Shown: piece by piece, positions 1 through 64,000 of the stretch | Layout of the letters: every line of letters starts with the position of its first letter | How positions within the stretch are numbered: position 1 is the stretch's first letter | Assembly (NCBI RefSeq): GCF_003369445.1 | Contig: NZ_QRCU01000018.1 | Span: forward strand, 62,001 to 126,000 | Source: Arthrobacter silvisoli | Lineage (GTDB): Bacteria; Actinomycetota; Actinomycetes; Actinomycetales; Micrococcaceae | Direction: 5' to 3' | Length of the DNA: 64,000 nt | Notes under the pieces: generated by a model | What the model was told of the DNA's origin: nothing | Databases searched by the model: none | The model's input: the letters and a program-made list of their open reading frames with translations, nothing else | Program-made: the position numbers and the translations under genes

Positions 1-1
1 G

Positions 2-304
2 CCGTTCGACCCCAACGTCAAAGACGGACGCCGCGCTGACACCCAGCCCCCGAAGAGCAACTGGGCCCGCGGCATAGCCTCCGGCCCGTTCTACGCCTTC
101 CCGGTTACCTGCGGCATCACCTTCACTTTCGGAGGCCTGAAGACCGATACCTGGGGCCGCGTCCTGAGCGAGAACGGGGGGCCGATTGAAGGGCTCTACG
201 CCTGCGGTGAAGCCTTGGGTGGCCTGTTCAGCGGAAACTACCCCGGTGGCTCCGGGCTTGCAGCAGGTGCAGTCTTCGGACGCCGGGCAGGGTCAATCGC
301 CTAG
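2..304 (+). CDS. FAD-binding dehydrogenase, 3' end only (tricarballylate/fumarate-reductase type)
   Basis: The reading frame is open from base 2 and ends in TAG at 302-304, giving the last 100 residues of a protein that begins outside the window. The tail contains GLYACGEALGGLFSGNYPGG followed by SGLAAGAVFGRRAG, the C-terminal FAD-binding segment of the FAD_binding_2 flavoproteins (fumarate reductase, tricarballylate and ketosteroid dehydrogenases). Upstream, TFTFGGLKTDTWGRVL matches the part of this fold that returns to the FAD domain. The substrate cannot be told from this fragment. A GntR-family gene starts 43 bases downstream on the same strand and may be co-transcribed and regulate it (inference). 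Confidence 0.85.
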   Translation, partial: PFDPNVKDGRRADTQPPKSNWARGIASGPFYAFPVTCGITFTFGGLKTDTWGRVLSENGGPIEGLYACGEALGGLFSGNYPGGSGLAAGAVFGRRAGSIA

Positions 305-347
305 AAGGCAACGCTGCAGTCCCGACAAGCAACGGAAAAGAGGAAAA

Positions 348-983
348 GTGGCCAGTCCCATCCATCAGCGGCTTCGCGAAGATGTTCTCGCCGGTGTCTT
401 TGCTCCTGACGAGCCGCTCACGGAGGCCAAGCTCACCGAGCGGTACGGCACATCCAGAACACCCGTGCGGGAGGCGCTCCAGCGGTTGGAACAGGACGGG
501 CTCGTCGAACGGCGCGGCAAAGCAGTGGTTGTCCGCACGCATTCGGCTGAGGAGATCATCGACATCTACGAGTCGAGGATCGTCCTGGAACAGGCCGCCG
601 CTGCGAAGGCCGCCGTCAAGGCAACCGCCTTGGACCACCAGTTGCTCAGGGCGCTGCTGCTGCAGATGCGGCAATTGGATGCCGGCGACGGTCGGGTGCT
701 TGCGGAAACCAACAGAGCCTTCCACGCCCAGCTTTGGCACGCCACGCACAGCCCATCGCTCATCGGACTGCTGGAACGACTGGATCAGCAGGTACGTCGG
801 TACACGCTCACCACGCTGACCTATCCGGGCAGGTGGCCGGTGGTGCTGGCGGACTACGCCGAACTGCTGGCCGCCGTCGAGGCCCGGGACCCGCAGCGCG
901 CGGGGGAGATCGCCGCCCGCCACATGTCGGACGCCTTGGGCATCAGGTTGAAAATGTACGCTGAGGACCCTAGGACGCTCTAG
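348..983 (+). CDS. GntR family transcriptional regulator, FCD type
   Basis: A 211-residue protein starting at GTG 348, preceded by a purine-rich GAAAAGAGGAAAA ribosome site; a longer frame upstream overlaps the previous gene and has unlike composition, so it was not used. The N-terminal winged helix carries LTEAKLTERYGTSRTPVREA and LEQDGLVERRG, the GntR signature, and the C-terminal two thirds is an all-helical FCD ligand domain (EIIDIYESRIVLEQAAA, NRAFHAQLWHAT, ARHMSDAL). FadR-subfamily members usually repress a neighbouring catabolic operon and release DNA on binding a carboxylate. Its probable target is the flavoprotein dehydrogenase just upstream, but the ligand is unknown. Confidence 0.88.
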   Translation: MASPIHQRLREDVLAGVFAPDEPLTEAKLTERYGTSRTPVREALQRLEQDGLVERRGKAVVVRTHSAEEIIDIYESRIVLEQAAAAKAAVKATALDHQLLRALLLQMRQLDAGDGRVLAETNRAFHAQLWHATHSPSLIGLLERLDQQVRRYTLTTLTYPGRWPVVLADYAELLAAVEARDPQRAGEIAARHMSDALGIRLKMYAEDPRTL

Positions 984-1343
984 GTCGTACCCGCGACCCA
1001 GGGTTGTCCCCAACCGAGCCCGCCGGCCGATGTTCCTGCATACTCCATCGCAACAGGTAACCCGAAAGTCGGGCGCAGGACATGGGTCGGCGCAGAGGTG
1101 GGCCAGGCTCAAAAAGAACCTGGCCCACCTCGCATTTCAAATTCTTAGCCGTGTCCCGGTGCCGATCTCAAGAAACCCGAGCCTGATTGTGCCAACTTCA
1201 TTGGAGCCCACCATGACGGGCCGTACGATACCCACCTGAGAGGCGCTTCGAGGACCTTGGCCTCTGTCCTCTTTAGCGGTCGCGCTCTTAGCGTGAGGCG
1301 TGGGGAAGTGGTGGCAGCATCGGTTCGGAGGAAGGTTGCCGTG
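984..1343. other. Intergenic stretch with terminator, no gene seen
   Basis: This 360-base stretch between the GntR gene and the small membrane protein gene holds the hairpin at 1095-1131. Minus-strand frames crossing it have proline/arginine-rich translations typical of non-coding frames. I see no convincing gene. Confidence 0.6.
1095..1131 (+). terminator. Hairpin terminator after the GntR gene
   Basis: GAGGTGGGCCAGG at 1095-1107 pairs perfectly with CCTGGCCCACCTC at 1119-1131, a 13-base-pair stem around an A-rich 11-base loop. It lies 112 bases after the GntR stop. No long U tract follows, as is usual for high-GC actinobacterial terminators. Confidence 0.7.
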
Positions 1344-1691
1344 ATGCGTTGGGATCTGGGGTTTGCGGGGTTGACGGTCCTTGCCGGCATGTCGCTCGTG
1401 TTCGGGATGGTCGCTCATCTGATCATCGGCAGGACGGCGATGCGGTGGGTTTGGCTCATCGCAGCGGGGGCGTACTTCATTGCGGGGCTTCTGGTCAGCG
1501 AAGTGTGGTTCGGCTGGGCCACCGGTGAGGAGCTTCAGCCCAACATCGATGGCCTGTCGTTCGACGAAGTGAATCTGGTCACCTTGTTCGGCATCATCGC
1601 GGCCGTGGTCCTCAGGTACCTGCTCCGCAGGAAAGGGCCGTCCTCCGGAGCTCCCGGCGATGTGCACAAGCGCCCTCGACAGGGCATCTAG
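1344..1691 (+). CDS. Small integral membrane protein, unknown function
   Basis: A 115-residue protein starting at ATG 1344, with GGAGGAAGG about eight bases upstream; GTG at 1341 is an alternative start. Three hydrophobic segments are visible (roughly residues 4-22, 31-49 and 79-92), the second followed by the acidic, polar loop EVWFGWATGEELQPNIDG, and the protein ends in a basic tail (RYLLRRK and onward). The plus-strand frame has coherent membrane topology while the opposing frame does not, so I take this one as real. The family was not recognised. It converges on a broken membrane-protein gene 22 bases downstream. Confidence 0.6.
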   Translation: MRWDLGFAGLTVLAGMSLVFGMVAHLIIGRTAMRWVWLIAAGAYFIAGLLVSEVWFGWATGEELQPNIDGLSFDEVNLVTLFGIIAAVVLRYLLRRKGPSSGAPGDVHKRPRQGI

Positions 1692-1713
1692 GGGCCCTTG
1701 TTCGTTGCGGTAT

Positions 1714-1973
1714 TCAGGGACGTGCCATCCGGGAGCGACCGGGATCCGATGGCGTGCCATTGTGCGACTCGGCCCGGAGGATCGCGATGCCGGGGATGAG
1801 GAGCCAGAGGCTGTGGAGCCCGCCGGTGACGGCGCTGATGTAGGCGGATCGCTCGCGGGATTGCCGCCGTTTATCAAGGTCTGGAGGAAGTCATTACCTG
1901 CGTAGACAGCGGGAACCGCGACCAGGTTGAGGACCGCGACGAAGTAGCCCGCCCAGCCGAGCGGCCGAGACAT
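1714..1973 (-). pseudogene. Small membrane protein gene with a frameshift
   Basis: From ATG 1973 the frame reads MSRPLGWAGYFVAVLNLVAV and on to NDFLQTLI, a plausible first membrane helix, and then turns into low-complexity proline/serine residues. In another frame the sequence continues sensibly as RERSAYISAVTGGLHSLWLL and IPGIAILRAES, a second membrane helix, and ends in TGA at 1714-1716. A single-base indel near 1872-1885 would join the halves into a protein of about 86 residues. It lies 78 bases downstream of the formate dehydrogenase alpha gene on the same strand and may be the last gene of that operon. Either a real pseudogene or a sequencing error would explain the break. Confidence 0.55.
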
Positions 1974-2051
1974 CGGTGGGCAGGCTGACGGCGGTCGAGG
2001 GCAGGCTGTCGGCGGTCGGCGCGTTCTGTCGGCTCTTGCTGGTTCTGCCTT

Positions 2052-4745
2052 CTAGTGTGCGGGGGCAATGTTGTCGTCGCCTGTCCTGAGGGCCCGGAGG
2101 CCAACAGCGGTGATCTTGTATTCGGGGCAGCCGGTTGCTTCGTCTTCGTGCTGGGAGGTGAGGCTGTTGACGGCTGCATCGGGGAAGTGGATCGCGGTGA
2201 AGAGCTGGCCGGGCTGGATGTCATCGGTGATGTTGGCAGGGAGGACGGTGCGCCCGCGGCGGCTGGTGACTTGGATGAGGTCCCCGGTCGTGATTCTCAT
2301 GGCGGCTGCGTCCTGCGGCGCCAGGTCAAGGGTTTCCCGAGGGAGGAGGCTGATGTTGGGGGTGTCTCTGGTCATGCTGCCGGTGTTGTAGTGTTCGGCC
2401 CGCCGGCCCGTGATCAGCAGGAATGGGTATTCCGGGCCGGGCTCCTCGCCGGGGGGCAGGTAGGGGCGTGCCGCGAACCGCGCCCGGCCGTCCGGAGTGG
2501 CGAAGCGTTTGGTGTAGAGCCGTGGAGTTCCCGGGGACCCGGTGTGGCAGGGCCAATGCAACGCGCCTTCCCGGTCCAGGCGGTCATGGCCGATGCCTCC
2601 GAACAGTGGGGCCAGGGCCGCGCATTCGGCGAGAGCCTCGCTCGGGGTAGGACATCCGAGCGGGCTGCCCATGGCGGCGGCGACGCCCTGCAGGATATCG
2701 AAGTCGCTCCGTGTCCCCTCGGGTGCGGGAACCGCCGGACGGACGCGCTGGATACGGCGGTCGAAGTTGGTGAATGTCCCGTCCTTCTCCGGCCAGGCGG
2801 CGACGGGGAAGACAACGTCGGCGGCCTTCGCGGTGGGCGAGAGGAACATGTCATTGCAGATGACCAGGGGGCATGCATCCAGGGCCGCCCGCACGGCGGA
2901 GCTGTCGGGGTCGGTGGTGAGCACGTCCTCGCCGATGATCCACAGGGCTCTGAGGGCCCCGTTGCGTGCTGCGGCGAGCATCTGGGGGATCCTGAGCCCG
3001 GGGGTGCTGGGGACGGTTGCATGCCATGCCTTGCTGAAGCCCGCACGCACTGCTGGGTCGGCGACAGGCTGGTACCCGGGCAGCTGGTCCGGCAGCGCTC
3101 CCATGTCGGAGGCGCCCTGGACATTGTTCTGTCCGCGGAGCGGGTTTATCCCTCCGCCTGCTCCCGGTCCGACAGCCCCGCGCAATAACGCGAGGTTGGC
3201 CAGGGACCGCACCCCGTCGGTTCCGTGGAGGTGCTCGGTCACGCCAAGCCCATAGAAGACCATTGGGCCCCGCGCCTTGCCGTAGATCCGGGCGGCGGCG
3301 GTGAGGTCCGCGGCAGGCACGCCCGAGATCTCCTCCACCGCTTCCGGTGTATACCATGCGACTGTCTCGGCCATCTCCTCGAATCCGCTGGTGTGGGCGC
3401 GGATGAAGGTGTGGTCGGTGAGCCCGTCCCGGATGAGCACGTGGGCGAGGGCGTTGAAGACGGCCACGTTGGTGCCCGGCCGCGGGGCCAGGTGGACGTC
3501 TGCGTGGCGGGCCAGCCGTGTCCGGCGAGGATCGATGACCACGAGCCGGGCGCCGTTCAGCACGTGTTCGAAGATGCGCGATCCGACGACGGGGTGGGCG
3601 TCGGTCGGATTCGCCCCGACGACCATAACGGCGTCGCAGCCGTCGAGGTCCTCGAAGGGATTGGTTCCCCCGGCGAGCCCGAAGGCTGCGGTGAGGCCGG
3701 CGGCCGAAGGAGCGTGGCAGAGCCGGGAGCAGTTATCGATGCTGTTGGTGCCCATGACGGTGCGGGTGAACTTCTGGGCAAGATAGTTCTCTTCGTTGGT
3801 CGCCCGGGCGGAGGAGATCATGCCGAACGCGTCCGGGGCTGAGACGCGGACGGCCTTGAGCCGTTCGGCGACGTATCGGATGGCTTCGTCCCACGATGCT
3901 TCACTGAGGGTTCCCGCGCGTCGGATCAGCGGGGTTACGAGCCGGTCGGACGAGCGGAGGAACCCATGAGAGAACCTGCCTTTGACGCAGGCGTGACCCC
4001 GGTTGACCGAGCCATCTGCAACGGGGCGGACGGTGGCAATGTCCCCGTCCCTGCTTGTGATGTCGAGTGTGCACCCGACCCCGCAAAACCCGCAGGTGGT
4101 CCGGGTGGTCGTCTCCAGCGGACGGGCATCGAGCAGACCCGGCTCCGACAACGCCCCCGTCGGGCAGGTGTCCACGCAGGCCCCGCAGGCCACACAGTCC
4201 GAATCCACCCAGGCCCCGCCCGTTCCGGGCGCCACCACAGTGTCAGCACCGCGCCCGACCAAGGTGAGGGCGAAGGTACCTTGGATTTCGGTGCAGGCAC
4301 GCACGCACCGGCCGCAGGCGATGCACAGGTCGCGGTCGAGCTTGACATACGGGTGCGAGCGGTCAACCCCTCGTACCGGCAGCAGCTGAACACCCGGGGG
4401 CGCGGTGACACCGTGGGTGGCGCACTCCCGTACCAGCTCGCTGCGGTCGCCGGGCACGTCCAAGGCTCGTGCGGGCAGGCCCGCCACGATCGCCCCCAGC
4501 GCCTGCCGCCGCAGGGGTACCGTGCCTGCAACGGCGACGATGCACCCTTCGCTAGCGGGCGTGCTGCACGCTGCGACCACACCGTGGCCCGATACCTCCA
4601 CGAGGCAGGTCCGGCATGAAGCCGCTGCGCTGAGCCGGTCGTCGTGGCACAGGGCGGGCACGTGCAGCCCCGCCGCACGGACGGCGTCCAGGATGGTGGC
4701 CCCGGCCGGAAGATCGACAGGGATGCCGTCAACGCTGACCTTCAT
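2052..4745 (-). CDS. fdhF: Formate dehydrogenase alpha subunit, NAD-linked, molybdenum type
   Basis: An 897-residue catalytic subunit oxidising formate to CO2. Domains in order: a NuoG-like 2Fe-2S ferredoxin (C33, C44, C47, C60), an 8Fe ferredoxin segment (C141/144/147/151 and C184/187/190/194), the Mo-domain 4Fe-4S motif CGFCGVGC (C218, C221, C225, with C253), then the bis-molybdopterin domains to the C-terminal molybdopterin-dinucleotide-binding barrel. The Mo ligand is cysteine, not selenocysteine, in NCSRLCHAPS (C343). The start at 4745 was chosen because MKVSVDGIPV begins the ferredoxin fold and its ATG overlaps the beta-subunit stop as ATGA, so translation is coupled; an extension to 4937 would lie inside the upstream gene. 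Together the subunits resemble the soluble Fds type that reduces NAD. Confidence 0.93.
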   Translation of the reverse strand: MKVSVDGIPVDLPAGATILDAVRAAGLHVPALCHDDRLSAAASCRTCLVEVSGHGVVAACSTPASEGCIVAVAGTVPLRRQALGAIVAGLPARALDVPGDRSELVRECATHGVTAPPGVQLLPVRGVDRSHPYVKLDRDLCIACGRCVRACTEIQGTFALTLVGRGADTVVAPGTGGAWVDSDCVACGACVDTCPTGALSEPGLLDARPLETTTRTTCGFCGVGCTLDITSRDGDIATVRPVADGSVNRGHACVKGRFSHGFLRSSDRLVTPLIRRAGTLSEASWDEAIRYVAERLKAVRVSAPDAFGMISSARATNEENYLAQKFTRTVMGTNSIDNCSRLCHAPSAAGLTAAFGLAGGTNPFEDLDGCDAVMVVGANPTDAHPVVGSRIFEHVLNGARLVVIDPRRTRLARHADVHLAPRPGTNVAVFNALAHVLIRDGLTDHTFIRAHTSGFEEMAETVAWYTPEAVEEISGVPAADLTAAARIYGKARGPMVFYGLGVTEHLHGTDGVRSLANLALLRGAVGPGAGGGINPLRGQNNVQGASDMGALPDQLPGYQPVADPAVRAGFSKAWHATVPSTPGLRIPQMLAAARNGALRALWIIGEDVLTTDPDSSAVRAALDACPLVICNDMFLSPTAKAADVVFPVAAWPEKDGTFTNFDRRIQRVRPAVPAPEGTRSDFDILQGVAAAMGSPLGCPTPSEALAECAALAPLFGGIGHDRLDREGALHWPCHTGSPGTPRLYTKRFATPDGRARFAARPYLPPGEEPGPEYPFLLITGRRAEHYNTGSMTRDTPNISLLPRETLDLAPQDAAAMRITTGDLIQVTSRRGRTVLPANITDDIQPGQLFTAIHFPDAAVNSLTSQHEDEATGCPEYKITAVGLRALRTGDDNIAPAH

Positions 4746-6397
4746 CCCGTCCACCCGTCCAGTCTGTAGACCCGGGCGAGGCTGCGCACGGCGGCCGGCA
4801 CGCGCCGTCCGAACGCGCACAGGCTGCCCACGGCCATGGTGTCCAGCACCTGCGTTCTCGACGCCCGGGTTTCCTGCGTGCCGGGCAGCGCAGCCAGCAC
4901 GCGTCCGCGGCGTGAGCCGACCCGGCACGGGGAGCACTGGCCGCAGCTCTCGGAGTCCGCGAACTCCCAGAGGTTGCCCAGGACCTGACCGCCCGAGACG
5001 CTCTGGTCAAAGGCGACGATCCCGGCATGGCCCAGGGCTGCGCCGTGCCCGGCCAAGGCCGAATCGGTCAGAGCCACGTCCAGATCCTCCGGACTGAGGA
5101 AACCTCCCAGCGGCCCCCCGAGCTGCAGGGAGCGCAGCTCCGACCCTGTGCGGAGGCCGCCCCCGAGGTCTTCGACCACCCGCCGGACCATGGTCCCGGT
5201 CTCGACCTCGTAGGCTCCTGGCCGGGCGAACCGCTCCGACAGGCACACCACGATCGTCCCGGACTCCCCGGCAACGCCCATCCGGGCATACGCGGCCCCG
5301 CCATGCCGGATGATCCACGGCAGCGCGGCGAGGGTCTCGACGTTGTTGACCACCGTGGGCCGGCCCGCCAGACCAGCCTCGGTCGGGTATGGCGGCCGTG
5401 CCCTCACCGCCCCGCGGAGTCCCTCAAGGCCGTTCAGCAGGGCCGTCTCCTCCCCGGAGACGTACGAGCCAGCGCCCTCCGCAACACCCACCTCCAGAGT
5501 GAATCCGCTGCCATGGACACCCTCGCCGAGATGGCCTGCGACCTCTGCTTCCCGGACTGCCTCCCGCATCCGGGCGACCGCGCGCGGATATTCCGAGCGG
5601 ACGAACACCACACCTTTGCCTGCGCCCACTGCGAAACAGGCCAGGGCCAGCCCCTCGAGAACCCGGTGCGGGTCCTCCTCCATCAGCAGCCGGTCCACGA
5701 ACGAGCCAGGATCGCCCTCGTCCCCGTTGGCCACCACCACCCGAGGACCCTTGTGGTCCAAAGCGGAACGCCACTTCAGGGCCACAGGGAACCCCGCACC
5801 TCCGCGGCCCTTGAGTCCGGCCGCTTCGACCTGCCCCAGTACCGTGCCCGGATCGGCGGCCGCCACAACCTCCGGCCACACCGACCAAGGCTGCGAGAGG
5901 CCGAGCAGACCGGCCATCACCACCGGCTCGCGGCTGTCACTGTGCCAGGGGATCCCGGGGTCGAGCCGGGGAGCGCGGCCGAGCAACTGGTCCACGTCAT
6001 CGGCTCCCACACAGGCCTCATTCCCGTCGAGAGCAGCGGGAGCGGCATAACAGTAACCCAGGCAGTGCACTGTTTGGACCGATGTGCCAGCCTCCGCGCC
6101 GAGCGCTTCGCGAACTTCTTCCACATGGGATCCGGCTGTCGCCGCGAAGCACGCGGCCGCCCCGCAGACACGAACATGGCGCAGCTCCCTGGGCGCGGAA
6201 AGGTCAGAGAAGAACGAGGCCGGACCCGCCACGGCGGCTGCAGGGAGGCCCAATCCGAGGGCAACAGCCGTGGGCGGATCGCCGCCCCGCAGGCGCTCCC
6301 GCGCATTGTCGATCGGCCGATTGAAGCGGTCCGCATACCGGCGGAACCTATCCTCGCCGACCGTCTCCGGTCCCGCCTTCGGCTCCTGCTCTTGCAT
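4742..6397 (-). CDS. Formate dehydrogenase beta subunit (NuoE-NuoF fusion, NADH-forming)
   Basis: A 551-residue diaphorase subunit. The N-terminal part is NuoE-like, with a thioredoxin-fold 2Fe-2S set at C78, C83, C112 and C116. It is followed by a NuoF-like module with the FMN/NAD motifs GRGGAGFP and VVANGDEGDPGSF, and ESCGQCSPCRVGSRRG for the N3-type 4Fe-4S cluster. In the Fds enzymes of proteobacteria the NuoE-like (gamma) and NuoF-like (beta) parts are separate proteins; here they are one. It is the first gene of the operon and its TGA overlaps the alpha start by four bases. No fdhD or gamma gene is present in this window. Confidence 0.92.
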   Translation of the reverse strand: MQEQEPKAGPETVGEDRFRRYADRFNRPIDNARERLRGGDPPTAVALGLGLPAAAVAGPASFFSDLSAPRELRHVRVCGAAACFAATAGSHVEEVREALGAEAGTSVQTVHCLGYCYAAPAALDGNEACVGADDVDQLLGRAPRLDPGIPWHSDSREPVVMAGLLGLSQPWSVWPEVVAAADPGTVLGQVEAAGLKGRGGAGFPVALKWRSALDHKGPRVVVANGDEGDPGSFVDRLLMEEDPHRVLEGLALACFAVGAGKGVVFVRSEYPRAVARMREAVREAEVAGHLGEGVHGSGFTLEVGVAEGAGSYVSGEETALLNGLEGLRGAVRARPPYPTEAGLAGRPTVVNNVETLAALPWIIRHGGAAYARMGVAGESGTIVVCLSERFARPGAYEVETGTMVRRVVEDLGGGLRTGSELRSLQLGGPLGGFLSPEDLDVALTDSALAGHGAALGHAGIVAFDQSVSGGQVLGNLWEFADSESCGQCSPCRVGSRRGRVLAALPGTQETRASRTQVLDTMAVGSLCAFGRRVPAAVRSLARVYRLDGWTG

Positions 6398-6639
6398 AGA
6401 CTCAACCTTCCCGCCCCGTGTCAGCCATTTTCAAGAGCCCCGTGGCCCGGTTTTCCCACCGGCCCGCCACAGACCGCCGACGCCCTGAACGTTGCCGCCC
6501 GTCAGGCCTCGAGGTTCCGGACCGGGCAGCCGAGGAAACGTTGACAGGTAGCGTCGGGGGAGGGAGCCAGGCGCCCGCCCCCATGTCTCCGGTTCGGGAA
6601 CCGTTTTGCACCTTCGTTGTCCCCGTACGGGAATGACCC

Positions 6640-8616
6640 CTAGCCCACGTGGACCCATGGTCGTCGGGTGACGTCCGCTTCGGCTTCGCGGAGGACTTCG
6701 CGGGTGACGGGGGCGATTTCGCCTTCGCCGAGGAAGAGGAACTTCAGGAGGTTGACTATGGGGTTGCCCTCGGTCCAGCGGAAGTAGATGTGCGGCATCA
6801 GTCCGGTTACGTCCCGGATGTGCAGGAGGACCGAGGCGATCGTGTTGGGAACGACAGGGCCGTGGACATCCAGGATCTGGTAGCCGTGCCGGGTGATGCC
6901 GCGGACTTCCAAGGCTGTTTCGAAGTCGGAGGAGTCATCGACGGTGACTTCCAGGAAGATGGCCTTGTGTTCCAGGGGCAGGTGGCTGACCTCGATCGCG
7001 GAGGTGAGTTTCTGTCGGTATGCCTCGGCGCTGATGCGGAGCGGCTCGTGGGCAATGATGGAAATGGGCCCCACAAGGTCGGTGGACATGAACTCCAAGG
7101 CGGCCCGGTCCATGTGGACGTGGGTGGCGTGCAGTTCAAAGGAGCGCCGGACCCGGGAGAGCAGGGAGAGCAGGATGATGCCGAGGATGAAGAACACTGC
7201 GATCCGGATGCCTTCGGGCCGTTCGATGACATTGGCGATGGTCGTGTAGATGAAGACGACGGCGATGGTGCCGAAGCCGATCGTGCGTCGTGGCTGTTTG
7301 TTGCGGCGGGCCGAGAGGGTCACGGCGATGGCAGCGGAGGTCATCAGCACGAGAACGCCGGTGGCGTAGGCGCCGCCTTGGGCATCGACGTCGGCGTCGA
7401 AAAGGAAGGTGATCAGGAACGCTATGAGGGTGAACACCAGCACGAGGGGCCGCACGGCCCTGGCCCATTCCGGGGCCATGCCGTACCGGGGGAGGTATCT
7501 CGGCACGAGGTTGAGCAGCCCGGCCATCGCGGAGGCGCCGGCAAACCAAAGGATGGCGATCGTGCTGATGTCGTAGACGGTACCGAACCCGTTCCCGAGG
7601 TACTCATGCGCCAGGAGCGCCAGGGCACGGCCGTTGGCTTGGCCGCCTGGCTGGAACTCCTGTTCCGGGATCAGGACGACGGTGATGAAGCTGGTGGTGA
7701 TGAGGAAGGCGCTCATGATCACCGCGGCGCTGGTCAGGAGCCGGCGAGTCCCTTTGATGCGTCCTGCGGGCCGCTCCTCGGTGTCCGCGGCGCTGCCCCT
7801 GATCTGCGGCATGACGGCGACCCCGGTTTCGAAGCCGGACAAGCCGAGGGCCAGTTTGGGGAAGACGATCAGGGCGATGGCGATGACCATCAGCGGGTCG
7901 CCGTGTGAGGTGGTGAGGGACTGCCACCAATTGCCCACGGCTATTGGCTGGGTGAACACTTCGAACAACGTCACAGCCACGACCACGACGTTCAAGCCCA
8001 GGTAGAGCACGACAAGTGCGACGGCGACCCCGATGGCTTCCTTGAATCCGCGAAGGAACACCGCGGCCAGCAGTGCCAGCAGGAACAGCGTGAGCAACAC
8101 GTTTTGGCCCTGCAGCCAGCCCGGCATGAAGGGGTTCTGGATCGCGTGGGCGGTGGCGTCGGCGGCGGACAGGGTCATGGTGATCATGAAGTCCGTGGCG
8201 GCGAACCCGAGCAGCACCAGTACCAGCAGCTTCCCGCCCCAGCGGGGCAGCAGCTTCTCGAGCATCGCGATCGACCCTTCACCTCGCGGGCTTTCCCCGG
8301 CCACGCGGCGGTAGACGGGCAGCGCTCCAAGGAGCGTCACGGCGATGAGCACGAGGGTCGCCAGCGGAGAGATCACGCCCGCGGCCAGGGCCGCGATGGC
8401 CGGCTGGTAGCCGAGGGTTGAGAAGTAGTCGACACCTGTGAGGCACATGACCTGCCACCAGGTGTGTTTCTTCAGGTGGGCATCACTGACGGCACCCGGT
8501 CCCTGGTGGATTCCCCGGGCGTCCTGGAGGCCGAACAACAACCAGCTGCGGAAGGCGGCGCCGGGACCGGGCCGTGAAGCCGATGGATCCGCCGGGGGAC
8601 GGCTCAGCGTGGTCAT
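6640..8616 (-). CDS. APC-superfamily permease with C-terminal cytosolic domain
   Basis: A 658-residue transporter. After a hydrophilic N-terminus of about 55 residues, [20 protein letters not shown] begins a core of about twelve membrane helices with APC features (the unwound [12 protein letters not shown] helix and the later [20 protein letters not shown]). The last 160-170 residues (from about [13 protein letters not shown]) are soluble and include [18 protein letters not shown]. Related actinobacterial proteins are annotated as amino-acid or KUP-like potassium permeases; the substrate cannot be decided from sequence. GGAAAGGCTGAC precedes the ATG. The gene stands alone between the formate dehydrogenase promoter region and a divergent gene. 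Confidence 0.8.
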
Positions 8617-9013
8617 GTCAGCCTTTCCTGGCGGGACACCATGCCCCGGTCACTGCCGACGGTAGCACCGGCGATCACCCGTGCGGCCGGGTTGCCGGAA
8701 TCCTTGATGCTTCCTTAACGGCCTCCGGATCCGGGGCCCTTATCGAGGTTGCCACTGCGGGTCATCCGTCGCTTCACCATGGCGACGGGCCGATGCTCCT
8801 GCTGGCAGCGGCCGGGCTTCCCACGCACTCCGTGTTTCAATTGGCTCAGACGCTGCTCGGTCACTTCGCGGTACGCACTTATGCGTGGAGGGCAGCGGGG
8901 ACATTGAACCGCACCCCATTGGATGACGGCTGGTAGTTGACTGTATATACATGGAAGATATTCACGACCGAAGGTACTCACCGTTTGGCAGACGCCAGGC
9001 AGGAAGCTGAACA
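8617..9013. other. Divergent intergenic region, no gene seen
   Basis: 397 bases lie between the divergent permease and hydantoinase-like genes. Short frames on both strands translate to unconvincing sequence. The right end holds a promoter-like stretch and a 10-base palindrome (separate entry). I looked for a riboswitch in front of the permease and could not support one. Confidence 0.5.
8937..8964 (+). promoter_or_regulatory. Candidate promoter with TGTATATACA palindrome
   Basis: TTGACT at 8937-8942 and TATTCA at 8959-8964 are spaced 16 bases apart, about 50 bases before the ATG of the hydantoinase-like gene. The perfect palindrome TGTATATACA (8942-8951) lies directly behind the -35 element and is AT-rich in a GC-rich region. 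A regulator bound there would block the promoter; the PucR protein of the same operon is one candidate. Read by eye only. Confidence 0.4.
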
Positions 9014-10333
9014 ATGCGAGTAGGACTGCGGCTTCAGGGAACCAGCTGCCGGGCCGTTGTATTGGATGGGCGGAATGTAGTTTCCGCCCCTCGGGAGGTG
9101 CTCGCGGGCAGCTTGCCGGAAGCTTTGGATTTGTCCCTCTCAGGGCTCCGCCGAGAGTTCGGCTCGGGCATCACGGAGATCACTGCCGACGTCGGGCGGG
9201 TCCTGGCGGAGCGGAAACTGTCCGACGTGGTGGCCATCCGCATTTCGCCCCGTCCCCCCGCGGATGCCTTCCACATGACCGTGCTGCCACCCCTTGTTGA
9301 GCCTGCAGTGACACGGACGGTGCATGTCCGCGGGGGGCACGACCTGCGGGGACGACCCCTGGCCCGGTTGGACCTGGAGGCGTTCCTGGCCGATCTTCCT
9401 GGCATCCTTGCCGGTGACGTACGGAACGTGGCGATCACGTCCGTGGGTTCGACGGCGTCAACGGACCATGAAACCCGTATAGCCGATGCCATCCTCAGCC
9501 ACGACAGAGACCTGCGGATCAGTATTTCCAGTGACTTCTATTCCAGTGTTTTCCGGGACCGCGACTACACGGCCATCCTTAACAGCGCCCTGATGGAGAC
9601 AGGGGAAGAGCTGGCTGCGATGCTTGAGGAGGCAGGCCGGCGGCAGTTCCCTGCCGCCCACCTGTCGTTTGCGAAGAACGACGGCGGCCGCGCACCTCTC
9701 GCACGCCTGACCGTGGCGCCGGTCCATGGGTTGCGCGCCGAGCCCGCGATGGGAATCCTTGGCGCGGCCACGTTGGCGGGAATCCCCGAGGGGGAAGTCA
9801 TTCTCTGCCTGGAGGCCGGGGCCACGGTGGGCCACACCCGCGGAGGCCTGCCGGTCGCCCGAAGCCTCATTCGTCAGGGATTTGACGCAAGCCTCGCCAG
9901 TAACGCCGCCATTCTCGAGCCGTACACTGTCCACCACCCGGTTCGCACCGAAATCCCCTCCGTGATTGCCGACCTCCGCGAGTCGCAGGAGAGCGCGCTG
10001 CCTTTCGGCCTCGTGCCGACTCTACCGGCGGTGCAGGACGCCGCACTGGTGGGATGTGCCGCGGCGCCGCTGACGGCCTGGATTGACAGGCTCGAGACCG
10101 TCAGCGGCCGGGTTGACCTGAAACGCGTACAGAACCTCGCCGAAGAGGACGCCCACTCAGCGGCGGTCCAGCTAGGCGCCAGCCCCGGGCAAACCCGCAT
10201 CCTTGAATCGAACGTCTACGCCATGCCCTACGGCAATCCCGGAATCGTTCGAATCCGGGTCCAAGCGGCGGGAGAAACGTCGGCCGACGACGAAGGCTTG
10301 CTGCACGCAGGCGCGCGGGGAACCACCCCGTGA
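9014..10333 (+). CDS. Divergent hydantoinase/oxoprolinase-like protein
   Basis: A 439-residue protein that resembles the first half of HyuA/oxoprolinase proteins: SISSDFYSSVFRDRDYTAIL followed by LNSAL matches the region before the nucleotide-binding core, LSFAKNDGGRAP matches the family's NDGG turn, and ILCLEAGATVGHTRGGLPV corresponds to the GGTS-containing second half. The DxGGTxTD phosphate motif at the N-terminus is replaced by RLQGTSCRAVV, so ATP use is doubtful. Its TGA overlaps the next gene's GTG by four bases. DUF917 proteins commonly sit beside hydantoinase-family genes, which supports a role in a cyclic-amide or thiohydantoin pathway, but the reaction is unknown. Confidence 0.65.
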   Translation: MRVGLRLQGTSCRAVVLDGRNVVSAPREVLAGSLPEALDLSLSGLRREFGSGITEITADVGRVLAERKLSDVVAIRISPRPPADAFHMTVLPPLVEPAVTRTVHVRGGHDLRGRPLARLDLEAFLADLPGILAGDVRNVAITSVGSTASTDHETRIADAILSHDRDLRISISSDFYSSVFRDRDYTAILNSALMETGEELAAMLEEAGRRQFPAAHLSFAKNDGGRAPLARLTVAPVHGLRAEPAMGILGAATLAGIPEGEVILCLEAGATVGHTRGGLPVARSLIRQGFDASLASNAAILEPYTVHHPVRTEIPSVIADLRESQESALPFGLVPTLPAVQDAALVGCAAAPLTAWIDRLETVSGRVDLKRVQNLAEEDAHSAAVQLGASPGQTRILESNVYAMPYGNPGIVRIRVQAAGETSADDEGLLHAGARGTTP

Positions 10334-11412
10334 GTACCGTACTCACCACGGAGGACATCCGGAACCTCCGCACAGGGGCCCACTTCCTGACCTGCACCAT
10401 CGACCCGACGGCCATCTACATCTACGCTGAGATGATTCAACGGGCGATGGAGGACCGGTCATTGGAACTCATCACCGTCGACGAGCTTGCTCCCGACGAT
10501 CTGGTGGTGGCTGTCGGAATGGTAACGCAGGGCCTTTTCATCGCCGACATGCCTCCCGTGGGCGATGAGTTCCTCGGCTGCATCCGTGCCATCGAGGCCA
10601 GCCTTGGCCGGTCGGTGCGGGCGATCTATTCGCTCGCCGCCGCCAACATCAACGGAATCGTCCCCCTCATGGTGGGCCTGCAATCCTCGCTGCCCGTCAT
10701 AGATTCCGACCCCATGGGCCGCGTCTTCCCCTTGATCAGCCAAACGACGCTGAATATCGGCAACGTGCCGATCGGCCCCATAGCGCTTATGGGGGTAACC
10801 GGAGAACGGGCGGTTGTCGAGGTCGAAAGCCCGCAAAGGGCTGAAACCCTGGTGCGTGCACTGGTGACCGAACTGGGCGGCTGGGCAGCCACCGCCATGT
10901 ACCCGTGTTCCGCGCAACAGCTGAAGGAGCATGGCGTCCACGGCTCCATCAGCCGGATGATCCGGATCGGGCAAATCCTCAACGCGAACACCCCGGTTGA
11001 GAAAAAGCTCTTGATGCTCGCTGAGTTCCTCGGCACGACGCGCATCGCCCGGGCCCGCGTGAGCCACATCGAAAGCCTCTCCCGGCCCACCGACCTCGGC
11101 CTGCCGGCGCAGCCGTCGAGCGTAACGCTCGACGACGAAACCACCGGACGAATCATCCGTCTTGAAATCCAGAATGAGATCCTGCTGGTCCTCGTGGACG
11201 GCGCAGTAACAGCAGCCGTCCCGGACATGGTGACCCTGCTCAATTCCGAGCAGGGCACAGTGGTCAACATCGACGACGTCCAGGTGGGTGACGTCATCGA
11301 CATAGTGAAGATCACGGCAGCGGCGCAGTGGTACACGGAGGCGGGGCTGGATCTCACCGAGCCGAAGGCCTTCGGCATTCCGATCGGGCATCCGAGGCGG
11401 CGACATGCGTAG
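10330..11412 (+). CDS. DUF917 family protein (S-methyl thiohydantoin desulfurase type)
   Basis: A 360-residue protein recognised as DUF917 from its layout: an N-terminal domain with IDPTAIYIYAEMIQRAM, a central segment NINGIVPLMVGLQSSLPVID followed by SDPMGRVFP, and a C-terminal part with VDGAVTAAVPDMVTLLNSEQ. This family has been annotated in databases as S-methyl thiohydantoin desulfurase and often follows hydantoinase genes. Translation starts at GTG 10330, which overlaps the upstream stop (GTGA), and the end overlaps the PucR start by eight bases, so the three genes are almost certainly one coupled operon. The exact substrate is not visible. Confidence 0.75.
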   Translation: MSTVLTTEDIRNLRTGAHFLTCTIDPTAIYIYAEMIQRAMEDRSLELITVDELAPDDLVVAVGMVTQGLFIADMPPVGDEFLGCIRAIEASLGRSVRAIYSLAAANINGIVPLMVGLQSSLPVIDSDPMGRVFPLISQTTLNIGNVPIGPIALMGVTGERAVVEVESPQRAETLVRALVTELGGWAATAMYPCSAQQLKEHGVHGSISRMIRIGQILNANTPVEKKLLMLAEFLGTTRIARARVSHIESLSRPTDLGLPAQPSSVTLDDETTGRIIRLEIQNEILLVLVDGAVTAAVPDMVTLLNSEQGTVVNIDDVQVGDVIDIVKITAAAQWYTEAGLDLTEPKAFGIPIGHPRRRHA

Positions 11413-12934
11413 ACCGAAAAATGAAAACCGGCTCGATGTCGCCGGGTTGTTGGCGCATGGCTCCCTCCGTGGCACTACGCCTCTATATCTCACCCCATCC
11501 AGCGCGCTGATAGAAAGCGTTGTTCTCGTCTCCCAGCTTGAGGCAATCCGGCAGGTGCGGCCCAATACCGTGGTGGTCCTCTCAGCGGAGATGGGATCAG
11601 GAGGCTGGCTGGTGTCCGCGGCACTGCGACACGCGTGGGAGCGGCGGGCCAGCGCCGTCGTCGTGGCCGGCAGCACGTATGCGAGCGCAGCGGTCGGATT
11701 GGCGCAGCGGTTGGGCATCACCCTTCTGGCCGCCGACGGGGACCCGGCAGCACTTGCTCTGGCACTGGCGGCTGAGATCGGAGCCGCCCTGTCGGTGGTC
11801 GATGCGGAACTGGCCAGGGTTGCCCGCACAGTCGCGAAGGACACCACACTCGGCGATGTCCTCAAGACCATTTCCGGGGAACTGGACGGGTTCGGAGTTT
11901 CACTTGAGTACGACGGCGTGGTTCTGGCCTCCACCGGAATGCCTCCACGGGAGACTGATGAAGTCATCACCGTGGAAGTCGGCGGGGCCAACAGCGCCGT
12001 CCGCTTCACCCTCACGGCCCGCGTGCCCGTTTCCGGCGTCCACAACCTGCGGCTGGTCCGCTCAATCCTCGAGGTAGCCACCCCCGCGGTGAAGGCTGCC
12101 TGGCTGTTGGAGGACCTGCTCAGCACTGCCCGGGCCGTTCCCACGGCAGCGATCGCCGGGCTGGACCAGGACCCAGCCGGGTCAGGCGCGGAGTTCGAGG
12201 AAAAACACAGACATCTGCTGAACCAGTTGGGCTGGCGCGAAGGGGAGTTGTACGTGGCCGTGTGGTTCCGCGGCGGGCGAGTGCAAGACCATCGGCCCGA
12301 GCTGACGGCCGTGTTACGCCTGCTCTGGCGCAAGGTCACATTACGCAGTCCCTTGGCTGAGGTTGAGGGCGGTTGGCTGACGCTCGTGCCGGCGGGGGAT
12401 CAGGACACCTCGACCCAGCTCGAGAACCGAATCAGAACACGTCTGGGGCCAGCTCTTGCCGAGCTCGGCCTGGTGGCAGGATTGTCCCGATGGCAGGAGG
12501 ATACCCCGGCGCTGGCTTCGATCGTGCGTGAGGCGCGGCTGGCCGCTGAATCCGTCCGGTCAACGGGGCCCGGCACGGTTCTGGGTTTCGCCAGCCTCGG
12601 GGTGGCCGCTGCCACGGGCTTCGTCAACATGGACGCCGTCGCGCTTGTTGCAGAACTATCACTGCCGCGACTGATGACCTCCCCTGACCGCGACGTGATC
12701 ATGACCGCAGTGGCCGCCTTCCTCGATCACCGCGGCTCAGTCAGCCTCGCTGCGAACTTCCTCAACCTGCACCGGAACACCCTGCAGGCCCGGCTTAACC
12801 GGGCGCGGGAACTCGGTGTCCCGCTTGATAACCCCTCTGAGCTGCTGTCCGTCCACCTCATCGCCCATGTGCTGCGGCGATCCATGCCAGACCAGGCCAA
12901 CGCTCCAGCGTCCACCTCCGACAGCAGTCCGTGA
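11405..12934 (+). CDS. PucR family transcriptional regulator
   Basis: A 509-residue regulator. Its N-terminal region of about 160 residues (AGLLAHGSLRGTTPLYLTPS and onward) is PucR-like, the middle includes a GAF/CdaR-like section, and the C-terminal HTH_30 domain is clear in FLDHRGSVSLAANFLNLHRN followed by TLQARLNRARELG. PucR proteins activate purine, allantoin and other nitrogen-ring catabolic operons. It is the last gene of the overlapping operon, so it probably regulates its own transcription and perhaps the hyu genes nearby. The operator is unknown; the palindrome at 8942-8951 is a candidate. Confidence 0.85.
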   Translation: MRRPKNENRLDVAGLLAHGSLRGTTPLYLTPSSALIESVVLVSQLEAIRQVRPNTVVVLSAEMGSGGWLVSAALRHAWERRASAVVVAGSTYASAAVGLAQRLGITLLAADGDPAALALALAAEIGAALSVVDAELARVARTVAKDTTLGDVLKTISGELDGFGVSLEYDGVVLASTGMPPRETDEVITVEVGGANSAVRFTLTARVPVSGVHNLRLVRSILEVATPAVKAAWLLEDLLSTARAVPTAAIAGLDQDPAGSGAEFEEKHRHLLNQLGWREGELYVAVWFRGGRVQDHRPELTAVLRLLWRKVTLRSPLAEVEGGWLTLVPAGDQDTSTQLENRIRTRLGPALAELGLVAGLSRWQEDTPALASIVREARLAAESVRSTGPGTVLGFASLGVAAATGFVNMDAVALVAELSLPRLMTSPDRDVIMTAVAAFLDHRGSVSLAANFLNLHRNTLQARLNRARELGVPLDNPSELLSVHLIAHVLRRSMPDQANAPASTSDSSP

Positions 12935-12966
12935 CGGCGTGGTCCATGCTTGAGCCCGACACCCCG

Positions 12967-13004
12967 GGTCCGTGCCCGCCGGACTGTTCCGCGGGCACGG
13001 ATCC
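12967..13004. terminator. Bidirectional hairpin between convergent genes
   Basis: GGTCCGTGCCCGC (12967-12979) pairs with GCGGGCACGGATCC (12991-13004), with one bulged base, around an 11-base loop. It sits between the end of the PucR gene and the end of the convergent MDR gene and can serve both strands. Confidence 0.75.
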
Positions 13005-13017
13005 AGGCGCGTCAGGG

Positions 13018-14016
13018 CTAGTTTAATTCGACGACAATCTTTCCTGACTGTTCGTTCGACTCCATGTAGCGGTAGGCCTCGAGCACCTGGTCGAAAGCAA
13101 AGACCCTGTCGACTCTGGGCCGCAGGGCCCCGGAACTAATCCGCTCGAGGATGAAGTCGACACCTCGCTGCCGTTCATCGGCTCGTCCGACGTGGTTGAA
13201 CATTGAGTATGGGTGGAAAACCGATTGGGTCCTGCACATTGCGGCCATAGGGATAACGGGCTGCAAATCGCTCAGGGTTCCGTATCCGAAAATGACGGCA
13301 TTGGGTGCGAGGTGATCGACGTAGGTGCCGAGGGACTCTCCTCCGACAGGATCGAATGCGACCCGCACGCCTTTGCCGTCGGTGGTGCGGTCGATGACCT
13401 CGCCGAGGTCATCGACTCCCACGAGGGCCACTTCGTTTGCGCCGGCCTCGAGGAGGAGCGATCGCTTCTTCTCCGACCGTGTCGTCGCGACGACCTTCGC
13501 ACCCAGTGCTCGTGCGATCTCGATGGCGCCAAGCCCGGCCGAACTGGCGCCGGCAGTGACGAGCACTGTGTCTTCGCGTCCGAGATTGGCTGCCTCCGCG
13601 AAGGCAAAGTAGGAAGTGAGATATTGCATCCAAACAGAGCAGGCCTGGGCATCCGAAAGCTCCGGTGGAGCGAGGGTCAGGTAGTCTGCCGGTAGGACGG
13701 CTGTTGTTCCCTGCACGCCGTCCGTTGTAGTGAAGAAGGGAATGCTCGTGACGCGGTCGCCGATCTTGAAAGCGGTGACGTTCTTGCCGATCTCGGTGAC
13801 GGTACCCACTGCCTCGGACCCGATGCGCGAGGGGAACACCGGGATGGTGTAGTGCTCTCCGTGGATGAACATCAGATCTGCCCGGTTGAGGGCGAATGCT
13901 GCGACGTTGATGCGGACATCGTTTTCGCCGACGTGACGTGGAGAAGCAGCTTCGACGGTCAGCACTTCGGGGCCGCCTAACTTGCGGAAGACAACCGCGG
14001 ATTCCGGCTTGCTCAT
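13018..14016 (-). CDS. Zinc-independent MDR oxidoreductase (quinone-oxidoreductase type)
   Basis: A 332-residue medium-chain dehydrogenase/reductase. It has the GroES-like N-terminal domain (LNRADLMFIHGEHY, IGSEAVGTVTEIG) and an NADPH-binding Rossmann domain (VLVTAGASSAGLGAIEIARA, then RSEKK for the NADP phosphate). The structural-zinc cysteines and the catalytic zinc site are absent, which fits the quinone oxidoreductase branch. Its ATG overlaps the racemase stop (ATGA), so it is the third gene of a coupled MFS-racemase-MDR unit. It probably reduces or oxidises a carbonyl intermediate in that pathway; the substrate is unknown. Confidence 0.85.
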   Translation of the reverse strand: MSKPESAVVFRKLGGPEVLTVEAASPRHVGENDVRINVAAFALNRADLMFIHGEHYTIPVFPSRIGSEAVGTVTEIGKNVTAFKIGDRVTSIPFFTTTDGVQGTTAVLPADYLTLAPPELSDAQACSVWMQYLTSYFAFAEAANLGREDTVLVTAGASSAGLGAIEIARALGAKVVATTRSEKKRSLLLEAGANEVALVGVDDLGEVIDRTTDGKGVRVAFDPVGGESLGTYVDHLAPNAVIFGYGTLSDLQPVIPMAAMCRTQSVFHPYSMFNHVGRADERQRGVDFILERISSGALRPRVDRVFAFDQVLEAYRYMESNEQSGKIVVELN

Positions 14017-14864
14017 CGCTGGACCAGCGAGCGGTCGGTCAACGCGGACGCCGGAGTCATTGACACCATGTGCTTTGGCTCGAGAGCAGGGAAGAACCGC
14101 TGGCGCTCTTGGGCTGTAGGCCCGTCATAGCCCAGGCGCTTGCTGTGCGTCCAACCGAACCGACGAACCGAGTCGACGAGTTGCTCAGCGTGTTTGAGCG
14201 GCGCCACAGTCGCGTCGATCACAGGCACGCCGATTTCCTCCTGAACCGTTCGGAAGAATCCGAATTCGGCCGTGCAGCCGAGGATGACGACGTCTGCGCC
14301 GTCCTGCTCGACGGCCTTGCGGGCTTCGGCCATGATCCGCTTTTCGGTGAATGCAGGGTCCGCCTGGAAGTCATCTACGCCCATCTCGAGCACGCGCCAT
14401 GAGGCAAGACGCTCTGATGCGCCGCAGCGATGGACGTTCTCGGCCATCTCCGGAATCCATTTTTTCCGTCCGACGAGGATGGAGAACCGCTCGCCCAGAC
14501 TTCCGGCGATGCTCAGCGCCGAGTGCGCCGGGCCTACAACCACCATGCGATCGGTGATTTCGCGTGCCGCGCGCAGCGCCGGGTCGTAAAAACAACCGAT
14601 GACGCAGGCGTCATACCCTTCTTCTTCCGCCCACCGCACCGTTCGCAACAACTGTGGAAGCATGAGTGCCTCGAAAGCGTTGTATTCAACGTGGGAGGGG
14701 CCTTCTCCGTCAAGGGAAACGACATCAACTTCGGTGCCGGGACGGACTATCCGGCGGAAGGAATCCGCCATCGCGTGGTTGTACGCATCAGTGAAGAGCG
14801 GGTTGATCCACAGGATTCGCGCGCGCTCCGACAGAACGTCGAGGGTGTCGGTGGGGGTGATCAT
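14013..14864 (-). CDS. Asp/Glu/hydantoin racemase family protein
   Basis: A 283-residue protein of the aspartate/hydantoin racemase superfamily. It has the two catalytic cysteines expected for a cofactor-independent racemase: C91 in VIGCFYDPALRAARE and C197 in VVILGCTAEFGF. Hydantoin racemases invert 5-substituted hydantoins, and maleate isomerases and arylmalonate decarboxylases belong to the same fold, so the exact reaction is open. The length is somewhat greater than typical hydantoin racemases (about 240). Both ends overlap neighbours by four bases (ATGA), giving a fully coupled operon with the transporter and the MDR enzyme. The hyu genes lie across the divergent promoter. Confidence 0.82.
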   Translation of the reverse strand: MITPTDTLDVLSERARILWINPLFTDAYNHAMADSFRRIVRPGTEVDVVSLDGEGPSHVEYNAFEALMLPQLLRTVRWAEEEGYDACVIGCFYDPALRAAREITDRMVVVGPAHSALSIAGSLGERFSILVGRKKWIPEMAENVHRCGASERLASWRVLEMGVDDFQADPAFTEKRIMAEARKAVEQDGADVVILGCTAEFGFFRTVQEEIGVPVIDATVAPLKHAEQLVDSVRRFGWTHSKRLGYDGPTAQERQRFFPALEPKHMVSMTPASALTDRSLVQR

Positions 14865-16213
14865 TCCAATTCACTTCCTTCGGTTTCGGGCAAGAACAGG
14901 CCGAGGATGACCGTGGCAAACAAGAACATGTTGATAAACAGAATCGTCGAGGTGGCTCCCGTGGCCGAGGCCAGGAGGAAGCCGACGAGACTCGGTGCGA
15001 CCGTATTTGCAACGCGCTGACCGAAAATCCCGAACCCGTACCCTGAGCCACGAAGGGCCGAGGGATAGAACTCACCCATCCACGTGTCCCAGACACCCCA
15101 GGCTCCCAGGGCGAAGAACGCCAGAGAAAACATGCCGAGATACATCTCGGCCTCGGTTGAGGCTGTCGCGAAGAAGAAACCGCCGCCAGCCGCGGCGAGG
15201 ACGTAGGCCGTGAAGATCCATTTGCGGCCGAAGCGTCCGGTCAGATAGGAGGCCGTCATGTATCCGGGGATCATGAGGACCGCGCTCAGGGCGATGAAGG
15301 AAAAGCTTGATGAAGCGCTCAGTCCTCGCCCTTCAAGCAGGGTCGGCATCCACGATTGAAGTCCCCAGTAGCCCCAGGAGAAGGTGAAGTTGATGAGGAC
15401 TTGAATGACCGTGATCCGGCCCATCCTCCCCTTGAAAAGGCCCCAGATGGACTGCTTCTTACCGTCCGACACGGTGAGAATGGTGCCACGGGAGATGCCG
15501 CGTGCTCCCAGCTGGCCGAGGACATCATGCGCGTCGTCGTTCCGCCCCCGCCTCGCGAGCCAGTACGGAGATTCCGGAACGACCTTGTACAGAACGATGC
15601 CCCACAGGCTGGCAAATGCGCTGGCAGCAATAACCCAGCGCCAGCCGTGCCCGCCGATCAGCGCAGCGGTGCCGAGGGCGGCCAGGATACCAATCGGCCA
15701 CCCTGCGGCCAGATAGACCGTGGCCCTTCCGCGGGCCTTGACCGGGAGCAGCTCTTCAAAGTAGGGGAAAGTCACGGTGAAGACGCCGGAGAACAACAGC
15801 CCGGAGACGAAGCGAGCCGCCGACAGGGTCTCAAAGTTCGGTGCGAAGCAACTCAGGAGCGTGAAGACGCCATAACCGGCGAAGCTCCATGCACACGTTG
15901 CTTTCCTGCCGATCCGGTCAGAGATGGGCCCCCAAACTATTGACCCGGGGATCATGCCCAGGAAGAGCGCCGAGATGGCGATGCCTACCTGTGTCATGCC
16001 GACCTGCAGGTTAGTGGCCAGATCACCAGCAACGTAGGTGAGCATCAACATCTCCCAGGCTTCGATTGCGAAAGCGAAGAAGAGGACCGCGCAGATCTTG
16101 AAGTGGATGGACCCGAAAGGCATGTCGCGGAACGCGTGCCCGACGGCCATGGAGCGAGGCGGGCTTGCGGTCCCGGGCGGTTGCGCTGAAATGAGTGGGT
16201 CGATATGGGACAT
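14861..16213 (-). CDS. MFS transporter, sugar/aromatic-acid:H+ symporter type
   Basis: A 450-residue transporter with about twelve membrane helices. MFS signatures are GPISDRIGRKATCAWSFAGY in loop 2-3, VPESPYWLARRGRNDDA in the central cytosolic loop and YLTGRFGRKWIF in loop 8-9. The start at 16213 is preceded by CGGAGG seven bases away; an extension to 16366 adds an unlikely leader. This subfamily imports aromatic acids, dicarboxylates and similar weak acids. It opens the minus-strand operon with a racemase and is probably the uptake system for the pathway substrate. Confidence 0.88.
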   Translation of the reverse strand: MSHIDPLISAQPPGTASPPRSMAVGHAFRDMPFGSIHFKICAVLFFAFAIEAWEMLMLTYVAGDLATNLQVGMTQVGIAISALFLGMIPGSIVWGPISDRIGRKATCAWSFAGYGVFTLLSCFAPNFETLSAARFVSGLLFSGVFTVTFPYFEELLPVKARGRATVYLAAGWPIGILAALGTAALIGGHGWRWVIAASAFASLWGIVLYKVVPESPYWLARRGRNDDAHDVLGQLGARGISRGTILTVSDGKKQSIWGLFKGRMGRITVIQVLINFTFSWGYWGLQSWMPTLLEGRGLSASSSFSFIALSAVLMIPGYMTASYLTGRFGRKWIFTAYVLAAAGGGFFFATASTEAEMYLGMFSLAFFALGAWGVWDTWMGEFYPSALRGSGYGFGIFGQRVANTVAPSLVGFLLASATGATSTILFINMFLFATVILGLFLPETEGSELE

Positions 16214-16709
16214 GACTTGACCTCCGAAATATTGAACGGGATAAGGAGTACACGCAGCGTTTCTGTGCACGGAGAACAGTCCGGATATCAAGGAATTCAC
16301 CTCGGAGCAGCTCACCCGAGCTTCCACTCGGAGCGGCTCTTCCTGGCCTCCCGCGAGTGATTGCAATCACACTACAAACGGGGAGCATCCAGGCGGTGTT
16401 CACTTTGCACTTTCTTGATCCGCCCGTTTGGGCGTAAAGCACTACCCCTCTCAAACCGCACCCCGAGTGCAGGGGCAAAAAGGCCTTTGCCTTCTTCGGG
16501 ATAAGGAGAGGCTCTCTATTGGCCGCTCTTGTTTTGCCTCTTGGGCTGGAGAAGCCGCCGGCCTCGACAACTCCGGTGTCCACACGGCACTGTTATGCAC
16601 TCTGCCCAACTGGCTGCAGCCCAATCATGCAGTATGCCCACCAACGTGGTTGGCGCCGTATGTACCGTGATCTTCCACACACAACCTTCCATTCCATGAG
16701 GAGATACAC
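16214..16709. other. Divergent intergenic region with regulatory elements
   Basis: 496 bases separate the MFS and hyuA start codons. Contents seen: the 14-base palindrome at 16357-16370 (own entry), a small hairpin CGCCC/GGGCG at 16421-16434 and a weak GGCAAA/TTTGCC hairpin at 16474-16491. No gene is evident. Confidence 0.5.
16357..16370. promoter_or_regulatory. Perfect 14-base palindrome, putative operator
   Basis: GTGATTGCAATCAC is its own reverse complement. It lies between the divergent MFS and hyuA genes, 143 bases from the MFS start, the usual place for a shared operator. The binding protein is not known; the PucR protein at 11.4-12.9 kb and the Lrp protein at 22.5 kb are nearby candidates. 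Confidence 0.55.
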
Positions 16710-18761
16710 ATGCCGAACTACAGGGTGTCGATGGATATCGGCGGAACCTTTACGGACATCGTGGCGTACGATCAGGACGCCGCAAGCTACGTGGCTACGA
16801 AAGCGTCAACGACGCCGGGAAACCTGAGTGCCGGAGTCATCGCAGGCCTCGAATCGATAGTTGATGATCTATCGGACATCGAGTTCCTGGTCCACGGCAC
16901 CACCCAGGGCCTGAATGCGTTCCTTGAACGTCGTGGGGTTCCCGTGCTGCTGCTGGCAACCGCCGGCATCGAAGATACCTATCACATCGCCCGCGGCCCC
17001 CGCCTTGAGCTCTACAACGCCCAGTACCGCAAGCCTGCCCCGCTTGTTGAACGCAAGGACGTCATCGGCGTCGGTGGCAGGCTGGACAGCCAAGGCCAGG
17101 AGCTCCGGCCCTTGGACGAACTGGCGGTCCGCCAAGCGGCGCGCCGGGCAGTCGAGGAGGGCTACGGCGCCGTCGCCGTTGCGTTCCTGTTCAGTTACAA
17201 GAACCCCTCGCACGAGCTCAGGGCCCGGGAAATCCTGATCGAGGAACTCGGGGAAGAATTCACAATCTCCCTCTCGCACGAAGCAGCCAAGGAATGGCGC
17301 GAATACGAACGCACGTCCTCCGCCGTCGTCGAGGCTTACACAGGTCCGGTCGTACGCAACTACCTCCTGGACTTGGAAGAGAAGCTCGCTGAACGGGGAG
17401 TGGAAGCCCCGTTGCATATCATGCAGTCCTCCGGCGGCGTGCTCACCGCCGAGTCCGCCCGTAAGCGCCCGCTGCAGACACTGCTTTCCGGCCCCGTCGG
17501 CGGTGCGATGGGCGATGTCGAACTGGCCGGCGTCTCCGGAAACCGCAACCTCATCGGTGTGGACATGGGCGGCACATCCTTTGACGTTTCCTTGGTGGTC
17601 GACGGCAAGCCGGACGTCTCCACGGAAGCCCACCTTGAAGGCCTGCCGATGCTCATGAGTGTCGTGAACATCCACACCGTCGGCGCTGGCGGCGGCTCCG
17701 TCGCGTGGCTCGAAGCCGGCGGCCTCCGGGTGGGACCGCGTTCCGCGGGGGCCAACCCCGGACCCGCCTGCTACGGCCGCGGCGGGACGGAACCCACGGT
17801 AACCGACGCCAACCTGGTGCTCGGGCGAGTCGACCCCGACTGGTTCGCCGGCGGACAGGTCGCCCTGGACCGCGAAGCCGCGATAACGGCCCTGAAAACA
17901 GTCGGTGACCAGCTCGGCCTGGACCCCATCGCCATGGCCGAAGGCATCTGCGATGTCGCCAACTCCCAGATGGCCCAGGCCATCCGGACCATCACCATCT
18001 CCCGCGGCATCGAACCCCGCGACTTCGCCCTCGTTGCCTTCGGCGGAGCCGGACCCATGCACGCCGTTTTCCTCGCCAAGGAACTCGGCATTCCGGAAAC
18101 GGTCGTTCCCCGCTTCCCCGGAGCCTTCTCGGCCTGGGGCATGCTGCAAACCAACATCCGTAAGGACTTTTCCGAGCCCTACTTCTACCTCGACGAAGAC
18201 ATCGATGGGGCAGATATGGCCGGCATCCTGCGCTCGATGGAAGTCGAAGGCCTGTCGTCACTGGTCTCGGAAGGGGTCCCGGAGGAAAGCCGCACCACGA
18301 CGGCGTCCGTGGACGTCCGTTATCAATCCCAGGAGTTCTCCCTGAACGTTCCCCTGACCTCCGCCGACGAACCCGAGTCTGCGGACTTCGTCGCCAACCT
18401 CGCTGTCCGCTTCTCCGCGATGTACCACGAGCGCTACGGCCACTCCAACCTCGGTGCCCCGATTGAAATCGTCACGCTGCGCACACAGGCCGTCGGCGAC
18501 CTGGGACGGCTGGAAGCTCCCAGTTACGTCACCGCAACGGGCCCGGAGTTCAAGCACGAAGTCCGCCGGGTGATCTTTGACCACATCGAGCAGGACACCA
18601 TCGTGGTCCGCCGGGACGACCTCGGCGCCGGCCACACGTTCGAAGGACCGGCCATCATCGTGGAGCAAACCGCCACCACGGTGGTTCCCCCCGGGTTCAA
18701 TGTCAAGGTCGACGAGCTCGGCTCGCTGGTCATCCGCTCTGAAGACGTCGAAGGAAACTGA
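16710..18761 (+). CDS. hyuA: Hydantoinase/oxoprolinase family protein, subunit A
   Basis: A 683-residue protein of usual HyuA length. The N-terminal ASKHA phosphate motif MDIGGTFTDIVAYD is intact, followed by VHGTTQGLNAFLERRG, SSGGVLTAESARKRPLQTLL with SGPVGGAMG, and a second phosphate-type motif VDMGGTSFDVSLV. HyuA works with HyuB to hydrolyse cyclic amide bonds with ATP (N-methylhydantoinase, 5-oxoprolinase and caprolactamase belong here), while acetone carboxylase subunits are relatives. The HyuB gene follows after 11 bases. A racemase and transporter are divergent, so a hydantoin, lactam or related ring compound is the likely substrate; which one is not resolved. Confidence 0.9.
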   Translation: MPNYRVSMDIGGTFTDIVAYDQDAASYVATKASTTPGNLSAGVIAGLESIVDDLSDIEFLVHGTTQGLNAFLERRGVPVLLLATAGIEDTYHIARGPRLELYNAQYRKPAPLVERKDVIGVGGRLDSQGQELRPLDELAVRQAARRAVEEGYGAVAVAFLFSYKNPSHELRAREILIEELGEEFTISLSHEAAKEWREYERTSSAVVEAYTGPVVRNYLLDLEEKLAERGVEAPLHIMQSSGGVLTAESARKRPLQTLLSGPVGGAMGDVELAGVSGNRNLIGVDMGGTSFDVSLVVDGKPDVSTEAHLEGLPMLMSVVNIHTVGAGGGSVAWLEAGGLRVGPRSAGANPGPACYGRGGTEPTVTDANLVLGRVDPDWFAGGQVALDREAAITALKTVGDQLGLDPIAMAEGICDVANSQMAQAIRTITISRGIEPRDFALVAFGGAGPMHAVFLAKELGIPETVVPRFPGAFSAWGMLQTNIRKDFSEPYFYLDEDIDGADMAGILRSMEVEGLSSLVSEGVPEESRTTTASVDVRYQSQEFSLNVPLTSADEPESADFVANLAVRFSAMYHERYGHSNLGAPIEIVTLRTQAVGDLGRLEAPSYVTATGPEFKHEVRRVIFDHIEQDTIVVRRDDLGAGHTFEGPAIIVEQTATTVVPPGFNVKVDELGSLVIRSEDVEGN

Positions 18762-18772
18762 GGTACCAAAAA

Positions 18773-20446
18773 ATGACAATTGCAGCAGTCAAGACCCTGG
18801 ATCCCGTTACCGTGGAAATCATCCGCAACGCGCTCACCAGCGCCGCGGATGACATGAACGCCACCCTGATCCGTTCCGCCTACTCACCCATCCTCTACGA
18901 GGGCGGGGACTGCGTCGTGGCCCTGCTGGACACCGAACACCGCGTGCTCGGGCAGTCCGCCGGCCTGCCGCTGTTCCTGGGCAACCTCGAAACCTGTTCC
19001 ATCGCTGTGGAGGAGATGTACGGCCGCGCGGTCTGGCAGGAAGGCGACATCTGGATCCTCAACGACTCATACCTGGGCGGCACGCACCTGAACGATGTGA
19101 CCCTGTTTGCGCCGATCTTCGACGACGGGGCGGTGGTCGGATTCGCGGCCACGCGTGCGCACTGGATGGATATGGGATCCAAGGATGTCGGCGGCTCGAT
19201 GGACTCGACGGACATCTTCCAGGAAGGCTTCAGGATGGGGCCGGTCAAGCTCGTCGAAGCCGGAATCGAGACTTCGGTTGTGGAGCTGATCCGGACCAAC
19301 GTGCGCTTCCCCTACCAGACCATCGGTGACATGCACGCGATGATCGCAGCCCTCCGGATGGGGACCACCCGGATGAAGGAACTCGTGGACAGGTACGGGA
19401 TGGAGCAACTGGATGCCGCCCGGGATGAGATCTTCCGCCAAACCGAGGAAATCGAGCGCGCGACCGTCCGCAACATCCCGGACGGGGTCTACGAAGCCGA
19501 GGGCTTCCTGGACAACGACGGCATCGATTTGGACACTCCCATTCCGATCAAGCTGCGGATCACCGTGGCCGGCGACACCGTGGACTTTGATGTCACCGGA
19601 TCGGCTGACCAGACCATGGGTCCGGTCAACTGTGGCGCCGCCCAGGCCGTCTCGGCACTGCGCGTGGGCTACAAACTCCTCATCAGCCCGGAATCCAACT
19701 CCAATGGCGGTTCCTTCCGGCCAATGACCACCCAGGTGCGTTCCGGCTCAGTGCTGGGCGCCGTGACGCCGGCCCCGTGCCAGTGGTACTTCTCCCACCT
19801 TGGCCTGCTGATCGACCTCGTCTCCAAGGCGATGGCCCCTGCCATGCCGGAGCGCGTCGCCAGCGCCAGCCATGGTGACTCAATGATCATCACCGCCGCC
19901 GGATTCGACACCCGCTTCGGCCGGAACTTCGTCACCATGGAAGCAACCCTGGGCGGCTGGGGTGCATGGCAGGGCACCGATGGTGAATCAGCCATGATCA
20001 ATAACGTCAACGGCTCCCTCAAGGACCTGCCCATCGAGATGCTGGAAACCCGCTACCCGTTCCGGATCAACGAGTACTCCATCCGCCCCAACTCCGGAGG
20101 ACCCGGGCAGTACCGCGGCGGCAACGGCGTGGTGCGCGAATACGAGTTCCTGGCCGACTGCGTGGTGGGGCTCTGGTTCGAACGGTCGAAGACCCCCGCC
20201 TGGGGGCTCTTCGGCGGATCAGACGCGAAGGGCCCGGAGGTTGTGATCAACCCCGGCCGCGCTGATGAGGTCCGCACGCTGAAGGCGAACGCCCGCAAGG
20301 TCAAAGCCGGCGACGTCGTCCGCCTCGCCGTGGGAGGCGGCGGCGGCTTCGGAGAAGTCTCCAAGCGCTCCCGCGAGGACATCACTTATGACATCGTCAA
20401 CGGGTTTATCACCGAGGACTTCGCCAAGTCGCACTACGGCTACTAG
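18773..20446 (+). CDS. hyuB: Hydantoinase/oxoprolinase family protein, subunit B
   Basis: A 557-residue HyuB protein, near the family length. Recognisable blocks are VTVEIIRNALTSAADDMNAT, the SAYSPILYEGGDCVVALLD segment, NDSYLGGTHLNDVTLFAPIF and, near the C-terminus, NSGGPGQYRGGNGVVREYEF. It is the partner of the HyuA protein encoded 11 bases upstream, with GAGGT before its ATG. In this family the B subunit carries the hydrolytic half of the ATP-dependent ring opening. A GAF-domain gene follows 47 bases later on the same strand. Confidence 0.92.
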   Translation: MTIAAVKTLDPVTVEIIRNALTSAADDMNATLIRSAYSPILYEGGDCVVALLDTEHRVLGQSAGLPLFLGNLETCSIAVEEMYGRAVWQEGDIWILNDSYLGGTHLNDVTLFAPIFDDGAVVGFAATRAHWMDMGSKDVGGSMDSTDIFQEGFRMGPVKLVEAGIETSVVELIRTNVRFPYQTIGDMHAMIAALRMGTTRMKELVDRYGMEQLDAARDEIFRQTEEIERATVRNIPDGVYEAEGFLDNDGIDLDTPIPIKLRITVAGDTVDFDVTGSADQTMGPVNCGAAQAVSALRVGYKLLISPESNSNGGSFRPMTTQVRSGSVLGAVTPAPCQWYFSHLGLLIDLVSKAMAPAMPERVASASHGDSMIITAAGFDTRFGRNFVTMEATLGGWGAWQGTDGESAMINNVNGSLKDLPIEMLETRYPFRINEYSIRPNSGGPGQYRGGNGVVREYEFLADCVVGLWFERSKTPAWGLFGGSDAKGPEVVINPGRADEVRTLKANARKVKAGDVVRLAVGGGGGFGEVSKRSREDITYDIVNGFITEDFAKSHYGY

Positions 20447-20493
20447 ACACCGCCGCCAGCTGATGGGTTGCCATCCAGAAAGGAAAGGACTTT

Positions 20494-20949
20494 ATGAGTT
20501 CCCAGTTTGAATCCTTTGACGACGTGTACGCTCACGCCCGGGAGGCAGTCGGCGTCACTCTCTTCACCGTCTCTGTCCTGGCCGACGAGGGCGCCAGTAT
20601 GGCTCGCGTCTACACCACCCATCCCGATGTCTACCCCGTGGGCGGGAAGAAGACCCTGGCCGGGGACACGAACCGGGTGTGGCTGGAACAGGTGCTCAAT
20701 GGACAGCAGCCGTTCCTGGGAGCGGATAAGGAAGCGGTCCGCTCATTCTTCTTCGACTCGGCAACCATCGAGTCATTGGGCTGCGGGGCTATCGTGAACG
20801 TCCCCGTCGTGAGCAGTGGCCGGACTATCGGATCCATGAACTTCCTCGGCCCTGAGGGCAGTTACGACCGTAGTTCGGTGGATGCAGCGGTTGACCTCGC
20901 ACGGCGGTCTGTCCGGCTGCTCGAACAAGCACTTACCAACGCCAACTAG
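20494..20949 (+). CDS. GAF domain protein
   Basis: A 151-residue single-domain protein with a typical GAF layout: GVTLFTVSVL, ARVYTTHPDVYPVGGKK, a central segment with VWLEQVLNGQQPF, and GCGAIVNVPVVSSGRTIGS at the end of the fold. GAF domains bind small molecules such as nucleotides or hydantoin-like metabolites. It lies inside the hyu operon with AAAGGAAAGG before its ATG. Free-standing GAF proteins often accompany hydantoinase genes; a role in sensing or handling the ring compound is inferred, not shown. Confidence 0.75.
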   Translation: MSSQFESFDDVYAHAREAVGVTLFTVSVLADEGASMARVYTTHPDVYPVGGKKTLAGDTNRVWLEQVLNGQQPFLGADKEAVRSFFFDSATIESLGCGAIVNVPVVSSGRTIGSMNFLGPEGSYDRSSVDAAVDLARRSVRLLEQALTNAN

Positions 20950-21012
20950 TTCCTTCGCGGGGCGGCACGAATTGGGGGCCGCCCCGCGAAGGACCACAGG
21001 AAGGAAACACCC

Positions 21013-22266
21013 GTGACCACTCCGGGAAGTCTGACGATACGGAATGCCCTCATCTTCGACGGTGAATCACCTGAGCTGATTGAGGGATCCATCAGCATCC
21101 GGGATGGCCGGATCACCGCCATAGGGCGGGAGGTGGAAGAGGCCGGTGCCGTGCTTGACGCCGGCGGCCGCACCGTGATTCCAGGACTTATCGATGCCCA
21201 TTTCCACGCTTACGCAATTAGCCTGACATCTGCCAGGAATGAGACGGGACCACTGAGCTATTCCGCGCTTGCCGGGGCAAGGCGCCTCGCGGCTGCGCTG
21301 CTCCGAGGGTTCACTGCTGTTCGTGACGTGGCAGGCGGGGACGTTGGCCTTGCCAGCGCCATCGAGGAGGGCCTGTACCCTGGTCCACGCTACTTTTTCA
21401 CCGGACCGGCGTTAAGCCAGACAGGCGGCCACGGCGATATCCGGGCCGCGAACCACGGAGGATGCTTCCATGGCGGCCACATGTGCGAAGTGGTGGACGG
21501 CGCCGAGGACCTGCTGCGGGCTGTGCGTCACCGGTTCCGTACAGGTGCCTCGGCGATAAAGCTCATGACCTCCGGAGGGGTCGTCTCACCGGTGGATCCG
21601 ATTCGGGTTCCGCAATACAGTGCGGAGGAAATCCGCATCGTAACGGACGAGGCGTCCCGGCGGGGCAGCTACGCCACTGCTCACGCATATTCGCCCGAGG
21701 CCATTCGCCATTCAGTACTCAACGGGGTTCGCTGCATCGAACACGGGAATCTGCTCGATGCGGAAACCGCGCAGCTCATGGCTGACAACGACGTCTATCT
21801 GGTTCCCACCTTGGTGACCTACGAGGCGATGGAACGACGCGGAGAGGAAGTCGGTCTCACCAAAGTGGGAGCGGCCAAGAACCGGGAAGTGCTGCAGGCA
21901 GGGAGGAACGCTGTGGCACTGGCCCAGGACGCCGGGGTCCGGATTGGGTTCGGAACGGACCTTATGGGTGAACTGGAGGACGAGCAACTGGCCGGACTCC
22001 GCCTGCAGTGTGAAGTGCTTGGCGTTTACGGCGCCCTCCGGTCGGCAACATCAGTCAACGCCGCTCTGCTTCGGCGCGATGACCTGGGAAGGATCACCGG
22101 AGGGTCCTGCGCGGACTTGGTGGTGCTGGACGGGAATCCCTTCCGCGACGCCTCGATCCTGTGGGACGAAAACACGGCGCGGACCGTCATCAAGGATGGG
22201 CAGATCATCTCCAGTGGTGCCCTTCGGGGTGCGGCGGACTTAACGTTGAACGTTCCGGTTGCCTGA
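21013..22266 (+). CDS. Metal-dependent amidohydrolase
   Basis: A 417-residue amidohydrolase of the imidazolonepropionase/Xaa-Pro dipeptidase-like branch. Metal-ligand motifs are present: HxH in IDAHFHAYAI, the lysine in SAIKLMTSGG (bridging carboxylated Lys), His in YATAHAYSPEA and CIEHGNLLDA, and Asp in GFGTDLMGEL. The start is GTG 21013 with AGGAAGG ahead. It follows the GAF gene by 63 bases and is probably the last gene of the hyu operon, hydrolysing an acyclic or second cyclic amide product. The first histidine pair is HFH, as expected for this branch. Confidence 0.87.
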   Translation: MTTPGSLTIRNALIFDGESPELIEGSISIRDGRITAIGREVEEAGAVLDAGGRTVIPGLIDAHFHAYAISLTSARNETGPLSYSALAGARRLAAALLRGFTAVRDVAGGDVGLASAIEEGLYPGPRYFFTGPALSQTGGHGDIRAANHGGCFHGGHMCEVVDGAEDLLRAVRHRFRTGASAIKLMTSGGVVSPVDPIRVPQYSAEEIRIVTDEASRRGSYATAHAYSPEAIRHSVLNGVRCIEHGNLLDAETAQLMADNDVYLVPTLVTYEAMERRGEEVGLTKVGAAKNREVLQAGRNAVALAQDAGVRIGFGTDLMGELEDEQLAGLRLQCEVLGVYGALRSATSVNAALLRRDDLGRITGGSCADLVVLDGNPFRDASILWDENTARTVIKDGQIISSGALRGAADLTLNVPVA

Positions 22267-22509
22267 GAAAGCCGGACGGCGCGCAGTCCACGCCCGGGGC
22301 GGCAGATAACCCCGATTAGGAAAGGCCTGCCACGGCCCCGGCCCGGCCCGGATTGGCGATGTTTCGGGGGAGTGGCATACTCGGGGCGTGTCCGCCCGGT
22401 CGGGTTCAGCTCCTTCGTACGGCAACTATCATCAAACGTTGGGCTCCTGATTTCGGGCGCCAGGCATAGCGATAGCCGCTTTGCAATGATTTGACGCTGA
22501 AGGATACGC

Positions 22510-22974
22510 ATGGACCGGGCAGGCCTTGACCAGATTGACCATCGGATCCTGGAGGAACTCACCAGGAACGCCCGCATCAGCCACGCCGAGCTGGCAGCCA
22601 AGGTCCTCCTCTCCCGCAACGCCGTGCGGCAGCGGATCGACCGGATGGAGCGGCACGGCCAGATCCAGGGCTACACCGTGGTTTCCGGTTCACCCGGGCA
22701 AGCTCCCGTCGCGGGATATCTGATGATCTACCGCAATGACCGGGTTCGCGGCTCCGATGTGGTCGTGGCGCTGCAGGCGATTCCTGAGGTGGTTTTCTGC
22801 GATGTGGTCAGCGGGGACTTCGACCTGATCGTCCGGTTGGAAGCCCGTTCATTGGAACGGATCCAGGAAATCTGGGAGAGGATAGCTGCCCTTCCCGGCG
22901 TCAAGGACACGGTGACCGCCATGTCGCTCTCCAACTATGTAAGCCGAGGCCCGGCCTCCGGTTCGCTGCTTTAG
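22510..22974 (+). CDS. Lrp/AsnC family transcriptional regulator
   Basis: A 154-residue regulator. The N-terminal helix-turn-helix reads HAELAAKVLLSRNAVRQRID followed by RMERHGQIQGYT, and the C-terminal RAM domain includes VFCDVVSGDFDLIVRLEAR and ALPGVKDTVTAMSLS. Lrp-type proteins form octamers and sense amino acids or related compounds. It lies between the hyu operon and the minus-strand dehydrogenase pair and could control either; nothing in the sequence decides this. Confidence 0.9.
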   Translation: MDRAGLDQIDHRILEELTRNARISHAELAAKVLLSRNAVRQRIDRMERHGQIQGYTVVSGSPGQAPVAGYLMIYRNDRVRGSDVVVALQAIPEVVFCDVVSGDFDLIVRLEARSLERIQEIWERIAALPGVKDTVTAMSLSNYVSRGPASGSLL

Positions 22975-23276
22975 ACCGCCGGGCGCTCTTCTTCCGCGCC
23001 GAGGGCGCGTTCACGTCATCGACAGGATGCACATGCTGGCGGCCGCAGGAAGCGTCGTTCGCTTCGGCCCGGCGATGGTCGAGAGCACCGGTCCGGGCAG
23101 TGGCCGGCGCGGCAGCACGTTTGACCATCGCCAGGCCTCGCGCGAGATGGGGTTGATTCGAGACCGGAATCCCGCTTACCGTGAAGTTGTCCAAGGCCCG
23201 CGCCGCACGGGCCCGCCCCAATAGGCGCCGCCGGGCGCCCGGACCGGGCCCAGGAAATCCGTTTACGTCTGAAAGC
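22975..23276. other. Gap between convergent genes, no gene seen
   Basis: 302 bases between the Lrp gene and the end of the minus-strand aldehyde dehydrogenase. GC-rich and without a convincing frame; near 23222-23240 it is self-complementary (GGCGCC/GGGCGCCC) and may terminate transcription from either side. Confidence 0.4.
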
Positions 23277-24674
23277 TCATGCCACGCCGCGCTTGATGCA
23301 GACGACCTTGGGCTGGGTCATTTCTTCGTAGGCGAACCGGACGCCTTCCCGGCCCATGCTCCCGTATTTCGAGCCACCGAACGGCATGCCGTCGAAGCGG
23401 TAGTCGGAGGAGTCGTTGATCATCACGCCGCCGGCGTCGAGCTTGTCCGCCGCATCGAGTGCTACGTTCAAGGCTTCGGTGAAGATCCCCGCATGGAGGC
23501 TGAACTCAATCCCGTTGGCCATCGCGAAAGCTTCCTCCACGGCATCGAATGCCTGCAGCATCACCACCGGGCCGAAGACCTCCTCTTGCCACAGCCTGGA
23601 ACCATGAGGCACATTTTCCAGGACAGTAGCGTGGAGCACGTTGCCCTCGCGGACATTACCCATGAGACAGTGCGCACCCGCAGCGATCGCCTCATCCAGC
23701 TTTTCCTTGACCTCTGCCACGGCGTTCGCCGAGATCATGGGACCGATATCGGTACTTTCCTCCATGGGATCGCCGGCAATCAGGAGCGATGCCCGTTGGA
23801 GGAACCGACGGCGGAACTCGGAATAGAGGGAACGCGCCACCAGGATGCGCTGGACTCCAACGCAGTTCTGGCCCGCTGCCCAGAACGCTCCGGAGACGCA
23901 GGCATCCACGGCGGCCTCAAGGTGTGCATCGTCCAGGACAAGCACCGGGGCATTGCCGCCCAGATCCATGGACAGCCTCTTGAGCCCGGCCGAACGGGCG
24001 ATGCTTTCCCCGGTGGTGAATCCGCCGGTGAAGGACACCATCCGGACATCCCGGCTCCGGACAATCTCCTCTGCGAGCTCCCGGCCTCCGTGCACCACCG
24101 TGAGCACGCCTTCCGGCAGCCCCGCGCTTTCAAGGGCAGCTGCCAGCATCTGTGCCGAAAGCGGCGTCAGCGCAGACGGCTTAAGGATGACGGCATTGCC
24201 GCCCGCAATGGCCGGGCCGAGCTTGTGTGCCACCAGGTTCAGGGGGTCGTTGAAAGGGGTGATGGCCGCGATGACTCCCAGTGGCTCACGGGAGAACCAT
24301 CCTTGGCGGTCTTCGGATCCTTCAAACGCATCAAAGGGGATGACTTCCCCCGAATTCCGCCGGGCTTCGGCAGCGGAAAGCCGCAGCGTGTTGACCGCCC
24401 GCAGTACTTCCTTGCGGGCCTGGCGGATCGTCTTTCCGGCCTCTGCGGTGATGGTCCGGGCGAATTCCTCGCGGCGTTCTTCAATCGCAGCTGCCGCTGT
24501 CTCCAGGATCCTGCCGCGCTCGTGACGGGACAGGCTCCTGGCCGTGGCCGCGCCTTCACGGGCTGCGGCAAGGATCCCGCCGACCTCTGAGGGAGCAGTG
24601 AGCGGCACAGCGCCGAGCAAGCGGCCGTTGTAGGGACTCGTGACTTCGCAGACGGCTTGCAGTGTCTCAAGCAT
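23277..24674 (-). CDS. Aldehyde dehydrogenase, GAPN/lactaldehyde-type branch
   Basis: A 465-residue NAD(P)-dependent aldehyde dehydrogenase. [20 protein letters not shown] and [13 protein letters not shown] form the cofactor site and the nucleophile is C271 in [13 protein letters not shown]. The general-base motif usually read as ELGG is DLGG here (D237), a conservative but unusual change. The start ATG overlaps the stop of the upstream homoserine-dehydrogenase-like gene by eight bases, so the two are translated together. A product of the partner enzyme, such as a semialdehyde, is the natural substrate to expect. Confidence 0.88.
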
Positions 24675-25722
24675 GTGCGGCCACTCCCGCCTTGGCAGCG
24701 TGGATGGCGATGATATCCGAGAGCAGGGCGTAGGCGGTTTCCACCCTTCCGGCCCCGGGACCGGAAACCGTCACGGGACCCAGCAGGTCCGTGGAGAATG
24801 AGACTGCGTTGGTGGCGCCGGAAACACCGGCGAGGCCATGGTCCAGCGGCAGGGCGACGGGTTCGACTCCCGCGCTCACGGTGCCGTCGGGGTTCCGTTT
24901 GGCCGAGCCCACGAGTTTCCAGCGCCGGCCCGCCAACGCCGCGTTCTTCACTTCCTTCGCGGAGAGCCCGGAGATCCCACGCCGCGTGACATCGGCGAGG
25001 GTGATGCCTGCGCCGAGCAGCTCGTTGGCGAGGATCAGGACCTTGAGCTGGACGTCGAAACCCTCGATATCGGCGGCGGGGTTGGCTTCCGCGTAGCCGA
25101 GCTCCTGCGCCTCGGTGATGGCCTTGCCCAACTCCATGCCCGTTTCCATCCGGCCAAGGACGTAGTTGCTGGTTCCGTTGAGGATGCCCTCGAAGCCGTC
25201 CAGTTTAAGGCCGGCAAACATTTTCCGTGCCAGGCGGATGACGGGCGTACCGCTCATCACCGCTCCTTCGAATTCGAAGTGAACGCCGTTGCGTTCGGCC
25301 AGGGCAGCCAGTTCCGGGCCGCGCAGCGCCACGGGCCCCTTGTTCGTTGTGCAGACGCTTTTGCCTGATTCCAGCGCCCACCGTACGTGGGACACGGCAG
25401 GCTCGCCGTCGTCGGGGTTGGTGAACGTTGCCTCGCAGACAATGTCCGCGCTGCAGCTGCGGATGACGTGCTCGTTGTCCGGAGTTGCGGATCCGCCGTG
25501 GTCGGCGAAGGTCTCGTTGCCGCTTCCCAGCCGGAGGGCCACCGAGAGGTCGATGCCGTCATCCTTGACCAGGGAACCCAGGCGCAGGTCCGTGATCGCG
25601 ACGACCCGCAGGCCAAAGCCGAGTTCATCTGCAAGGTCGCTGCCCCGGTCGTGGATCAGTTGGGCGAGGGTCCTGTTGACGCCTCCGAACCCGATCAGCG
25701 CGATGTCATAGGTGGTGGTCAT
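24667..25722 (-). CDS. Homoserine dehydrogenase family protein
   Basis: A 351-residue protein. The Rossmann motif is [15 protein letters not shown]; the catalytic lysine region reads [12 protein letters not shown]; the family signature [13 protein letters not shown] and the [20 protein letters not shown] block follow. There is no ACT domain, unlike the biosynthetic actinobacterial enzyme of about 430 residues. The start at 25722 was chosen because the family fold begins there; an extension to TTG 25794 adds a poor leader. The overlapping aldehyde dehydrogenase and the divergent amino-acid permease suggest a catabolic role, for example homoserine to aspartate semialdehyde and onward (inference). 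Confidence 0.85.
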
Positions 25723-25842
25723 GGTGTTCCTTAGTTTCGAGGTGGGCTGTGATCCCATCGTGCGGCCGGCCGCTGTCCGTCGAACCATGTCCAACAGCCC
25801 GAATACCTGGTCGGAACGACCAAGCTAAGAGCGAAGAGGCAT

Positions 25843-25929
25843 AGTGACGAATCGCAATGTATGTGCAACATAAGCAAGTCTTGATGTTTTTGATGACTAG
25901 CAAGCGGCATTCGTGTTACTTTCGTCACT
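25843..25929. promoter_or_regulatory. Inverted repeat AGTGACGAA / TTCGTCACT in divergent promoter region
   Basis: A perfect 9-base inverted repeat, AGTGACGAA at 25843-25851 and TTCGTCACT at 25921-25929, flanks 69 AT-rich bases between the divergent dehydrogenase and permease genes. The layout fits two operator half-sites of one regulator that could loop or bind cooperatively. Confidence 0.4.
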
Positions 25930-26015
25930 GTTGACGCGCCGGACCCTCTCCGTCCGCACGATGACGTGAGCGTTGCACACACTCCCGGTACCCACTCCCA
26001 ACACTGGAGGCACCC

Positions 26016-27455
26016 TTGGAACCTTTAACCCCGCTTAAGCCAGCTGTCCGGCAGGACGAACCAGATACAGCTGAATCAGGCCTCCGCCGCTCCATGGGGC
26101 CCAGGCATCTGATCATGATCGCCATGGGTGGAGTCATCGGGTCCGGGTTGTTCCTCAGCTCGGGCTACACGATCTCGCAGGCCGGACCGCTCGGTGCGGT
26201 CATCGCTTACCTGGTGGGAGCATTCGTCGTGTACTTGGTGATGGCCTGCCTCGGCGAGCTGGCCATCGCCTACCCGGTGTCCGGTGCCTTCCATATCTAC
26301 GCCGCCCGCTCGATCGGCCCGGCCACCGGGTTCACTACGGCGTGGCTCTACTGGCTGTGCTGGGCGGTGGCGATCGGTTCGGAGTTCACGGCGTCCGGAC
26401 TGCTGATGCAACGGTGGTTTCCCGGGGTGGACGTGTGGGTCTGGTGCCTGGTTTTCGCCGCCGTGCTCTTTGGCCTGAACGCCGTCTCCGCAAGGTTCTT
26501 CGGGGAGTCCGAGTTCTGGTTTGCCATCGTGAAGGTCGCCGCCATCATTGGGCTCATTGTCCTTGGCGGCGCGGCGCTTCTGGGATTCCACCCGCTGAGC
26601 CAGGGCGGCAACCACCCGTTCCTGTTTGAAAACTTCGCCACTGACGGCGGGCTGTTCCCCAACGGTTTCACCGGCGTCCTGGTCACGGCCCTCGCAGTCT
26701 TCTACGCGTTCTCCGGCTCCGAATTGATCGGCGTTGCCGCCGGGGAAACCAAAGACCCTGGCACGAGCATTCCGAAAGCCATGCGGAGCACCGTCGTCCG
26801 GCTCCTGGTCTTCTTCGTCGGAGCCATCGCTGTCATCGCCGCGACCATCCCCTTCGACGAGGTAGGGCTGGATGAAAGCCCGTTCGTCACCGTCTTTTCC
26901 TCCCTCGGAATCCCCTTTGCCGCAGACATCATGAATTTCGTCATCATCACCGCCCTGCTTTCCGCGGGCAACAGCGGCCTCTTCTCCTGCGCCCGCATGC
27001 TGTACTCCTTGGCCGACGAAGGACATGCACCCCAGGCCCTGAAGAAGCTGACACGGCGGGGGATTCCCTTGATCGCCCTGTCCGTCAGCATGCTGGGCGG
27101 GTTCGCGTCCCTGGTCAGCAGCGTGGTGGCGCCGGAAACGGTCTATCTGGTGCTTGTCTCCGTGGCCGGCTTTGCCGTGGTCGGCGTCTGGATGTCCATC
27201 GCTGCGTCACACTTCTTCCACCGGCGGGCGTTCGTGCGGAACGGCGGGGACGTGGCCGGGCTTTCCTACAAGGCACCGCTGTTCCCCTTGGTACCCATCC
27301 TGGCCTTCGTCCTCTGCCTCGTTTCGCTCATAGGCATCGCACTCGACCCCAACCAGGTCGCCGCCCTGTACTTCGGTATTCCCTTCGTCGCGGCCTGCTA
27401 CGGATACTTCCACGTCAAGTACCGGACGAAGGCCCGGCAGGTGCCGGGAGCCTGA
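26016..27455 (+). CDS. Amino-acid permease, APC family
   Basis: A 479-residue permease with about twelve membrane helices. The family consensus is clear: MIAMGGVIGSGLFLSSGYTI at helix 1, LGELAIAYPVSGAFHIYAAR after helix 2, and FAVVGVWMSIAASH late in the protein. The start is TTG 26016, with GGAGG five bases upstream; an in-frame ATG only occurs later inside the first helix region. It belongs to the GABA/aromatic amino-acid permease group. It is divergent from the homoserine-dehydrogenase/aldehyde-dehydrogenase pair, which suggests uptake of the compound they oxidise. Confidence 0.92.
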   Translation: MEPLTPLKPAVRQDEPDTAESGLRRSMGPRHLIMIAMGGVIGSGLFLSSGYTISQAGPLGAVIAYLVGAFVVYLVMACLGELAIAYPVSGAFHIYAARSIGPATGFTTAWLYWLCWAVAIGSEFTASGLLMQRWFPGVDVWVWCLVFAAVLFGLNAVSARFFGESEFWFAIVKVAAIIGLIVLGGAALLGFHPLSQGGNHPFLFENFATDGGLFPNGFTGVLVTALAVFYAFSGSELIGVAAGETKDPGTSIPKAMRSTVVRLLVFFVGAIAVIAATIPFDEVGLDESPFVTVFSSLGIPFAADIMNFVIITALLSAGNSGLFSCARMLYSLADEGHAPQALKKLTRRGIPLIALSVSMLGGFASLVSSVVAPETVYLVLVSVAGFAVVGVWMSIAASHFFHRRAFVRNGGDVAGLSYKAPLFPLVPILAFVLCLVSLIGIALDPNQVAALYFGIPFVAACYGYFHVKYRTKARQVPGA

Positions 27456-27576
27456 ACCTCCCCGCGCCGAAGCGGCGGCAGGCAGCGTTTGCTGCCGGCC
27501 GCCGTCGTGCATGGCTCTCCGCCGTCGAAACTGTGTGAGGATAGGCTGGTTGCCAGTGCGGGAGGAGCAGCGGGAA

Positions 27577-28347
27577 ATGGAGACTTCCCCGGAAGCGTCA
27601 ACCATGGCGCAGGGACTCAGAATCGTACGACTCGTGACGGAACGTGAGAAGTCCGGCAGGCAGCTTCTAGGAGTTTCGCAGCTTGCCGCCGAATTACAGC
27701 TGGACCAGAGCCGGGTGTCGCGCCTGACGCAGGAACTGTGCGACATCGGATTGCTGGAGCGCGAGGAGCGCGGCCCGTTCAGGGCGGGCCCCCGGTTCTT
27801 TCGGCTTGCAGCCTCACTCAACAATGGCTGGTTCCGCGGAGCCGGGCCCGAATTGGAAAAGCTGGTTTCGTCGCTGGGCCTCCGGGCCCGCGTTTCAGTC
27901 CGGGTGGGATTCCGGGTGCTCCTGGTACGCGCGTCCAGTAACGACATGGCAGCCGGAAGCTTCGCGTATCCCGGGATGATCACCCCCGTATGGTGCACTG
28001 GGGCAGGCCGGGCCCTTTTGTGGGACCACAAGCGCAAAGGGCTTGATGCGCTCCTGCAGGACGTCAGCTTCATCGGCGTGGGGGGTCCGCAGGCAGCCCA
28101 TTCAGTGGCCGAAGTCTGGGAGTTGATGGTTCGGGACCGGCCGCAGGGCTATGTGGCTGCCGCCGAGGAATTCGAGCACGGCATCCACGAGCTTGCCGCC
28201 CCGGTTCGGGATGACCATGGCCGCGTCACGGCAGCATTGAGCGTCCTCGGCCAGTACGAGCAGCTACGGGGCGACCTTTCCCGGGTGGCAGGCGCGCTCC
28301 TGGATAGCGCCGCGCGCCTCAGCGGTGTTTCCCGGATGGCAGGCTAA
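27577..28347 (+). CDS. IclR family transcriptional regulator
   Basis: A 256-residue regulator starting at ATG 27577, with GGAGGAG about nine bases upstream (a longer frame begins at 27511). The winged helix reads GVSQLAAELQLDQSRVSRLT with QELCDIGLLEREERG, and the C-terminal effector domain includes AYPGMITPVWCTGAGRALLW and the late FEHGIHELAAPVRDDHGRVT. It follows the permease by 121 bases on the same strand. Its stop overlaps that of a second, convergent IclR gene by four bases. Confidence 0.87.
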   Translation: METSPEASTMAQGLRIVRLVTEREKSGRQLLGVSQLAAELQLDQSRVSRLTQELCDIGLLEREERGPFRAGPRFFRLAASLNNGWFRGAGPELEKLVSSLGLRARVSVRVGFRVLLVRASSNDMAAGSFAYPGMITPVWCTGAGRALLWDHKRKGLDALLQDVSFIGVGGPQAAHSVAEVWELMVRDRPQGYVAAAEEFEHGIHELAAPVRDDHGRVTAALSVLGQYEQLRGDLSRVAGALLDSAARLSGVSRMAG

Positions 28348-29102
28348 GCGTGGCCCAGGCGGGACTGCAGCCAGTTCCCTTTGTCCACCAAGGCCTCAGC
28401 GCACATCTGCTGCTTGGGCTCGAGGCGTGATTTCGGTCCCACGATCTGGAGTGCCGCAACAACGTCTCCCTTGAAATCCCGGACCGGGACCGCCAATGAA
28501 TACAGGCCGGGCTCGGCGGCCTCATCCACCACCGAATAACCGCGGGACCGGGCGGCTGCAAGGCGCTCAAGGAAATCGGCCACGTCAACGGGTGTGTTCG
28601 GACCATGACGGACAAAATCCACGCGCGAAAAGATCCCGCGCACCTCGTCGTCGGAAGCCTCCCATAACAAGGCCTGCCCTGCGTCGCTGCAGTAAGCCGG
28701 ATAGGGCCTGCCGATCCAGGAACCCACGAGTTCGGTGCTGTCCGGCACGCTTTCGGCAATAGTCACGGTACTGTCGCCGCTCAACACCCCGAGGTAGCAG
28801 GCTTCATCGGTCTGCCTGGACAACGCGTCGAGCGCGGCGGCGCCGTCCGTGGCGAGCCGGCGCCGGGTGAGCACCAGGGCATCGGTCATCACGGACCAAT
28901 CGGGGGTGAACGTACGGTATGGCGTGCGCTGCAGGAATCCTTCCTGCTCGGCCGTGCGCAGGCTGCGTGAAACCTGGCTGCGGTCCTTACCCAAATCGGC
29001 GGCAATCTCGGCGACGGTCCCGCCGGGCAGACCCTGCGCCTGGCGGGACGCCGCCGCCAGCACGGCCATGATCCCACGGCCCATGCTGGAGGTTCTTGAC
29101 AT
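28344..29102 (-). CDS. IclR family transcriptional regulator
   Basis: A 252-residue regulator. The N-terminal HTH reads TVAEIAADLGKDRSQVSRSL with RTAEQEGFLQRT and the effector domain contains WIGRPYPAYCSDAGQALLWE and EPGLYSLAVPVRDFKGDVVA. The start is uncertain: ATG 29102 (MSRTSS) or ATG 29132; neither has a strong ribosome site. It overlaps the convergent IclR gene tail to tail. On the minus strand the cyclase gene ends 42 bases before it, so it may belong to that operon and control it. Confidence 0.85.
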   Translation of the reverse strand: MSRTSSMGRGIMAVLAAASRQAQGLPGGTVAEIAADLGKDRSQVSRSLRTAEQEGFLQRTPYRTFTPDWSVMTDALVLTRRRLATDGAAALDALSRQTDEACYLGVLSGDSTVTIAESVPDSTELVGSWIGRPYPAYCSDAGQALLWEASDDEVRGIFSRVDFVRHGPNTPVDVADFLERLAAARSRGYSVVDEAAEPGLYSLAVPVRDFKGDVVAALQIVGPKSRLEPKQQMCAEALVDKGNWLQSRLGHA

Positions 29103-29144
29103 GGACTCGATCTTAGACGACCCCTTGACCATGCAACGGAAACC

Positions 29145-29894
29145 TCAGGAGATGGCGAAGACCCTCGCCGGGAATCCGCTGCCTCCCAAGGGCTTGGCCC
29201 ACGAGGCAACAACGACCGCACCGGCCTCAGGAAGGTTCCCAAGGTTGGCCAGCAGTTCGATTTGCCACCGGTCCTGGGCCAGCACGTACGTTTCCAGGCT
29301 GAAGTCGTGCCGGGAGGTCGCCTTTCCCGGATCGGTGTCCGTCTGTTCGTGACCGACGGCGGCCACGCGCCGCTCCTCGATCAGGAAGGCGAGCACGTCA
29401 CGGGACCAGCCCGGGGTATGGCTGATGCCCTCCGGATCACGGTTGGCCATCGCCGCGGCGTCGGGCCAACGGCTGCTCCATCCCGTGCGCAGGGCCACGA
29501 AGGACCCCTCGGGAACAGCGCCGTTTCGCTCCTCCCACCGGCTGATGTCTTCCATCGTGGGCGTGGCGTCAGGGTCCGCCGCTACGGCGTCCGTGATGTC
29601 CAGGACCACCAAGGGAAGGATCATTTCCTGTACGGGAATCTGGTCCAGGGTCCTTCCGCCCCGGATAAAGTGCGACGGCGGGTCCACGTGCGTACCCCAT
29701 TGGCCGATGATGGAGTACCGGTGCGCGGTGAAGCCGTCCCCGCGTTCGAGGTCGAACACAGCCTCACGGGTTTCGTCCGGGAAGGCCGGGAAATGCGGTT
29801 GGCCCGGGTGGAAGGCGTGCGTCAGGTCCGTGTACTTCCGGCCGGCAAGGGTTGCCTTCAGCGCATCCCACAAACCGATGGACATGGTTTCCAC
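29145..29894 (-). CDS. Cyclase family metal-dependent hydrolase (kynurenine-formamidase-like)
   Basis: A 249-residue protein of the cyclase/kynurenine formamidase fold. The metal-binding motif HxGTHVDxPxHF is clear as GQWGTHVDPPSHFIRGG, with H69, D71 and H75 in the expected positions. Further family marks are LDQIPVQEMILPLVVLDITD and VAAVGHEQTDTDPG. Members cleave N-formylkynurenine, isatin or related amide/lactam bonds. GTG 29894 is taken as start because GGGGAGG lies seven bases upstream; it shares one base with the previous gene's stop. Substrate unknown. Confidence 0.82.
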   Translation of the reverse strand: METMSIGLWDALKATLAGRKYTDLTHAFHPGQPHFPAFPDETREAVFDLERGDGFTAHRYSIIGQWGTHVDPPSHFIRGGRTLDQIPVQEMILPLVVLDITDAVAADPDATPTMEDISRWEERNGAVPEGSFVALRTGWSSRWPDAAAMANRDPEGISHTPGWSRDVLAFLIEERRVAAVGHEQTDTDPGKATSRHDFSLETYVLAQDRWQIELLANLGNLPEAGAVVVASWAKPLGGSGFPARVFAIS

Positions 29895-30340
29895 TAGGCA
29901 GCCTCCCCTTCACGGCCGCCCGCATGTGAATGGGCAGCGATGGTCACCGGTCCCGTCAGCTCAATGACCGGCAGTTCCCACGGGTGGATGCCTGCCAATT
30001 GGTGCATGAATCCCTCAACCGCGTCGTCGGGGAGCATGGCGTCGAAGTACGTGGTGAACACAAATGTGGGTGAGATGGTGCGTTGCCCCACTGCGCCAAG
30101 GGTCGGTCTGGCTCCCTGCGCGCAGGTAAAGCCTTCGAAACCAACAGTGGACTCGAAAACATGCTTGTAGTTGCCGAAATCGCCCAGGTCTTGGAATTGC
30201 TCCACGGCTTGCAGAAGCGACGCCACACCCTCGTCATCTGACAGAGCGTCCAGGTCTCCGCCTGCGGCGCGGTTGAAGGTTTCTGCGCTGATCGGCCAAT
30301 GCACCCGGAGCTTACGGGCCGCCTTCATCTGGATACTCAA
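29894..30340 (-). CDS. Conserved-looking protein of unknown function, cyclase operon
   Basis: A 148-residue protein of mixed composition with no membrane segment or signal peptide. I do not recognise the family. TTG 30340 is the best start: GAAGGAGAAACC sits directly before it. Features visible are FTCAQGARPTLGAVGQRTIS, TYFDAMLPDDAVEGFMHQLA and the HPWELPVIELTGPVTIAAHS stretch near the C-terminus, before a glycine/glutamate tail. Its stop shares a base with the cyclase start, so the two are co-translated and probably act in the same step or complex. Confidence 0.65.
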   Translation of the reverse strand: MSIQMKAARKLRVHWPISAETFNRAAGGDLDALSDDEGVASLLQAVEQFQDLGDFGNYKHVFESTVGFEGFTCAQGARPTLGAVGQRTISPTFVFTTYFDAMLPDDAVEGFMHQLAGIHPWELPVIELTGPVTIAAHSHAGGREGEAA

Positions 30341-30407
30341 GGTTTCTCCTTCACGGTACGTGTTGCATGTCATACTCGCACAGCCAAATGAGCATTACAA
30401 GCATAAG

Positions 30408-30417
30408 TTAGTGCTAA
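30408..30417. promoter_or_regulatory. TTAGTGCTAA element before the cyclase operon
   Basis: TTAGTGCTAA has palindromic TTAG/CTAA arms and lies 68 bases upstream of the TTG at 30340, in an AT-rich stretch. It resembles the TTAGCGCTAA core of the LacI operator at 49067-49088 but with an altered centre, so a link is only possible. Confidence 0.25.
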
Positions 30418-30471
30418 TAATGAACATTGCCTCTCCACACACTGCTCGTCGGACGGGGGGCGCACATCCGC

Positions 30472-30624
30472 CTCGTGGGCGAAGCGGATGCCGTTTTCGT
30501 CGAAGACGTCCAGGATGGAGTTCCAGCGGTCGGCGAAGTCGTGGTATCCGGCGTCGATCACCTTTTCCGGGACGGGCGGGAACATGGCCACGTACTCCAG
30601 CAGCTCCAGCTTGGAGTGTCGGAG
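30472..30624 (-). pseudogene. Internal fragment of a sugar isomerase/epimerase gene
   Basis: In the minus frame, 30624 down to 30472 reads LRHSKLELLEYVAMFPPVPE, then DFADRWNSILDVFDENGIRF and AHE, which is the central part of the TIM-barrel sugar phosphate isomerase/epimerase family (the family continues with HEVHPSEIAYD). The match stops abruptly after AHE and is followed by unrelated sequence, and a stop precedes the matching region. Only about 50 residues survive, so this is a decayed gene remnant. A different, intact isomerase of the family is encoded at 32.3-33.1 kb. Confidence 0.6.
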
Positions 30625-30625
30625 G

Positions 30626-30949
30626 TCAGATCAGGGGAGTGAGGGGAGTTACTGAGAACGGTACGGCCAAGAAGGGTTCCACGGCCTTCACGAAGTCCTT
30701 GACGTGGGCTTCCTCGTTATGGGCCTTGAGGTCTTCCTGATGGGCCCATCCCTCGATGAGGACGAATGTACCGGGTCTCTGATCGTCGGAGAAGACGGTG
30801 TACTCGAGACATCCTGGATCTTTTCGGCTTATCGCCTGCAGGGCACTGAGCGCTTCCTGGAGCTCGGTTTCGTGCCCCGCTGTGGCGATGAAGACCGGCA
30901 TCAGCCAGACTTCTGCGGTGTCCCGCGGAACTGGGAGGGTGTTGGGCAT
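30626..30949 (-). CDS. ABM-domain protein (putative quinol monooxygenase type)
   Basis: A 107-residue antibiotic-biosynthesis-monooxygenase-fold protein, the usual length for single-domain members. Visible marks are LQAISRKDPGCLEYTVFSDD, TFVLIEGWAHQEDLKAHNEE and HVKDFVKAVEPFL. The family includes quinol monooxygenases and heme-degrading enzymes acting as dimers. It lies beyond the hairpin that closes the sugar operon, so it is likely a separate unit, and its stop abuts the epimerase remnant, suggesting that a rearrangement joined the two. Confidence 0.82.
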   Translation of the reverse strand: MPNTLPVPRDTAEVWLMPVFIATAGHETELQEALSALQAISRKDPGCLEYTVFSDDQRPGTFVLIEGWAHQEDLKAHNEEAHVKDFVKAVEPFLAVPFSVTPLTPLI

Positions 30950-30980
30950 TTTTCCGTCCTTGGATGGTCCTGTAAAAGTG

Positions 30981-31011
30981 CGGGAGGGACGGCTCGGTGC
31001 CGTCCCTCCCG
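30981..31011 (-). terminator. Strong hairpin terminator closing the 31-38 kb sugar operon
   Basis: CGGGAGGGACGGC (30981-30993) and GCCGTCCCTCCCG (30999-31011) form a perfect 13-base-pair stem around a 5-base loop, 12 bases past the stop of the last operon gene on the minus strand. Confidence 0.82.
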
Positions 31012-31022
31012 AGTTGGTCAGA

Positions 31023-32195
31023 TTAACTGTTGATCTGGGGGACCTCGACCCAGGCTTCTTTTGCAGCTGATTCGACGATCGCGTCGTCGATCAGGGCGAC
31101 CTGATAGCCGTCTGCAAAATTGGGGCTTACGCTGCCGCCTTCTGCGATGGCTTTGAAGAAATCGTGGGCCTCGATGATCTTCGTTTCGCCGTAGCCAATG
31201 CCGAGCGCAGGAATGGGCCAGAGTCCTTCTCCGTAGGGATGTGCCGGGCCGGTGTAGACGGTGCGGAATCCGCGGCGGTCGGCCTGGTCGGACGCGAAGC
31301 AGACCTGCAGTTCGTCGCGGCGTTCGTAGTTGAAGACGATGCTGCCCTCGGTTCCGTGGATTTCGAAGGTGATGTAGTTGTTCCTTCCGTGAGCGTTGCG
31401 TGTTGCCTCGACGGATCCGACGGCCCCGTTGGCGAAGCGGATCATGGTCATGACCTCGTCATCAACGTCGACCTGGCCCTTGGGGCCCTCCCCGCCCCGT
31501 ACGTTGCCGAGTGCGTCGGCCGCTCCGGTCTGCAGCGGTCGCTCGGGGATCCAGGTGGAGAGAACGGCATTGACGGCGCTGAACTCGCCCACGAGGTAGC
31601 GGGCCATGTCGATGACGTGCGTGGCAATATCGCCGAGGGCGCCGGAACCTGCGATGGATTTCTGGAAGCGCCAGGACAACGGGGAGTTCGGGTCGGCGCT
31701 CCAGTCCTGCAGATAGGTGCCGCGGAAGCTGAGGATTTGTCCGATTGCCCCTTCCTCGATGTATTTCTTTGCCAGTGCGACGGCGGGGGTCCGGCGGTAG
31801 TTGAAAGCCACCATGTGGACGATGTTCTTGTCTTTGACGGCGTCGTACATTGCCTTGGATTCCTCGCCGGTGCGGGCCAGCGGCTTTTCGCAGATGATGT
31901 GCTTGCCTGCCTCTGCCGCGGCGATGGCGATTTCGGCATGGAGGTGGTTGGGCGTGGCGATGTCCACGACGTGGATGTCGGGGTCGTCGATGATGCTGCG
32001 CCAGTCTGCCGTGGAGTTTTCGAACCCGAAGCGGCGGGCCGCTTCCGCGGCGAGATCCGGATTCGCTTCAGCGATGACTTTGCGGACCGGGAGTGCCGGT
32101 GCCGGCCAAAAGAACATGGGCATGGCAGCGTATGCCAGGGAGTGGGCCTTGCCCATGAAGCCGCCTCCGATGAGGCCGACGTTGAGGTTTTGCAT
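31023..32195 (-). CDS. Gfo/Idh/MocA family oxidoreductase
   Basis: A 390-residue sugar dehydrogenase. The NAD(P)-binding Rossmann start is LNVGLIGGGFMGKAHSLAYA, the conserved EKP motif is IICEKPLARTGEESKAMYDA and the nucleotide region ends with MVAFNYRRTPAV. The catalytic H of the family is expected in GDIATHVIDMARYLVGEFSA. Members oxidise or reduce sugars, inositols and amino sugars at a ring carbon. It is the last gene of a seven-gene operon and is separated by 70 bases from the isomerase gene. A second member of the family lies upstream in the same operon, so two successive redox steps are likely. Confidence 0.9.
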   Translation of the reverse strand: MQNLNVGLIGGGFMGKAHSLAYAAMPMFFWPAPALPVRKVIAEANPDLAAEAARRFGFENSTADWRSIIDDPDIHVVDIATPNHLHAEIAIAAAEAGKHIICEKPLARTGEESKAMYDAVKDKNIVHMVAFNYRRTPAVALAKKYIEEGAIGQILSFRGTYLQDWSADPNSPLSWRFQKSIAGSGALGDIATHVIDMARYLVGEFSAVNAVLSTWIPERPLQTGAADALGNVRGGEGPKGQVDVDDEVMTMIRFANGAVGSVEATRNAHGRNNYITFEIHGTEGSIVFNYERRDELQVCFASDQADRRGFRTVYTGPAHPYGEGLWPIPALGIGYGETKIIEAHDFFKAIAEGGSVSPNFADGYQVALIDDAIVESAAKEAWVEVPQINS

Positions 32196-32265
32196 GTGAA
32201 TCTTGGTCCTTCCGGAAAGTTCGGGACATGCCGGCTGTGGCTGTCCCTCGCGGTTGAAAAATCAG

Positions 32266-33081
32266 TTAAAGGAGCTTCTCGAGGTACTTCTTACTCAGTT
32301 CTGCTGCGGCCCGCGGGTCACCGTCGTAGCTGTCGAGTTCGACCATGAGCCAGCTGTCGTATCCGCTTTCGCGGATCGCGGCGATGATGTCCGGGAAGTC
32401 AAGTTCTCCCTGTCCCAGGGGCAGGAAATTGAAGGGGTCCCTCTGGAAGTCCTTGAGGTGGACGTGCTGGATCCTGTCGGGGTACTTCCGGATAACTGCC
32501 GCCGGGTCTGCTCCGCCCGCTGCAAGGTGTGCGGTGTCCGGGCAAAAGCCGATTCGGGTGAGTGGCATGAGCCGGTCCAGTTCCTCCGGGCTCTCGACGA
32601 TAGTGCTCAGGTGCGGGTGGTAGCTTGCTGACAGACCGAAGCTTTCTGCGATGTCCGTTACGCTGTCCAGCGCCTCACCGAGGCGTTGGTAGTCCTCGTC
32701 GGCGGTTCCGGCTGCCCGTCGTGCTCCGCCACCCACCACGAGCCGTTCCGCTCCGAAGCCCGCGGCCAATTCGGCGGCGCGGTGAATGCGGTGCATTTCG
32801 TCCGGGAGGATATCGGCGTAGATGAAGTTGGCCCCGGTATACACGCTTGTCAGCGCGACTCCTGAACCGCTGAGGATCTCTTTGAGTTCCTCGGGCTTTT
32901 CTGCGTACTCCGCAAGATTCCCGTCGAACATCTCAACACCCTGATAGCCGACAGATGCGATGTCCTTGACGGCATCCCTCATGGAGCCGTGGGTCATGTA
33001 AAAGAGGTCCTTGACGCTCGTCACGCCCTGCGGGTGGCCAACGACGCCGCCCCAAGTGATGGAACAGTAACCAAGTTTCAT
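32266..33081 (-). CDS. Sugar phosphate isomerase/epimerase family protein (IolE/IolI-like TIM barrel)
   Basis: A 271-residue TIM-barrel protein. It starts at ATG 33081 (MKLGYCSITWGGVVGHPQGV), whose codon overlaps the upstream stop (ATGA). Metal-ligand regions are visible in YQGVEMFDGNLAEYAEK (Glu), YHPHLSTIVESPEELD (His), GFCPDTAHLAAGGADP (Asp/His) and the C-terminal SWLMVELDSYDG (Glu). Family members isomerise, epimerise or dehydrate keto-sugars and inosose. Sitting between two Gfo/Idh/MocA genes, it probably acts on a keto-sugar intermediate made by one of them. Confidence 0.88.
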   Translation of the reverse strand: MKLGYCSITWGGVVGHPQGVTSVKDLFYMTHGSMRDAVKDIASVGYQGVEMFDGNLAEYAEKPEELKEILSGSGVALTSVYTGANFIYADILPDEMHRIHRAAELAAGFGAERLVVGGGARRAAGTADEDYQRLGEALDSVTDIAESFGLSASYHPHLSTIVESPEELDRLMPLTRIGFCPDTAHLAAGGADPAAVIRKYPDRIQHVHLKDFQRDPFNFLPLGQGELDFPDIIAAIRESGYDSWLMVELDSYDGDPRAAAELSKKYLEKLL

Positions 33082-34232
33082 TGCTTCTGCCTTTCGGATA
33101 CGGAGGAAGACTTGAGTAATTCGAAGGGGGTGGGAATGCCGGGAACGTCTACCCACGACTGCTGCGCAGCGGAGGTAATGAGTGCATCCGTCAGGAGTGC
33201 AGCGCGCAGGCCGTCCCGGAAGGTGGGCAGGCCTTCGGGTGGCTGCCCCTGAACGGCTGCGTATACGTCGGCGACGAAGGAGTTGAAGCTGTCCTGGTAT
33301 CCCTGGGGATGTCCCGGTGGTAGCTTCGCGTACCGTCGGCCGCCGGGCGTGCTGAGGGTCTGCGGACCGACGGTGATCTCAGAACTGGACCCTGTGGTTC
33401 CCATGTGAAGGGTGTCCGGTCGCTCCTGGTTGAAGCTGAATGACGCTTCGGTTCCGTCGAAGGAAAACCACAATCGGTTCTTACGGCCCGGGCTGACCTG
33501 ACTGACGACGAGGGAGCCTGTGGCCCCCTTGTCGGTCTCGAACAGGAGCGTGGCCCCGTCCTCGGTAGCAACGGAGGACAGCTGGCCGCCGGTTGCGCGT
33601 TGGTCGTAAGCCCGGCTGGTCTTCGCCACCAGCCTGGTGATCCGGTGTCCGGTGGTGAACTCCATCAGGTCGCACCAGTGCACGCCGATGTCACCGAAAG
33701 CCCTGGAGGCTCCTCCGAGTGTTGAATCGACCCGCCAGTTTGTGGCTTCCGCCCCCACCAGCCAATCCTGCAGGTAGGAACCGTGGAGCAGCCAGAGGCG
33801 GCCGGCGTCTCCGCGCAGGATACGGTCGCGAGCCTCACGGACCGCGGGATAGAACCTGTAGACGAAGGGCACGCCCGTGACGATGCCTGCCCGGTCGGCG
33901 AGGTCCATGAGCTCCCTGGCGTCCTTGACGCTGGTGGCGAGGGGCTTCTCGCAGACAACCGGTTTCCCGGCTGCGATGGCTTTGCGGGCAAGATCGGCGT
34001 GGGTCGCGTTCGGGGTGCAGATGTGGATGACATCCACATCTGCCCGTCCAATCAGTGCTTCGGGGGACTCGGCTGCGGTTCGGGCGCCGAGCGCGGCTGC
34101 TGCTGCTTCGCCGGAAGCCTGGCTGCTTCCGGCGACTGCGCTGACCTCGCCGCCGGCTGCGCGCACCGCGTGAGCGTGGACTGAGCCCATGAATCCCGTG
34201 CCGATGATCCCGGACCGGAGTTTGGGGGTCAT
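33078..34232 (-). CDS. Gfo/Idh/MocA family oxidoreductase
   Basis: A 384-residue dehydrogenase with Rossmann start RSGIIGTGFMGSVHAHAVRA, the VVCEKPLATSVKDARELMDL EKP motif and GDIGVHWCDLMEFTTGHR carrying the catalytic-His region. It is similar in layout to the other Gfo/Idh/MocA protein of this operon but clearly diverged from it. It overlaps the isomerase start by four bases and follows the permease gene after six bases, so it is tightly within the operon. Substrate unknown; an imported sugar or cyclitol is likely. Confidence 0.9.
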   Translation of the reverse strand: MTPKLRSGIIGTGFMGSVHAHAVRAAGGEVSAVAGSSQASGEAAAAALGARTAAESPEALIGRADVDVIHICTPNATHADLARKAIAAGKPVVCEKPLATSVKDARELMDLADRAGIVTGVPFVYRFYPAVREARDRILRGDAGRLWLLHGSYLQDWLVGAEATNWRVDSTLGGASRAFGDIGVHWCDLMEFTTGHRITRLVAKTSRAYDQRATGGQLSSVATEDGATLLFETDKGATGSLVVSQVSPGRKNRLWFSFDGTEASFSFNQERPDTLHMGTTGSSSEITVGPQTLSTPGGRRYAKLPPGHPQGYQDSFNSFVADVYAAVQGQPPEGLPTFRDGLRAALLTDALITSAAQQSWVDVPGIPTPFELLKSSSVSERQKQ

Positions 34233-34238
34233 CTGGCT

Positions 34239-35225
34239 TTACTTCTTTCGGGCCAGGGCGACGGCAAGGATGATGATGGCGCCACGGACCACCTGTTGCT
34301 GGCTGCTGTCCAGACCGGCCAGGATCAGGCCGTTGTTGATCAGGCCGATCAGGAGGGCCCCGAAGAGAGTTCCCATGATGGAGCCGAACCCGCCGAAGAG
34401 GCTGGTCCCGCCGAGGATGACGGCGGCGATGGCGGAGAGCTCATCGCCCGATCCCCACTGGAACCTGCCGGATTGGAGACGCCCGGCGTACAGCATGCCG
34501 GCGACGCTCGCGACCATGCCCGAGATGAGGAGCACCTGGAACTTGATGCGCTTGGTGTTGATGCCGGTGAACTCGGCAGCGTTGCGGTTGCCGCCGGTAG
34601 CAAGGACCTGGCGGCCGAACTTGGTGCGGTTCAGCACGACGGCGCCGATGGCAACGAAGATGGCGCTCCAGACGACCAGGCCGGGGACGGGTCCGAAGTC
34701 GCCGGATCCGAAAATCATGTTGAACGTGTCGTTAAGGATGGGCTGCGGGGCCGAGGCGGTGATCCACTGGGCGACGCCTACAGCGATACCCAGCATGCCC
34801 AGCGTCACGAGGAAGGAAGGGATGCCGAGGAGACTGACCAGTGCGCCGTTGATGGAGCCGACCACGAGTCCGACGGCAAGGCCGGCGAGGATTCCGGGGA
34901 CCAGGCCCCATTGTGACAACGCCATGGCCGTGCAGACGCTGGACAGGCCGGCTACGGATCCGACGCTGAGGTCGATTTCAGCGCAGGAGATAACGTAAGT
35001 CATGCCCACTGCAATAACCGTGATGGTTGCCGTCTGCCGGAAAATGTTCAGCAGGTTCTGTGGGGACATGAAGCCCTGGTCACGCAGCAGAACGGCGAAG
35101 AAGAGGAAGACGACGACGAAGCCGATGTAGATGACGTAGCGTCGCCAGTCGAGTTCCTTCAGGATCGTCCAGAAATTGCGGTGTGCCGCGGTGTCGCGGG
35201 CGGGGATGGTGTTTGCCTTGCTCAC
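34239..35225 (-). CDS. Sugar ABC transporter permease, ribose (RbsC) type
   Basis: A 328-residue permease with about ten membrane helices and a hydrophilic N-terminus. The BPD_transp_2 signature is present as YVISCAEIDLSVGSVAGLSS, followed by LAVGLVVGSINGALVSLLGI and the EAA-like AAVILGGTSLFGGFGSIMGT. The start is GTG 35225, three bases after the ATPase stop. It forms the membrane part of an importer with the neighbouring ATPase and binding protein. The subfamily transports ribose, xylose, inositol and related sugars. Confidence 0.92.
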   Translation of the reverse strand: MSKANTIPARDTAAHRNFWTILKELDWRRYVIYIGFVVVFLFFAVLLRDQGFMSPQNLLNIFRQTATITVIAVGMTYVISCAEIDLSVGSVAGLSSVCTAMALSQWGLVPGILAGLAVGLVVGSINGALVSLLGIPSFLVTLGMLGIAVGVAQWITASAPQPILNDTFNMIFGSGDFGPVPGLVVWSAIFVAIGAVVLNRTKFGRQVLATGGNRNAAEFTGINTKRIKFQVLLISGMVASVAGMLYAGRLQSGRFQWGSGDELSAIAAVILGGTSLFGGFGSIMGTLFGALLIGLINNGLILAGLDSSQQQVVRGAIIILAVALARKK

Positions 35226-35228
35226 TGT

Positions 35229-36737
35229 TCAGACTCCCTGGACTGCAAGTTGAAGATATTCCTCGTCAGCGATGTCGCTGCGGGGGATGTCACGGATGAC
35301 GGAGCCGTCCTTGAGGACGAGGACGCGGTCGCTGACCGCGAGGAGCTCGGGGTATTCCGAGGAAATGACGATGACGGCTTTGCCCGCGCTGGCGAGTTCG
35401 CGGATCATGTCCAGGATCTCGCTCTTGGTGCCGATGTCGACGCCGGCCGTCGGCTCGTCCAGGATCAGGATGTCCGGGTCGGTGCCCAGCCACTTGGCGA
35501 TCACCACCTTCTGCTGGTTTCCGCCCGAAAGCAGCCGCACCGGGCGGTTCGGGTGGGCGACCTTCACCGCGAACTTCTTGATGAGGGACGAGGACAGATC
35601 CTTGCCCTTCATGGAATCAAGAAACGGTCCCCGCGTGATCTGGCCAAGCAGGGGCAGCAGCAGGTTGTCGCGGACAGAGTGGTCCAGGACCAGGCCCTGA
35701 GCCCGTCGATCCTCGGGAATGAGGGCGACGCCGGCGTCAATGGCCTGCTGGGGCGAGTTCAGGTTGACCTTTTCGCCGCGGATAAGGATCTCGCCGCTTT
35801 CGCGACGGTCGATCCCGAAAAGTGCCCGGGCGAGTTCGGTGCGGCCGCTGCCCATGAGACCGGCCAGGCCCAGAATCTCCCCCGGGCGGAGCGAGAAGGA
35901 GACGTCCCTTACCCGTGGCCCGGCATTCAGCCCGCGGACCTCCAGCAGGGGCGCACCCTCATGAGCGACGTGGTCCCGCTCCCGGTAGGCAAGCTGGCCC
36001 TCGATCTTCTTGCCGACAATGCCCTCCACGATCTGTTCCGGCGTCACGGCAGTCAGCGGCTCGGTGAGGAGTCTGGCGCCATCCCGGAGAATCGTGATCC
36101 GGTCGGCCAGCCGGTAGACCTCATCCATGCGGTGAGAGATGTAGATGATCGAGATACCACGCTGCTTGAGCCGGTCAATCAGCTCGAAGAGCGCTTCCGA
36201 CTCGTGACGGGCAAGGCTTGCAGTGGGTTCGTCCATGATCAGCACCTGGGCGTTCTGGGAGAGCGCCTTGGCGATCTCGGTCAACTGCCAGTAGGCCGTG
36301 CCTAGCCGGGAGACCTCGGCCTGCGGGTCGACGTCCACCTCCATCTCGGCGAAGACTTCCTTGGCCCGCCGCACCGAGGCGCGGTCGTCGATGAACCCGC
36401 CCATGCCGAGCGGCTCAGCAGCAAGGAAGATATTCTGAGCGACGGTCAGGCTCGGTACGAGACTGAATTCCTGGAAGACCATACCGATGCCGGCGGCCTT
36501 CGCGTCCTGAATCGAGTTGATGGTCGCCGGTTTGCCGCCAATGACGATCTCGCCGGCGTCGGCCTGATAGACGCCCTGCAGGATCTTCATAAGCGTGGAC
36601 TTCCCGGCCCCGTTGCCTCCTGCGAGGGCGTGGACCTCGCCCTTCCGGACGTCGAAGCTGACATCCTTCAGAACCGAAACGCCGTTGAAGCCCTTGGAGA
36701 TCGAGCGCATCTCGACGACATTGTCTGCGGTGTTCAT
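35229..36737 (-). CDS. Sugar ABC transporter ATP-binding protein, RbsA type, two ATPase domains
   Basis: A 502-residue protein with two ABC domains, as in RbsA/MglA. The first has Walker A ALAGGNGAGKSTLMKIL, a Q-loop near YQLDAKA-equivalent QEFSLVPSLTVAQN and Walker B ALSQNAQVLIMDEPTASL. The second has the degenerate P-loop LAGLMGSGRTELARALFG, the signature RLLSGGNQQKVVIAKWL and Walker B DILILDEPTAGVDIG. It lies between the binding-protein and permease genes (52 and 3 bases). It powers the importer of this operon. Confidence 0.94.
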   Translation of the reverse strand: MNTADNVVEMRSISKGFNGVSVLKDVSFDVRKGEVHALAGGNGAGKSTLMKILQGVYQADAGEIVIGGKPATINSIQDAKAAGIGMVFQEFSLVPSLTVAQNIFLAAEPLGMGGFIDDRASVRRAKEVFAEMEVDVDPQAEVSRLGTAYWQLTEIAKALSQNAQVLIMDEPTASLARHESEALFELIDRLKQRGISIIYISHRMDEVYRLADRITILRDGARLLTEPLTAVTPEQIVEGIVGKKIEGQLAYRERDHVAHEGAPLLEVRGLNAGPRVRDVSFSLRPGEILGLAGLMGSGRTELARALFGIDRRESGEILIRGEKVNLNSPQQAIDAGVALIPEDRRAQGLVLDHSVRDNLLLPLLGQITRGPFLDSMKGKDLSSSLIKKFAVKVAHPNRPVRLLSGGNQQKVVIAKWLGTDPDILILDEPTAGVDIGTKSEILDMIRELASAGKAVIVISSEYPELLAVSDRVLVLKDGSVIRDIPRSDIADEEYLQLAVQGV

Positions 36738-36789
36738 GGTGTGCCCTTTCGGGACGGTGCGGGGTTGGTCCCCGCACCGCCGGGTCTGG

Positions 36790-37950
36790 CTACTTCTTGT
36801 AGGACTCTTGGATGTCCTTCGGAGCGTCCTCGTGGTAGACCTGCTTCCAGGCTTCCAGGACGTTGGAGTGGTCGACCGGGAGGGCGCTCAAGGCCACATA
36901 AGCCGGTGCCTTCTTGCCGATCAATGCACCTGCGGCCAGCCGGGCCTCCGTGACTCCCTGGTCGAAAGGAACCTGGGCGCCGAGCCCAACGACCAACTGG
37001 TCTTTAGCCAGGGCAATGGCAACGTTCTTACCGAGGTCCTCAGTGGCGATCTTCAGGTCCTGGCGGCCCGCGGCGCGTGCTGCGGCCATGACACCTTCTG
37101 CGGGGACATCCCACACGGCCCAGATTCCGTTAAGGTCGGCGTGCTTGCTCAGCATGGCGTTGGCAGCTGCCTGGGCATCTCCGGCGAAATCAGGGCCTGC
37201 GATGCCCTTCTCCTCGACAATCTGGACATTCGGGTAGTCCTTGGTGATCGTCTCCTTGAAGCCCTGGTAGCGCTGCTTGGTCACAAAGAAATCAGCCTGG
37301 TGGAAGACAACGCCGATCTTGCCCTTGCCGCCGATGGCCTTGGCCATCTGGTGCGCCGCGACGACACCGTTGCCGTAGTTGTCGGCGGAAACGACGGAAA
37401 CGTAGTCCTTGCCGGCAGTCAGCCCCTGAGGAATGTTGTCCATGAAGACGAGCTTCGTTCCGGCAGCCGCTGCCTTCTTGTAGGCCGAGGCCGTGGCCAC
37501 GGGGTCAGTGGGGATGGAAACAATGATGTTCGGGTTCTGCGTCATCACGGTCTCGATGTCCGACACCTGCTTGTCCGGCTTAAAGTTTGCGTCCGTTGTC
37601 GCGATGACTTTGATGCCTAGCTTTTCGAATTCGCTCTTCAGGCCGTTGGTCTGTGCGGTGGCCCAGTCGTTGCCGCCGTAGTGCATCACGATTGCGGCCT
37701 TGGCATTGAGCGCCTTGATCTTCGCAATCTCTTCGGGCGTGAGATCTGCTGTCGATGCCGGTGAAGGCGTCTCGCCGTTGGGGCCCTTGCTCAGGACTTG
37801 TCCCTTGATCTTGTCAAGGGCCTGTTGGGCTTTCTCGGACACGCCGGTATCAGGGGCGTTTGAGCTGCCCGAGGTCGAACTGCTGCAGGAAGCGACGGAA
37901 ATTGACAGGGCTGCGGCCAAAGCCACAAAGGGAAGCCTGCGGATCATCAT
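36790..37950 (-). CDS. Sugar ABC transporter substrate-binding lipoprotein
   Basis: A 386-residue periplasmic-binding-protein-like lipoprotein (Peripla_BP_4). The leader MMIRRLPFVALAAALSISVA ends in the lipobox VASC (C22). The ligand-binding fold is seen in KAAIVMHYGGNDWATAQTNG, NIIVSIPTDPVATASAYKKA and KLVFMDNIPQGL. The N-terminal 45 residues after the cysteine are a low-complexity linker. It provides ligand specificity for the ribose-type importer; cyclitols and aldoses are both possible ligands. The unknown small gene precedes it by 51 bases. Confidence 0.92.
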   Translation of the reverse strand: MMIRRLPFVALAAALSISVASCSSSTSGSSNAPDTGVSEKAQQALDKIKGQVLSKGPNGETPSPASTADLTPEEIAKIKALNAKAAIVMHYGGNDWATAQTNGLKSEFEKLGIKVIATTDANFKPDKQVSDIETVMTQNPNIIVSIPTDPVATASAYKKAAAAGTKLVFMDNIPQGLTAGKDYVSVVSADNYGNGVVAAHQMAKAIGGKGKIGVVFHQADFFVTKQRYQGFKETITKDYPNVQIVEEKGIAGPDFAGDAQAAANAMLSKHADLNGIWAVWDVPAEGVMAAARAAGRQDLKIATEDLGKNVAIALAKDQLVVGLGAQVPFDQGVTEARLAAGALIGKKAPAYVALSALPVDHSNVLEAWKQVYHEDAPKDIQESYKK

Positions 37951-38001
37951 TGTTCTCCAGTGCTTGTGGGAGGGATAGGTGGGTGGATGGTTGAGGTCAG
38001 G

Positions 38002-38481
38002 TCAGGCCAGGGCAATGGCGAGGGAAGGGGGTACCGGTGACAGGACGAGTCCACCGGCGGCTGCAGCTGTGCGGACGGCGGCAGCCTTGTCTGAAGCCCT
38101 AACGAGGGCCTCTGCGTGCTTTTTGTCGACGAAGAGCCCCAGGGAGCACGGTCCATAACGGGCTTGAACCCACTTCACCGCCTGACCCGCCGCCTTGGTC
38201 ATGTCGCCGGCCGCCTCAGCGACCGAGCCGTCAACGGTCGACAGCCACTCAGGAGCCCCGGCATGGTCGACGGAAACGACCAAGCTGGTCCACAGGCTGT
38301 CGTTATCGAATACGCCGACGACAGCCGAGGAGCCTGCCGAAACGAAGGTTCGGACAGCAACTGCGAGATCATCCCGCGCAGCGTCCGCCAGGAGCAGTTC
38401 CAAGTTTGCCCACTGGGCCGGGTCGATGTTTCGACGGCCAACGCCCGGATCGGCTAAGAGTGCGTCGGCAGTGTCGCTCAT
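38002..38481 (-). CDS. Unknown 159-residue protein, first gene of the sugar operon
   Basis: A 159-residue protein starting at ATG 38481, with GGAGCGGG ahead; an extension to 38517 would run into the operator region. It has no signal peptide or membrane segment. The composition is rich in Ala, Val and Asp, with notable stretches LELLLADAARDDLAVAVRTF, VGVFDNDSLWTSLVVSVDHA and AVKWVQARYGPCSLGLFVDK. I do not recognise a family. It is the promoter-proximal gene of the importer operon, ahead of the binding protein, and so may be a sensor, chaperone or small enzyme of the pathway. Confidence 0.65.
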   Translation of the reverse strand: MSDTADALLADPGVGRRNIDPAQWANLELLLADAARDDLAVAVRTFVSAGSSAVVGVFDNDSLWTSLVVSVDHAGAPEWLSTVDGSVAEAAGDMTKAAGQAVKWVQARYGPCSLGLFVDKKHAEALVRASDKAAAVRTAAAAGGLVLSPVPPSLAIALA

Positions 38482-38512
38482 CCCGCTCCATCTCCATTGA
38501 GGTGATCGTTTC

Positions 38513-38569
38513 GTCAACGTTAACGATGGTTCCGTTAACGTTTACGGAAAAGAGCGTAAACGTTCACGG
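38513..38569. promoter_or_regulatory. Three tandem LacI-type operators with AACGTT cores
   Basis: Three sites lie between the divergent operon and its LacI gene: GTCAACGTTAACGA (38513-38526), CCGTTAACGTTTACGG (38532-38547) and GCGTAAACGTTCACGG (38554-38569). Each is centred on AACGTT with near-symmetric flanks, the layout of LacI/GalR-family operators. Centre-to-centre spacing is about 20 and 22 bases, close to two helical turns, so dimers could bind on one DNA face. Confidence 0.72.
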
Positions 38570-38689
38570 AGATGGGTGTCAAGCATCACAGCGAAAGTTG
38601 CTCGGCGGGCCCCGGCGAGCCGCGACATAAGATGGAGGGCGTACAAAACCGTCGCCGGCTCGACCCACGCAAGGAGGACAGGAGGGAGC

Positions 38690-39754
38690 ATGACAGGCAT
38701 GGCGATCCCCCGCGAGAACAATGGCCGGACTGCCGACGCTCCTTTGCGCCGGAAGCCGACCATCAACGATGTCGCCCAACTTGCAGGCGTCTCGTTCGGG
38801 ACGGTCTCGAGAGTCCTCAACAATGCCCCCGATGTCAGCGCCTCGACCCGTGAACGGGTCCTTCAGATCATCAAGGACATCGGCTACCGCCGGAACCGCG
38901 CAGCCACCGCGCTGGTCACAAGCCGTTCGACCTCCATTGGCATACTGTCGGATGGCTCCCCACGGTTCGGGCCTGTGGGAACACTCATGGCACTTGAGAA
39001 CGTGGCGCGGAACAAGGGCTACGCCACGACAGTAATCAGCGTCCAAAAACCCTACGAAGATTCCGTCCAGGCCGCCCTCGACAGTCTGGACGATACGGGC
39101 GTAGGGGGGATTATCGTCATCGCACCTCTCGTCGAAATGGCAGCGGCCGTCTGGAATGCGTCATGCCGCTTGCCACTGGAGATGATCGCAGCCGGCGCGT
39201 CGTCAACTCCAAACGTTTTCACATACTCAGAGAATCAGGAGCTCGGGGCGAGGCTGGCCACGCAGCACCTCATCGACTTGGGCCACACCGACATCGCGCA
39301 TCTCGCTGGCTCCATGGATTGGTTCGATGGACGGGTGCGCAAGCGCGGCTGGGAAGCGGCGCTCCGTGACGCCGGCCTCGAACCAGGCCTGTGCATCGAA
39401 GGTGACTGGAGCCCCCGGTGGGCCTACGAAACCGGCCTTCAACTTGTCCGGGAAGGAAAGGTTCCCCAAGCGATCTTCGCCGCCAGTGACCATACCGCAC
39501 TCGGGTTGATCCGCGCCTTCGCCGAGAATGGCGTCCGTGTCCCCGATGATGTCAGTATCGTGGGATTCGACGACGTTGAAGGGTCGGATTTTTTCCTGCC
39601 TCCGCTGACCACGGTGCGGCAGGACTTCACTGCATTGGCACTTATGAGCACCGAAGTGCTTATCGGTGCCATGGAAGGGCGCGAAGTGGACCGTACGCCG
39701 ATCGCACCGAGACTTATCGTGCGCAACAGCACCGTCTGCGCCACTTCCCGCTGA
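38690..39754 (+). CDS. LacI family transcriptional regulator
   Basis: A 354-residue regulator starting at ATG 38690 behind AGGAGGACAGGAGGGAGC. The HTH is PTINDVAQLAGVSFGTVSRV followed by LNNAPDVSASTRERVLQIIK and the hinge. The periplasmic-binding-like effector domain includes TSIGILSDGSPRFGP, GGIIVIAPLVEMAAAV and FAASDHTALGLIRAFAENGV. It is divergent from the seven-gene sugar operon and very likely its repressor, acting at the three AACGTT-centred sites between them and perhaps on its own promoter. Confidence 0.92.
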   Translation: MTGMAIPRENNGRTADAPLRRKPTINDVAQLAGVSFGTVSRVLNNAPDVSASTRERVLQIIKDIGYRRNRAATALVTSRSTSIGILSDGSPRFGPVGTLMALENVARNKGYATTVISVQKPYEDSVQAALDSLDDTGVGGIIVIAPLVEMAAAVWNASCRLPLEMIAAGASSTPNVFTYSENQELGARLATQHLIDLGHTDIAHLAGSMDWFDGRVRKRGWEAALRDAGLEPGLCIEGDWSPRWAYETGLQLVREGKVPQAIFAASDHTALGLIRAFAENGVRVPDDVSIVGFDDVEGSDFFLPPLTTVRQDFTALALMSTEVLIGAMEGREVDRTPIAPRLIVRNSTVCATSR

Positions 39755-39852
39755 GTCGCATCCCCACTTAGGGCGCGATCGCAGAACAGCAGGGGGCGGA
39801 GCGGGAAAGCCCGCAGCCGAACGGTTCGAAAACCGCCAGATTGAACTGCGCT

Positions 39853-40105
39853 TCAGCCGCCTTCTACCTTGCGGTGCGGTGGTGCCCCAGGCGGCGGCGT
39901 GCGTTCGCTGGCGAAGGATTCCTCGGGATCGGTGACGTGCCATACGTTCTGGGGCCCAGGCCGGGAAGTGTTTGACGGCCATGCGGGTGCCGTCGGCCTG
40001 GCCAGTGTCCACAACGCTGTAGCGGTCCCGGGCGTTGGAATCGACGACGACGACCTCGGCTCTAGGGGGCAGCGTCACCGTGGAGGCATCCAGGAAGTCT
40101 TTCAT
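39853..40105 (-). pseudogene. Short frameshifted gene remnant, family unknown
   Basis: From ATG 40105 the minus frame reads MKDFLDASTVTLPPRAEVVV, VDSNARDRYSVVDTGQADGT and RMAVKHFPAW, which looks like real protein, and then becomes arginine-rich. In another frame the sequence continues as PQNVWHVTDPEESFASERTP and ends in TGA at 39853-39855. One indel near 39950-39970 would join the halves into an 83-residue product. The family was not recognised. Either a remnant of a larger gene or chance frames would explain it. Confidence 0.35.
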
Positions 40106-40169
40106 GATGGGTCAATCGCCTCCAAGGTGCGCTGTTGGGCCGGTAGCCCAGCTCGTCATGGCCGCAATG

Positions 40170-40200
40170 ACGTGCCGGCGGGTCACGCCCGCCGGCACGT
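40170..40200. terminator. Perfect hairpin between sugar clusters
   Basis: ACGTGCCGGCGGG (40170-40182) pairs fully with CCCGCCGGCACGT (40188-40200) around a 5-base loop. It can end transcription arriving from either side and insulates the second importer operon from the LacI gene upstream. Confidence 0.65.
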
Positions 40201-40294
40201 ATCTGCAGCCGGGTCATGGCGGCTGGACCTGAACTCATCTTTCCTGCCTGGTTGCCAGGGCCGCTTCGACGGCAGTGAGGTCAAGGACAATCAT

Positions 40295-40314
40295 CTGAGT
40301 TAGCGATAAATCAG
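40295..40314. promoter_or_regulatory. Degenerate LacI-type operator, distal site
   Basis: CTGAGTTAGCGATAAATCAG matches 16 of 20 bases of the perfect palindrome at 49068-49087. It lies 196 bases before the start of the binding-protein gene, where a second repressor dimer could bind for looping. Confidence 0.5.
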
Positions 40315-40426
40315 CGATCATGACTGAAGCGGTCGAGCGCAAGTATCTCGGATTTCCCCCTATTTTCAGGTGTTTTCAGGGGAAAAGCTAGTGGCTTTCC
40401 ATATTCAACGAATTTTTTGAAAAGTC

Positions 40427-40456
40427 TTGATAGTGCGCTAACTCACCATGTAACTT
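40427..40456 (+). promoter_or_regulatory. Candidate promoter with overlapping LacI-type operator
   Basis: TTGATA (40427-40432) and TAACTT (40451-40456) are spaced 18 bases apart, just ahead of the importer operon. The operator-like sequence at 40427-40446 overlaps the -35 element; its right half GCGCTAACTCAC is identical to the right half of the palindrome at 49067-49088. Binding there would block RNA polymerase. Confidence 0.5.
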
Positions 40457-40509
40457 GTCTCACTAAGCCCCAAAGGCGGGGTGGTCACGAACACGAGGGA
40501 GTGTTGTTC

Positions 40510-41601
40510 ATGCAGAGAATTGGAACGGGAATCCGTCGGAGCAAACGGCTTGCCACGGTGGCACTGTGCGCTTCCATCCTGACGGTCGGTACGCTCGGGC
40601 TGGCTGGCTGCAAAGGTGGCGCTGCCGCGGTCGGCGGCAGTGGGAAGGCTTCCGATGAGAGGCTGGTCATCGGCTGGAGCCAGCGTGGCATCAGCGGCAG
40701 CGACTGGTGGAAGACCCTCGTTGAGGGCGGTCAGGCTGAGGCCGGCAAGGTCGGGGCGCGGCTGGAACTGCTGGACGCCAACGGCGACACCGTCCGGCAA
40801 AATGCCGATGTTCAGACCCTGATCACCAAGGGCGTTGACGTCGTCGTCATGAATCCGAATGACCCCATTGGCGTCGGTCCTTCAATTCAGGCGTTGAAGG
40901 ACGCGGGCATCCCGGTTGTGACAGTCAACTCGAGTGTAGATAAATCTCTGGTTCCCGACATGTTCTGTTACGTCGCGGAGGACCAGGAACATACCGGATC
41001 GCTCGCGGGCAAGGTGGCCGCCCAGCGGGCACTTGAGAAGTTTGGGGACAAGGGGAAGATCAAGATTGTCGGCATTGGAGGCTTCCCGGGAGATGTGCTG
41101 AGCGACCTTCGGTTCAATGGCTTCATGGCGGGCTGGAACAGTGTCATGCAGAAGCATCCAGGCGTCACCACCGTCAAGCTGGACACCAAGTACGGTGAGT
41201 GGAAACCGGACAAGGCTCTGGCCCCGATCCGTGATGTTGCGACTGCAAACCCGGACCTCAAGGTTGTCTACAGCATGAGCGATGTCATGCACGGTGGCAT
41301 CGTGCAGGGCCTGCAGCAGGCCGGCCTATGGGGTGACGGCATCATCATGGCCAGCTACGACGGTGGCATGGGAGCCATCAAAGAGATGGTGGATAACCCG
41401 AAGGGCCCGCTCCAAGCCGACGCGTCCAACCAGCCGTGGGATCAGGGGGCTGCCGCAGTGCGCATGGCGATCGCGGCCGTCAAGGGCGACCAGGCTCAAT
41501 GCCCGGGCAAGACCAAGTACATCGATACGACCGTGGTCACTCCCGCTGATGCGGCCGAATACTACGTCCCCAAAGACACCTACGTCCGCGCCAAAGGCTA
41601 A
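40510..41601 (+). CDS. Sugar ABC transporter substrate-binding lipoprotein
   Basis: A 363-residue binding protein starting at ATG 40510, with GAGGGAG ahead. The basic leader and hydrophobic stretch end in the lipobox LAGC (C34). The Peripla_BP_4 fold is visible in RLVIGWSQRGISGSDWWKTL, VDVVVMNPNDPIGVGPSIQA and IPVVTVNSSVDKSLVPDMFC. It heads the second ribose-type import operon, under the candidate promoter and operators upstream. The ligand could be a free sugar, a glycoside or another hydroxylated compound; it cannot be read from the sequence. Confidence 0.92.
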   Translation: MQRIGTGIRRSKRLATVALCASILTVGTLGLAGCKGGAAAVGGSGKASDERLVIGWSQRGISGSDWWKTLVEGGQAEAGKVGARLELLDANGDTVRQNADVQTLITKGVDVVVMNPNDPIGVGPSIQALKDAGIPVVTVNSSVDKSLVPDMFCYVAEDQEHTGSLAGKVAAQRALEKFGDKGKIKIVGIGGFPGDVLSDLRFNGFMAGWNSVMQKHPGVTTVKLDTKYGEWKPDKALAPIRDVATANPDLKVVYSMSDVMHGGIVQGLQQAGLWGDGIIMASYDGGMGAIKEMVDNPKGPLQADASNQPWDQGAAAVRMAIAAVKGDQAQCPGKTKYIDTTVVTPADAAEYYVPKDTYVRAKG

Positions 41602-41679
41602 ATCCGCCGGCCCGGTCAGCAGTCTTCAACCCGTTCGGCCTCGAAGTCCTGGTTCGAAAGTACTAGTTAAGGAACATCT

Positions 41680-43263
41680 ATGTCCGCCAACAACCAAGTC
41701 CCGGTGGCATCTGCCCCCGGGATCGCAGGGGAACCGCCTTCACCTGCCCCAGAGCTCGAACTCGAACTTGAGGGCATCACCAAGTCCTACCCTGGCGTGA
41801 AGGCGCTGAAAGGCGTCAGCTTCAGCGTCGGCCGCGGATCGATCCACGCGTTGGCCGGGCAGAACGGGGCCGGCAAGTCCACGCTCGTCAAGATCCTTTC
41901 CGGCGCCGAATCCCCGGACTCCGGGAGCATTCGCCTGGGTGGCGAGCTCCAGCGTTTCCGGGATCCAATGGATGCCCAGCAGGCTGGAATTCACACCATC
42001 TACCAGGAACTTTCGCTCGTACCATCCCTTTCCGTGGCCGAGAACATTTTCCTCGGCAAACTGCCACTGCGCAGTGGTGCGGCCGTGGACTGGCAGCGGA
42101 TGCAGGCCCAGGCGCGCATCGCGCTGGACCGGGTGGGGTTTGACCTGGACGTGCGCCGTCCCGTCGGCAGCTACTCCACCGCTGAGCAGCAGGCAGTGGA
42201 ACTGGCAAAGGCGCTGCACAAGGACGCGCGGATCCTTCTGCTGGACGAGCCCACATCTACGTTGCCGATGCCCGATGTCGAGCGGCTCTTCACTGTCCTG
42301 CGGTCCCTGTCCGAACAGGGGGTGACGCTCCTTTACATCTCCCACCGCATGGATGAGCTCTTCTCGCTCTGTGATGCGGTAACCGTGTTGCGCGACGGAG
42401 TGAACGCCGCCGATTTGAAGACGGCAAGCTCGAAGCCGGCCGACGTCGTTACGGCCATGGTCGGGAAAAGCCTCGAAGGGTCCATCGCCGACGCTGCACT
42501 GCGCGGAGAACGCTCGCCTCGACTCGGCCCCGGCCCACGCGAAGGCGTCATCCTCACTACCCGCGGCCTCTCCGAGCAGGGATACGTGGACGAGGTGTCG
42601 TTCGATCTGCGTGCGGGGGAGGTCCTGGGCCTCGCCGGGCTAATCGGCAGCGGCCAGTCCGAGCTTGCAGGCCTTATTGCGGGAGCACGGAAGCGCACCT
42701 CCGGCGAGATGAGCGTCGATGGGCAGGCTGTGGAATTCCGTGCACCGCGGGACGCGATCCGCCGCGGGATCGGGCTGCTGCCGCAGGACCGGAAGGCCGC
42801 AGGCTTCATCCCTGACATGGGTGTTGCCGGCAATATCACTTTGGCCAGCCTGCCCCAGTTCAGCCGGCTGAGTGTGATCCAGTCGCGGCGGGAGCGCAGC
42901 GTGGCCGCTGACATGGTCGACCGTCTGGGCATGAAGGTCTCCGGCGTAACCCAGCCCCTGAAGACACTGAGCGGCGGGACCCAGCAGAAAGCGATCCTGG
43001 CCCGGTGGCTCGTCCGCCAATCGCGCATCCTCGTATGCGATGAGCCGACCCGCGGAGTGGACGTCGGGGCCAAGGAAGACATGTACGAGCTCATCCGCGA
43101 GTTCGCGCAGGCCGGCGGAACCGTCGTCGTGGCGAGCTCGGAGATCACCGAGGCGATGATGTGTGACCGAGTACTGGTCATGGCCCGCGGCCGCGTCGTC
43201 GCAGAACTCGACCACGACGACATCGACCCCGCCGGCAACGCCATCCTCGAACGATTTGCCTGA
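41680..43263 (+). CDS. Sugar ABC transporter ATP-binding protein, two ATPase domains
   Basis: A 527-residue RbsA/MglA-type protein. The first domain has Walker A ALAGQNGAGKSTLVKILSGA and Walker B ALHKDARILLLDEPTSTLPM, the second the degenerate P-loop LAGLIGSGQSELAGLIAG, the signature LKTLSGGTQQKAILARWL and Walker B SRILVCDEPTRGVDVG. About 30 extra N-terminal residues precede the first domain. It follows the binding protein by 78 bases. It is more diverged from the other RbsA-type protein in the window than a recent duplicate would be. Confidence 0.93.
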   Translation: MSANNQVPVASAPGIAGEPPSPAPELELELEGITKSYPGVKALKGVSFSVGRGSIHALAGQNGAGKSTLVKILSGAESPDSGSIRLGGELQRFRDPMDAQQAGIHTIYQELSLVPSLSVAENIFLGKLPLRSGAAVDWQRMQAQARIALDRVGFDLDVRRPVGSYSTAEQQAVELAKALHKDARILLLDEPTSTLPMPDVERLFTVLRSLSEQGVTLLYISHRMDELFSLCDAVTVLRDGVNAADLKTASSKPADVVTAMVGKSLEGSIADAALRGERSPRLGPGPREGVILTTRGLSEQGYVDEVSFDLRAGEVLGLAGLIGSGQSELAGLIAGARKRTSGEMSVDGQAVEFRAPRDAIRRGIGLLPQDRKAAGFIPDMGVAGNITLASLPQFSRLSVIQSRRERSVAADMVDRLGMKVSGVTQPLKTLSGGTQQKAILARWLVRQSRILVCDEPTRGVDVGAKEDMYELIREFAQAGGTVVVASSEITEAMMCDRVLVMARGRVVAELDHDDIDPAGNAILERFA

Positions 43264-43299
43264 CGGCACCCCACCCAGATTCCTACCAGGAGAACAACC

Positions 43300-44358
43300 A
43301 TGTCCCGGACCCTGTCGCCCCTGCCCCAGCGCAGTGGCACCCCATCCCCATCCATCAGTATCGGCTCACGCCTGCGGGGCAGCGCCCTCCGCGCCCTGCC
43401 GAAGAGCTACCTTATCCTCGTGCTCCTCGCGATCCTCGCGATCGGCTACTACGTCTCCGACGACTTCCTGACGTTCCGCAACGCCGAAAACGTCATCACC
43501 GCCGCCTCGATCGTCGTCGTGCTCGCCATCGGCCAATACTTCGTCATCCTGACGGGCGGCATCGACCTCTCCGTCGGGTCGATCCTGGCCATGTCCACCG
43601 TTCTGACGGCACTGACCTTGCAGGCTGGAATGCCCGCCGGCGCGTCCGCAGTGTTCGTGCTTGCCTGTTGTGCCGTCGCCGGATTGATCAACGGCATCCT
43701 CGTTGTTTGGTTGAACATCCCTCCATTCATCGCAACGCTCGCCATGATGAGTGCCGTCAAGGGCTTCAGCTACATCATCCAGTCAACAAGCCTGATCGAG
43801 ATCCGCGACCAGGGGTTCATCCAGGTCTTCTCCCGCGGCAGCATCCTCGGCATCCGCAACCCCGTCCTGATCTTCATCATTGTTGCCGTGGTCGCGGCTC
43901 TTGTGGCCAAGTACACGACGTTCGGCCGCTCCCTCTACGCGATTGGCGGCAACCCTGAAGCCTCGCGCCTTTCGGGCCTGCCCGTCGCGCGGAACCTGAT
44001 CGTCACCTATACCATTTCCGGGGTTCTGGCTGGCCTGGCAGGCCTTGTCGCGGCGGCCCAGCTACGGCAGGGAAGCTCGCTCATCGGCGTAGGTTACGAA
44101 CTCGACGCCATTGCTGCCGTCGTGGTGGGTGGTGCCTCCCTCATGGGCGGAAAGGGCGATCCACTGAACGCGGTGATCGGCGTGTTCATCCTGACGACCA
44201 TCATCAACATCATGAACCTGGTAGGCATCTCCTCCGAGCCGCAGTTGCTGATCAAGGGCGCAGTGATCATCCTTGCCGTCTTCCTCTCCAGCGCAGGCGG
44301 CGTCCAAAGGATCTCAGGATTCTTCTCCAAACATTTCCGGCGCCCGCAGGCCGCCTGA
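43300..44358 (+). CDS. Sugar ABC transporter permease, ribose type
   Basis: A 352-residue permease with about ten membrane helices after a basic N-terminus of about 40 residues. Family marks are FVILTGGIDLSVGSILAMST, VAGLINGILVVWLNIPPFIA and AAVVVGGASLMGGKGDPLNA. It completes the second importer, 36 bases after the ATPase gene, with AGGAGAA before its ATG. The next gene, for an aldo/keto reductase, starts 46 bases later, so the enzymes are in the same transcript. Confidence 0.92.
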   Translation: MSRTLSPLPQRSGTPSPSISIGSRLRGSALRALPKSYLILVLLAILAIGYYVSDDFLTFRNAENVITAASIVVVLAIGQYFVILTGGIDLSVGSILAMSTVLTALTLQAGMPAGASAVFVLACCAVAGLINGILVVWLNIPPFIATLAMMSAVKGFSYIIQSTSLIEIRDQGFIQVFSRGSILGIRNPVLIFIIVAVVAALVAKYTTFGRSLYAIGGNPEASRLSGLPVARNLIVTYTISGVLAGLAGLVAAAQLRQGSSLIGVGYELDAIAAVVVGGASLMGGKGDPLNAVIGVFILTTIINIMNLVGISSEPQLLIKGAVIILAVFLSSAGGVQRISGFFSKHFRRPQAA

Positions 44359-44404
44359 CCGGATACCCATCCCCAACTCATTCATCAGCAGAAAGCAGGA
44401 ATTC

Positions 44405-45355
44405 ATGTCCATTCGTCCCTTCGGCCGCACGGATCTGGCCGTCTCCGATATCTGTGTCGGCACGAGTGCGCTCGGGAGCTTTCCCGCCCAGTACGGCTAC
44501 GAAGTCGATGAGGACACCGCCGTCGCCACCATCCACCGCGTCTTCGACGGGCCCTTCACCTTCATCGACACCTCCAACGAATACGGTGGGGGCGCCAGCG
44601 AAGAACGGATCGGTCGCGCGATCGCCGAGCGCGGCGGCATTCCCCAGGGATACGTCGTCGCTACGAAGGTCGACCCGATTCCCGGCAGCGCCGACTTCTC
44701 CGGTGACCGCGTCCGCAGGTCTGTCGAGGAAAGCCTCGAGCGCCTCGGCCTCGATAAGCTCCAGCTTGTCTACCTGCATGACCCGGAGAAGATTTCCTTC
44801 GAGGAAGGAGTGGCCAAGGGAGGACCACTCGAAGCCCTCGTCGATCTCCGGGACCAGGGCGTGATCCAGTACCTGGGCGTCGCCGGCGGCCCGATCGAGC
44901 TGGAGCTGCAGTATCTTGCGACGGACGCGTTCGACGCCGTCATCAGCCACAACCGCTACACCCTGGTTGAACAGACCGCCGAGCCACTCCTCGAGGACGC
45001 AGCCCGGCGCGGAGTCGCCTTCGTCAACGCCGCCCCGTTCGGCGGCGGGATGCTCGTCAAGGGACCGCGGGCCGTTCCTCGCTACTGCTACGCACCCGTG
45101 GACCAGGCAACGATCGATCGGGTCCTGCGCATGGAAGCGCTGTGCGAGCAGCACGACGTCCCACTGGCCGCGGCCGCCCTGCAATTCTCGGTGCGCGATG
45201 AGCGCGTGACATCCACCATCGTTGGCATGTCCCGCCCGGGCCGGGTCGAGGAGACCCTCCGGCTGCTAAACCATGACATCCCCCAGGAACTCTGGGACCA
45301 GCTGTTGCCTCTTGCCAGCGTGGGCCGGAACGGCATTGAAGCCGTAACGGTCTGA
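44405..45355 (+). CDS. Aldo/keto reductase (aldose 1-dehydrogenase / pyridoxal dehydrogenase branch)
   Basis: A 316-residue aldo/keto reductase starting at ATG 44405, with AGCAGGA ahead. The catalytic tetrad is visible: D55 and Y60 in FIDTSNEYGGGASEERIG, K88 in VVATKVDPIPG and H125 in LVYLHDPEK. The NADPH-site region near the end includes TSTIVGMSRPGRVEETLR. The closest branch contains D-threo-aldose (L-fucose) 1-dehydrogenases, which make sugar lactones. It lies between the importer and the GMC oxidase genes; oxidation of the released sugar, or reduction of a keto-sugar, is plausible. Confidence 0.86.
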   Translation: MSIRPFGRTDLAVSDICVGTSALGSFPAQYGYEVDEDTAVATIHRVFDGPFTFIDTSNEYGGGASEERIGRAIAERGGIPQGYVVATKVDPIPGSADFSGDRVRRSVEESLERLGLDKLQLVYLHDPEKISFEEGVAKGGPLEALVDLRDQGVIQYLGVAGGPIELELQYLATDAFDAVISHNRYTLVEQTAEPLLEDAARRGVAFVNAAPFGGGMLVKGPRAVPRYCYAPVDQATIDRVLRMEALCEQHDVPLAAAALQFSVRDERVTSTIVGMSRPGRVEETLRLLNHDIPQELWDQLLPLASVGRNGIEAVTV

Positions 45356-45398
45356 CTGTCGGGGCGAGTAGCAGGAATTCACGAAAGGAAATGAAGCA

Positions 45399-47051
45399 AT
45401 GACCAGGAAGAAGCGGCCCGAGCCGGTCGACGTCGTCATCGTCGGCGCCGGTGCGGGCGGGGCAACTGCGGCAAAGGTGCTGTCCGAGGCAGGCCTGAAG
45501 GTGGTGGGCCTCGAGCGTGGGCCATGGCTGAAACCCGAGCACGCTTCGGGCGACGAGCTGAAATTCCTCAACCGGAACTTCATCTGGCAAGACCCGAAGG
45601 TCAAGCCCCGGACCTACCGTCCGAACGACAAGGTCGAGGCGGAAATCACCAACTTCTCCGCGACGCCGCAGGTGGTCGGTGGGGGCACCACCCACTGGGG
45701 CGGCATGGTCCCCCGGATGGCGGAGAGCGATTTCAAGCTCCGCAGCCTGCACGGCGACGTTCCGGGTGCGAGCCTGGTCGACTGGCCGATCTCCTATGAC
45801 GAGCTGGAGCCGTACTACACGCGGGTTGAATGGGAGTTCGGCACATCCGGCCTGGCAGGAGCAAACAAGTGGGAAGCGTGGCGGAGCCGCGGCTACCCGA
45901 CCAAGCCCTCGCCCCTGAGCCAGATCGGCCGGACCTTTGCCACCGCCATGTCCAAGCTCGGCCACAGCACATTTCCCATGCCACAGGGCATGGTGACCGA
46001 GACCTACCGGGGCCGCCAACCATTCAGCGAGAACGGCTTCTGGCAGCAGTATCCCGATCCCGGCAACGGCAAGTCCTCTACGCTGATCAGTTTCATTCCC
46101 GACGCCATTGCAACCGGCCGTTACGACCTCCGCCCCGACTCCTATGTCAGTGAGATCCTCGTGGGCAAGGACGGCCGCGCCACCGGAGTCCGCTACCAGG
46201 ACGAGGACGGAGACGAATTCGTCCAGCACGCCAAGGCCGTCATCGTCTGTGGCGGCGGCATCGAAACGCCCCGCCTGCTGCTCATGTCGAAGTCCGGTCT
46301 CTTTCCGGACGGCCTCGGCAACGGCAGCGGCATGGTCGGCAAGAACGCCACCTTCCACCAGTATTCCTTCTCCGTCGGCCTGTTCGACCGTGAGGTGAGC
46401 GATCCCCTGTACGGGTGGGCAGGCCACTACATGAGCCTGTGCTCATTTGACTTCTACGAAACAGACGAGAGCCGGGGCCACATCCTGGGATCGCTCATTT
46501 TCCCTTCAATGATCGGCCACCCGGTGAACTGGAGCTTCCCCGGCCGGCCCACGTGGGGGCAAGCAGCGAAGGACGCGGACCGCGAATTCTTCAACCACAG
46601 CATGAAGATTGGCGTCCTGCTGCACGATCTGCCGGTCGAGGACAACAGGGTCGACCTCGACCCGAACGTCAAGGACGCGTGGGGCCTGCCGGTCGCCCGG
46701 ATTACCCATACGCCCCACTCCAACGACTTCGCCCAGGAACGCTGGCAGGTCGCCAAAAACGGGGAAATCCTTGAGGCCGCAGGCGCGAAAAAGGTCATCC
46801 CGGTCAATATGGAGCGGATCACGGGCAACACCTCCCACGAACTGGGCACCGCCCGCATGGGCAACGACCCGGCAACGTCCGTCGTCGACCGCTGGTGCCG
46901 CTCCCACGAAGTACCGAACCTCTACGTCTTCGACGCAAGCTTCTTCCCGACCGCGACCGGCATCAATCCAGCCCTGACAATCATGGCCAACGCCTGGCGG
47001 TGCTCTGACCGGATCCTCCAGGTCGACCGCCACGGCTGGTCCGAAAACTGA
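45399..47051 (+). CDS. GMC family FAD-dependent oxidoreductase, large subunit type
   Basis: A 550-residue GMC flavoprotein. The FAD Rossmann motif is VIVGAGAGGATAAKVLSEAG (GAGAGG at residues 16-21), GGGTTHWGGMVPRM is the second FAD segment and the C-terminal active-site region includes GNTSHELGTARMGNDP and FFPTATGINPALTIMAN with the conserved His and Asn. No Tat or Sec leader is present, so it probably works inside the cell. With the next gene it forms the two-subunit pair known from gluconate 2-dehydrogenase and from sugar/glycoside 3-dehydrogenases. A 3-keto-sugar product is possible. Confidence 0.9.
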   Translation: MTRKKRPEPVDVVIVGAGAGGATAAKVLSEAGLKVVGLERGPWLKPEHASGDELKFLNRNFIWQDPKVKPRTYRPNDKVEAEITNFSATPQVVGGGTTHWGGMVPRMAESDFKLRSLHGDVPGASLVDWPISYDELEPYYTRVEWEFGTSGLAGANKWEAWRSRGYPTKPSPLSQIGRTFATAMSKLGHSTFPMPQGMVTETYRGRQPFSENGFWQQYPDPGNGKSSTLISFIPDAIATGRYDLRPDSYVSEILVGKDGRATGVRYQDEDGDEFVQHAKAVIVCGGGIETPRLLLMSKSGLFPDGLGNGSGMVGKNATFHQYSFSVGLFDREVSDPLYGWAGHYMSLCSFDFYETDESRGHILGSLIFPSMIGHPVNWSFPGRPTWGQAAKDADREFFNHSMKIGVLLHDLPVEDNRVDLDPNVKDAWGLPVARITHTPHSNDFAQERWQVAKNGEILEAAGAKKVIPVNMERITGNTSHELGTARMGNDPATSVVDRWCRSHEVPNLYVFDASFFPTATGINPALTIMANAWRCSDRILQVDRHGWSEN

Positions 47052-47084
47052 TCCATACCTCACAGACACGAAAGGAAAGCTCAC

Positions 47085-47798
47085 ATGGGACAGGCGGAAT
47101 GGGCCACGGTACCCATCTCTACCCGGGACGTTGACGGCCCGGTCTTCTTCACCGAGCACGAGTGGAAGACGATCGAGGCGGCGTCAGCCCGGATCATCCC
47201 CACCGACCACCACCCGGGTGCGCGTGAGGCCAAGGTCGTGCGCTTCATTGACCGGATGCTGGCAGGAACGCAGTTCATCTTCGCGGCCGCGGATGGCAAC
47301 GGGTTCCTCCGGCTGGAAGGCCGCGACGAAACAGCGTGGCAGGAGCGCATCAAACAGCGCCGGGAGTTTTACCGCGAGGGCATCGTGGAGTTGGACCGGC
47401 TAGCCAAGGAACGGGCCGAAGCCGAGTTCATCCGGCTTTCGGAAGAGGACCAGGACGCTGTACTCGAAACCCTTTCGGGCAGCCCCAAACCGAACACCTT
47501 CTCGCTCGGGCACTCCGAAGTTGGGCTTGGGGGCGCGCCGGCAGGCAATCAGCCCGTCAACGAGGACTTCCTGGAGTTCTTCCCCTTGCTCGTGCTGAAT
47601 ACCCGTCAAGGGTTCTACGGCGACCCGGTGTACGGGGGCAACGAGAACCGGGTCGGTTGGGGCGTCATCGGCTTCGACGGCCCCCCGTCGCTGGCGTCAA
47701 CCATGGACGGCAGCTACACCACCCGCAAGTACATGGTGGAGGGGGCAGAGTGGCCATACGATCAGCATCCCGAAGTCCTGCGCTTCCGGCGCCCGTGA
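47085..47798 (+). CDS. Gluconate 2-dehydrogenase subunit 3 family protein
   Basis: A 237-residue small-subunit partner of the GMC enzyme encoded 33 bases upstream. Its family marks are FFTEHEWKTIEAASARIIPT with DHHPGAREAKVVRFIDRML, FFPLLVLNTRQGFYGDPVYG and GNENRVGWGVIGFDGPPS. Homologues usually carry a Tat leader and help export or assembly of the flavoprotein; here that leader is missing, which agrees with the leaderless large subunit. AGGAAAG precedes the ATG. A LacI gene starts 62 bases downstream. Confidence 0.88.
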   Translation: MGQAEWATVPISTRDVDGPVFFTEHEWKTIEAASARIIPTDHHPGAREAKVVRFIDRMLAGTQFIFAAADGNGFLRLEGRDETAWQERIKQRREFYREGIVELDRLAKERAEAEFIRLSEEDQDAVLETLSGSPKPNTFSLGHSEVGLGGAPAGNQPVNEDFLEFFPLLVLNTRQGFYGDPVYGGNENRVGWGVIGFDGPPSLASTMDGSYTTRKYMVEGAEWPYDQHPEVLRFRRP

Positions 47799-47860
47799 CA
47801 TTTGGCGCGCCGATCGGCGTCGCGCTACCGGACCGCTCGCGGGTGACCGAGGATAATGGT

Positions 47861-48940
47861 GTGGTGTCCACGACCCCAGTGCCCTCGGAAACCCGTACCT
47901 CCAACGGTCGTGGAGAGCGGCTGGCTTCCAGGTCAAAGGCCCCCCGGATGTCGGACGTTGCCCGGCTCGCCGGCGTATCGCAGCAGACGGTGTCACGGGT
48001 TGTCAGGGGAGCATCCAACGTAGATCCGGACATTCGTCAACGGGTCGAGCAGGCCATCGCACAACTGCGGTATCGGCGAAACCCGGCAGCTGCGGCTCTC
48101 GCCAGCAACCGGACCATGACGATCGGGGTTGTCAGCTTCGAACTATCCGTCCTGGGGCCAACAGTGGCCTTGTACGGTATTTCCGAGGAAGCGCGCCAAC
48201 ACGGCTATGCGACGCGTTTGGTCACACTGGCAAGTCTCCACCGGGACGATATCCGGGCCGCTTTTGAATCCATCAACTCGGACACGGTTGACGGCGTGAT
48301 CGTACTCGCGCCCCTCCTGGATGCCATCACGGTTCTCGAGGGCCTCGACATCGGCGTTCCCGTGGTCACATTCCAGCAAGGATCGCAGCCGAGTCCGACC
48401 AGCGTTTCCGTTGACGAAGTGCGAGGGGCACGGATGGTGGTCCGCCACCTGCTGGACCTTGGGCACGAAACGGTGTGGCACGTCCAAGGCCCGCCCGGCT
48501 GGATGGCAACATCCGCCCGCGTCCAAGGCTGGGCAGCGGAACTGGGGGCGGCTGGACGCTTCGTTCCGACCCCACTCGCAACGTCAGATTGGTCGGCGGC
48601 GGAGGGATACCGGGTTGGCTGTGAACTTGCCGCACGGCAGGACGTCACGGCGGTCTTCGCCGCCAACGATCCCTTCGCGCTGGGAGTAATCAAGGCCATG
48701 GACGAGGCCGGGCGCAATGTACCTGGCGACGTCAGCGTTGTGGGCTTCGACGACGTCAAAGAAGCGCCGTATTTTCGGCCGGCACTAACGACCGTGAAGC
48801 TGGATTTCGAAGCCATCGGTCACATCGCTGTGAGCCGTATCCTGGCCATGATCAAAGAGGAAGCCGAGGGAGACATCCCTCTGCTGGAACCGCGCCTGAT
48901 AGTCCGCGACACAACATCACCGCCGCGAAGCCAGCGCTGA
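47861..48940 (+). CDS. LacI family transcriptional regulator
   Basis: A 359-residue regulator. GTG 47861 is preceded by GAGG eight bases away and is preferred over the much longer frame that runs back through the previous gene. The HTH reads PRMSDVARLAGVSQQTVSRV with VRGASNVDPDIRQRVEQAIA and the effector domain includes MTIGVVSFELSVLG, DGVIVLAPLLDAITVLEGLD and FAANDPFALGVIKAMDEAG. It ends the importer/oxidase operon and lies beside the 22-base palindrome, so it is the natural regulator of both this operon and the nitrilase gene. Confidence 0.9.
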   Translation: MVSTTPVPSETRTSNGRGERLASRSKAPRMSDVARLAGVSQQTVSRVVRGASNVDPDIRQRVEQAIAQLRYRRNPAAAALASNRTMTIGVVSFELSVLGPTVALYGISEEARQHGYATRLVTLASLHRDDIRAAFESINSDTVDGVIVLAPLLDAITVLEGLDIGVPVVTFQQGSQPSPTSVSVDEVRGARMVVRHLLDLGHETVWHVQGPPGWMATSARVQGWAAELGAAGRFVPTPLATSDWSAAEGYRVGCELAARQDVTAVFAANDPFALGVIKAMDEAGRNVPGDVSVVGFDDVKEAPYFRPALTTVKLDFEAIGHIAVSRILAMIKEEAEGDIPLLEPRLIVRDTTSPPRSQR

Positions 48941-49066
48941 CCTAAAGCTGTACTGGCACCGCCTGCCGCTACTCAAGGCTCGATGCCTTGTCTGAATAAA
49001 CGGGCCCCGCCCACCTCCAGAAAACCAAGACACCAGGTCTTGCAATTCCCTACCAGATCGCAATAC

Positions 49067-49088
49067 CGTGAGTTAGCGCTAACTCACG
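49067..49088. promoter_or_regulatory. Perfect 22-base palindrome, LacI-type operator
   Basis: The half-site CGTGAGTTAGC at 49067-49077 is followed directly by its exact reverse complement at 49078-49088, with a central GC as in LacI-family operators. It lies 30 bases before the nitrilase ATG, after a possible promoter (TTGCAA at 49040-49045, AATACC at 49062-49067), and 126 bases after the LacI stop. Related sites occur at 40295 and 40427. Confidence 0.82.
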
Positions 49089-49117
49089 TACTCGAAGAAG
49101 AGAAAAGAGAGAAAGCA

Positions 49118-50209
49118 ATGGTCGATCCATTTGTCGTCGTAGCGGTTTCGCCGCGGACCATCAATGTGAAGAATCCCGGCGACGGCGTTGCCAACGTCAA
49201 GCGCATCAACGAATTCATCGATACGGCAGTGATGGTCGGGACCTGGGAGGGCTCACCGGTCAAGCTGGTTGTCCTTCCGGAGATGGCGATCCAGGGCATG
49301 ATCGCCAACACGCCGGGAAACCGCGAAAAGGAGCGCCACTTTGCCGTGACGATCCCTGGGCCGGAGACGGACGAGCTGGCGAAAAAAGCCGTGGAACTCA
49401 ACACCTACATCGCTGCCGAACTGTACATGGTGAAGGACGAGGACTTCCCCGACCGCCACTTCAATGTCGCCTTCATCATCGATCCGCAGGGCGAGATCAT
49501 CTATAAGCGCTACAAGGCCACCAGTGATGCCTACGAAGGCGGCATGCTCGGCAACATGAACCCGCACGACGTGTGGGACGAGTGGATTGAAAAGAAGGGG
49601 AACGGCAACCCAATGGACGCCATCTTCCCGGTGGCGAAGACCGAGATCGGCAACATCGGGTATGCCATCTGCCACGAGGGTGTCTACCCGGAAGTCGCGC
49701 GGGGCCTGGCCATGAACGGCGCCGAGATCATCATCCGGGGCACGCTGATCGAGCCGGCCGTCCAAAACGGCATGTGGGAACTGCAGAACCGTGCACACGC
49801 CATGTTCAACTCGGCGTACGTCGTCGCTCCGAACCTGGGGCCCGAAGTCCGCGAGGACGGGAGCATGCAGGACCTGTTCGGCGGCCAGTCCATGATTGTC
49901 GGGCCGCGGGGGCAGATACTCACCAAGCAGCAGGGCTGGACCTCCGGCGACTCGTTCGTCTGCACCACAATCGACATCGAGGCGCTCCGCCGCGCCCGTG
50001 TCTCGAACGGCTTGTACAACCAGTTCAAGGATCTGCGCACAGAGCAGTATCGGGTCATCTACGACAACCCGATCTACCCGAAGAACCAGTACCTCGATGC
50101 CCCGCCGAGCGAAGGCTGGCTGGCCCGGGAAGACTCAACACGGGCCGCCAATATCGAGAAGCTCATCGAGCGCGGTGTCCTCACGCCGCCGTCCGGCTAC
50201 AAGGCCTGA
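49118..50209 (+). CDS. Nitrilase superfamily C-N hydrolase
   Basis: A 363-residue carbon-nitrogen hydrolase starting at ATG 49118 behind AAGAGAGAAAGCA. The catalytic triad is visible: E55 in VVLPEMAIQG, K133 in IIYKRYKATSD and C185 in GYAICHEGVYPE. It is longer than amidases of the DUF-type (about 270) and close to nitrilases and aliphatic amidases (about 340-370). Both amide and nitrile substrates remain possible. It is transcribed alone between a LacI-type palindrome and a strong terminator, and probably belongs to the regulon of the importer/oxidase operon upstream. Confidence 0.88.
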   Translation: MVDPFVVVAVSPRTINVKNPGDGVANVKRINEFIDTAVMVGTWEGSPVKLVVLPEMAIQGMIANTPGNREKERHFAVTIPGPETDELAKKAVELNTYIAAELYMVKDEDFPDRHFNVAFIIDPQGEIIYKRYKATSDAYEGGMLGNMNPHDVWDEWIEKKGNGNPMDAIFPVAKTEIGNIGYAICHEGVYPEVARGLAMNGAEIIIRGTLIEPAVQNGMWELQNRAHAMFNSAYVVAPNLGPEVREDGSMQDLFGGQSMIVGPRGQILTKQQGWTSGDSFVCTTIDIEALRRARVSNGLYNQFKDLRTEQYRVIYDNPIYPKNQYLDAPPSEGWLAREDSTRAANIEKLIERGVLTPPSGYKA

Positions 50210-50230
50210 CTCCTGCAAGGCCTAAGGTAC

Positions 50231-50273
50231 GGAATTGGCCGGGGAACACGTCTCGTGGACCCCGGCCAATTCC
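50231..50273 (+). terminator. Hairpin terminator after the nitrilase gene
   Basis: GGAATTGGCCGGGG (50231-50244) and CCCCGGCCAATTCC (50260-50273) form a perfect 14-base-pair stem around a 15-base loop, 21 bases past the nitrilase stop. Confidence 0.82.
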
Positions 50274-51123
50274 ATGTGAGGGCGACCATGCCCCCCTGAG
50301 CGGGGACCGCAGGAGCGGCGCCACGCTTCTGCACGTCATGACGATCCCGATAAGTCCGATGCAGCCCAGAATGTCTTCCTCTTACTTCTGCGCCGGTCCG
50401 GAACGCGATCCCGTCTGTGGATGAACGGTCACGCGGCCCAGGCTGGGTCGCCGCTTCCACGTCCTGTGCTCCCAAACCGCCTACACGAAATGGGGACTTG
50501 ACGGACAGGAGATGGCGCTGGGGGAGGGCCGGCTTCCAAACCATCCTGAATGCGGCATTGAACCTTCGGGACTTTGTCCCCGGCTTGCCCCGGACAGACT
50601 TGCCCCGGACAGAAATGCACGGGCAAGGACCTGCGTTGGGCTCGGCTGAGCCGGGGATCTCCGGAGTCGGAGCGACCGCGCGCGTCCGTCACGGTAGTCC
50701 TTGCCCTCTAAACACTGCACCATACGTGGGGTCGGGCCTCACAATTCGCACAAAACTGGGTGTGCGCAATGTGCACGCCTGGGGCTTTGGATTCGATGGG
50801 GGGAGTGGCGGGTTTTCCATGGTTGGCGCCCGGTTCGAGTCCGGCCTCGCTTTCCTGGGCTGGTTGGGGTTCTGTGGTCTTGCTCCTTCATGGCGGGGTA
50901 GGAGCAGGACGAGATGACTACTGGCTGATTGGTGGTTTGCACTCCGCGGTCCGGAGGCGGGCGTGACGGTGTCCGTTTGTCCGGCTTCAACTTCACCCCC
51001 CGGGCCTCGCCGGCTTCAGAGTCGCGGGTGGTCGGAAGGCCTCCCGGCATGGAAGTTGCTTTCAAACGGATTACCTCTGGGGGTACTCTGGACGGACTTC
51101 GCTTTGAGGAGGCAGCCTGAAAG
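50274..51123. other. Sparse region, no convincing gene
   Basis: 850 bases without a frame I can support on either strand; the open frames are proline, arginine or serine rich and match no family. It contains a 15-base tandem duplication (50584-50613) and a T-arm-like stretch that does not fold into a tRNA. It looks like decayed or non-coding DNA. Confidence 0.5.
50584..50613. repeat. 15-base perfect tandem duplication
   Basis: CTTGCCCCGGACAGA occurs at 50584-50598 and again, directly adjacent, at 50599-50613. There are two copies only. Confidence 0.8.
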
Positions 51124-51441
51124 GTGGTATCAGTGCGCGTAGGGCTCAAGGATAAATGGGATCGGCTCGGTTCTGAGGCGAAGACGTGGCTACTGGAACA
51201 TCCGGCCTGCCTGGTTCTTCCCCCGGCGATATCGGCGGAATTCTGCACGGACCCACTCGAGGACCTGGAGTTCGACCAGCAGGGACGGGTTGTACTCTGC
51301 CGGGAGGACCGTGATTTTATCCGGGATAAGGCGGAGGCTGCCGGAACCATCCGCGTCCCGACGGAGGAGTACTTGTTCTTCGATACGGCCCCTGTGCCCG
51401 TAGTGCGGGTGCCCGGCGAGGCTTCGCGGTTCAGGTCATAG
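51124..51441 (+). CDS. Small hypothetical protein
   Basis: A 105-residue frame starting at GTG 51124 (GTG 51133 is an alternative start), with GAGGAGG about 17-20 bases upstream and a weak AAAGG closer in. The product is mixed in composition and soluble, including KTWLLEHPACLVLPPAISAE, DPLEDLEFDQQGRVVLCRED and RDFIRDKAEAAG. It has no recognised family. The acidic, balanced composition is more protein-like than the opposite frame, which is serine-rich. Confidence is moderate at best. Confidence 0.45.
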   Translation: MVSVRVGLKDKWDRLGSEAKTWLLEHPACLVLPPAISAEFCTDPLEDLEFDQQGRVVLCREDRDFIRDKAEAAGTIRVPTEEYLFFDTAPVPVVRVPGEASRFRS

Positions 51442-51779
51442 GTGCGTGGCCCGTCTGCAACCCCACCAGGCCGAAATGCCACGGGTGACCCCGAGCAACG
51501 CGGCGGTCCGGCTCAGACCGGGATCGGCTCCGCCAAAGGGGCCAGCGTAACGCGGCGGTGAAGCCGATGGCCGACTTGAAGAATTCAAGGTGATTCTTCG
51601 GCTGCCTGATCCCCTCCGCTACTACAGCCTGCTCCAATTCCTGGGAATGAGATTGCCCGGGCGCGAAGCAGCCTCCGAAGGGGAGCTGTTGTGCATCTGC
51701 GGTGCAGGCCGTCGTGCTTGGCCTCAGCGACGATCCCGACCCTGATCCTGACGGGCATGTTTGCTCGCCGTGGCCTTGA
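51442..51779. other. Gap without a supported gene
   Basis: 338 bases before the cupredoxin remnant. No frame here joins the remnant without frameshifts, and I cannot identify its missing 5' half. Confidence 0.45.
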
Positions 51780-51965
51780 TGGAACGCCGGACGCCTGGCC
51801 CATGAGATGGTCATCCTTCCGATGCCGGACGGTGAAGGACAAGGAATCCTGCCCGGTGCTTCCGGGTGGGTGACGGCCACCCTTTCCCCTGGCCGCTATG
51901 AACTCATCTGCAACTTTCCGGGCCACTATGTCGCAGGGATGTTCACGCAGCTCACCGTCACCTGA
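51780..51965 (+). pseudogene. 3' remnant of a cupredoxin (type-1 copper protein) gene
   Basis: In frame from 51780 to the TGA at 51963-51965 the sequence reads WNAGRLAHEMVILPMPDGEG, GWVTATLSPGRYELICNFPG and HYVAGMFTQLTVT. This is the C-terminal half of a small blue-copper domain with all four expected ligands: His in RLAHEM, and Cys, His and Met spaced C-x4-H-x4-M in ICNFPGHYVAGM. A stop at 51777-51779 cuts the frame and no start or signal peptide is present upstream in any frame, so the gene is truncated or frameshifted. Confidence 0.65.
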
Positions 51966-52185
51966 GCCACCTCACCGCACTCACCGCATCGGACCGGGCA
52001 TCGGATCTGTGGGCACGTGACCGTCGCGATGGTGGACGGGGCCCGCCGCATCCTGACGGGTCCTGCCCACAGCAAGGACTGGGCCGGCGTCGATGTCGGA
52101 CTTAAGTCCCTGTTCCGGAGGGCGGCTCCGGCGTACTTTGCAAGTGGAGTCCTGCTTATCCGGGGCCCACACCCAAGGGGGCATC

Positions 52186-52869
52186 ATGACCACACGAAGG
52201 CTTTCCACATTCAGCATTCTGGGGGTCTGTGCCCTCTTCGCGCTCTCAGGCTGTTTCGGCCCTCCCTCCCCGGCGCCCACAAGCAGTTCTTCCACACCGA
52301 GTGCTACAGCAAGCCCCGTCACCACCCCGAGCGCGACGGCGAGTCCGTCCGCGCCGATTAGCCCGTCGACTGAACCGGTTCCGACGACGACCACCGCGCC
52401 GTCGCCCGCCCCCACGAGCCCGGCCGCGAGGGAGGAGACCACTTCCCCGGGCCTCCCGGAGCAGGTCGCGCCGCTGACGGTCTACTACGTCGCGATCGGC
52501 GACAACGGCACTTCCGGGCCGATGATCGGCTGCGGCGATAGTCTCGTCGCCACGACCACGGCCCCGGTCCGCTTCACGGATCAGGTCGGTCCCAGCATCA
52601 GGACCTTGCTCGCAAACAAGAGCCGCGCCGTCGGCATGTCCGGGCTCGTGAACGTCCTGTATCAATCGAAGCTCACCTACCTCGGAGGTGAGCTGGACGG
52701 TGGAACAATCACGATCCACCTTTCCGGGCAGTTCATGCTGTCGGGCGTGTGCGATATCCCGCGCGCGAAGGCCCAGTTGGAGTTCACCGCCATGGCTGCT
52801 TCCGGGGCCACCAGCGCCCGGGTCTTTGTGAACGGCCGCCCGATCGACGACGTGCTCAGCCTGAAGTAG
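52186..52869 (+). CDS. GerMN-domain lipoprotein
   Basis: A 227-residue lipoprotein starting at ATG 52186 behind AAGGGGG. The leader ends in the lipobox ALSGC (C23), followed by about 65 residues rich in Ser, Thr and Pro that act as a wall-spanning linker. The C-terminal part is GerMN-like, with LTVYYVAIGDNG, VGMSGLVNVLYQSKLTYLGG, DGGTITIHLSGQFMLSGVCD and a closing RVFVNGRPIDDVLSL. GerMN domains occur in spore-germination proteins and in many actinobacterial cell-surface lipoproteins of unknown role. Confidence 0.8.
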   Translation: MTTRRLSTFSILGVCALFALSGCFGPPSPAPTSSSSTPSATASPVTTPSATASPSAPISPSTEPVPTTTTAPSPAPTSPAAREETTSPGLPEQVAPLTVYYVAIGDNGTSGPMIGCGDSLVATTTAPVRFTDQVGPSIRTLLANKSRAVGMSGLVNVLYQSKLTYLGGELDGGTITIHLSGQFMLSGVCDIPRAKAQLEFTAMAASGATSARVFVNGRPIDDVLSLK

Positions 52870-53446
52870 TGCAGTTCAGGCAACCTGGCGAAGACGAAGA
52901 GGGAACGTTTCCGTCCATGAAGTCGGCAAAGTGAACGCTGATCTGTTCCCCCGCCCCATGGGTCCGAAGCGCAGCAGGATGTCGATCCGCCTTCCCTCCG
53001 TCGCGGGCTGTCCGCGCAGTTCGGACAGCCTTGTGTGGAACAGGATGGCCGCCGTCGAGCGCTCCCGAGCCGAGCGAAATCGTGGCCTGTACCGACAACA
53101 AGGTGACTGTGGAAGAACGGTGGCCGGGAGCGAGCACCCCCGAGTACCAGAGGTGAGTACTTCCTAGGTACCAGAGGGCTTTCCCCTGCCCGAAGTAGGT
53201 ACTTGTTACTCGTGACACCCGCTTGACCTGGAGTCTAGACTCGTAGTCACAGGGCGGCCGTGGCAACGGTCGACTTTGTGCTGCAGATGCTGCTGGGAAT
53301 CTGGAGTTCAACTCCGGGGAGCAACAATGCTGGGCTATGGATTTTTTCACATGGGCGGGCGTGGTAGAGGCCGAAGGACCTCCTGGCTTGGCGTAAGGCG
53401 GCGAAATGATCGCCCGGTTGGTCCGCATCTACGCAGATCGCGGGAT
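52870..53446. other. Upstream region of the HAF-repeat/phosphoesterase unit
   Basis: 577 bases without a supported gene. Near the end are two copies of GTACCAGAGG (53138-53147 and 53168-53177), scattered GTAC-rich inverted repeats (53155-53205) and a promoter-like element holding the palindrome at 53231-53242. Confidence 0.45.
53223..53249 (+). promoter_or_regulatory. Candidate promoter with 12-base palindrome in the spacer
   Basis: TTGACC (53223-53228) and TAGTCA (53244-53249) are spaced 15 bases apart, shorter than ideal. GAGTCTAGACTC (53231-53242) is a perfect palindrome lying in the spacer, suited to bind a dimeric repressor. Read by eye only. Confidence 0.35.
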
Positions 53447-54529
53447 ATGCGGCTTCAGGCACAGCTGACAGCGCTGTTGCTTGCGCTGGAGGGTGGCCTG
53501 GTGGTGGTGCCGGTTGCGGCGTCTGCTGAGGGCGGAATGCGCGCTGCTACGAACTGTGAGGTGCGGCTGCTCGCCGGTCTGGGTGGCCGGGGCAGCAACG
53601 CGATCGCGGCGAGCAGCAACGGCCTGGTGATCGGCATCGCCGACACTGCCACAGGCGGATCCGCGCCGCTGCTCTGGAGGGACAGCCGGCCGACGCCGCT
53701 GACGATCCCGCTCCAGGCCGCGGCCCCCACCTCGGTGAACCGGGCCGGAGTCGTCGTCGGCACGGGGTATGACGCCACCCATGAGGTGCTCGTGGGCTGG
53801 TGGTGGCAGAACGGGCGGTATCACCGGCTCCCCGTTGGCCCAGGCGACATTGCGCTCCCGTCGATGGTGTCGGACAGCGGCGTCGTTGTCGGTGCCCTGA
53901 TCGCCGACGAGGAGCACTCCGACGGGCCGGGCGCCGACGAGGACGAACGACCCGCTGTCTGGTCCACCGTGACCGCGGCACCCCGCGAACTCAGGCTGCC
54001 CCCCGGTGCGCGGAGCGGCCATGCGTTCGCGATCGGTCCGGACGGCACGATCGGCGGGGTGGCCCTCGCCGACGGCGGTACGCCTGTCCTGTGGGCGCCA
54101 ACCGGCACACCGAGGACCCTGCCGACCCTCGGCGGGCGAGGCGGCGTGGTGCTGGCGATCGGCTCCGACGGGCAAGCACTCGGCCAGAGTGCCGTGCCCG
54201 GTGGAACCCACGCGGTCCACTGGGACGCCTCCGGCCTCATCGCAGACCTGGGCACAGCGGCCGCCGGCCCCACCTCGAGCGCGCAGGCAGGCATCGCGGG
54301 GATCGCCGTCGGAACCGGCAGCACGCCGGGGTTCCGCGCCTCGCGACCACAGGCTGTGATGTGGGTCGGCAACAGCGCCCGGATCCTGCCACCGGGTTCG
54401 GAAGGCCAGTTCGCCGGAGTGTCCGGGACGGCGAGCTCTGTGTCACAGCAGGGCGGGACCACCATTGTCGTCGGGTTCTCCGCGGCAGCCAACGGGCTGC
54501 GCCGCGCGACCGAATGGAGCTGTCGATGA
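53447..54529 (+). CDS. Secreted HAF-repeat protein
   Basis: A 360-residue exported protein. ATG 53447 is used because it begins a Sec signal peptide (MRLQAQLTALLLALEGGLVV, cleavage near VAASAEGG); the upstream in-frame extension is cysteine/arginine-rich and unconvincing. Repeated units of about 45 residues end in G-HAF/VLW-type motifs, for example SGHAFAIGPDGTIGGVALAD with GGTPVLWAP and THAVHWDASGLIADLGTAAA, the pattern of extracellular HAF-repeat proteins (beta-propeller-like). Its TGA overlaps the ATG of the metallophosphoesterase (ATGA), so the two are translated together. Confidence 0.72.
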   Translation: MRLQAQLTALLLALEGGLVVVPVAASAEGGMRAATNCEVRLLAGLGGRGSNAIAASSNGLVIGIADTATGGSAPLLWRDSRPTPLTIPLQAAAPTSVNRAGVVVGTGYDATHEVLVGWWWQNGRYHRLPVGPGDIALPSMVSDSGVVVGALIADEEHSDGPGADEDERPAVWSTVTAAPRELRLPPGARSGHAFAIGPDGTIGGVALADGGTPVLWAPTGTPRTLPTLGGRGGVVLAIGSDGQALGQSAVPGGTHAVHWDASGLIADLGTAAAGPTSSAQAGIAGIAVGTGSTPGFRASRPQAVMWVGNSARILPPGSEGQFAGVSGTASSVSQQGGTTIVVGFSAAANGLRRATEWSCR

Positions 54530-56367
54530 ACGGCCGCCGGCGCGCGCGCCACCCACTGCGCCCGGTGCTGGCCCTTCTGTTCGGGGGAGCACTCGTTCTC
54601 GCGAATGTCTACTTTCTCGCCACCTCGCGGGAGAACCAGGCCACCGCCGCATTTTCGGTGAGCCTGGGGTTCGCCGGCGACACCGGCGGCAACACGGTCA
54701 CCGGCAAGGTGATCGACGCAGCAAGAAACGCGGGGACTGCGGCGATGTTCAACCTCGGCGACATGTCCTACTCCCAGATCACCCCGGAGGCGTCCTGGTG
54801 CTCGTTTGTCTCGCAGCACGCCGGGACCATGCCCTATGGGCTTGTGTCCGGGAACCATGAGGACAACGGACCTGACGGGGTGTGGTCGAACTTCGCCGCG
54901 TGCCTGCCGGACAAGTTCGGCTCCACAGGAGACTACGGCCAGCAGTTCTACACGGACTTCCCCGCCAGCAGCCCGCTGGTCCGGGTGATCATGGTGTCCC
55001 CGAAGCTGACCTTCAGCGGTACGACCAAGGACTGGTCCTACAAGGCCGGCACACAGGGCTACACGTTCGTGTCGTCGGCGATCGACGCGGCCCGGGCTGC
55101 CGGCATCCCGTTCGTCGTCGTCGGGATGCACATGTACTGCCTGTCGATGGTCAACTACCCCTGCGCCGCCAGCCCTGACCTGATGAATCTGCTGGTGGCC
55201 AAGAAGGTGGACCTCTACCTGCAGGCACACGACCACGCGTACGCGCGCAGCTACCCGCTCACGCTCCAAGGCACTTGCACGGCCATCTCCGTCAGCAGCT
55301 TTAACCCCGACTGTGTCGCCGACACGAACCCCACCGGCGAATTCACCGCCGGCACCGGGACGATCCTGGCCACCGTGGGTTCGGGCGGCAGGTCGCTCAA
55401 CAGCGAGAGCAACACGACGACGGCGCCGTACTTCCAGCGGTTCATGGGCAGCAACAACAACCCGACGTACGGCTTCTTGAAGGTGTCGGTGACCGACACG
55501 ACGCTGACCGGTCAGTTCGTCGGCGCCTCGGGCGGGACCTTCACCGACAGTTTCACGCTCACCCGGACGGCACCTTCACCGACGCCGACACCAACGCCGA
55601 CGCCGACACCAACGCCGACGCCGACGGCGACGCCGACACCGACGCCGACACCAACGCCCACGCCGACGCCGACGGCGACGCCGACGCCGATACCGACCTC
55701 TGTCAGGTCGTCGGCAGCCGGATCTGGCGAGCTGACCTCTTCGGGCTCGTACACGCCGACCTTGCCAGCAGGCTGGCAGCCCGGCGACGTAGTCTTCCTG
55801 TTCTCACAGGTGACCGTGGCTGGGTCTGCGAACGCCACGGCTCCCACGGGATGGACGCGGGCAATCGCCGACTTCACCAGCGCCGGATCCACCTCGGCGC
55901 ACCAGGCGGTCTGGTATCGGGTGATGCAGTCCGGCGACACCGCGCCTAGTGTGCCCGAACCCGCGTCCCGGTATGCCTGGGTGACGGTTGCCGTGCAGGG
56001 CGCCAGCGCCACCACACCGCTGGACGTTGCGCCCGCCAATGACCCCAACGCCGGGGTGTCCTACCCGGATGTCCGGGCCCCCTCGATCACGCCAGTGACG
56101 TCGGGGGCGTTATTGTTGACCGCACACGGCGTGAGGAACGGCACCAACTCGGCGACCACGACATTCACGCCCCCGCCGGGGACGGCGGAGGCCGGCGACG
56201 TAACGTCGAGCGTTGCGTCCAAGTCGAACGCGGCCATCGAAGTCGGCTTCCTCTCGCTGGCCGATACGTCCGCCACCGGCACGAAGACCGCGACCGCAGC
56301 CTCGAGCTCCGGCACGAGCATCAATCAGTGCGGCTCGGCGATCATCGTGCGCCCTGCCTCGCCCTGA
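54526..56367 (+). CDS. Secreted metallophosphoesterase with PT-repeat linker
   Basis: A 613-residue surface enzyme. A basic leader and hydrophobic segment (residues 10-31) anchor or export it. The phosphoesterase domain (about 40-345) shows GDTGGN, MFNLGDMSYSQ, LVSGNHEDNG, VVGMHMYC and QAHDHAYARSYPL, the five metal motifs, with AHDHAY in place of GHDH. A Thr-Pro repeat linker (about 348-390) connects to a C-terminal 220-residue beta-rich domain of unknown type (RSSAAGSGELTSSGSYTPTL and onward). It is coupled to the HAF-repeat gene. Confidence 0.85.
   Translation: MNGRRRARHPLRPVLALLFGGALVLANVYFLATSRENQATAAFSVSLGFAGDTGGNTVTGKVIDAARNAGTAAMFNLGDMSYSQITPEASWCSFVSQHAGTMPYGLVSGNHEDNGPDGVWSNFAACLPDKFGSTGDYGQQFYTDFPASSPLVRVIMVSPKLTFSGTTKDWSYKAGTQGYTFVSSAIDAARAAGIPFVVVGMHMYCLSMVNYPCAASPDLMNLLVAKKVDLYLQAHDHAYARSYPLTLQGTCTAISVSSFNPDCVADTNPTGEFTAGTGTILATVGSGGRSLNSESNTTTAPYFQRFMGSNNNPTYGFLKVSVTDTTLTGQFVGASGGTFTDSFTLTRTAPSPTPTPTPTPTPTPTPTATPTPTPTPTPTPTPTATPTPIPTSVRSSAAGSGELTSSGSYTPTLPAGWQPGDVVFLFSQVTVAGSANATAPTGWTRAIADFTSAGSTSAHQAVWYRVMQSGDTAPSVPEPASRYAWVTVAVQGASATTPLDVAPANDPNAGVSYPDVRAPSITPVTSGALLLTAHGVRNGTNSATTTFTPPPGTAEAGDVTSSVASKSNAAIEVGFLSLADTSATGTKTATAASSSGTSINQCGSAIIVRPASP
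55569..55698 (+). repeat. Thr-Pro-encoding tandem repeat inside the phosphoesterase gene
   Basis: About 130 bases of near-repeated 6-base units (ACGCCG and ACACCG types) encode Thr-Pro with occasional Ala-Thr interruptions. Such tracts mutate by slippage; units come in whole codons here, so length changes in multiples of six keep the frame. Confidence 0.88.
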
Positions 56368-56557
56368 CCGGTACGGCGCAAGCCGGCGGCAGCACCGCCG
56401 TCGGAAGCAGGGTAGTCTGCAGGCGTAGAAATGGTGTGGTACCCACGCCTGTGAGGACGGTGGCCACAGGGTTGCTTGGCACGGTCCCGTGATGCGCGTG
56501 CGGTCTCCCGGCTTCGATAGTGCCCCAGGGCGTGGGGCGGCTTATCGGTGGCTCTAA

Positions 56558-57523
56558 CTACGGTGGGGGACGCGTACCTGCGTCCGTGCCCGACCCCGAC
56601 GTTGGAACGAAGTTCCAGTCGAAAGACCCGTTGTCCCGGAGTGTCAAACGAAGGTACCCGTGAGTGTCGCTGAACCGCTTCTCGATGTACGGGGGATTGC
56701 TGGTGAAGGAGCGGAGGCCGATACCTCCCGTCGAAACCTGGAACGCTGTCATCCCGTCGCTGACGCACTGGTCAGCGTTGTTCACCGGACATGACCGTTC
56801 GTAGTTGTGTTGCGATCCTGACAGGGTCAGACGGACCCGGTGCTTCCACATCACATCGATCCACGGCTTGTGGTCAGCGGCCCGCATATGTCCTTTCGTG
56901 TTCGACGTGAAGTACGGTTCGTGGTACACGACTGCCAGGTGCTTACCCGCAGCCTCTGCAGCAGCGAGGTCGTTGTCCAGCCACGTCGTCAACACCCGGG
57001 CCTGGGTGGGATTGTACCGCCAGAGCGCGGACGACAGGAACGCGAAGTGCCAGTTCCCGAAGTCCTTCGAGTACGGTTCCCCGTTCTCGATGAACCCACG
57101 CTCCTGGTTGATCGCAGCCTTCGCCGGGGACCCCGGGCATTGGCCATCCATGAAGTTGTCGAGGTCTTCGTTGCGGCCGGGTTTCCAGTCGTGGTTGGGG
57201 GCTGACACCCAGTACAACTTGGGCATCGTGCCACCCCACAGCGGCGTCCAGTAGTTCACGTAGTCAGCGCAGTATGCGGTGTCGTACTGGAAGTCCCCGA
57301 GCCCTAAGAACGCGTCGATCTCGTTGTTCTGCACGAGCCGGGTGATGGCCGCAGCGTTCCGACCGGACGGGCTATCAGGGGCATAGTTCTTGACGCCGTT
57401 CATGTCACCGACAGCGACGATCCGAACATCATTCCCACGGCCGATAACGAGGGACGCGGCAAAAAGGGCAGTGGCGCCCAAAATGAGAGCGGACGCTCCA
57501 GCGATAACACGACTGCGGCGCAT
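56558..57523 (-). CDS. Secreted metallophosphoesterase, purple-acid-phosphatase-like
   Basis: A 321-residue exported protein with a hydrophobic leader (MRRSRVIAGASALILGATAL and onward). Metallophosphoesterase motifs are IVAVGDMNG, FLGLGDFQYDTAYC, VSAPNHDWKPG in place of GNHE, VVYHEPYF, and SGSQHNYERSCP where purple acid phosphatases have GHDHNYER, so the first His of that motif is replaced by Gln. It is convergent with the other metallophosphoesterase. Whether the altered motif still binds both metals is unclear. Confidence 0.82.
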   Translation of the reverse strand: MRRSRVIAGASALILGATALFAASLVIGRGNDVRIVAVGDMNGVKNYAPDSPSGRNAAAITRLVQNNEIDAFLGLGDFQYDTAYCADYVNYWTPLWGGTMPKLYWVSAPNHDWKPGRNEDLDNFMDGQCPGSPAKAAINQERGFIENGEPYSKDFGNWHFAFLSSALWRYNPTQARVLTTWLDNDLAAAEAAGKHLAVVYHEPYFTSNTKGHMRAADHKPWIDVMWKHRVRLTLSGSQHNYERSCPVNNADQCVSDGMTAFQVSTGGIGLRSFTSNPPYIEKRFSDTHGYLRLTLRDNGSFDWNFVPTSGSGTDAGTRPPP

Positions 57524-57824
57524 GGAGGGCGCCTCCCTTCGTGGGAGAGCGGGGTGTGCTACTTCCAGGCAAATCGGGGGCCACCCGGTATGTCTGCTTT
57601 CGAGTGTAGGACAACCCCGGGACGATCACAGGGCATCATGGTTCTCGTCGTCCCTGCCACGAAGGCCCGGAGTGCCGGCACGGCGTGCCGGGAAGCCAAG
57701 TAAGAGAACGTCCGCTGCGGACGCGGCACTTCTGAACGGAAGTCAGCCACCCGGGGCCGAGAGCGGAGCGCCCCCGCAGAGCAGGCCGGTGGCGCGTGGG
57801 CCATGGGGCGGGCAGTATGGGGGA
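57524..57824. other. Divergent gap, no gene seen
   Basis: 301 bases between the divergent phosphoesterase and GDSL genes. A 17-base palindrome (CCGGCACG, G, CGTGCCGG at 57675-57691) may be an operator; it lacks a loop large enough for a terminator. No frame looks coding. Confidence 0.4.
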
Positions 57825-58688
57825 ATGAACGTCCCCGACGCGGACGGTCCGGCGCACGATGGCCCCAATAGGGCCCGCCTGCACCCGTGGGGCCGTTATG
57901 TGGCTTTGGGTGATTCGTTCACGGAGGGGGTCGGAGACCCGGAACCCCGCAGACCGGGGGGCCTGCGGGGTTGGGCGGACCGGGTCGCGGAAGAGCTGAG
58001 CGCCGGTCACCAAGGTTTCGCCTACGCGAACCTGGCGGTCCGTGGACGGCTGCTCCCGCAGATCCTGGATGAACAGGTCGGGCCGGCACTGGACCTGCGG
58101 CCGGACCTGATCACTCTCAATGCCGGGGGCAATGACCTGATTTTCCGCCGAAGCGATCCCGACAAACTCGCCGAGCGGATGGACGCCGGCGTGGAATTGC
58201 TGGCCTCTACCGGCGCAACGGTTGTGTTGTTCGCCGGCCCGGACTGGGGCGCAACCCCGCTGCTGGGCCGGGTCCGCGGGAAGGTAGCGATCTTCAATGA
58301 GAACCTGCGCGCCATCGCGGCACGCCACGATGCAGTGATCGCCGATCTCTGGGCGCTGCGGGAACTCACCCACCCGCTCATGTGGGATCCGGACCGTTTG
58401 CATTTCTCTCCGTTGGGCCAGCACACCATCGCGATCATGGTGCTGGAAACCCTGAATGTCCCCCACACCCTGGAACCCTTGGCGCCCAAAGAGTTGCCCG
58501 AACTCAGCTGGCGCGAGGCGAGAGCCGATGACATCACCTGGGCGCGTGACTACCTGGTCCCTTGGGTCCTTCAACATCTCAGACGGATCTCCGACGATGA
58601 GCGGCACGCCAAACGGCCGAAGCCGGGCCCGGTGTTCGGGGCCCCGATGCCACCCGGAACCTTCGTTGGACAGGACCCCCGGAACTAG
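57825..58688 (+). CDS. SGNH/GDSL family hydrolase
   Basis: A 287-residue esterase-family protein starting at ATG 57825 with GGGGGA ahead. Conserved blocks are block I YVALGDSFTEGVGD (nucleophile S31), block III LNAGGNDLIF (N103) and block V WDPDRLHFSPLGQH with the Asp and His of the triad. There is no signal peptide, unlike secreted lipases of this family. The last 60 residues are a charged, proline-rich tail. It is a stand-alone gene. The acyl substrate is unknown. Confidence 0.87.
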   Translation: MNVPDADGPAHDGPNRARLHPWGRYVALGDSFTEGVGDPEPRRPGGLRGWADRVAEELSAGHQGFAYANLAVRGRLLPQILDEQVGPALDLRPDLITLNAGGNDLIFRRSDPDKLAERMDAGVELLASTGATVVLFAGPDWGATPLLGRVRGKVAIFNENLRAIAARHDAVIADLWALRELTHPLMWDPDRLHFSPLGQHTIAIMVLETLNVPHTLEPLAPKELPELSWREARADDITWARDYLVPWVLQHLRRISDDERHAKRPKPGPVFGAPMPPGTFVGQDPRN

Positions 58689-58808
58689 TGGTCAGACCGC
58701 AACAGACCCGGCATATCAGCTGTCTGTATTGCTGGTGAGGCTTGCGGGGCCGGGCTGCTGATTTCCTGCGCTGTCGAACGGCGACGACGAAGCAGGCAGC
58801 CCAGTCGA

Positions 58809-60011
<1,203 letters not shown>

Positions 60012-60154
60012 AGTCCGATTTGAATCAAAATAGGGCTACGTCGGGGTTGGGCATAGGGCTGAAAGTCCCGGAGGAAGCGCTGAGAAGAGGCCGTTTGGCC
60101 CCTATGTTCTGTCGGCTTGGGCAAGGCGCTGGATCTGAGGATCGTCGAGGCGAT

Positions 60155-60571
60155 TCATGTTGTGAGGTTGTTGATCATGGTTTCCAAAGTTCGGATGGTC
60201 CGCTCGTACTCACCGTTCTCAAGCCCTTGAGTGCTGATGTCGCGCACTCCGTTCACGTCATTGAGCGCCTTACGGTACTCAGTGCGCCCTGCGTCCGTGA
60301 GCCGGTAGACGCCGCCCTTCTCTGCGACGAGCCCGCCGCTTAGAAGCTGCTCGAGCGACGCCTCCGAAGGCTCGCGGGAGGATGTTTCCTGGTTTGGAGC
60401 GGTAGCTACGTCCAGCTGGTTGATCGTGCTCTGGGTCTCGGCGAGCACGTTGAGCAGTTGCCATTGCCTGCGGCTGAGCCGATGGTTCGCAAGGGCGTCT
60501 GTGAACCGCTCCTCAAGCAGCCGGTCGAGAGTCCTGAGCAGATAGGCAATCGGCTGGGTGGTGTCGGGCAT
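60155..60571 (-). CDS. MarR-like winged-helix regulator
   Basis: A 138-residue protein starting at ATG 60571 with GGAGGTC directly upstream; longer frames upstream have no ribosome site. The HTH is visible in LSRRQWQLLNVLAETQST and EASLEQLLSGGLVAEKGGVY with RLTDAGRTEYRKAL, the MarR-type wing and tail. It is on the same strand as the phosphate transporter gene but separated by 143 bases, so it may control it; no operator was identified. Confidence 0.72.
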   Translation of the reverse strand: MPDTTQPIAYLLRTLDRLLEERFTDALANHRLSRRQWQLLNVLAETQSTINQLDVATAPNQETSSREPSEASLEQLLSGGLVAEKGGVYRLTDAGRTEYRKALNDVNGVRDISTQGLENGEYERTIRTLETMINNLTT

Positions 60572-61196
60572 GGTGACCTCCTGTCGCGCGGGCACCCCGT
60601 CCGTTCCGTCGACGGGGCACGGTGGCTGCGCAGATTGTTGGTGATTCCAAGGATGCGCCGAGATTACGGCCGGGGCGGGCGGAGCGTAAGGGTCTAAGGG
60701 CCCCGACCTTGTCATGGTTGTCGCTGCTGCCGCGGAACCCCTTCGGGCCGTTGCCCGACGTGTCCCGGCAGGGGAGGGATGGGTGACCTTTGGCCCTTCC
60801 CGCCCCGTTTCGCGCCAGGCAGGCTTTAAGCAGGACGACAGACAAGACGGACGGCATGCTCCGCCAGTGGACAAAGCTCTCACCTAGTGGGCGTTGATTG
60901 TTCGGAGGGACCATGAAGCGAATAGGAACGCCTGGGATCCTTGACACTCAGGGAACCGGTGGTCACCGCATCGAAGCGACGGCGGCATTGCGTCGGCAAT
61001 CCACGCTGGATGACGCGGGAGACCCTGGCGCACGGGTGCAAGGAGTAGCCAGCGCATCCTTGGCTTTGTCAGCCGCGATCGGGCCCACTGATTCCACGGA
61101 TGATTCATGTTCGACATGCGTTCAGGATCTATGGCCTGATTGCATCGACTGAGGGCCTCTAGGGGCTCCGGAACGATTCGGTGCTGAATACTTCGG
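60572..61196. other. 625-base region with at most one small gene
   Basis: Between the winged-helix start and the erythromycin-esterase-family stop only one plus-strand frame with a good ribosome site is seen (60913-61152, separate entry). Minus-strand frames are not convincing. Confidence 0.4.
60913..61152 (+). CDS. Possible small protein, 79 residues
   Basis: A short frame from ATG 60913 preceded by CGGAGGG five bases upstream. The product has no signal, membrane segment or recognised family; the composition is rich in Asp, Ala and Thr. Only the ribosome site and its balanced composition support it. Confidence 0.25.
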   Translation: MKRIGTPGILDTQGTGGHRIEATAALRRQSTLDDAGDPGARVQGVASASLALSAAIGPTDSTDDSCSTCVQDLWPDCID

Positions 61197-62492
61197 CTAG
61201 AAACCTGTCGGTTCGGTCTCGAGTTCGGGCTCCCCGGGCAGGTATTCGGGATGGAGGGGGTGCAGGGCGACCGTCCGGGGAAACCAAAGCAGCGCATCGT
61301 AGCGCTGCCTGAGTTCCGTGGGAACGTAGTTTCCGCCTTCCCGCTCCGGGTTGTAGACCACGCCGATTGCCCGGTGTCCGAGCCAAACGTCAGGCCATTC
61401 GCCCGGCCGGGATGCCCCGAACAGCAAGGACGAGGGGGCGTCCAGCGCCTGGTTGAGCAAGTATTCATGGCTGCCGGCCTGGGCAGGTGGAAGCAGCATG
61501 GTCTTTCCGGGCCGCCCCCAGGCCTCGGCCGCCATAACCGTCCCGGCGAACGTGGCGAAACCCACCAGGAATACGGTCCCGGGATGGCGTTGGCGCATCA
61601 GCTGCCCGATGTTGACCATTCCGGCGTGTTCCATGTCGGTGGCCCGTGCGTCGCCGACATGCGTATTGTGCGCCCAGATCAATCCCTTGGAATGGTGACC
61701 ATGGCGGTCCGCGATGCGATCGATGGTGTCGCTCATGTGCTGGTCGCGGATGTTCCATGACTGCCGGTCGCCCCGGACCATGATGCGGTAATAGCGTTCG
61801 GCGTTGGCTGCGATGATGGCGTTCTGTGCGACGTCGAAGGCTGCCGGATCGTCCTGCATCTTCGCGAAGGTCTGCCTTCGCACCTCGGCAAGGAGCGCGA
61901 GCACGTCCGCTTCGCATGACTGAGGTACCAGGCGGGTGTTCCATGCGTACCTTTGCGGGTCTTCGCCGAAAGGCGCGAAGCATTGCCACGCGCGCAACGC
62001 CGCCGGAACGGCTTCCCTGGCGTTGGCGTGGAGCCAGGCAAAGATCACGCGCAGCGAGTCCCACAGAGAGTAGACATCAAGGCCGTAGAAGCCCGTCCGT
62101 TGGCCTTCGGGCAGGGCCAGGTTCCATTGGCGCAGCCACTCCAGGAATCCGGCAACTTCGACGTTGGCCCACATCCAGGTCGGCCAGCGGGAGAAGCCTG
62201 CAAGCAATTCCCTCGCATCGAGTTCCTGATCCGCTTGGCCCCGCACCCAACGGTTGATCCGCCAACAGTCGGGCCAGTCGCCTTCGACCCCGATCCAGGT
62301 GAATCCGTGTTCCTCGATGAGCCGGCGACTGAGCAGCGCCCGCCAGCGGTAGAACTCATGGCTGCCGTGCGACGCTTCACCCAGGCACACGAATCGCGCG
62401 GCAGCGGCTGAACGGACAACGTCGTCGAGGTCGTACGGGCCGAGGAGCGGCCGGGCCATGTCCCGGATCCTGACGGGCTCCGCCCCGGTCAC
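61197..62492 (-). CDS. Erythromycin esterase family protein
   Basis: A 431-residue protein of the Ere-like/TIKI fold. Family motifs are VCLGEASHGSHEFYRWRALL, GVEGDWPDCWRINRWVRG, FYGLDVYSLWDSLRVIF and IWAHNTHVGDARATDMEHAG with the expected catalytic His and Glu positions. Most chromosomal members are not proven macrolide esterases, so resistance should not be assumed. Translation starts at GTG 62492, which overlaps the upstream stop (GTGA), coupling it to the phosphoribosyltransferase/hydrolase gene. Confidence 0.85.
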   Translation of the reverse strand: MTGAEPVRIRDMARPLLGPYDLDDVVRSAAAARFVCLGEASHGSHEFYRWRALLSRRLIEEHGFTWIGVEGDWPDCWRINRWVRGQADQELDARELLAGFSRWPTWMWANVEVAGFLEWLRQWNLALPEGQRTGFYGLDVYSLWDSLRVIFAWLHANAREAVPAALRAWQCFAPFGEDPQRYAWNTRLVPQSCEADVLALLAEVRRQTFAKMQDDPAAFDVAQNAIIAANAERYYRIMVRGDRQSWNIRDQHMSDTIDRIADRHGHHSKGLIWAHNTHVGDARATDMEHAGMVNIGQLMRQRHPGTVFLVGFATFAGTVMAAEAWGRPGKTMLLPPAQAGSHEYLLNQALDAPSSLLFGASRPGEWPDVWLGHRAIGVVYNPEREGGNYVPTELRQRYDALLWFPRTVALHPLHPEYLPGEPELETEPTGF

Positions 62493-63826
62493 TGTGCGGC
62501 CCTGTCTTCCCCGGAAGCGAGCAGGTAATGCCTGAACCAGGCCGCGGCCAGCCGGGCGGCCTGGGCAAGGGTCCCGGGCTCAACAAACAGGTGGCTCGCA
62601 CCCGCCACCGTTTCGAGCTTGACCGGTGCGTGCATGAGCGCCATTGCTTGGCGGTTGAGCGCAAGAACCTCGGTATCGGCGCTGCCGACAATCAGCAGGG
62701 TCGGGGCACGAACCGCACCCAACCGCGCCGCTGCGAGATCCGGACGGCCTCCGCGTGAAACGACGGCGGCTATTTCGTCCCCAAGACCAGCGGCCGCCCA
62801 GAGTGCTGCGCCCGCGCCCGTACTCGCACCGAAAAAGCCGATCCGGCATGATGATGTGTCGTCTCTTCCGCCCAGCCACCGGGTTGCCGCTGTCAAACGG
62901 GCGGCGAGCAGCTCGATGTCAAAGACGTTCTTCCGATCGAATTCTTCACGGGGCGTCAGCAGGTCGAGAAGGACCGTGCCAAGGCCGGCATCCTGGAGGA
63001 TCGAGGCAACAAAGCGGTTTCGGGGACTGTGGCGGCCGCTTCCGCTGCCGTGGGCGAAGATGACAATGCCGCGGCACTGGGCCGGCAGGTGCAGTGTGCC
63101 CTGGAGCCGCACCGGCCCGTCCGGGATCTCGATCTCCTCCTCGATGCTGCCACCGTTTCCTGCGGTGTCTCCCACACCCGGGCGGAGCAGCCAGCGGTCG
63201 GCGGCGTCAAGCAGGTGTTCGACTTCTTCGTCCTCGGTAGGGGTGAAATCGCGGTAGTAGTAGCCGACGGCCTGGAAATCCCGGGGCGATTGCAGGCAAA
63301 CAACCTCATCCGGTCCATCAAGCCCGGCCAACACTCCAGCCGCCGCGACGGGTACGGCCAGGACCACTTCCGCGGCCCCCAGTTTCCTGGCCACCTGGCA
63401 TGCGACGCGGGCCGTCGATCCGGTTGCTATGCCGTCGTCCACGATCACCGCCGTCCGCCCGCGCAGGTCCTTGCGCGGCCGACCGCGGCGGTATCGGAGT
63501 ACACGCGCTTCAAGGACGCGCCGTTCCCTCTTTTCCACGGCTTCCAGTTCCTCATCGCCCACCCCGGACAATGCGAGGACGGGGGAATCGAGTACCCGCG
63601 AATTACCTTCGCCGATGGCACCCATGGCAACTTCCGGTTGGAAAGGCACCCCGAGCTTCCGCACCACTATCACGTCCAGCGGAGCCCTGAGGGCCCGCGC
63701 GACCTCGAAGGCCACCGGGACGCCGCCCCTGGGGAGGCCCAGCACGATGACGTTGCGTCCGTGCAAGCCTGCCAATTTCCGCGCCAGGCGCCGTCCCGCG
63801 TCTGCGCGGTCCTGGAATTCAAACAT
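62489..63826 (-). CDS. Phosphoribosyltransferase / dienelactone-hydrolase-like fusion protein
   Basis: A 445-residue two-domain protein. The N-terminal domain (about 1-215) is a type I phosphoribosyltransferase: LPRGGVPVAFEVARAL and the PRPP motif VIVDDGIATGST at 127-138. The C-terminal domain (about 225-440) is an alpha/beta hydrolase with oxyanion-region VIFAHGSGSGRHSPRN, nucleophile S335 in GASTGAGAAL, then LLIVGSADTEVL and GASHLF for the Asp and His. ATG 63826 is used because AGGTGG lies five bases upstream. It is coupled to the erythromycin-esterase-family gene. No substrate is known. Confidence 0.85.
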   Translation of the reverse strand: MFEFQDRADAGRRLARKLAGLHGRNVIVLGLPRGGVPVAFEVARALRAPLDVIVVRKLGVPFQPEVAMGAIGEGNSRVLDSPVLALSGVGDEELEAVEKRERRVLEARVLRYRRGRPRKDLRGRTAVIVDDGIATGSTARVACQVARKLGAAEVVLAVPVAAAGVLAGLDGPDEVVCLQSPRDFQAVGYYYRDFTPTEDEEVEHLLDAADRWLLRPGVGDTAGNGGSIEEEIEIPDGPVRLQGTLHLPAQCRGIVIFAHGSGSGRHSPRNRFVASILQDAGLGTVLLDLLTPREEFDRKNVFDIELLAARLTAATRWLGGRDDTSSCRIGFFGASTGAGAALWAAAGLGDEIAAVVSRGGRPDLAAARLGAVRAPTLLIVGSADTEVLALNRQAMALMHAPVKLETVAGASHLFVEPGTLAQAARLAAAWFRHYLLASGEDRAAQ

Positions 63827-64000
63827 AACAACCACCTGACCCTGTTGTGGGAACGGGGCCCGGGAACTTCCCTGAAACCCTGCGTCCTGCCCGGTCATGG
63901 AAAACCACGGCCTCTGCTTCAGTCATGTCCGCTGCCCTCCGCGTGTTCAAGCTGTCGGCCTTTTACCGGCCAACAAGGGCGTCGAGAGTAGTGAAGCCGT

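Follow-up and report, generated by a model that had tools for sequence, protein, structure and literature searches.

The window analysed in this study, a stretch of 64,000 nucleotides, contains eight genes on the plus strand that encode an ABC importer, oxidoreductases, a LacI-family regulator and a nitrilase-superfamily hydrolase, together with three predicted operator sites (O1, O2 and O3) and two proposed promoters. These features are as follows.

40296..40313, no strand: O1, upstream operator copy, 2 mismatches to the 18-bp palindrome
40427..40454, plus: proposed importer-operon promoter, TTGATA-N16-TGTAAC, assigned by eye
40428..40445, no strand: O2, half-site copy, placed by inference between the -35 and -10 elements of the importer operon
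40510..41601, plus: ABC importer, sugar-type substrate-binding protein (Pfam Peripla_BP_4, 5.7e-46)
41680..43263, plus: ABC importer, CUT2-type (ribose/arabinose) ATP-binding protein, under every NCBIfam equivalog cut-off
43300..44358, plus: ABC importer permease (Pfam BPD_transp_2)
44405..45355, plus: aldo/keto reductase, closest solved relatives L-galactose dehydrogenases
45399..47051, plus: GMC flavin dehydrogenase, closest solved relatives FAD glucose and fructose dehydrogenases
47085..47798, plus: small subunit, gluconate 2-dehydrogenase subunit 3 family (PF13618, 7.4e-31)
47861..48940, plus: regulator of the LacI family (start codon inferred), proposed to repress both promoters
49040..49067, plus: proposed nitrilase promoter, TTGCAA-N16-AATACC, assigned by eye
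49069..49086, no strand: O3, perfect palindrome before the nitrilase gene (22 bp at 49067-49088)
49118..50209, plus: nitrilase-superfamily carbon-nitrogen hydrolase, predicted amidase (PF00795, 3.2e-31)

Analysis of the importer genes revealed the component types of CUT2 (ribose-type) ABC importers, namely a Peripla_BP_4 binding protein, an ATPase with two ABC_tran stretches and a BPD_transp_2 permease; unlike the importers of that class, this one scores below the equivalog cut-offs for all named sugars. The flavin dehydrogenase carries both the N and C domains of the GMC family and is adjoined by the small-subunit gene, which is the sole PF13618 match in the genome; in the homologues P0227 and P0238 the GMC and PF13618 parts are fused in one chain. 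An adjoining small subunit of the PF13618 type is also a feature of the FAD glucose and fructose dehydrogenases, whereas no cytochrome subunit is present among the eight genes studied here. A search by sequence found no solved relative of the small subunit. Assignment to a known GMC enzyme such as C-glycoside 3-oxidase was rejected, as the best solved relatives are the glucose and fructose dehydrogenases, with an E value of 1e-44 at best.

The regulator possesses the N-terminal PF00356 helix-turn-helix and the C-terminal PF13377 sugar-binding core of the LacI/GalR family, both over their gathering scores, and among named proteins of solved structure it is closest to E. coli LacI and a reconstructed ancestral LacI. 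It differs from E. coli LacI at positions 149 and 291 of the sugar pocket. The alignment stops at residue 335 of 360, the protein here having one residue more. The residues of E. coli LacI after about 340 form the C-terminal tetramerisation tail. Since the protein encoded at 47861-48940 is without this tail, looping between sites is not expected, and lac-like looping between O1 and O2 is not claimed.

The hydrolase contains a CN_hydrolase domain with the glutamic acid, lysine, cysteine and second glutamic acid of the nitrilase superfamily in place; the predicted catalytic residues Glu55, Lys133, Glu140 and Cys185 are invariant in all 121 aligned sequences. Formamidase and aliphatic amidase are its nearest solved and curated relatives and their catalytic residues align with those found here, but by score the protein represents a separate branch. 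It missed the cut-offs for formamidase (81.9 of 406 bits) and aliphatic amidase (61.8 of 427 bits), as well as those for nitrilases proper (NF040852, 50.7 of 500 bits; TIGR04048, 25.4 of 502.6 bits). The names nitrilase, formamidase and aliphatic amidase were rejected, the curated cut-offs being missed by far.

Operator sites and their conservation

The preliminary description had claimed a perfect 22-base palindrome ahead of the nitrilase gene and a 16-of-20 match upstream of the importer operon. Both are present: the palindrome CGTGAGTTAGCGCTAACTCACG at 49067-49088 is the same as its own reverse complement and is followed by 29 bases before the ATG at 49118, and the segment 40295-40314 differs at four positions from the matching 20-mer of the palindrome. 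A copy of the right half-site, GCGCTAACTCAC, was also found as described; its coordinates are 40435-40446, and the range 40427-40446 given earlier is a 20-base frame around it.

At three mismatches or fewer, the palindrome matched twice in the window and never in 100 shuffles. The genome-wide search that had been proposed earlier was run to the same limit, and in the whole 4.35 Mb genome the palindrome core occurred at the O1 and O3 places with no further target. The number of matches expected by chance per genome is 3.8e-6 for the exact palindrome and 0.014 at two mismatches or fewer. Read as an 18-mer, O2 has four mismatches, and about 4.9 such matches are expected per genome, so that the mismatch count alone is no proof for this site; O2 is counted as real because of its conservation.

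Comparison of 14 orthologous loci, comprising this genome and 13 relatives (the loci are related, two of them nearly identical, and do not count as independent events), revealed O1, O2 and O3 at matching positions in every locus. O1 shows two to three mismatches to the palindrome throughout, with a pairwise identity of 0.88 against 0.31 and 0.36 in the adjoining DNA. Nineteen bases at O2 (TTGATAGTGCGCTAACTCA, 40427-40445) are invariant in 14/14 loci. O3 is exact in all 14, its central CG being conserved across loci; unlike most DNA beside the sites, its right flank is also highly identical (0.94). Start to start, O1 and O2 are 132-134 bp apart in 12 loci; in the two nearly identical loci the distance is 122 bp, shorter by about one helical turn. 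Microbacterium L010 has an exact O3 too, and both it and Microbacterium L012 carry the 15-base core of O2 ahead of the importer; neither of the two has a good O1, the best match having 5-6 mismatches.

A scan of 206 genomes from the genus gave the palindrome motif in 13, and the O2 core likewise in 13, once each and always at the importer-operon locus. These are the same 13 genomes, and they are precisely the ones that carry a nitrilase orthologue of at least 97% identity. The backwards control pattern was found in none of the 206 genomes for the palindrome motif and in one for the O2 core. The palindrome was not found in the forms of the cluster whose nitrilase is 66-69% identical.

Predicted regulon and alternative readings

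The claim that the importer, the oxidoreductases, the carbon-nitrogen hydrolase and their own LacI form a single regulon is supported by the recurrence of the sites in all 14 loci, by their presence in exactly those genomes of the genus that carry the close nitrilase orthologue, and by other bacteria (L033-L037, L082-L086 and NGR234) in which the nitrilase gene is embedded, on a single strand, among genes for the importer, the GMC protein and the small subunit. Judged from these sequence comparisons, we consider it probable that the locus is a catabolic regulon in which the LacI encoded at 47861-48940 acts at O1 and O2 to repress the importer/oxidase operon and at O3 to repress the amidase gene. 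No other LacI-family gene was seen in all 14 loci, which makes this LacI the likely repressor acting at O1-O3. The regulation so predicted is of the familiar LacI-type kind, and the gene module around it is conserved. Several operators surround one catabolic operon in the lac system of E. coli, and the arrangement here is alike in this respect; it differs from lac in that the regulator gene lies inside the operon, the operator sequence is another one and one of the operators would control an amidase gene further downstream.

The proposed importer promoter consists of TTGATA at 40427-40432, 16 bases and TGTAAC at 40449-40454. The overlap of the half-site with the -35 region of this promoter, as described earlier, is plausible by eye from TTGATA, but a scan for sigma-70-type consensus promoters gave no match in the upstream region of either the importer or the nitrilase gene. 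As O2 lies inside the proposed importer promoter, between its -35 and -10 elements, and O3 directly follows the -10 element proposed for the nitrilase promoter, a LacI dimer bound at these sites would block RNA polymerase at both. Binding of the imported compound or its product would release the operon and the amidase gene, and LacI, being encoded within the operon, would control its own abundance as well. If the amidase gene has a separate promoter, the amount of amidase could be adjusted independently under the same signal.

The nitrilase gene had been regarded as separate from the operon, and it proved to be less so. It lies on the same strand as lacI after a gap of 177 bp, no terminator-like site was found on the plus strand in a scan from 48850 to 50400, and in relatives the gene is inside the cluster; a separate nitrilase transcript is hence not established. 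It could be the last gene of the operon with no promoter of its own, in which case O3 would act only as a block or in the control of LacI. We regard this as unlikely, since TTGCAA is conserved ahead of O3 in the window and in seven of eight other aligned loci (TTGCGC in L010) and the perfect operator is placed as at a promoter.

It is less likely still that a different LacI-family protein binds the sites, for example the one encoded nearby at 38576-39754 or the divergently transcribed LacI that lies beside O1 in relatives. LacI-like genes do occur close to O1, both in the window and in L070, L073, L075-L077, L080, L081 and L020, the start of one is seen at the contig end in L074 (L009), and the helix of the divergent LacI, where readable (STQTVSRV), resembles SQQTVSRV. 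These neighbours, however, are of two different kinds, the one in the window has another helix (SFGTVSRV), and the available stretches of L071, L072, L078 and L079 contain no LacI neighbour while O1-O3 are all present there.

The nitrilase gene may alternatively be a bystander outside the pathway, kept beside the operon by chance of descent. In keeping with this, such a nitrilase is missing from 48 of the 68 genus genomes in which a PF13618 gene occurs, which indicates that the small subunit often works without it, and nitrilase relatives at 36-42% identity have neither GMC nor small-subunit genes within 8 kb (0/4 loci). Against it, the PF13618 gene lies within 2 kb of the nitrilase gene in all 20 genus genomes that have the latter and within 10 kb in 3/3 genomes from other genera within the order, and the nitrilase also neighbours the dehydrogenase in NGR234, the gene order taking several forms; we hold this explanation to be very improbable. 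A chance origin of the sites is rejected on the shuffles, the whole-genome count and the genus scans, and it is scarcely credible that chance, or conservation unrelated to a LacI-type protein, accounts for them, given their identity against diverged flanks, their restriction to one locus in 206 genomes and the perfect dyad symmetry of O3, even though O2 taken singly is within chance by mismatch count and part of it could be a -35 element.

Candidate pathway and its distribution

The gene content suggests what the regulon may serve. The importer would take up a polyhydroxylated compound that contains nitrogen. Its oxidation would fall to the aldo/keto reductase and to the GMC dehydrogenase together with the small subunit, and the predicted amidase would cleave an amide or similar carbon-nitrogen bond. 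We tentatively propose, as a possibility that we place somewhat below even, that Actinomycetota and Rhizobiales have a pathway not described before, in which an amide- or lactam-bearing sugar-like compound passes from a ribose-type importer to a two-subunit flavin dehydrogenase and then to a dedicated nitrilase-superfamily amidase, under one self-encoded LacI and three operators in Arthrobacter. Examples would be sugar amides and lactams formed by the oxidation of iminosugars. In the titles and abstract openings of the literature, no description of the combination of importer, flavin dehydrogenase and amidase or of its operator was found, and nothing on point for an iminosugar substrate. Cyanogenic-glucoside and iminosugar substrates were both considered, and the evidence speaks neither for nor against them.

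The amidase and the flavin dehydrogenase travel together in Actinomycetota and Sinorhizobium, and the proposal would give these two orphan enzymes a place in a pathway that can be tested. The regulator with its three predicted sites offers a direct handle on the inducer and hence on the substrate. The distribution of the nitrilase gene is patchy, as matches at E <= 1e-130 among 346 genomes drawn from the phylum were limited to its own genome. Plasmid pNGR234b of Sinorhizobium fredii NGR234 (L021) carries in one stretch the GMC dehydrogenase (57%), the small subunit (49%), the nitrilase (64%) and a CUT2-type importer; it differs in the addition of a tagatose kinase and AgaZ/GatZ, both over their NCBIfam cut-offs, and in having no palindrome within four mismatches in the cluster.

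Neighbouring genes of the tagatose or arabinose type, absent from the operon in the window, are found in NGR234, L082 and L083. Tagatose products are suggested by the kinase and AgaZ/GatZ of NGR234; in L082 there is a hexose kinase along with a tagatose/fructose-bisphosphate-type aldolase that narrowly exceeds one subfamily cut-off; and arabinose products are suggested by the neighbours araA, araD and araB in L083.

Candidate operators and their conservation

A total of three candidate LacI operators, O1 and O2 before the importer gene and O3 before the nitrilase, were analyzed. Inspection of the window confirmed the perfect 22-bp palindrome, the 16-of-20 match and the half-site copy claimed in the preliminary description, the last being 12 bases long.

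Candidate operators and associated genes in the window
40296-40313: O1, 18-base core, part of the 16-of-20 palindrome copy at 40295-40314
40428-40445: O2, 18-base core, overlapping the half-site GCGCTAACTCAC at 40435-40446
40510-48940, + strand: operon for a CUT2-type importer, an aldo/keto reductase (AKR), a GMC flavin dehydrogenase, its PF13618 small subunit (gluconate 2-dehydrogenase subunit 3 family) and LacI
49069-49086: O3, 18-base core, inside the perfect palindrome at 49067-49088, 29 bases upstream of the ATG at 49118
49118-50209, + strand: nitrilase-superfamily CN hydrolase, predicted amidase

Matches with up to three mismatches were limited to O1 and O3, both in the window (none in 100 shuffles) and across all 78 contigs of the 4.35 Mb genome. 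With a first-order chain trained on the window sequence, the numbers expected per genome are 3.8e-6 for exact matches, 0.014 at up to two mismatches and 4.9 at up to four; since 4.9 matches are expected at this last level, O2 requires other evidence.

Orthologous loci were drawn from named contigs and genomes of the genus, and the set comprised 14 loci (the window, L070-L081 and L020). L003, L004, L005, L007, L008 and L009 were taken as duplicates of six genus-genome loci and counted once; L020 and L075 are near-identical members. All 14 loci contain O1 with two to three mismatches, O2 with 19 invariant bases and O3 exactly, and the distances of these sites to the importer gene (O1, O2) or the nitrilase (O3) correspond between loci. 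Mean pairwise identity was 0.88 for O1 vs 0.31 and 0.36 in its 20-base flanks, 1.0 for O2 vs 0.50 and 0.63, and 1.0 for O3 vs 0.76 and 0.94, the 0.94 flank being the stretch containing the ribosome-binding site. Measured start to start, O1 and O2 are 122 bp apart in L075 and L020, about one helical turn closer than the 132-134 bp of the other 12 loci. Weak palindrome matches (four mismatches) occur downstream of the nitrilase in L076 (14401), L079 (14273) and L080 (14387), one of them with a perfect GTTAGCGCTAAC core.

The nitrilase gene was found in 20 of 206 genus genomes (13 at 97% identity or more, seven at 66-69%); because genomes are related by descent, these and the following counts are not independent events, and we regard the contrast of sites with flanks as the stronger argument. 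The pattern TGAGTTAGCGNTAANTCA was limited to the same 13 genomes, where it preceded the nitrilase in 13 cases and the importer gene in six; the O2 15-mer TGATAGTGCGCTAAC occurred in these 13 of 206, one copy each, at O2. Among 396 genomes drawn from the order, the exact 18-mer was present only in the own genome. In the Microbacterium locus L010 an exact copy of the palindrome lies 85 bases upstream of the nitrilase, and the O2 15-mer precedes the importer in both L010 and L012, the latter a sequence that stops short of any nitrilase; a good O1 was found in neither locus when both were searched.

Linkage of the nitrilase to dehydrogenase genes

The nitrilase gene lies 177 bp downstream of lacI in the same orientation, and a scan of the + strand from 48850 to 50400 revealed no terminator-like site. 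In relatives the nitrilase lies among importer and dehydrogenase genes.

Gene order in homologous loci of other genomes, on one strand in each
L033: importer, nitrilase, LacI, AKR, GMC, small subunit, second LacI
L034: nitrilase, importer, LacI, AKR, GMC
L037: nitrilase, importer, LacI, AKR, GMC, plus small subunit
L035, L036, L082, L084-L086: importer, small subunit, GMC, nitrilase, AKR
L083: nitrilase, binding protein, small subunit, GMC

In L037 (9004-10076, genome G143) the nitrilase gene is split into two pieces that overlap, apparently through a frame break or an error in the sequence. A PF13618 gene lies within 2 kb of the nitrilase in all 20 genus genomes having the latter, and within 10 kb in the three of three genomes found with the nitrilase in other genera of the order; PF13618 genes were counted in 68 genus genomes, and 48 of these lack such a nitrilase. 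One stretch of Sinorhizobium fredii NGR234 holds GMC (57%), small subunit (49%) and nitrilase (64%) together with a CUT2-type importer. Near nitrilases of 36-42% identity, GMC or small subunit was found within 8 kb in none of four plasmid loci (L022-L025), these being the four examined of nine with nitrilase identity below 60%. A draw of 346 genomes from the phylum gave a nitrilase match at E <= 1e-130 in the own genome only.

Catabolic operons under LacI control are of a familiar kind. Searches of an open-access literature library with few of the subscription journals gave no description of a ribose-type importer combined with a GMC dehydrogenase, its small subunit and a dedicated CN hydrolase.

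With regard to the predicted chemistry, the best solved relatives of the GMC protein are FAD glucose and fructose dehydrogenases. Two homologues (P0227, P0238) carry the PF13618 small subunit and the GMC dehydrogenase fused in one chain, which supports a putative two-subunit enzyme. The nitrilase is nearest to formamidase and aliphatic amidase, yet far under both cut-offs; no substitution of Glu55, Lys133, Glu140 or Cys185 occurs in any of 121 aligned sequences, which comprise the query and 120 listed of 1268 matches. Neighbouring genes in other clusters encode tagatose kinase and AgaZ/GatZ in NGR234 (above their cut-offs) and, in L082, a hexose kinase and a tagatose/fructose-bisphosphate-type aldolase; L083 has araA, araD and araB. 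These neighbours suggest ketose metabolism; the window operon contains none of these genes. L083 also has an O2-like element, TGAGTGTGCGCTAAC (12936-12950, two mismatches), 65 bases before its nitrilase-first gene row, in which the nitrilase is 68% identical, with araB/araD/araA and a 44% LacI alongside.

Candidate regulator and proposed mechanism

The LacI encoded at 47861-48940 (start inferred) has an orthologue at 91-95% identity in each of the other 13 loci, and its recognition helix, SQQTVSRV, is identical wherever read (the window, L003-L009, L010, L011, L012 and L020). Other LacI-like genes near O1 differ among loci: one kind occurs in the window, L073 and L077, and a second, divergent kind in L070, L075, L076, L080, L081 and L020. 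L074 (as L009) shows the start of a divergent LacI-like gene at the contig end, and none was found in the examined stretches of L071, L072, L078 and L079. The palindrome at the first gene differs where the regulator helix differs (TTGATAGCGCTATCAA in L033, TGTGACCGGTCACA in L034 and L037), and this joint variation across three groups is suggestive only. In the cluster remnants L006 (9750-11053) and L011 (3114-5370), a full LacI adjoins a truncated small-subunit or GMC gene, and nitrilase and operator are absent.

Alignment to E. coli LacI reaches residue 335 of 360, and the C-terminal tail, which makes tetramers in E. coli LacI, is absent. By manual count, five positions agree with E. coli LacI (197, 220, 246, 274 and 293) and two differ (149 and 291); with the roles that we take these residues to have in E. 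coli LacI, this pattern would suit a different ligand of sugar-like type.

Reading by eye placed O2 between TTGATA and TGTAAC (16-base spacing), a candidate promoter, and a second candidate, TTGCAA and AATACC separated by 16 bases, ends one base before O3; a consensus promoter scan gave no match before the importer operon or the nitrilase. In the proposed mechanism, a LacI dimer on O2 or O3 would block access of RNA polymerase, and once an inducer binds LacI, expression of the importer, dehydrogenase, LacI and amidase would increase jointly.

The window also contains a second catabolic cluster.

Second cluster in the window
31023-39754: two Gfo/Idh dehydrogenases, a xylose-isomerase-like TIM barrel and, on the minus strand, a CUT2-type importer
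38576-39754, + strand: another LacI, helix SFGTVSRV
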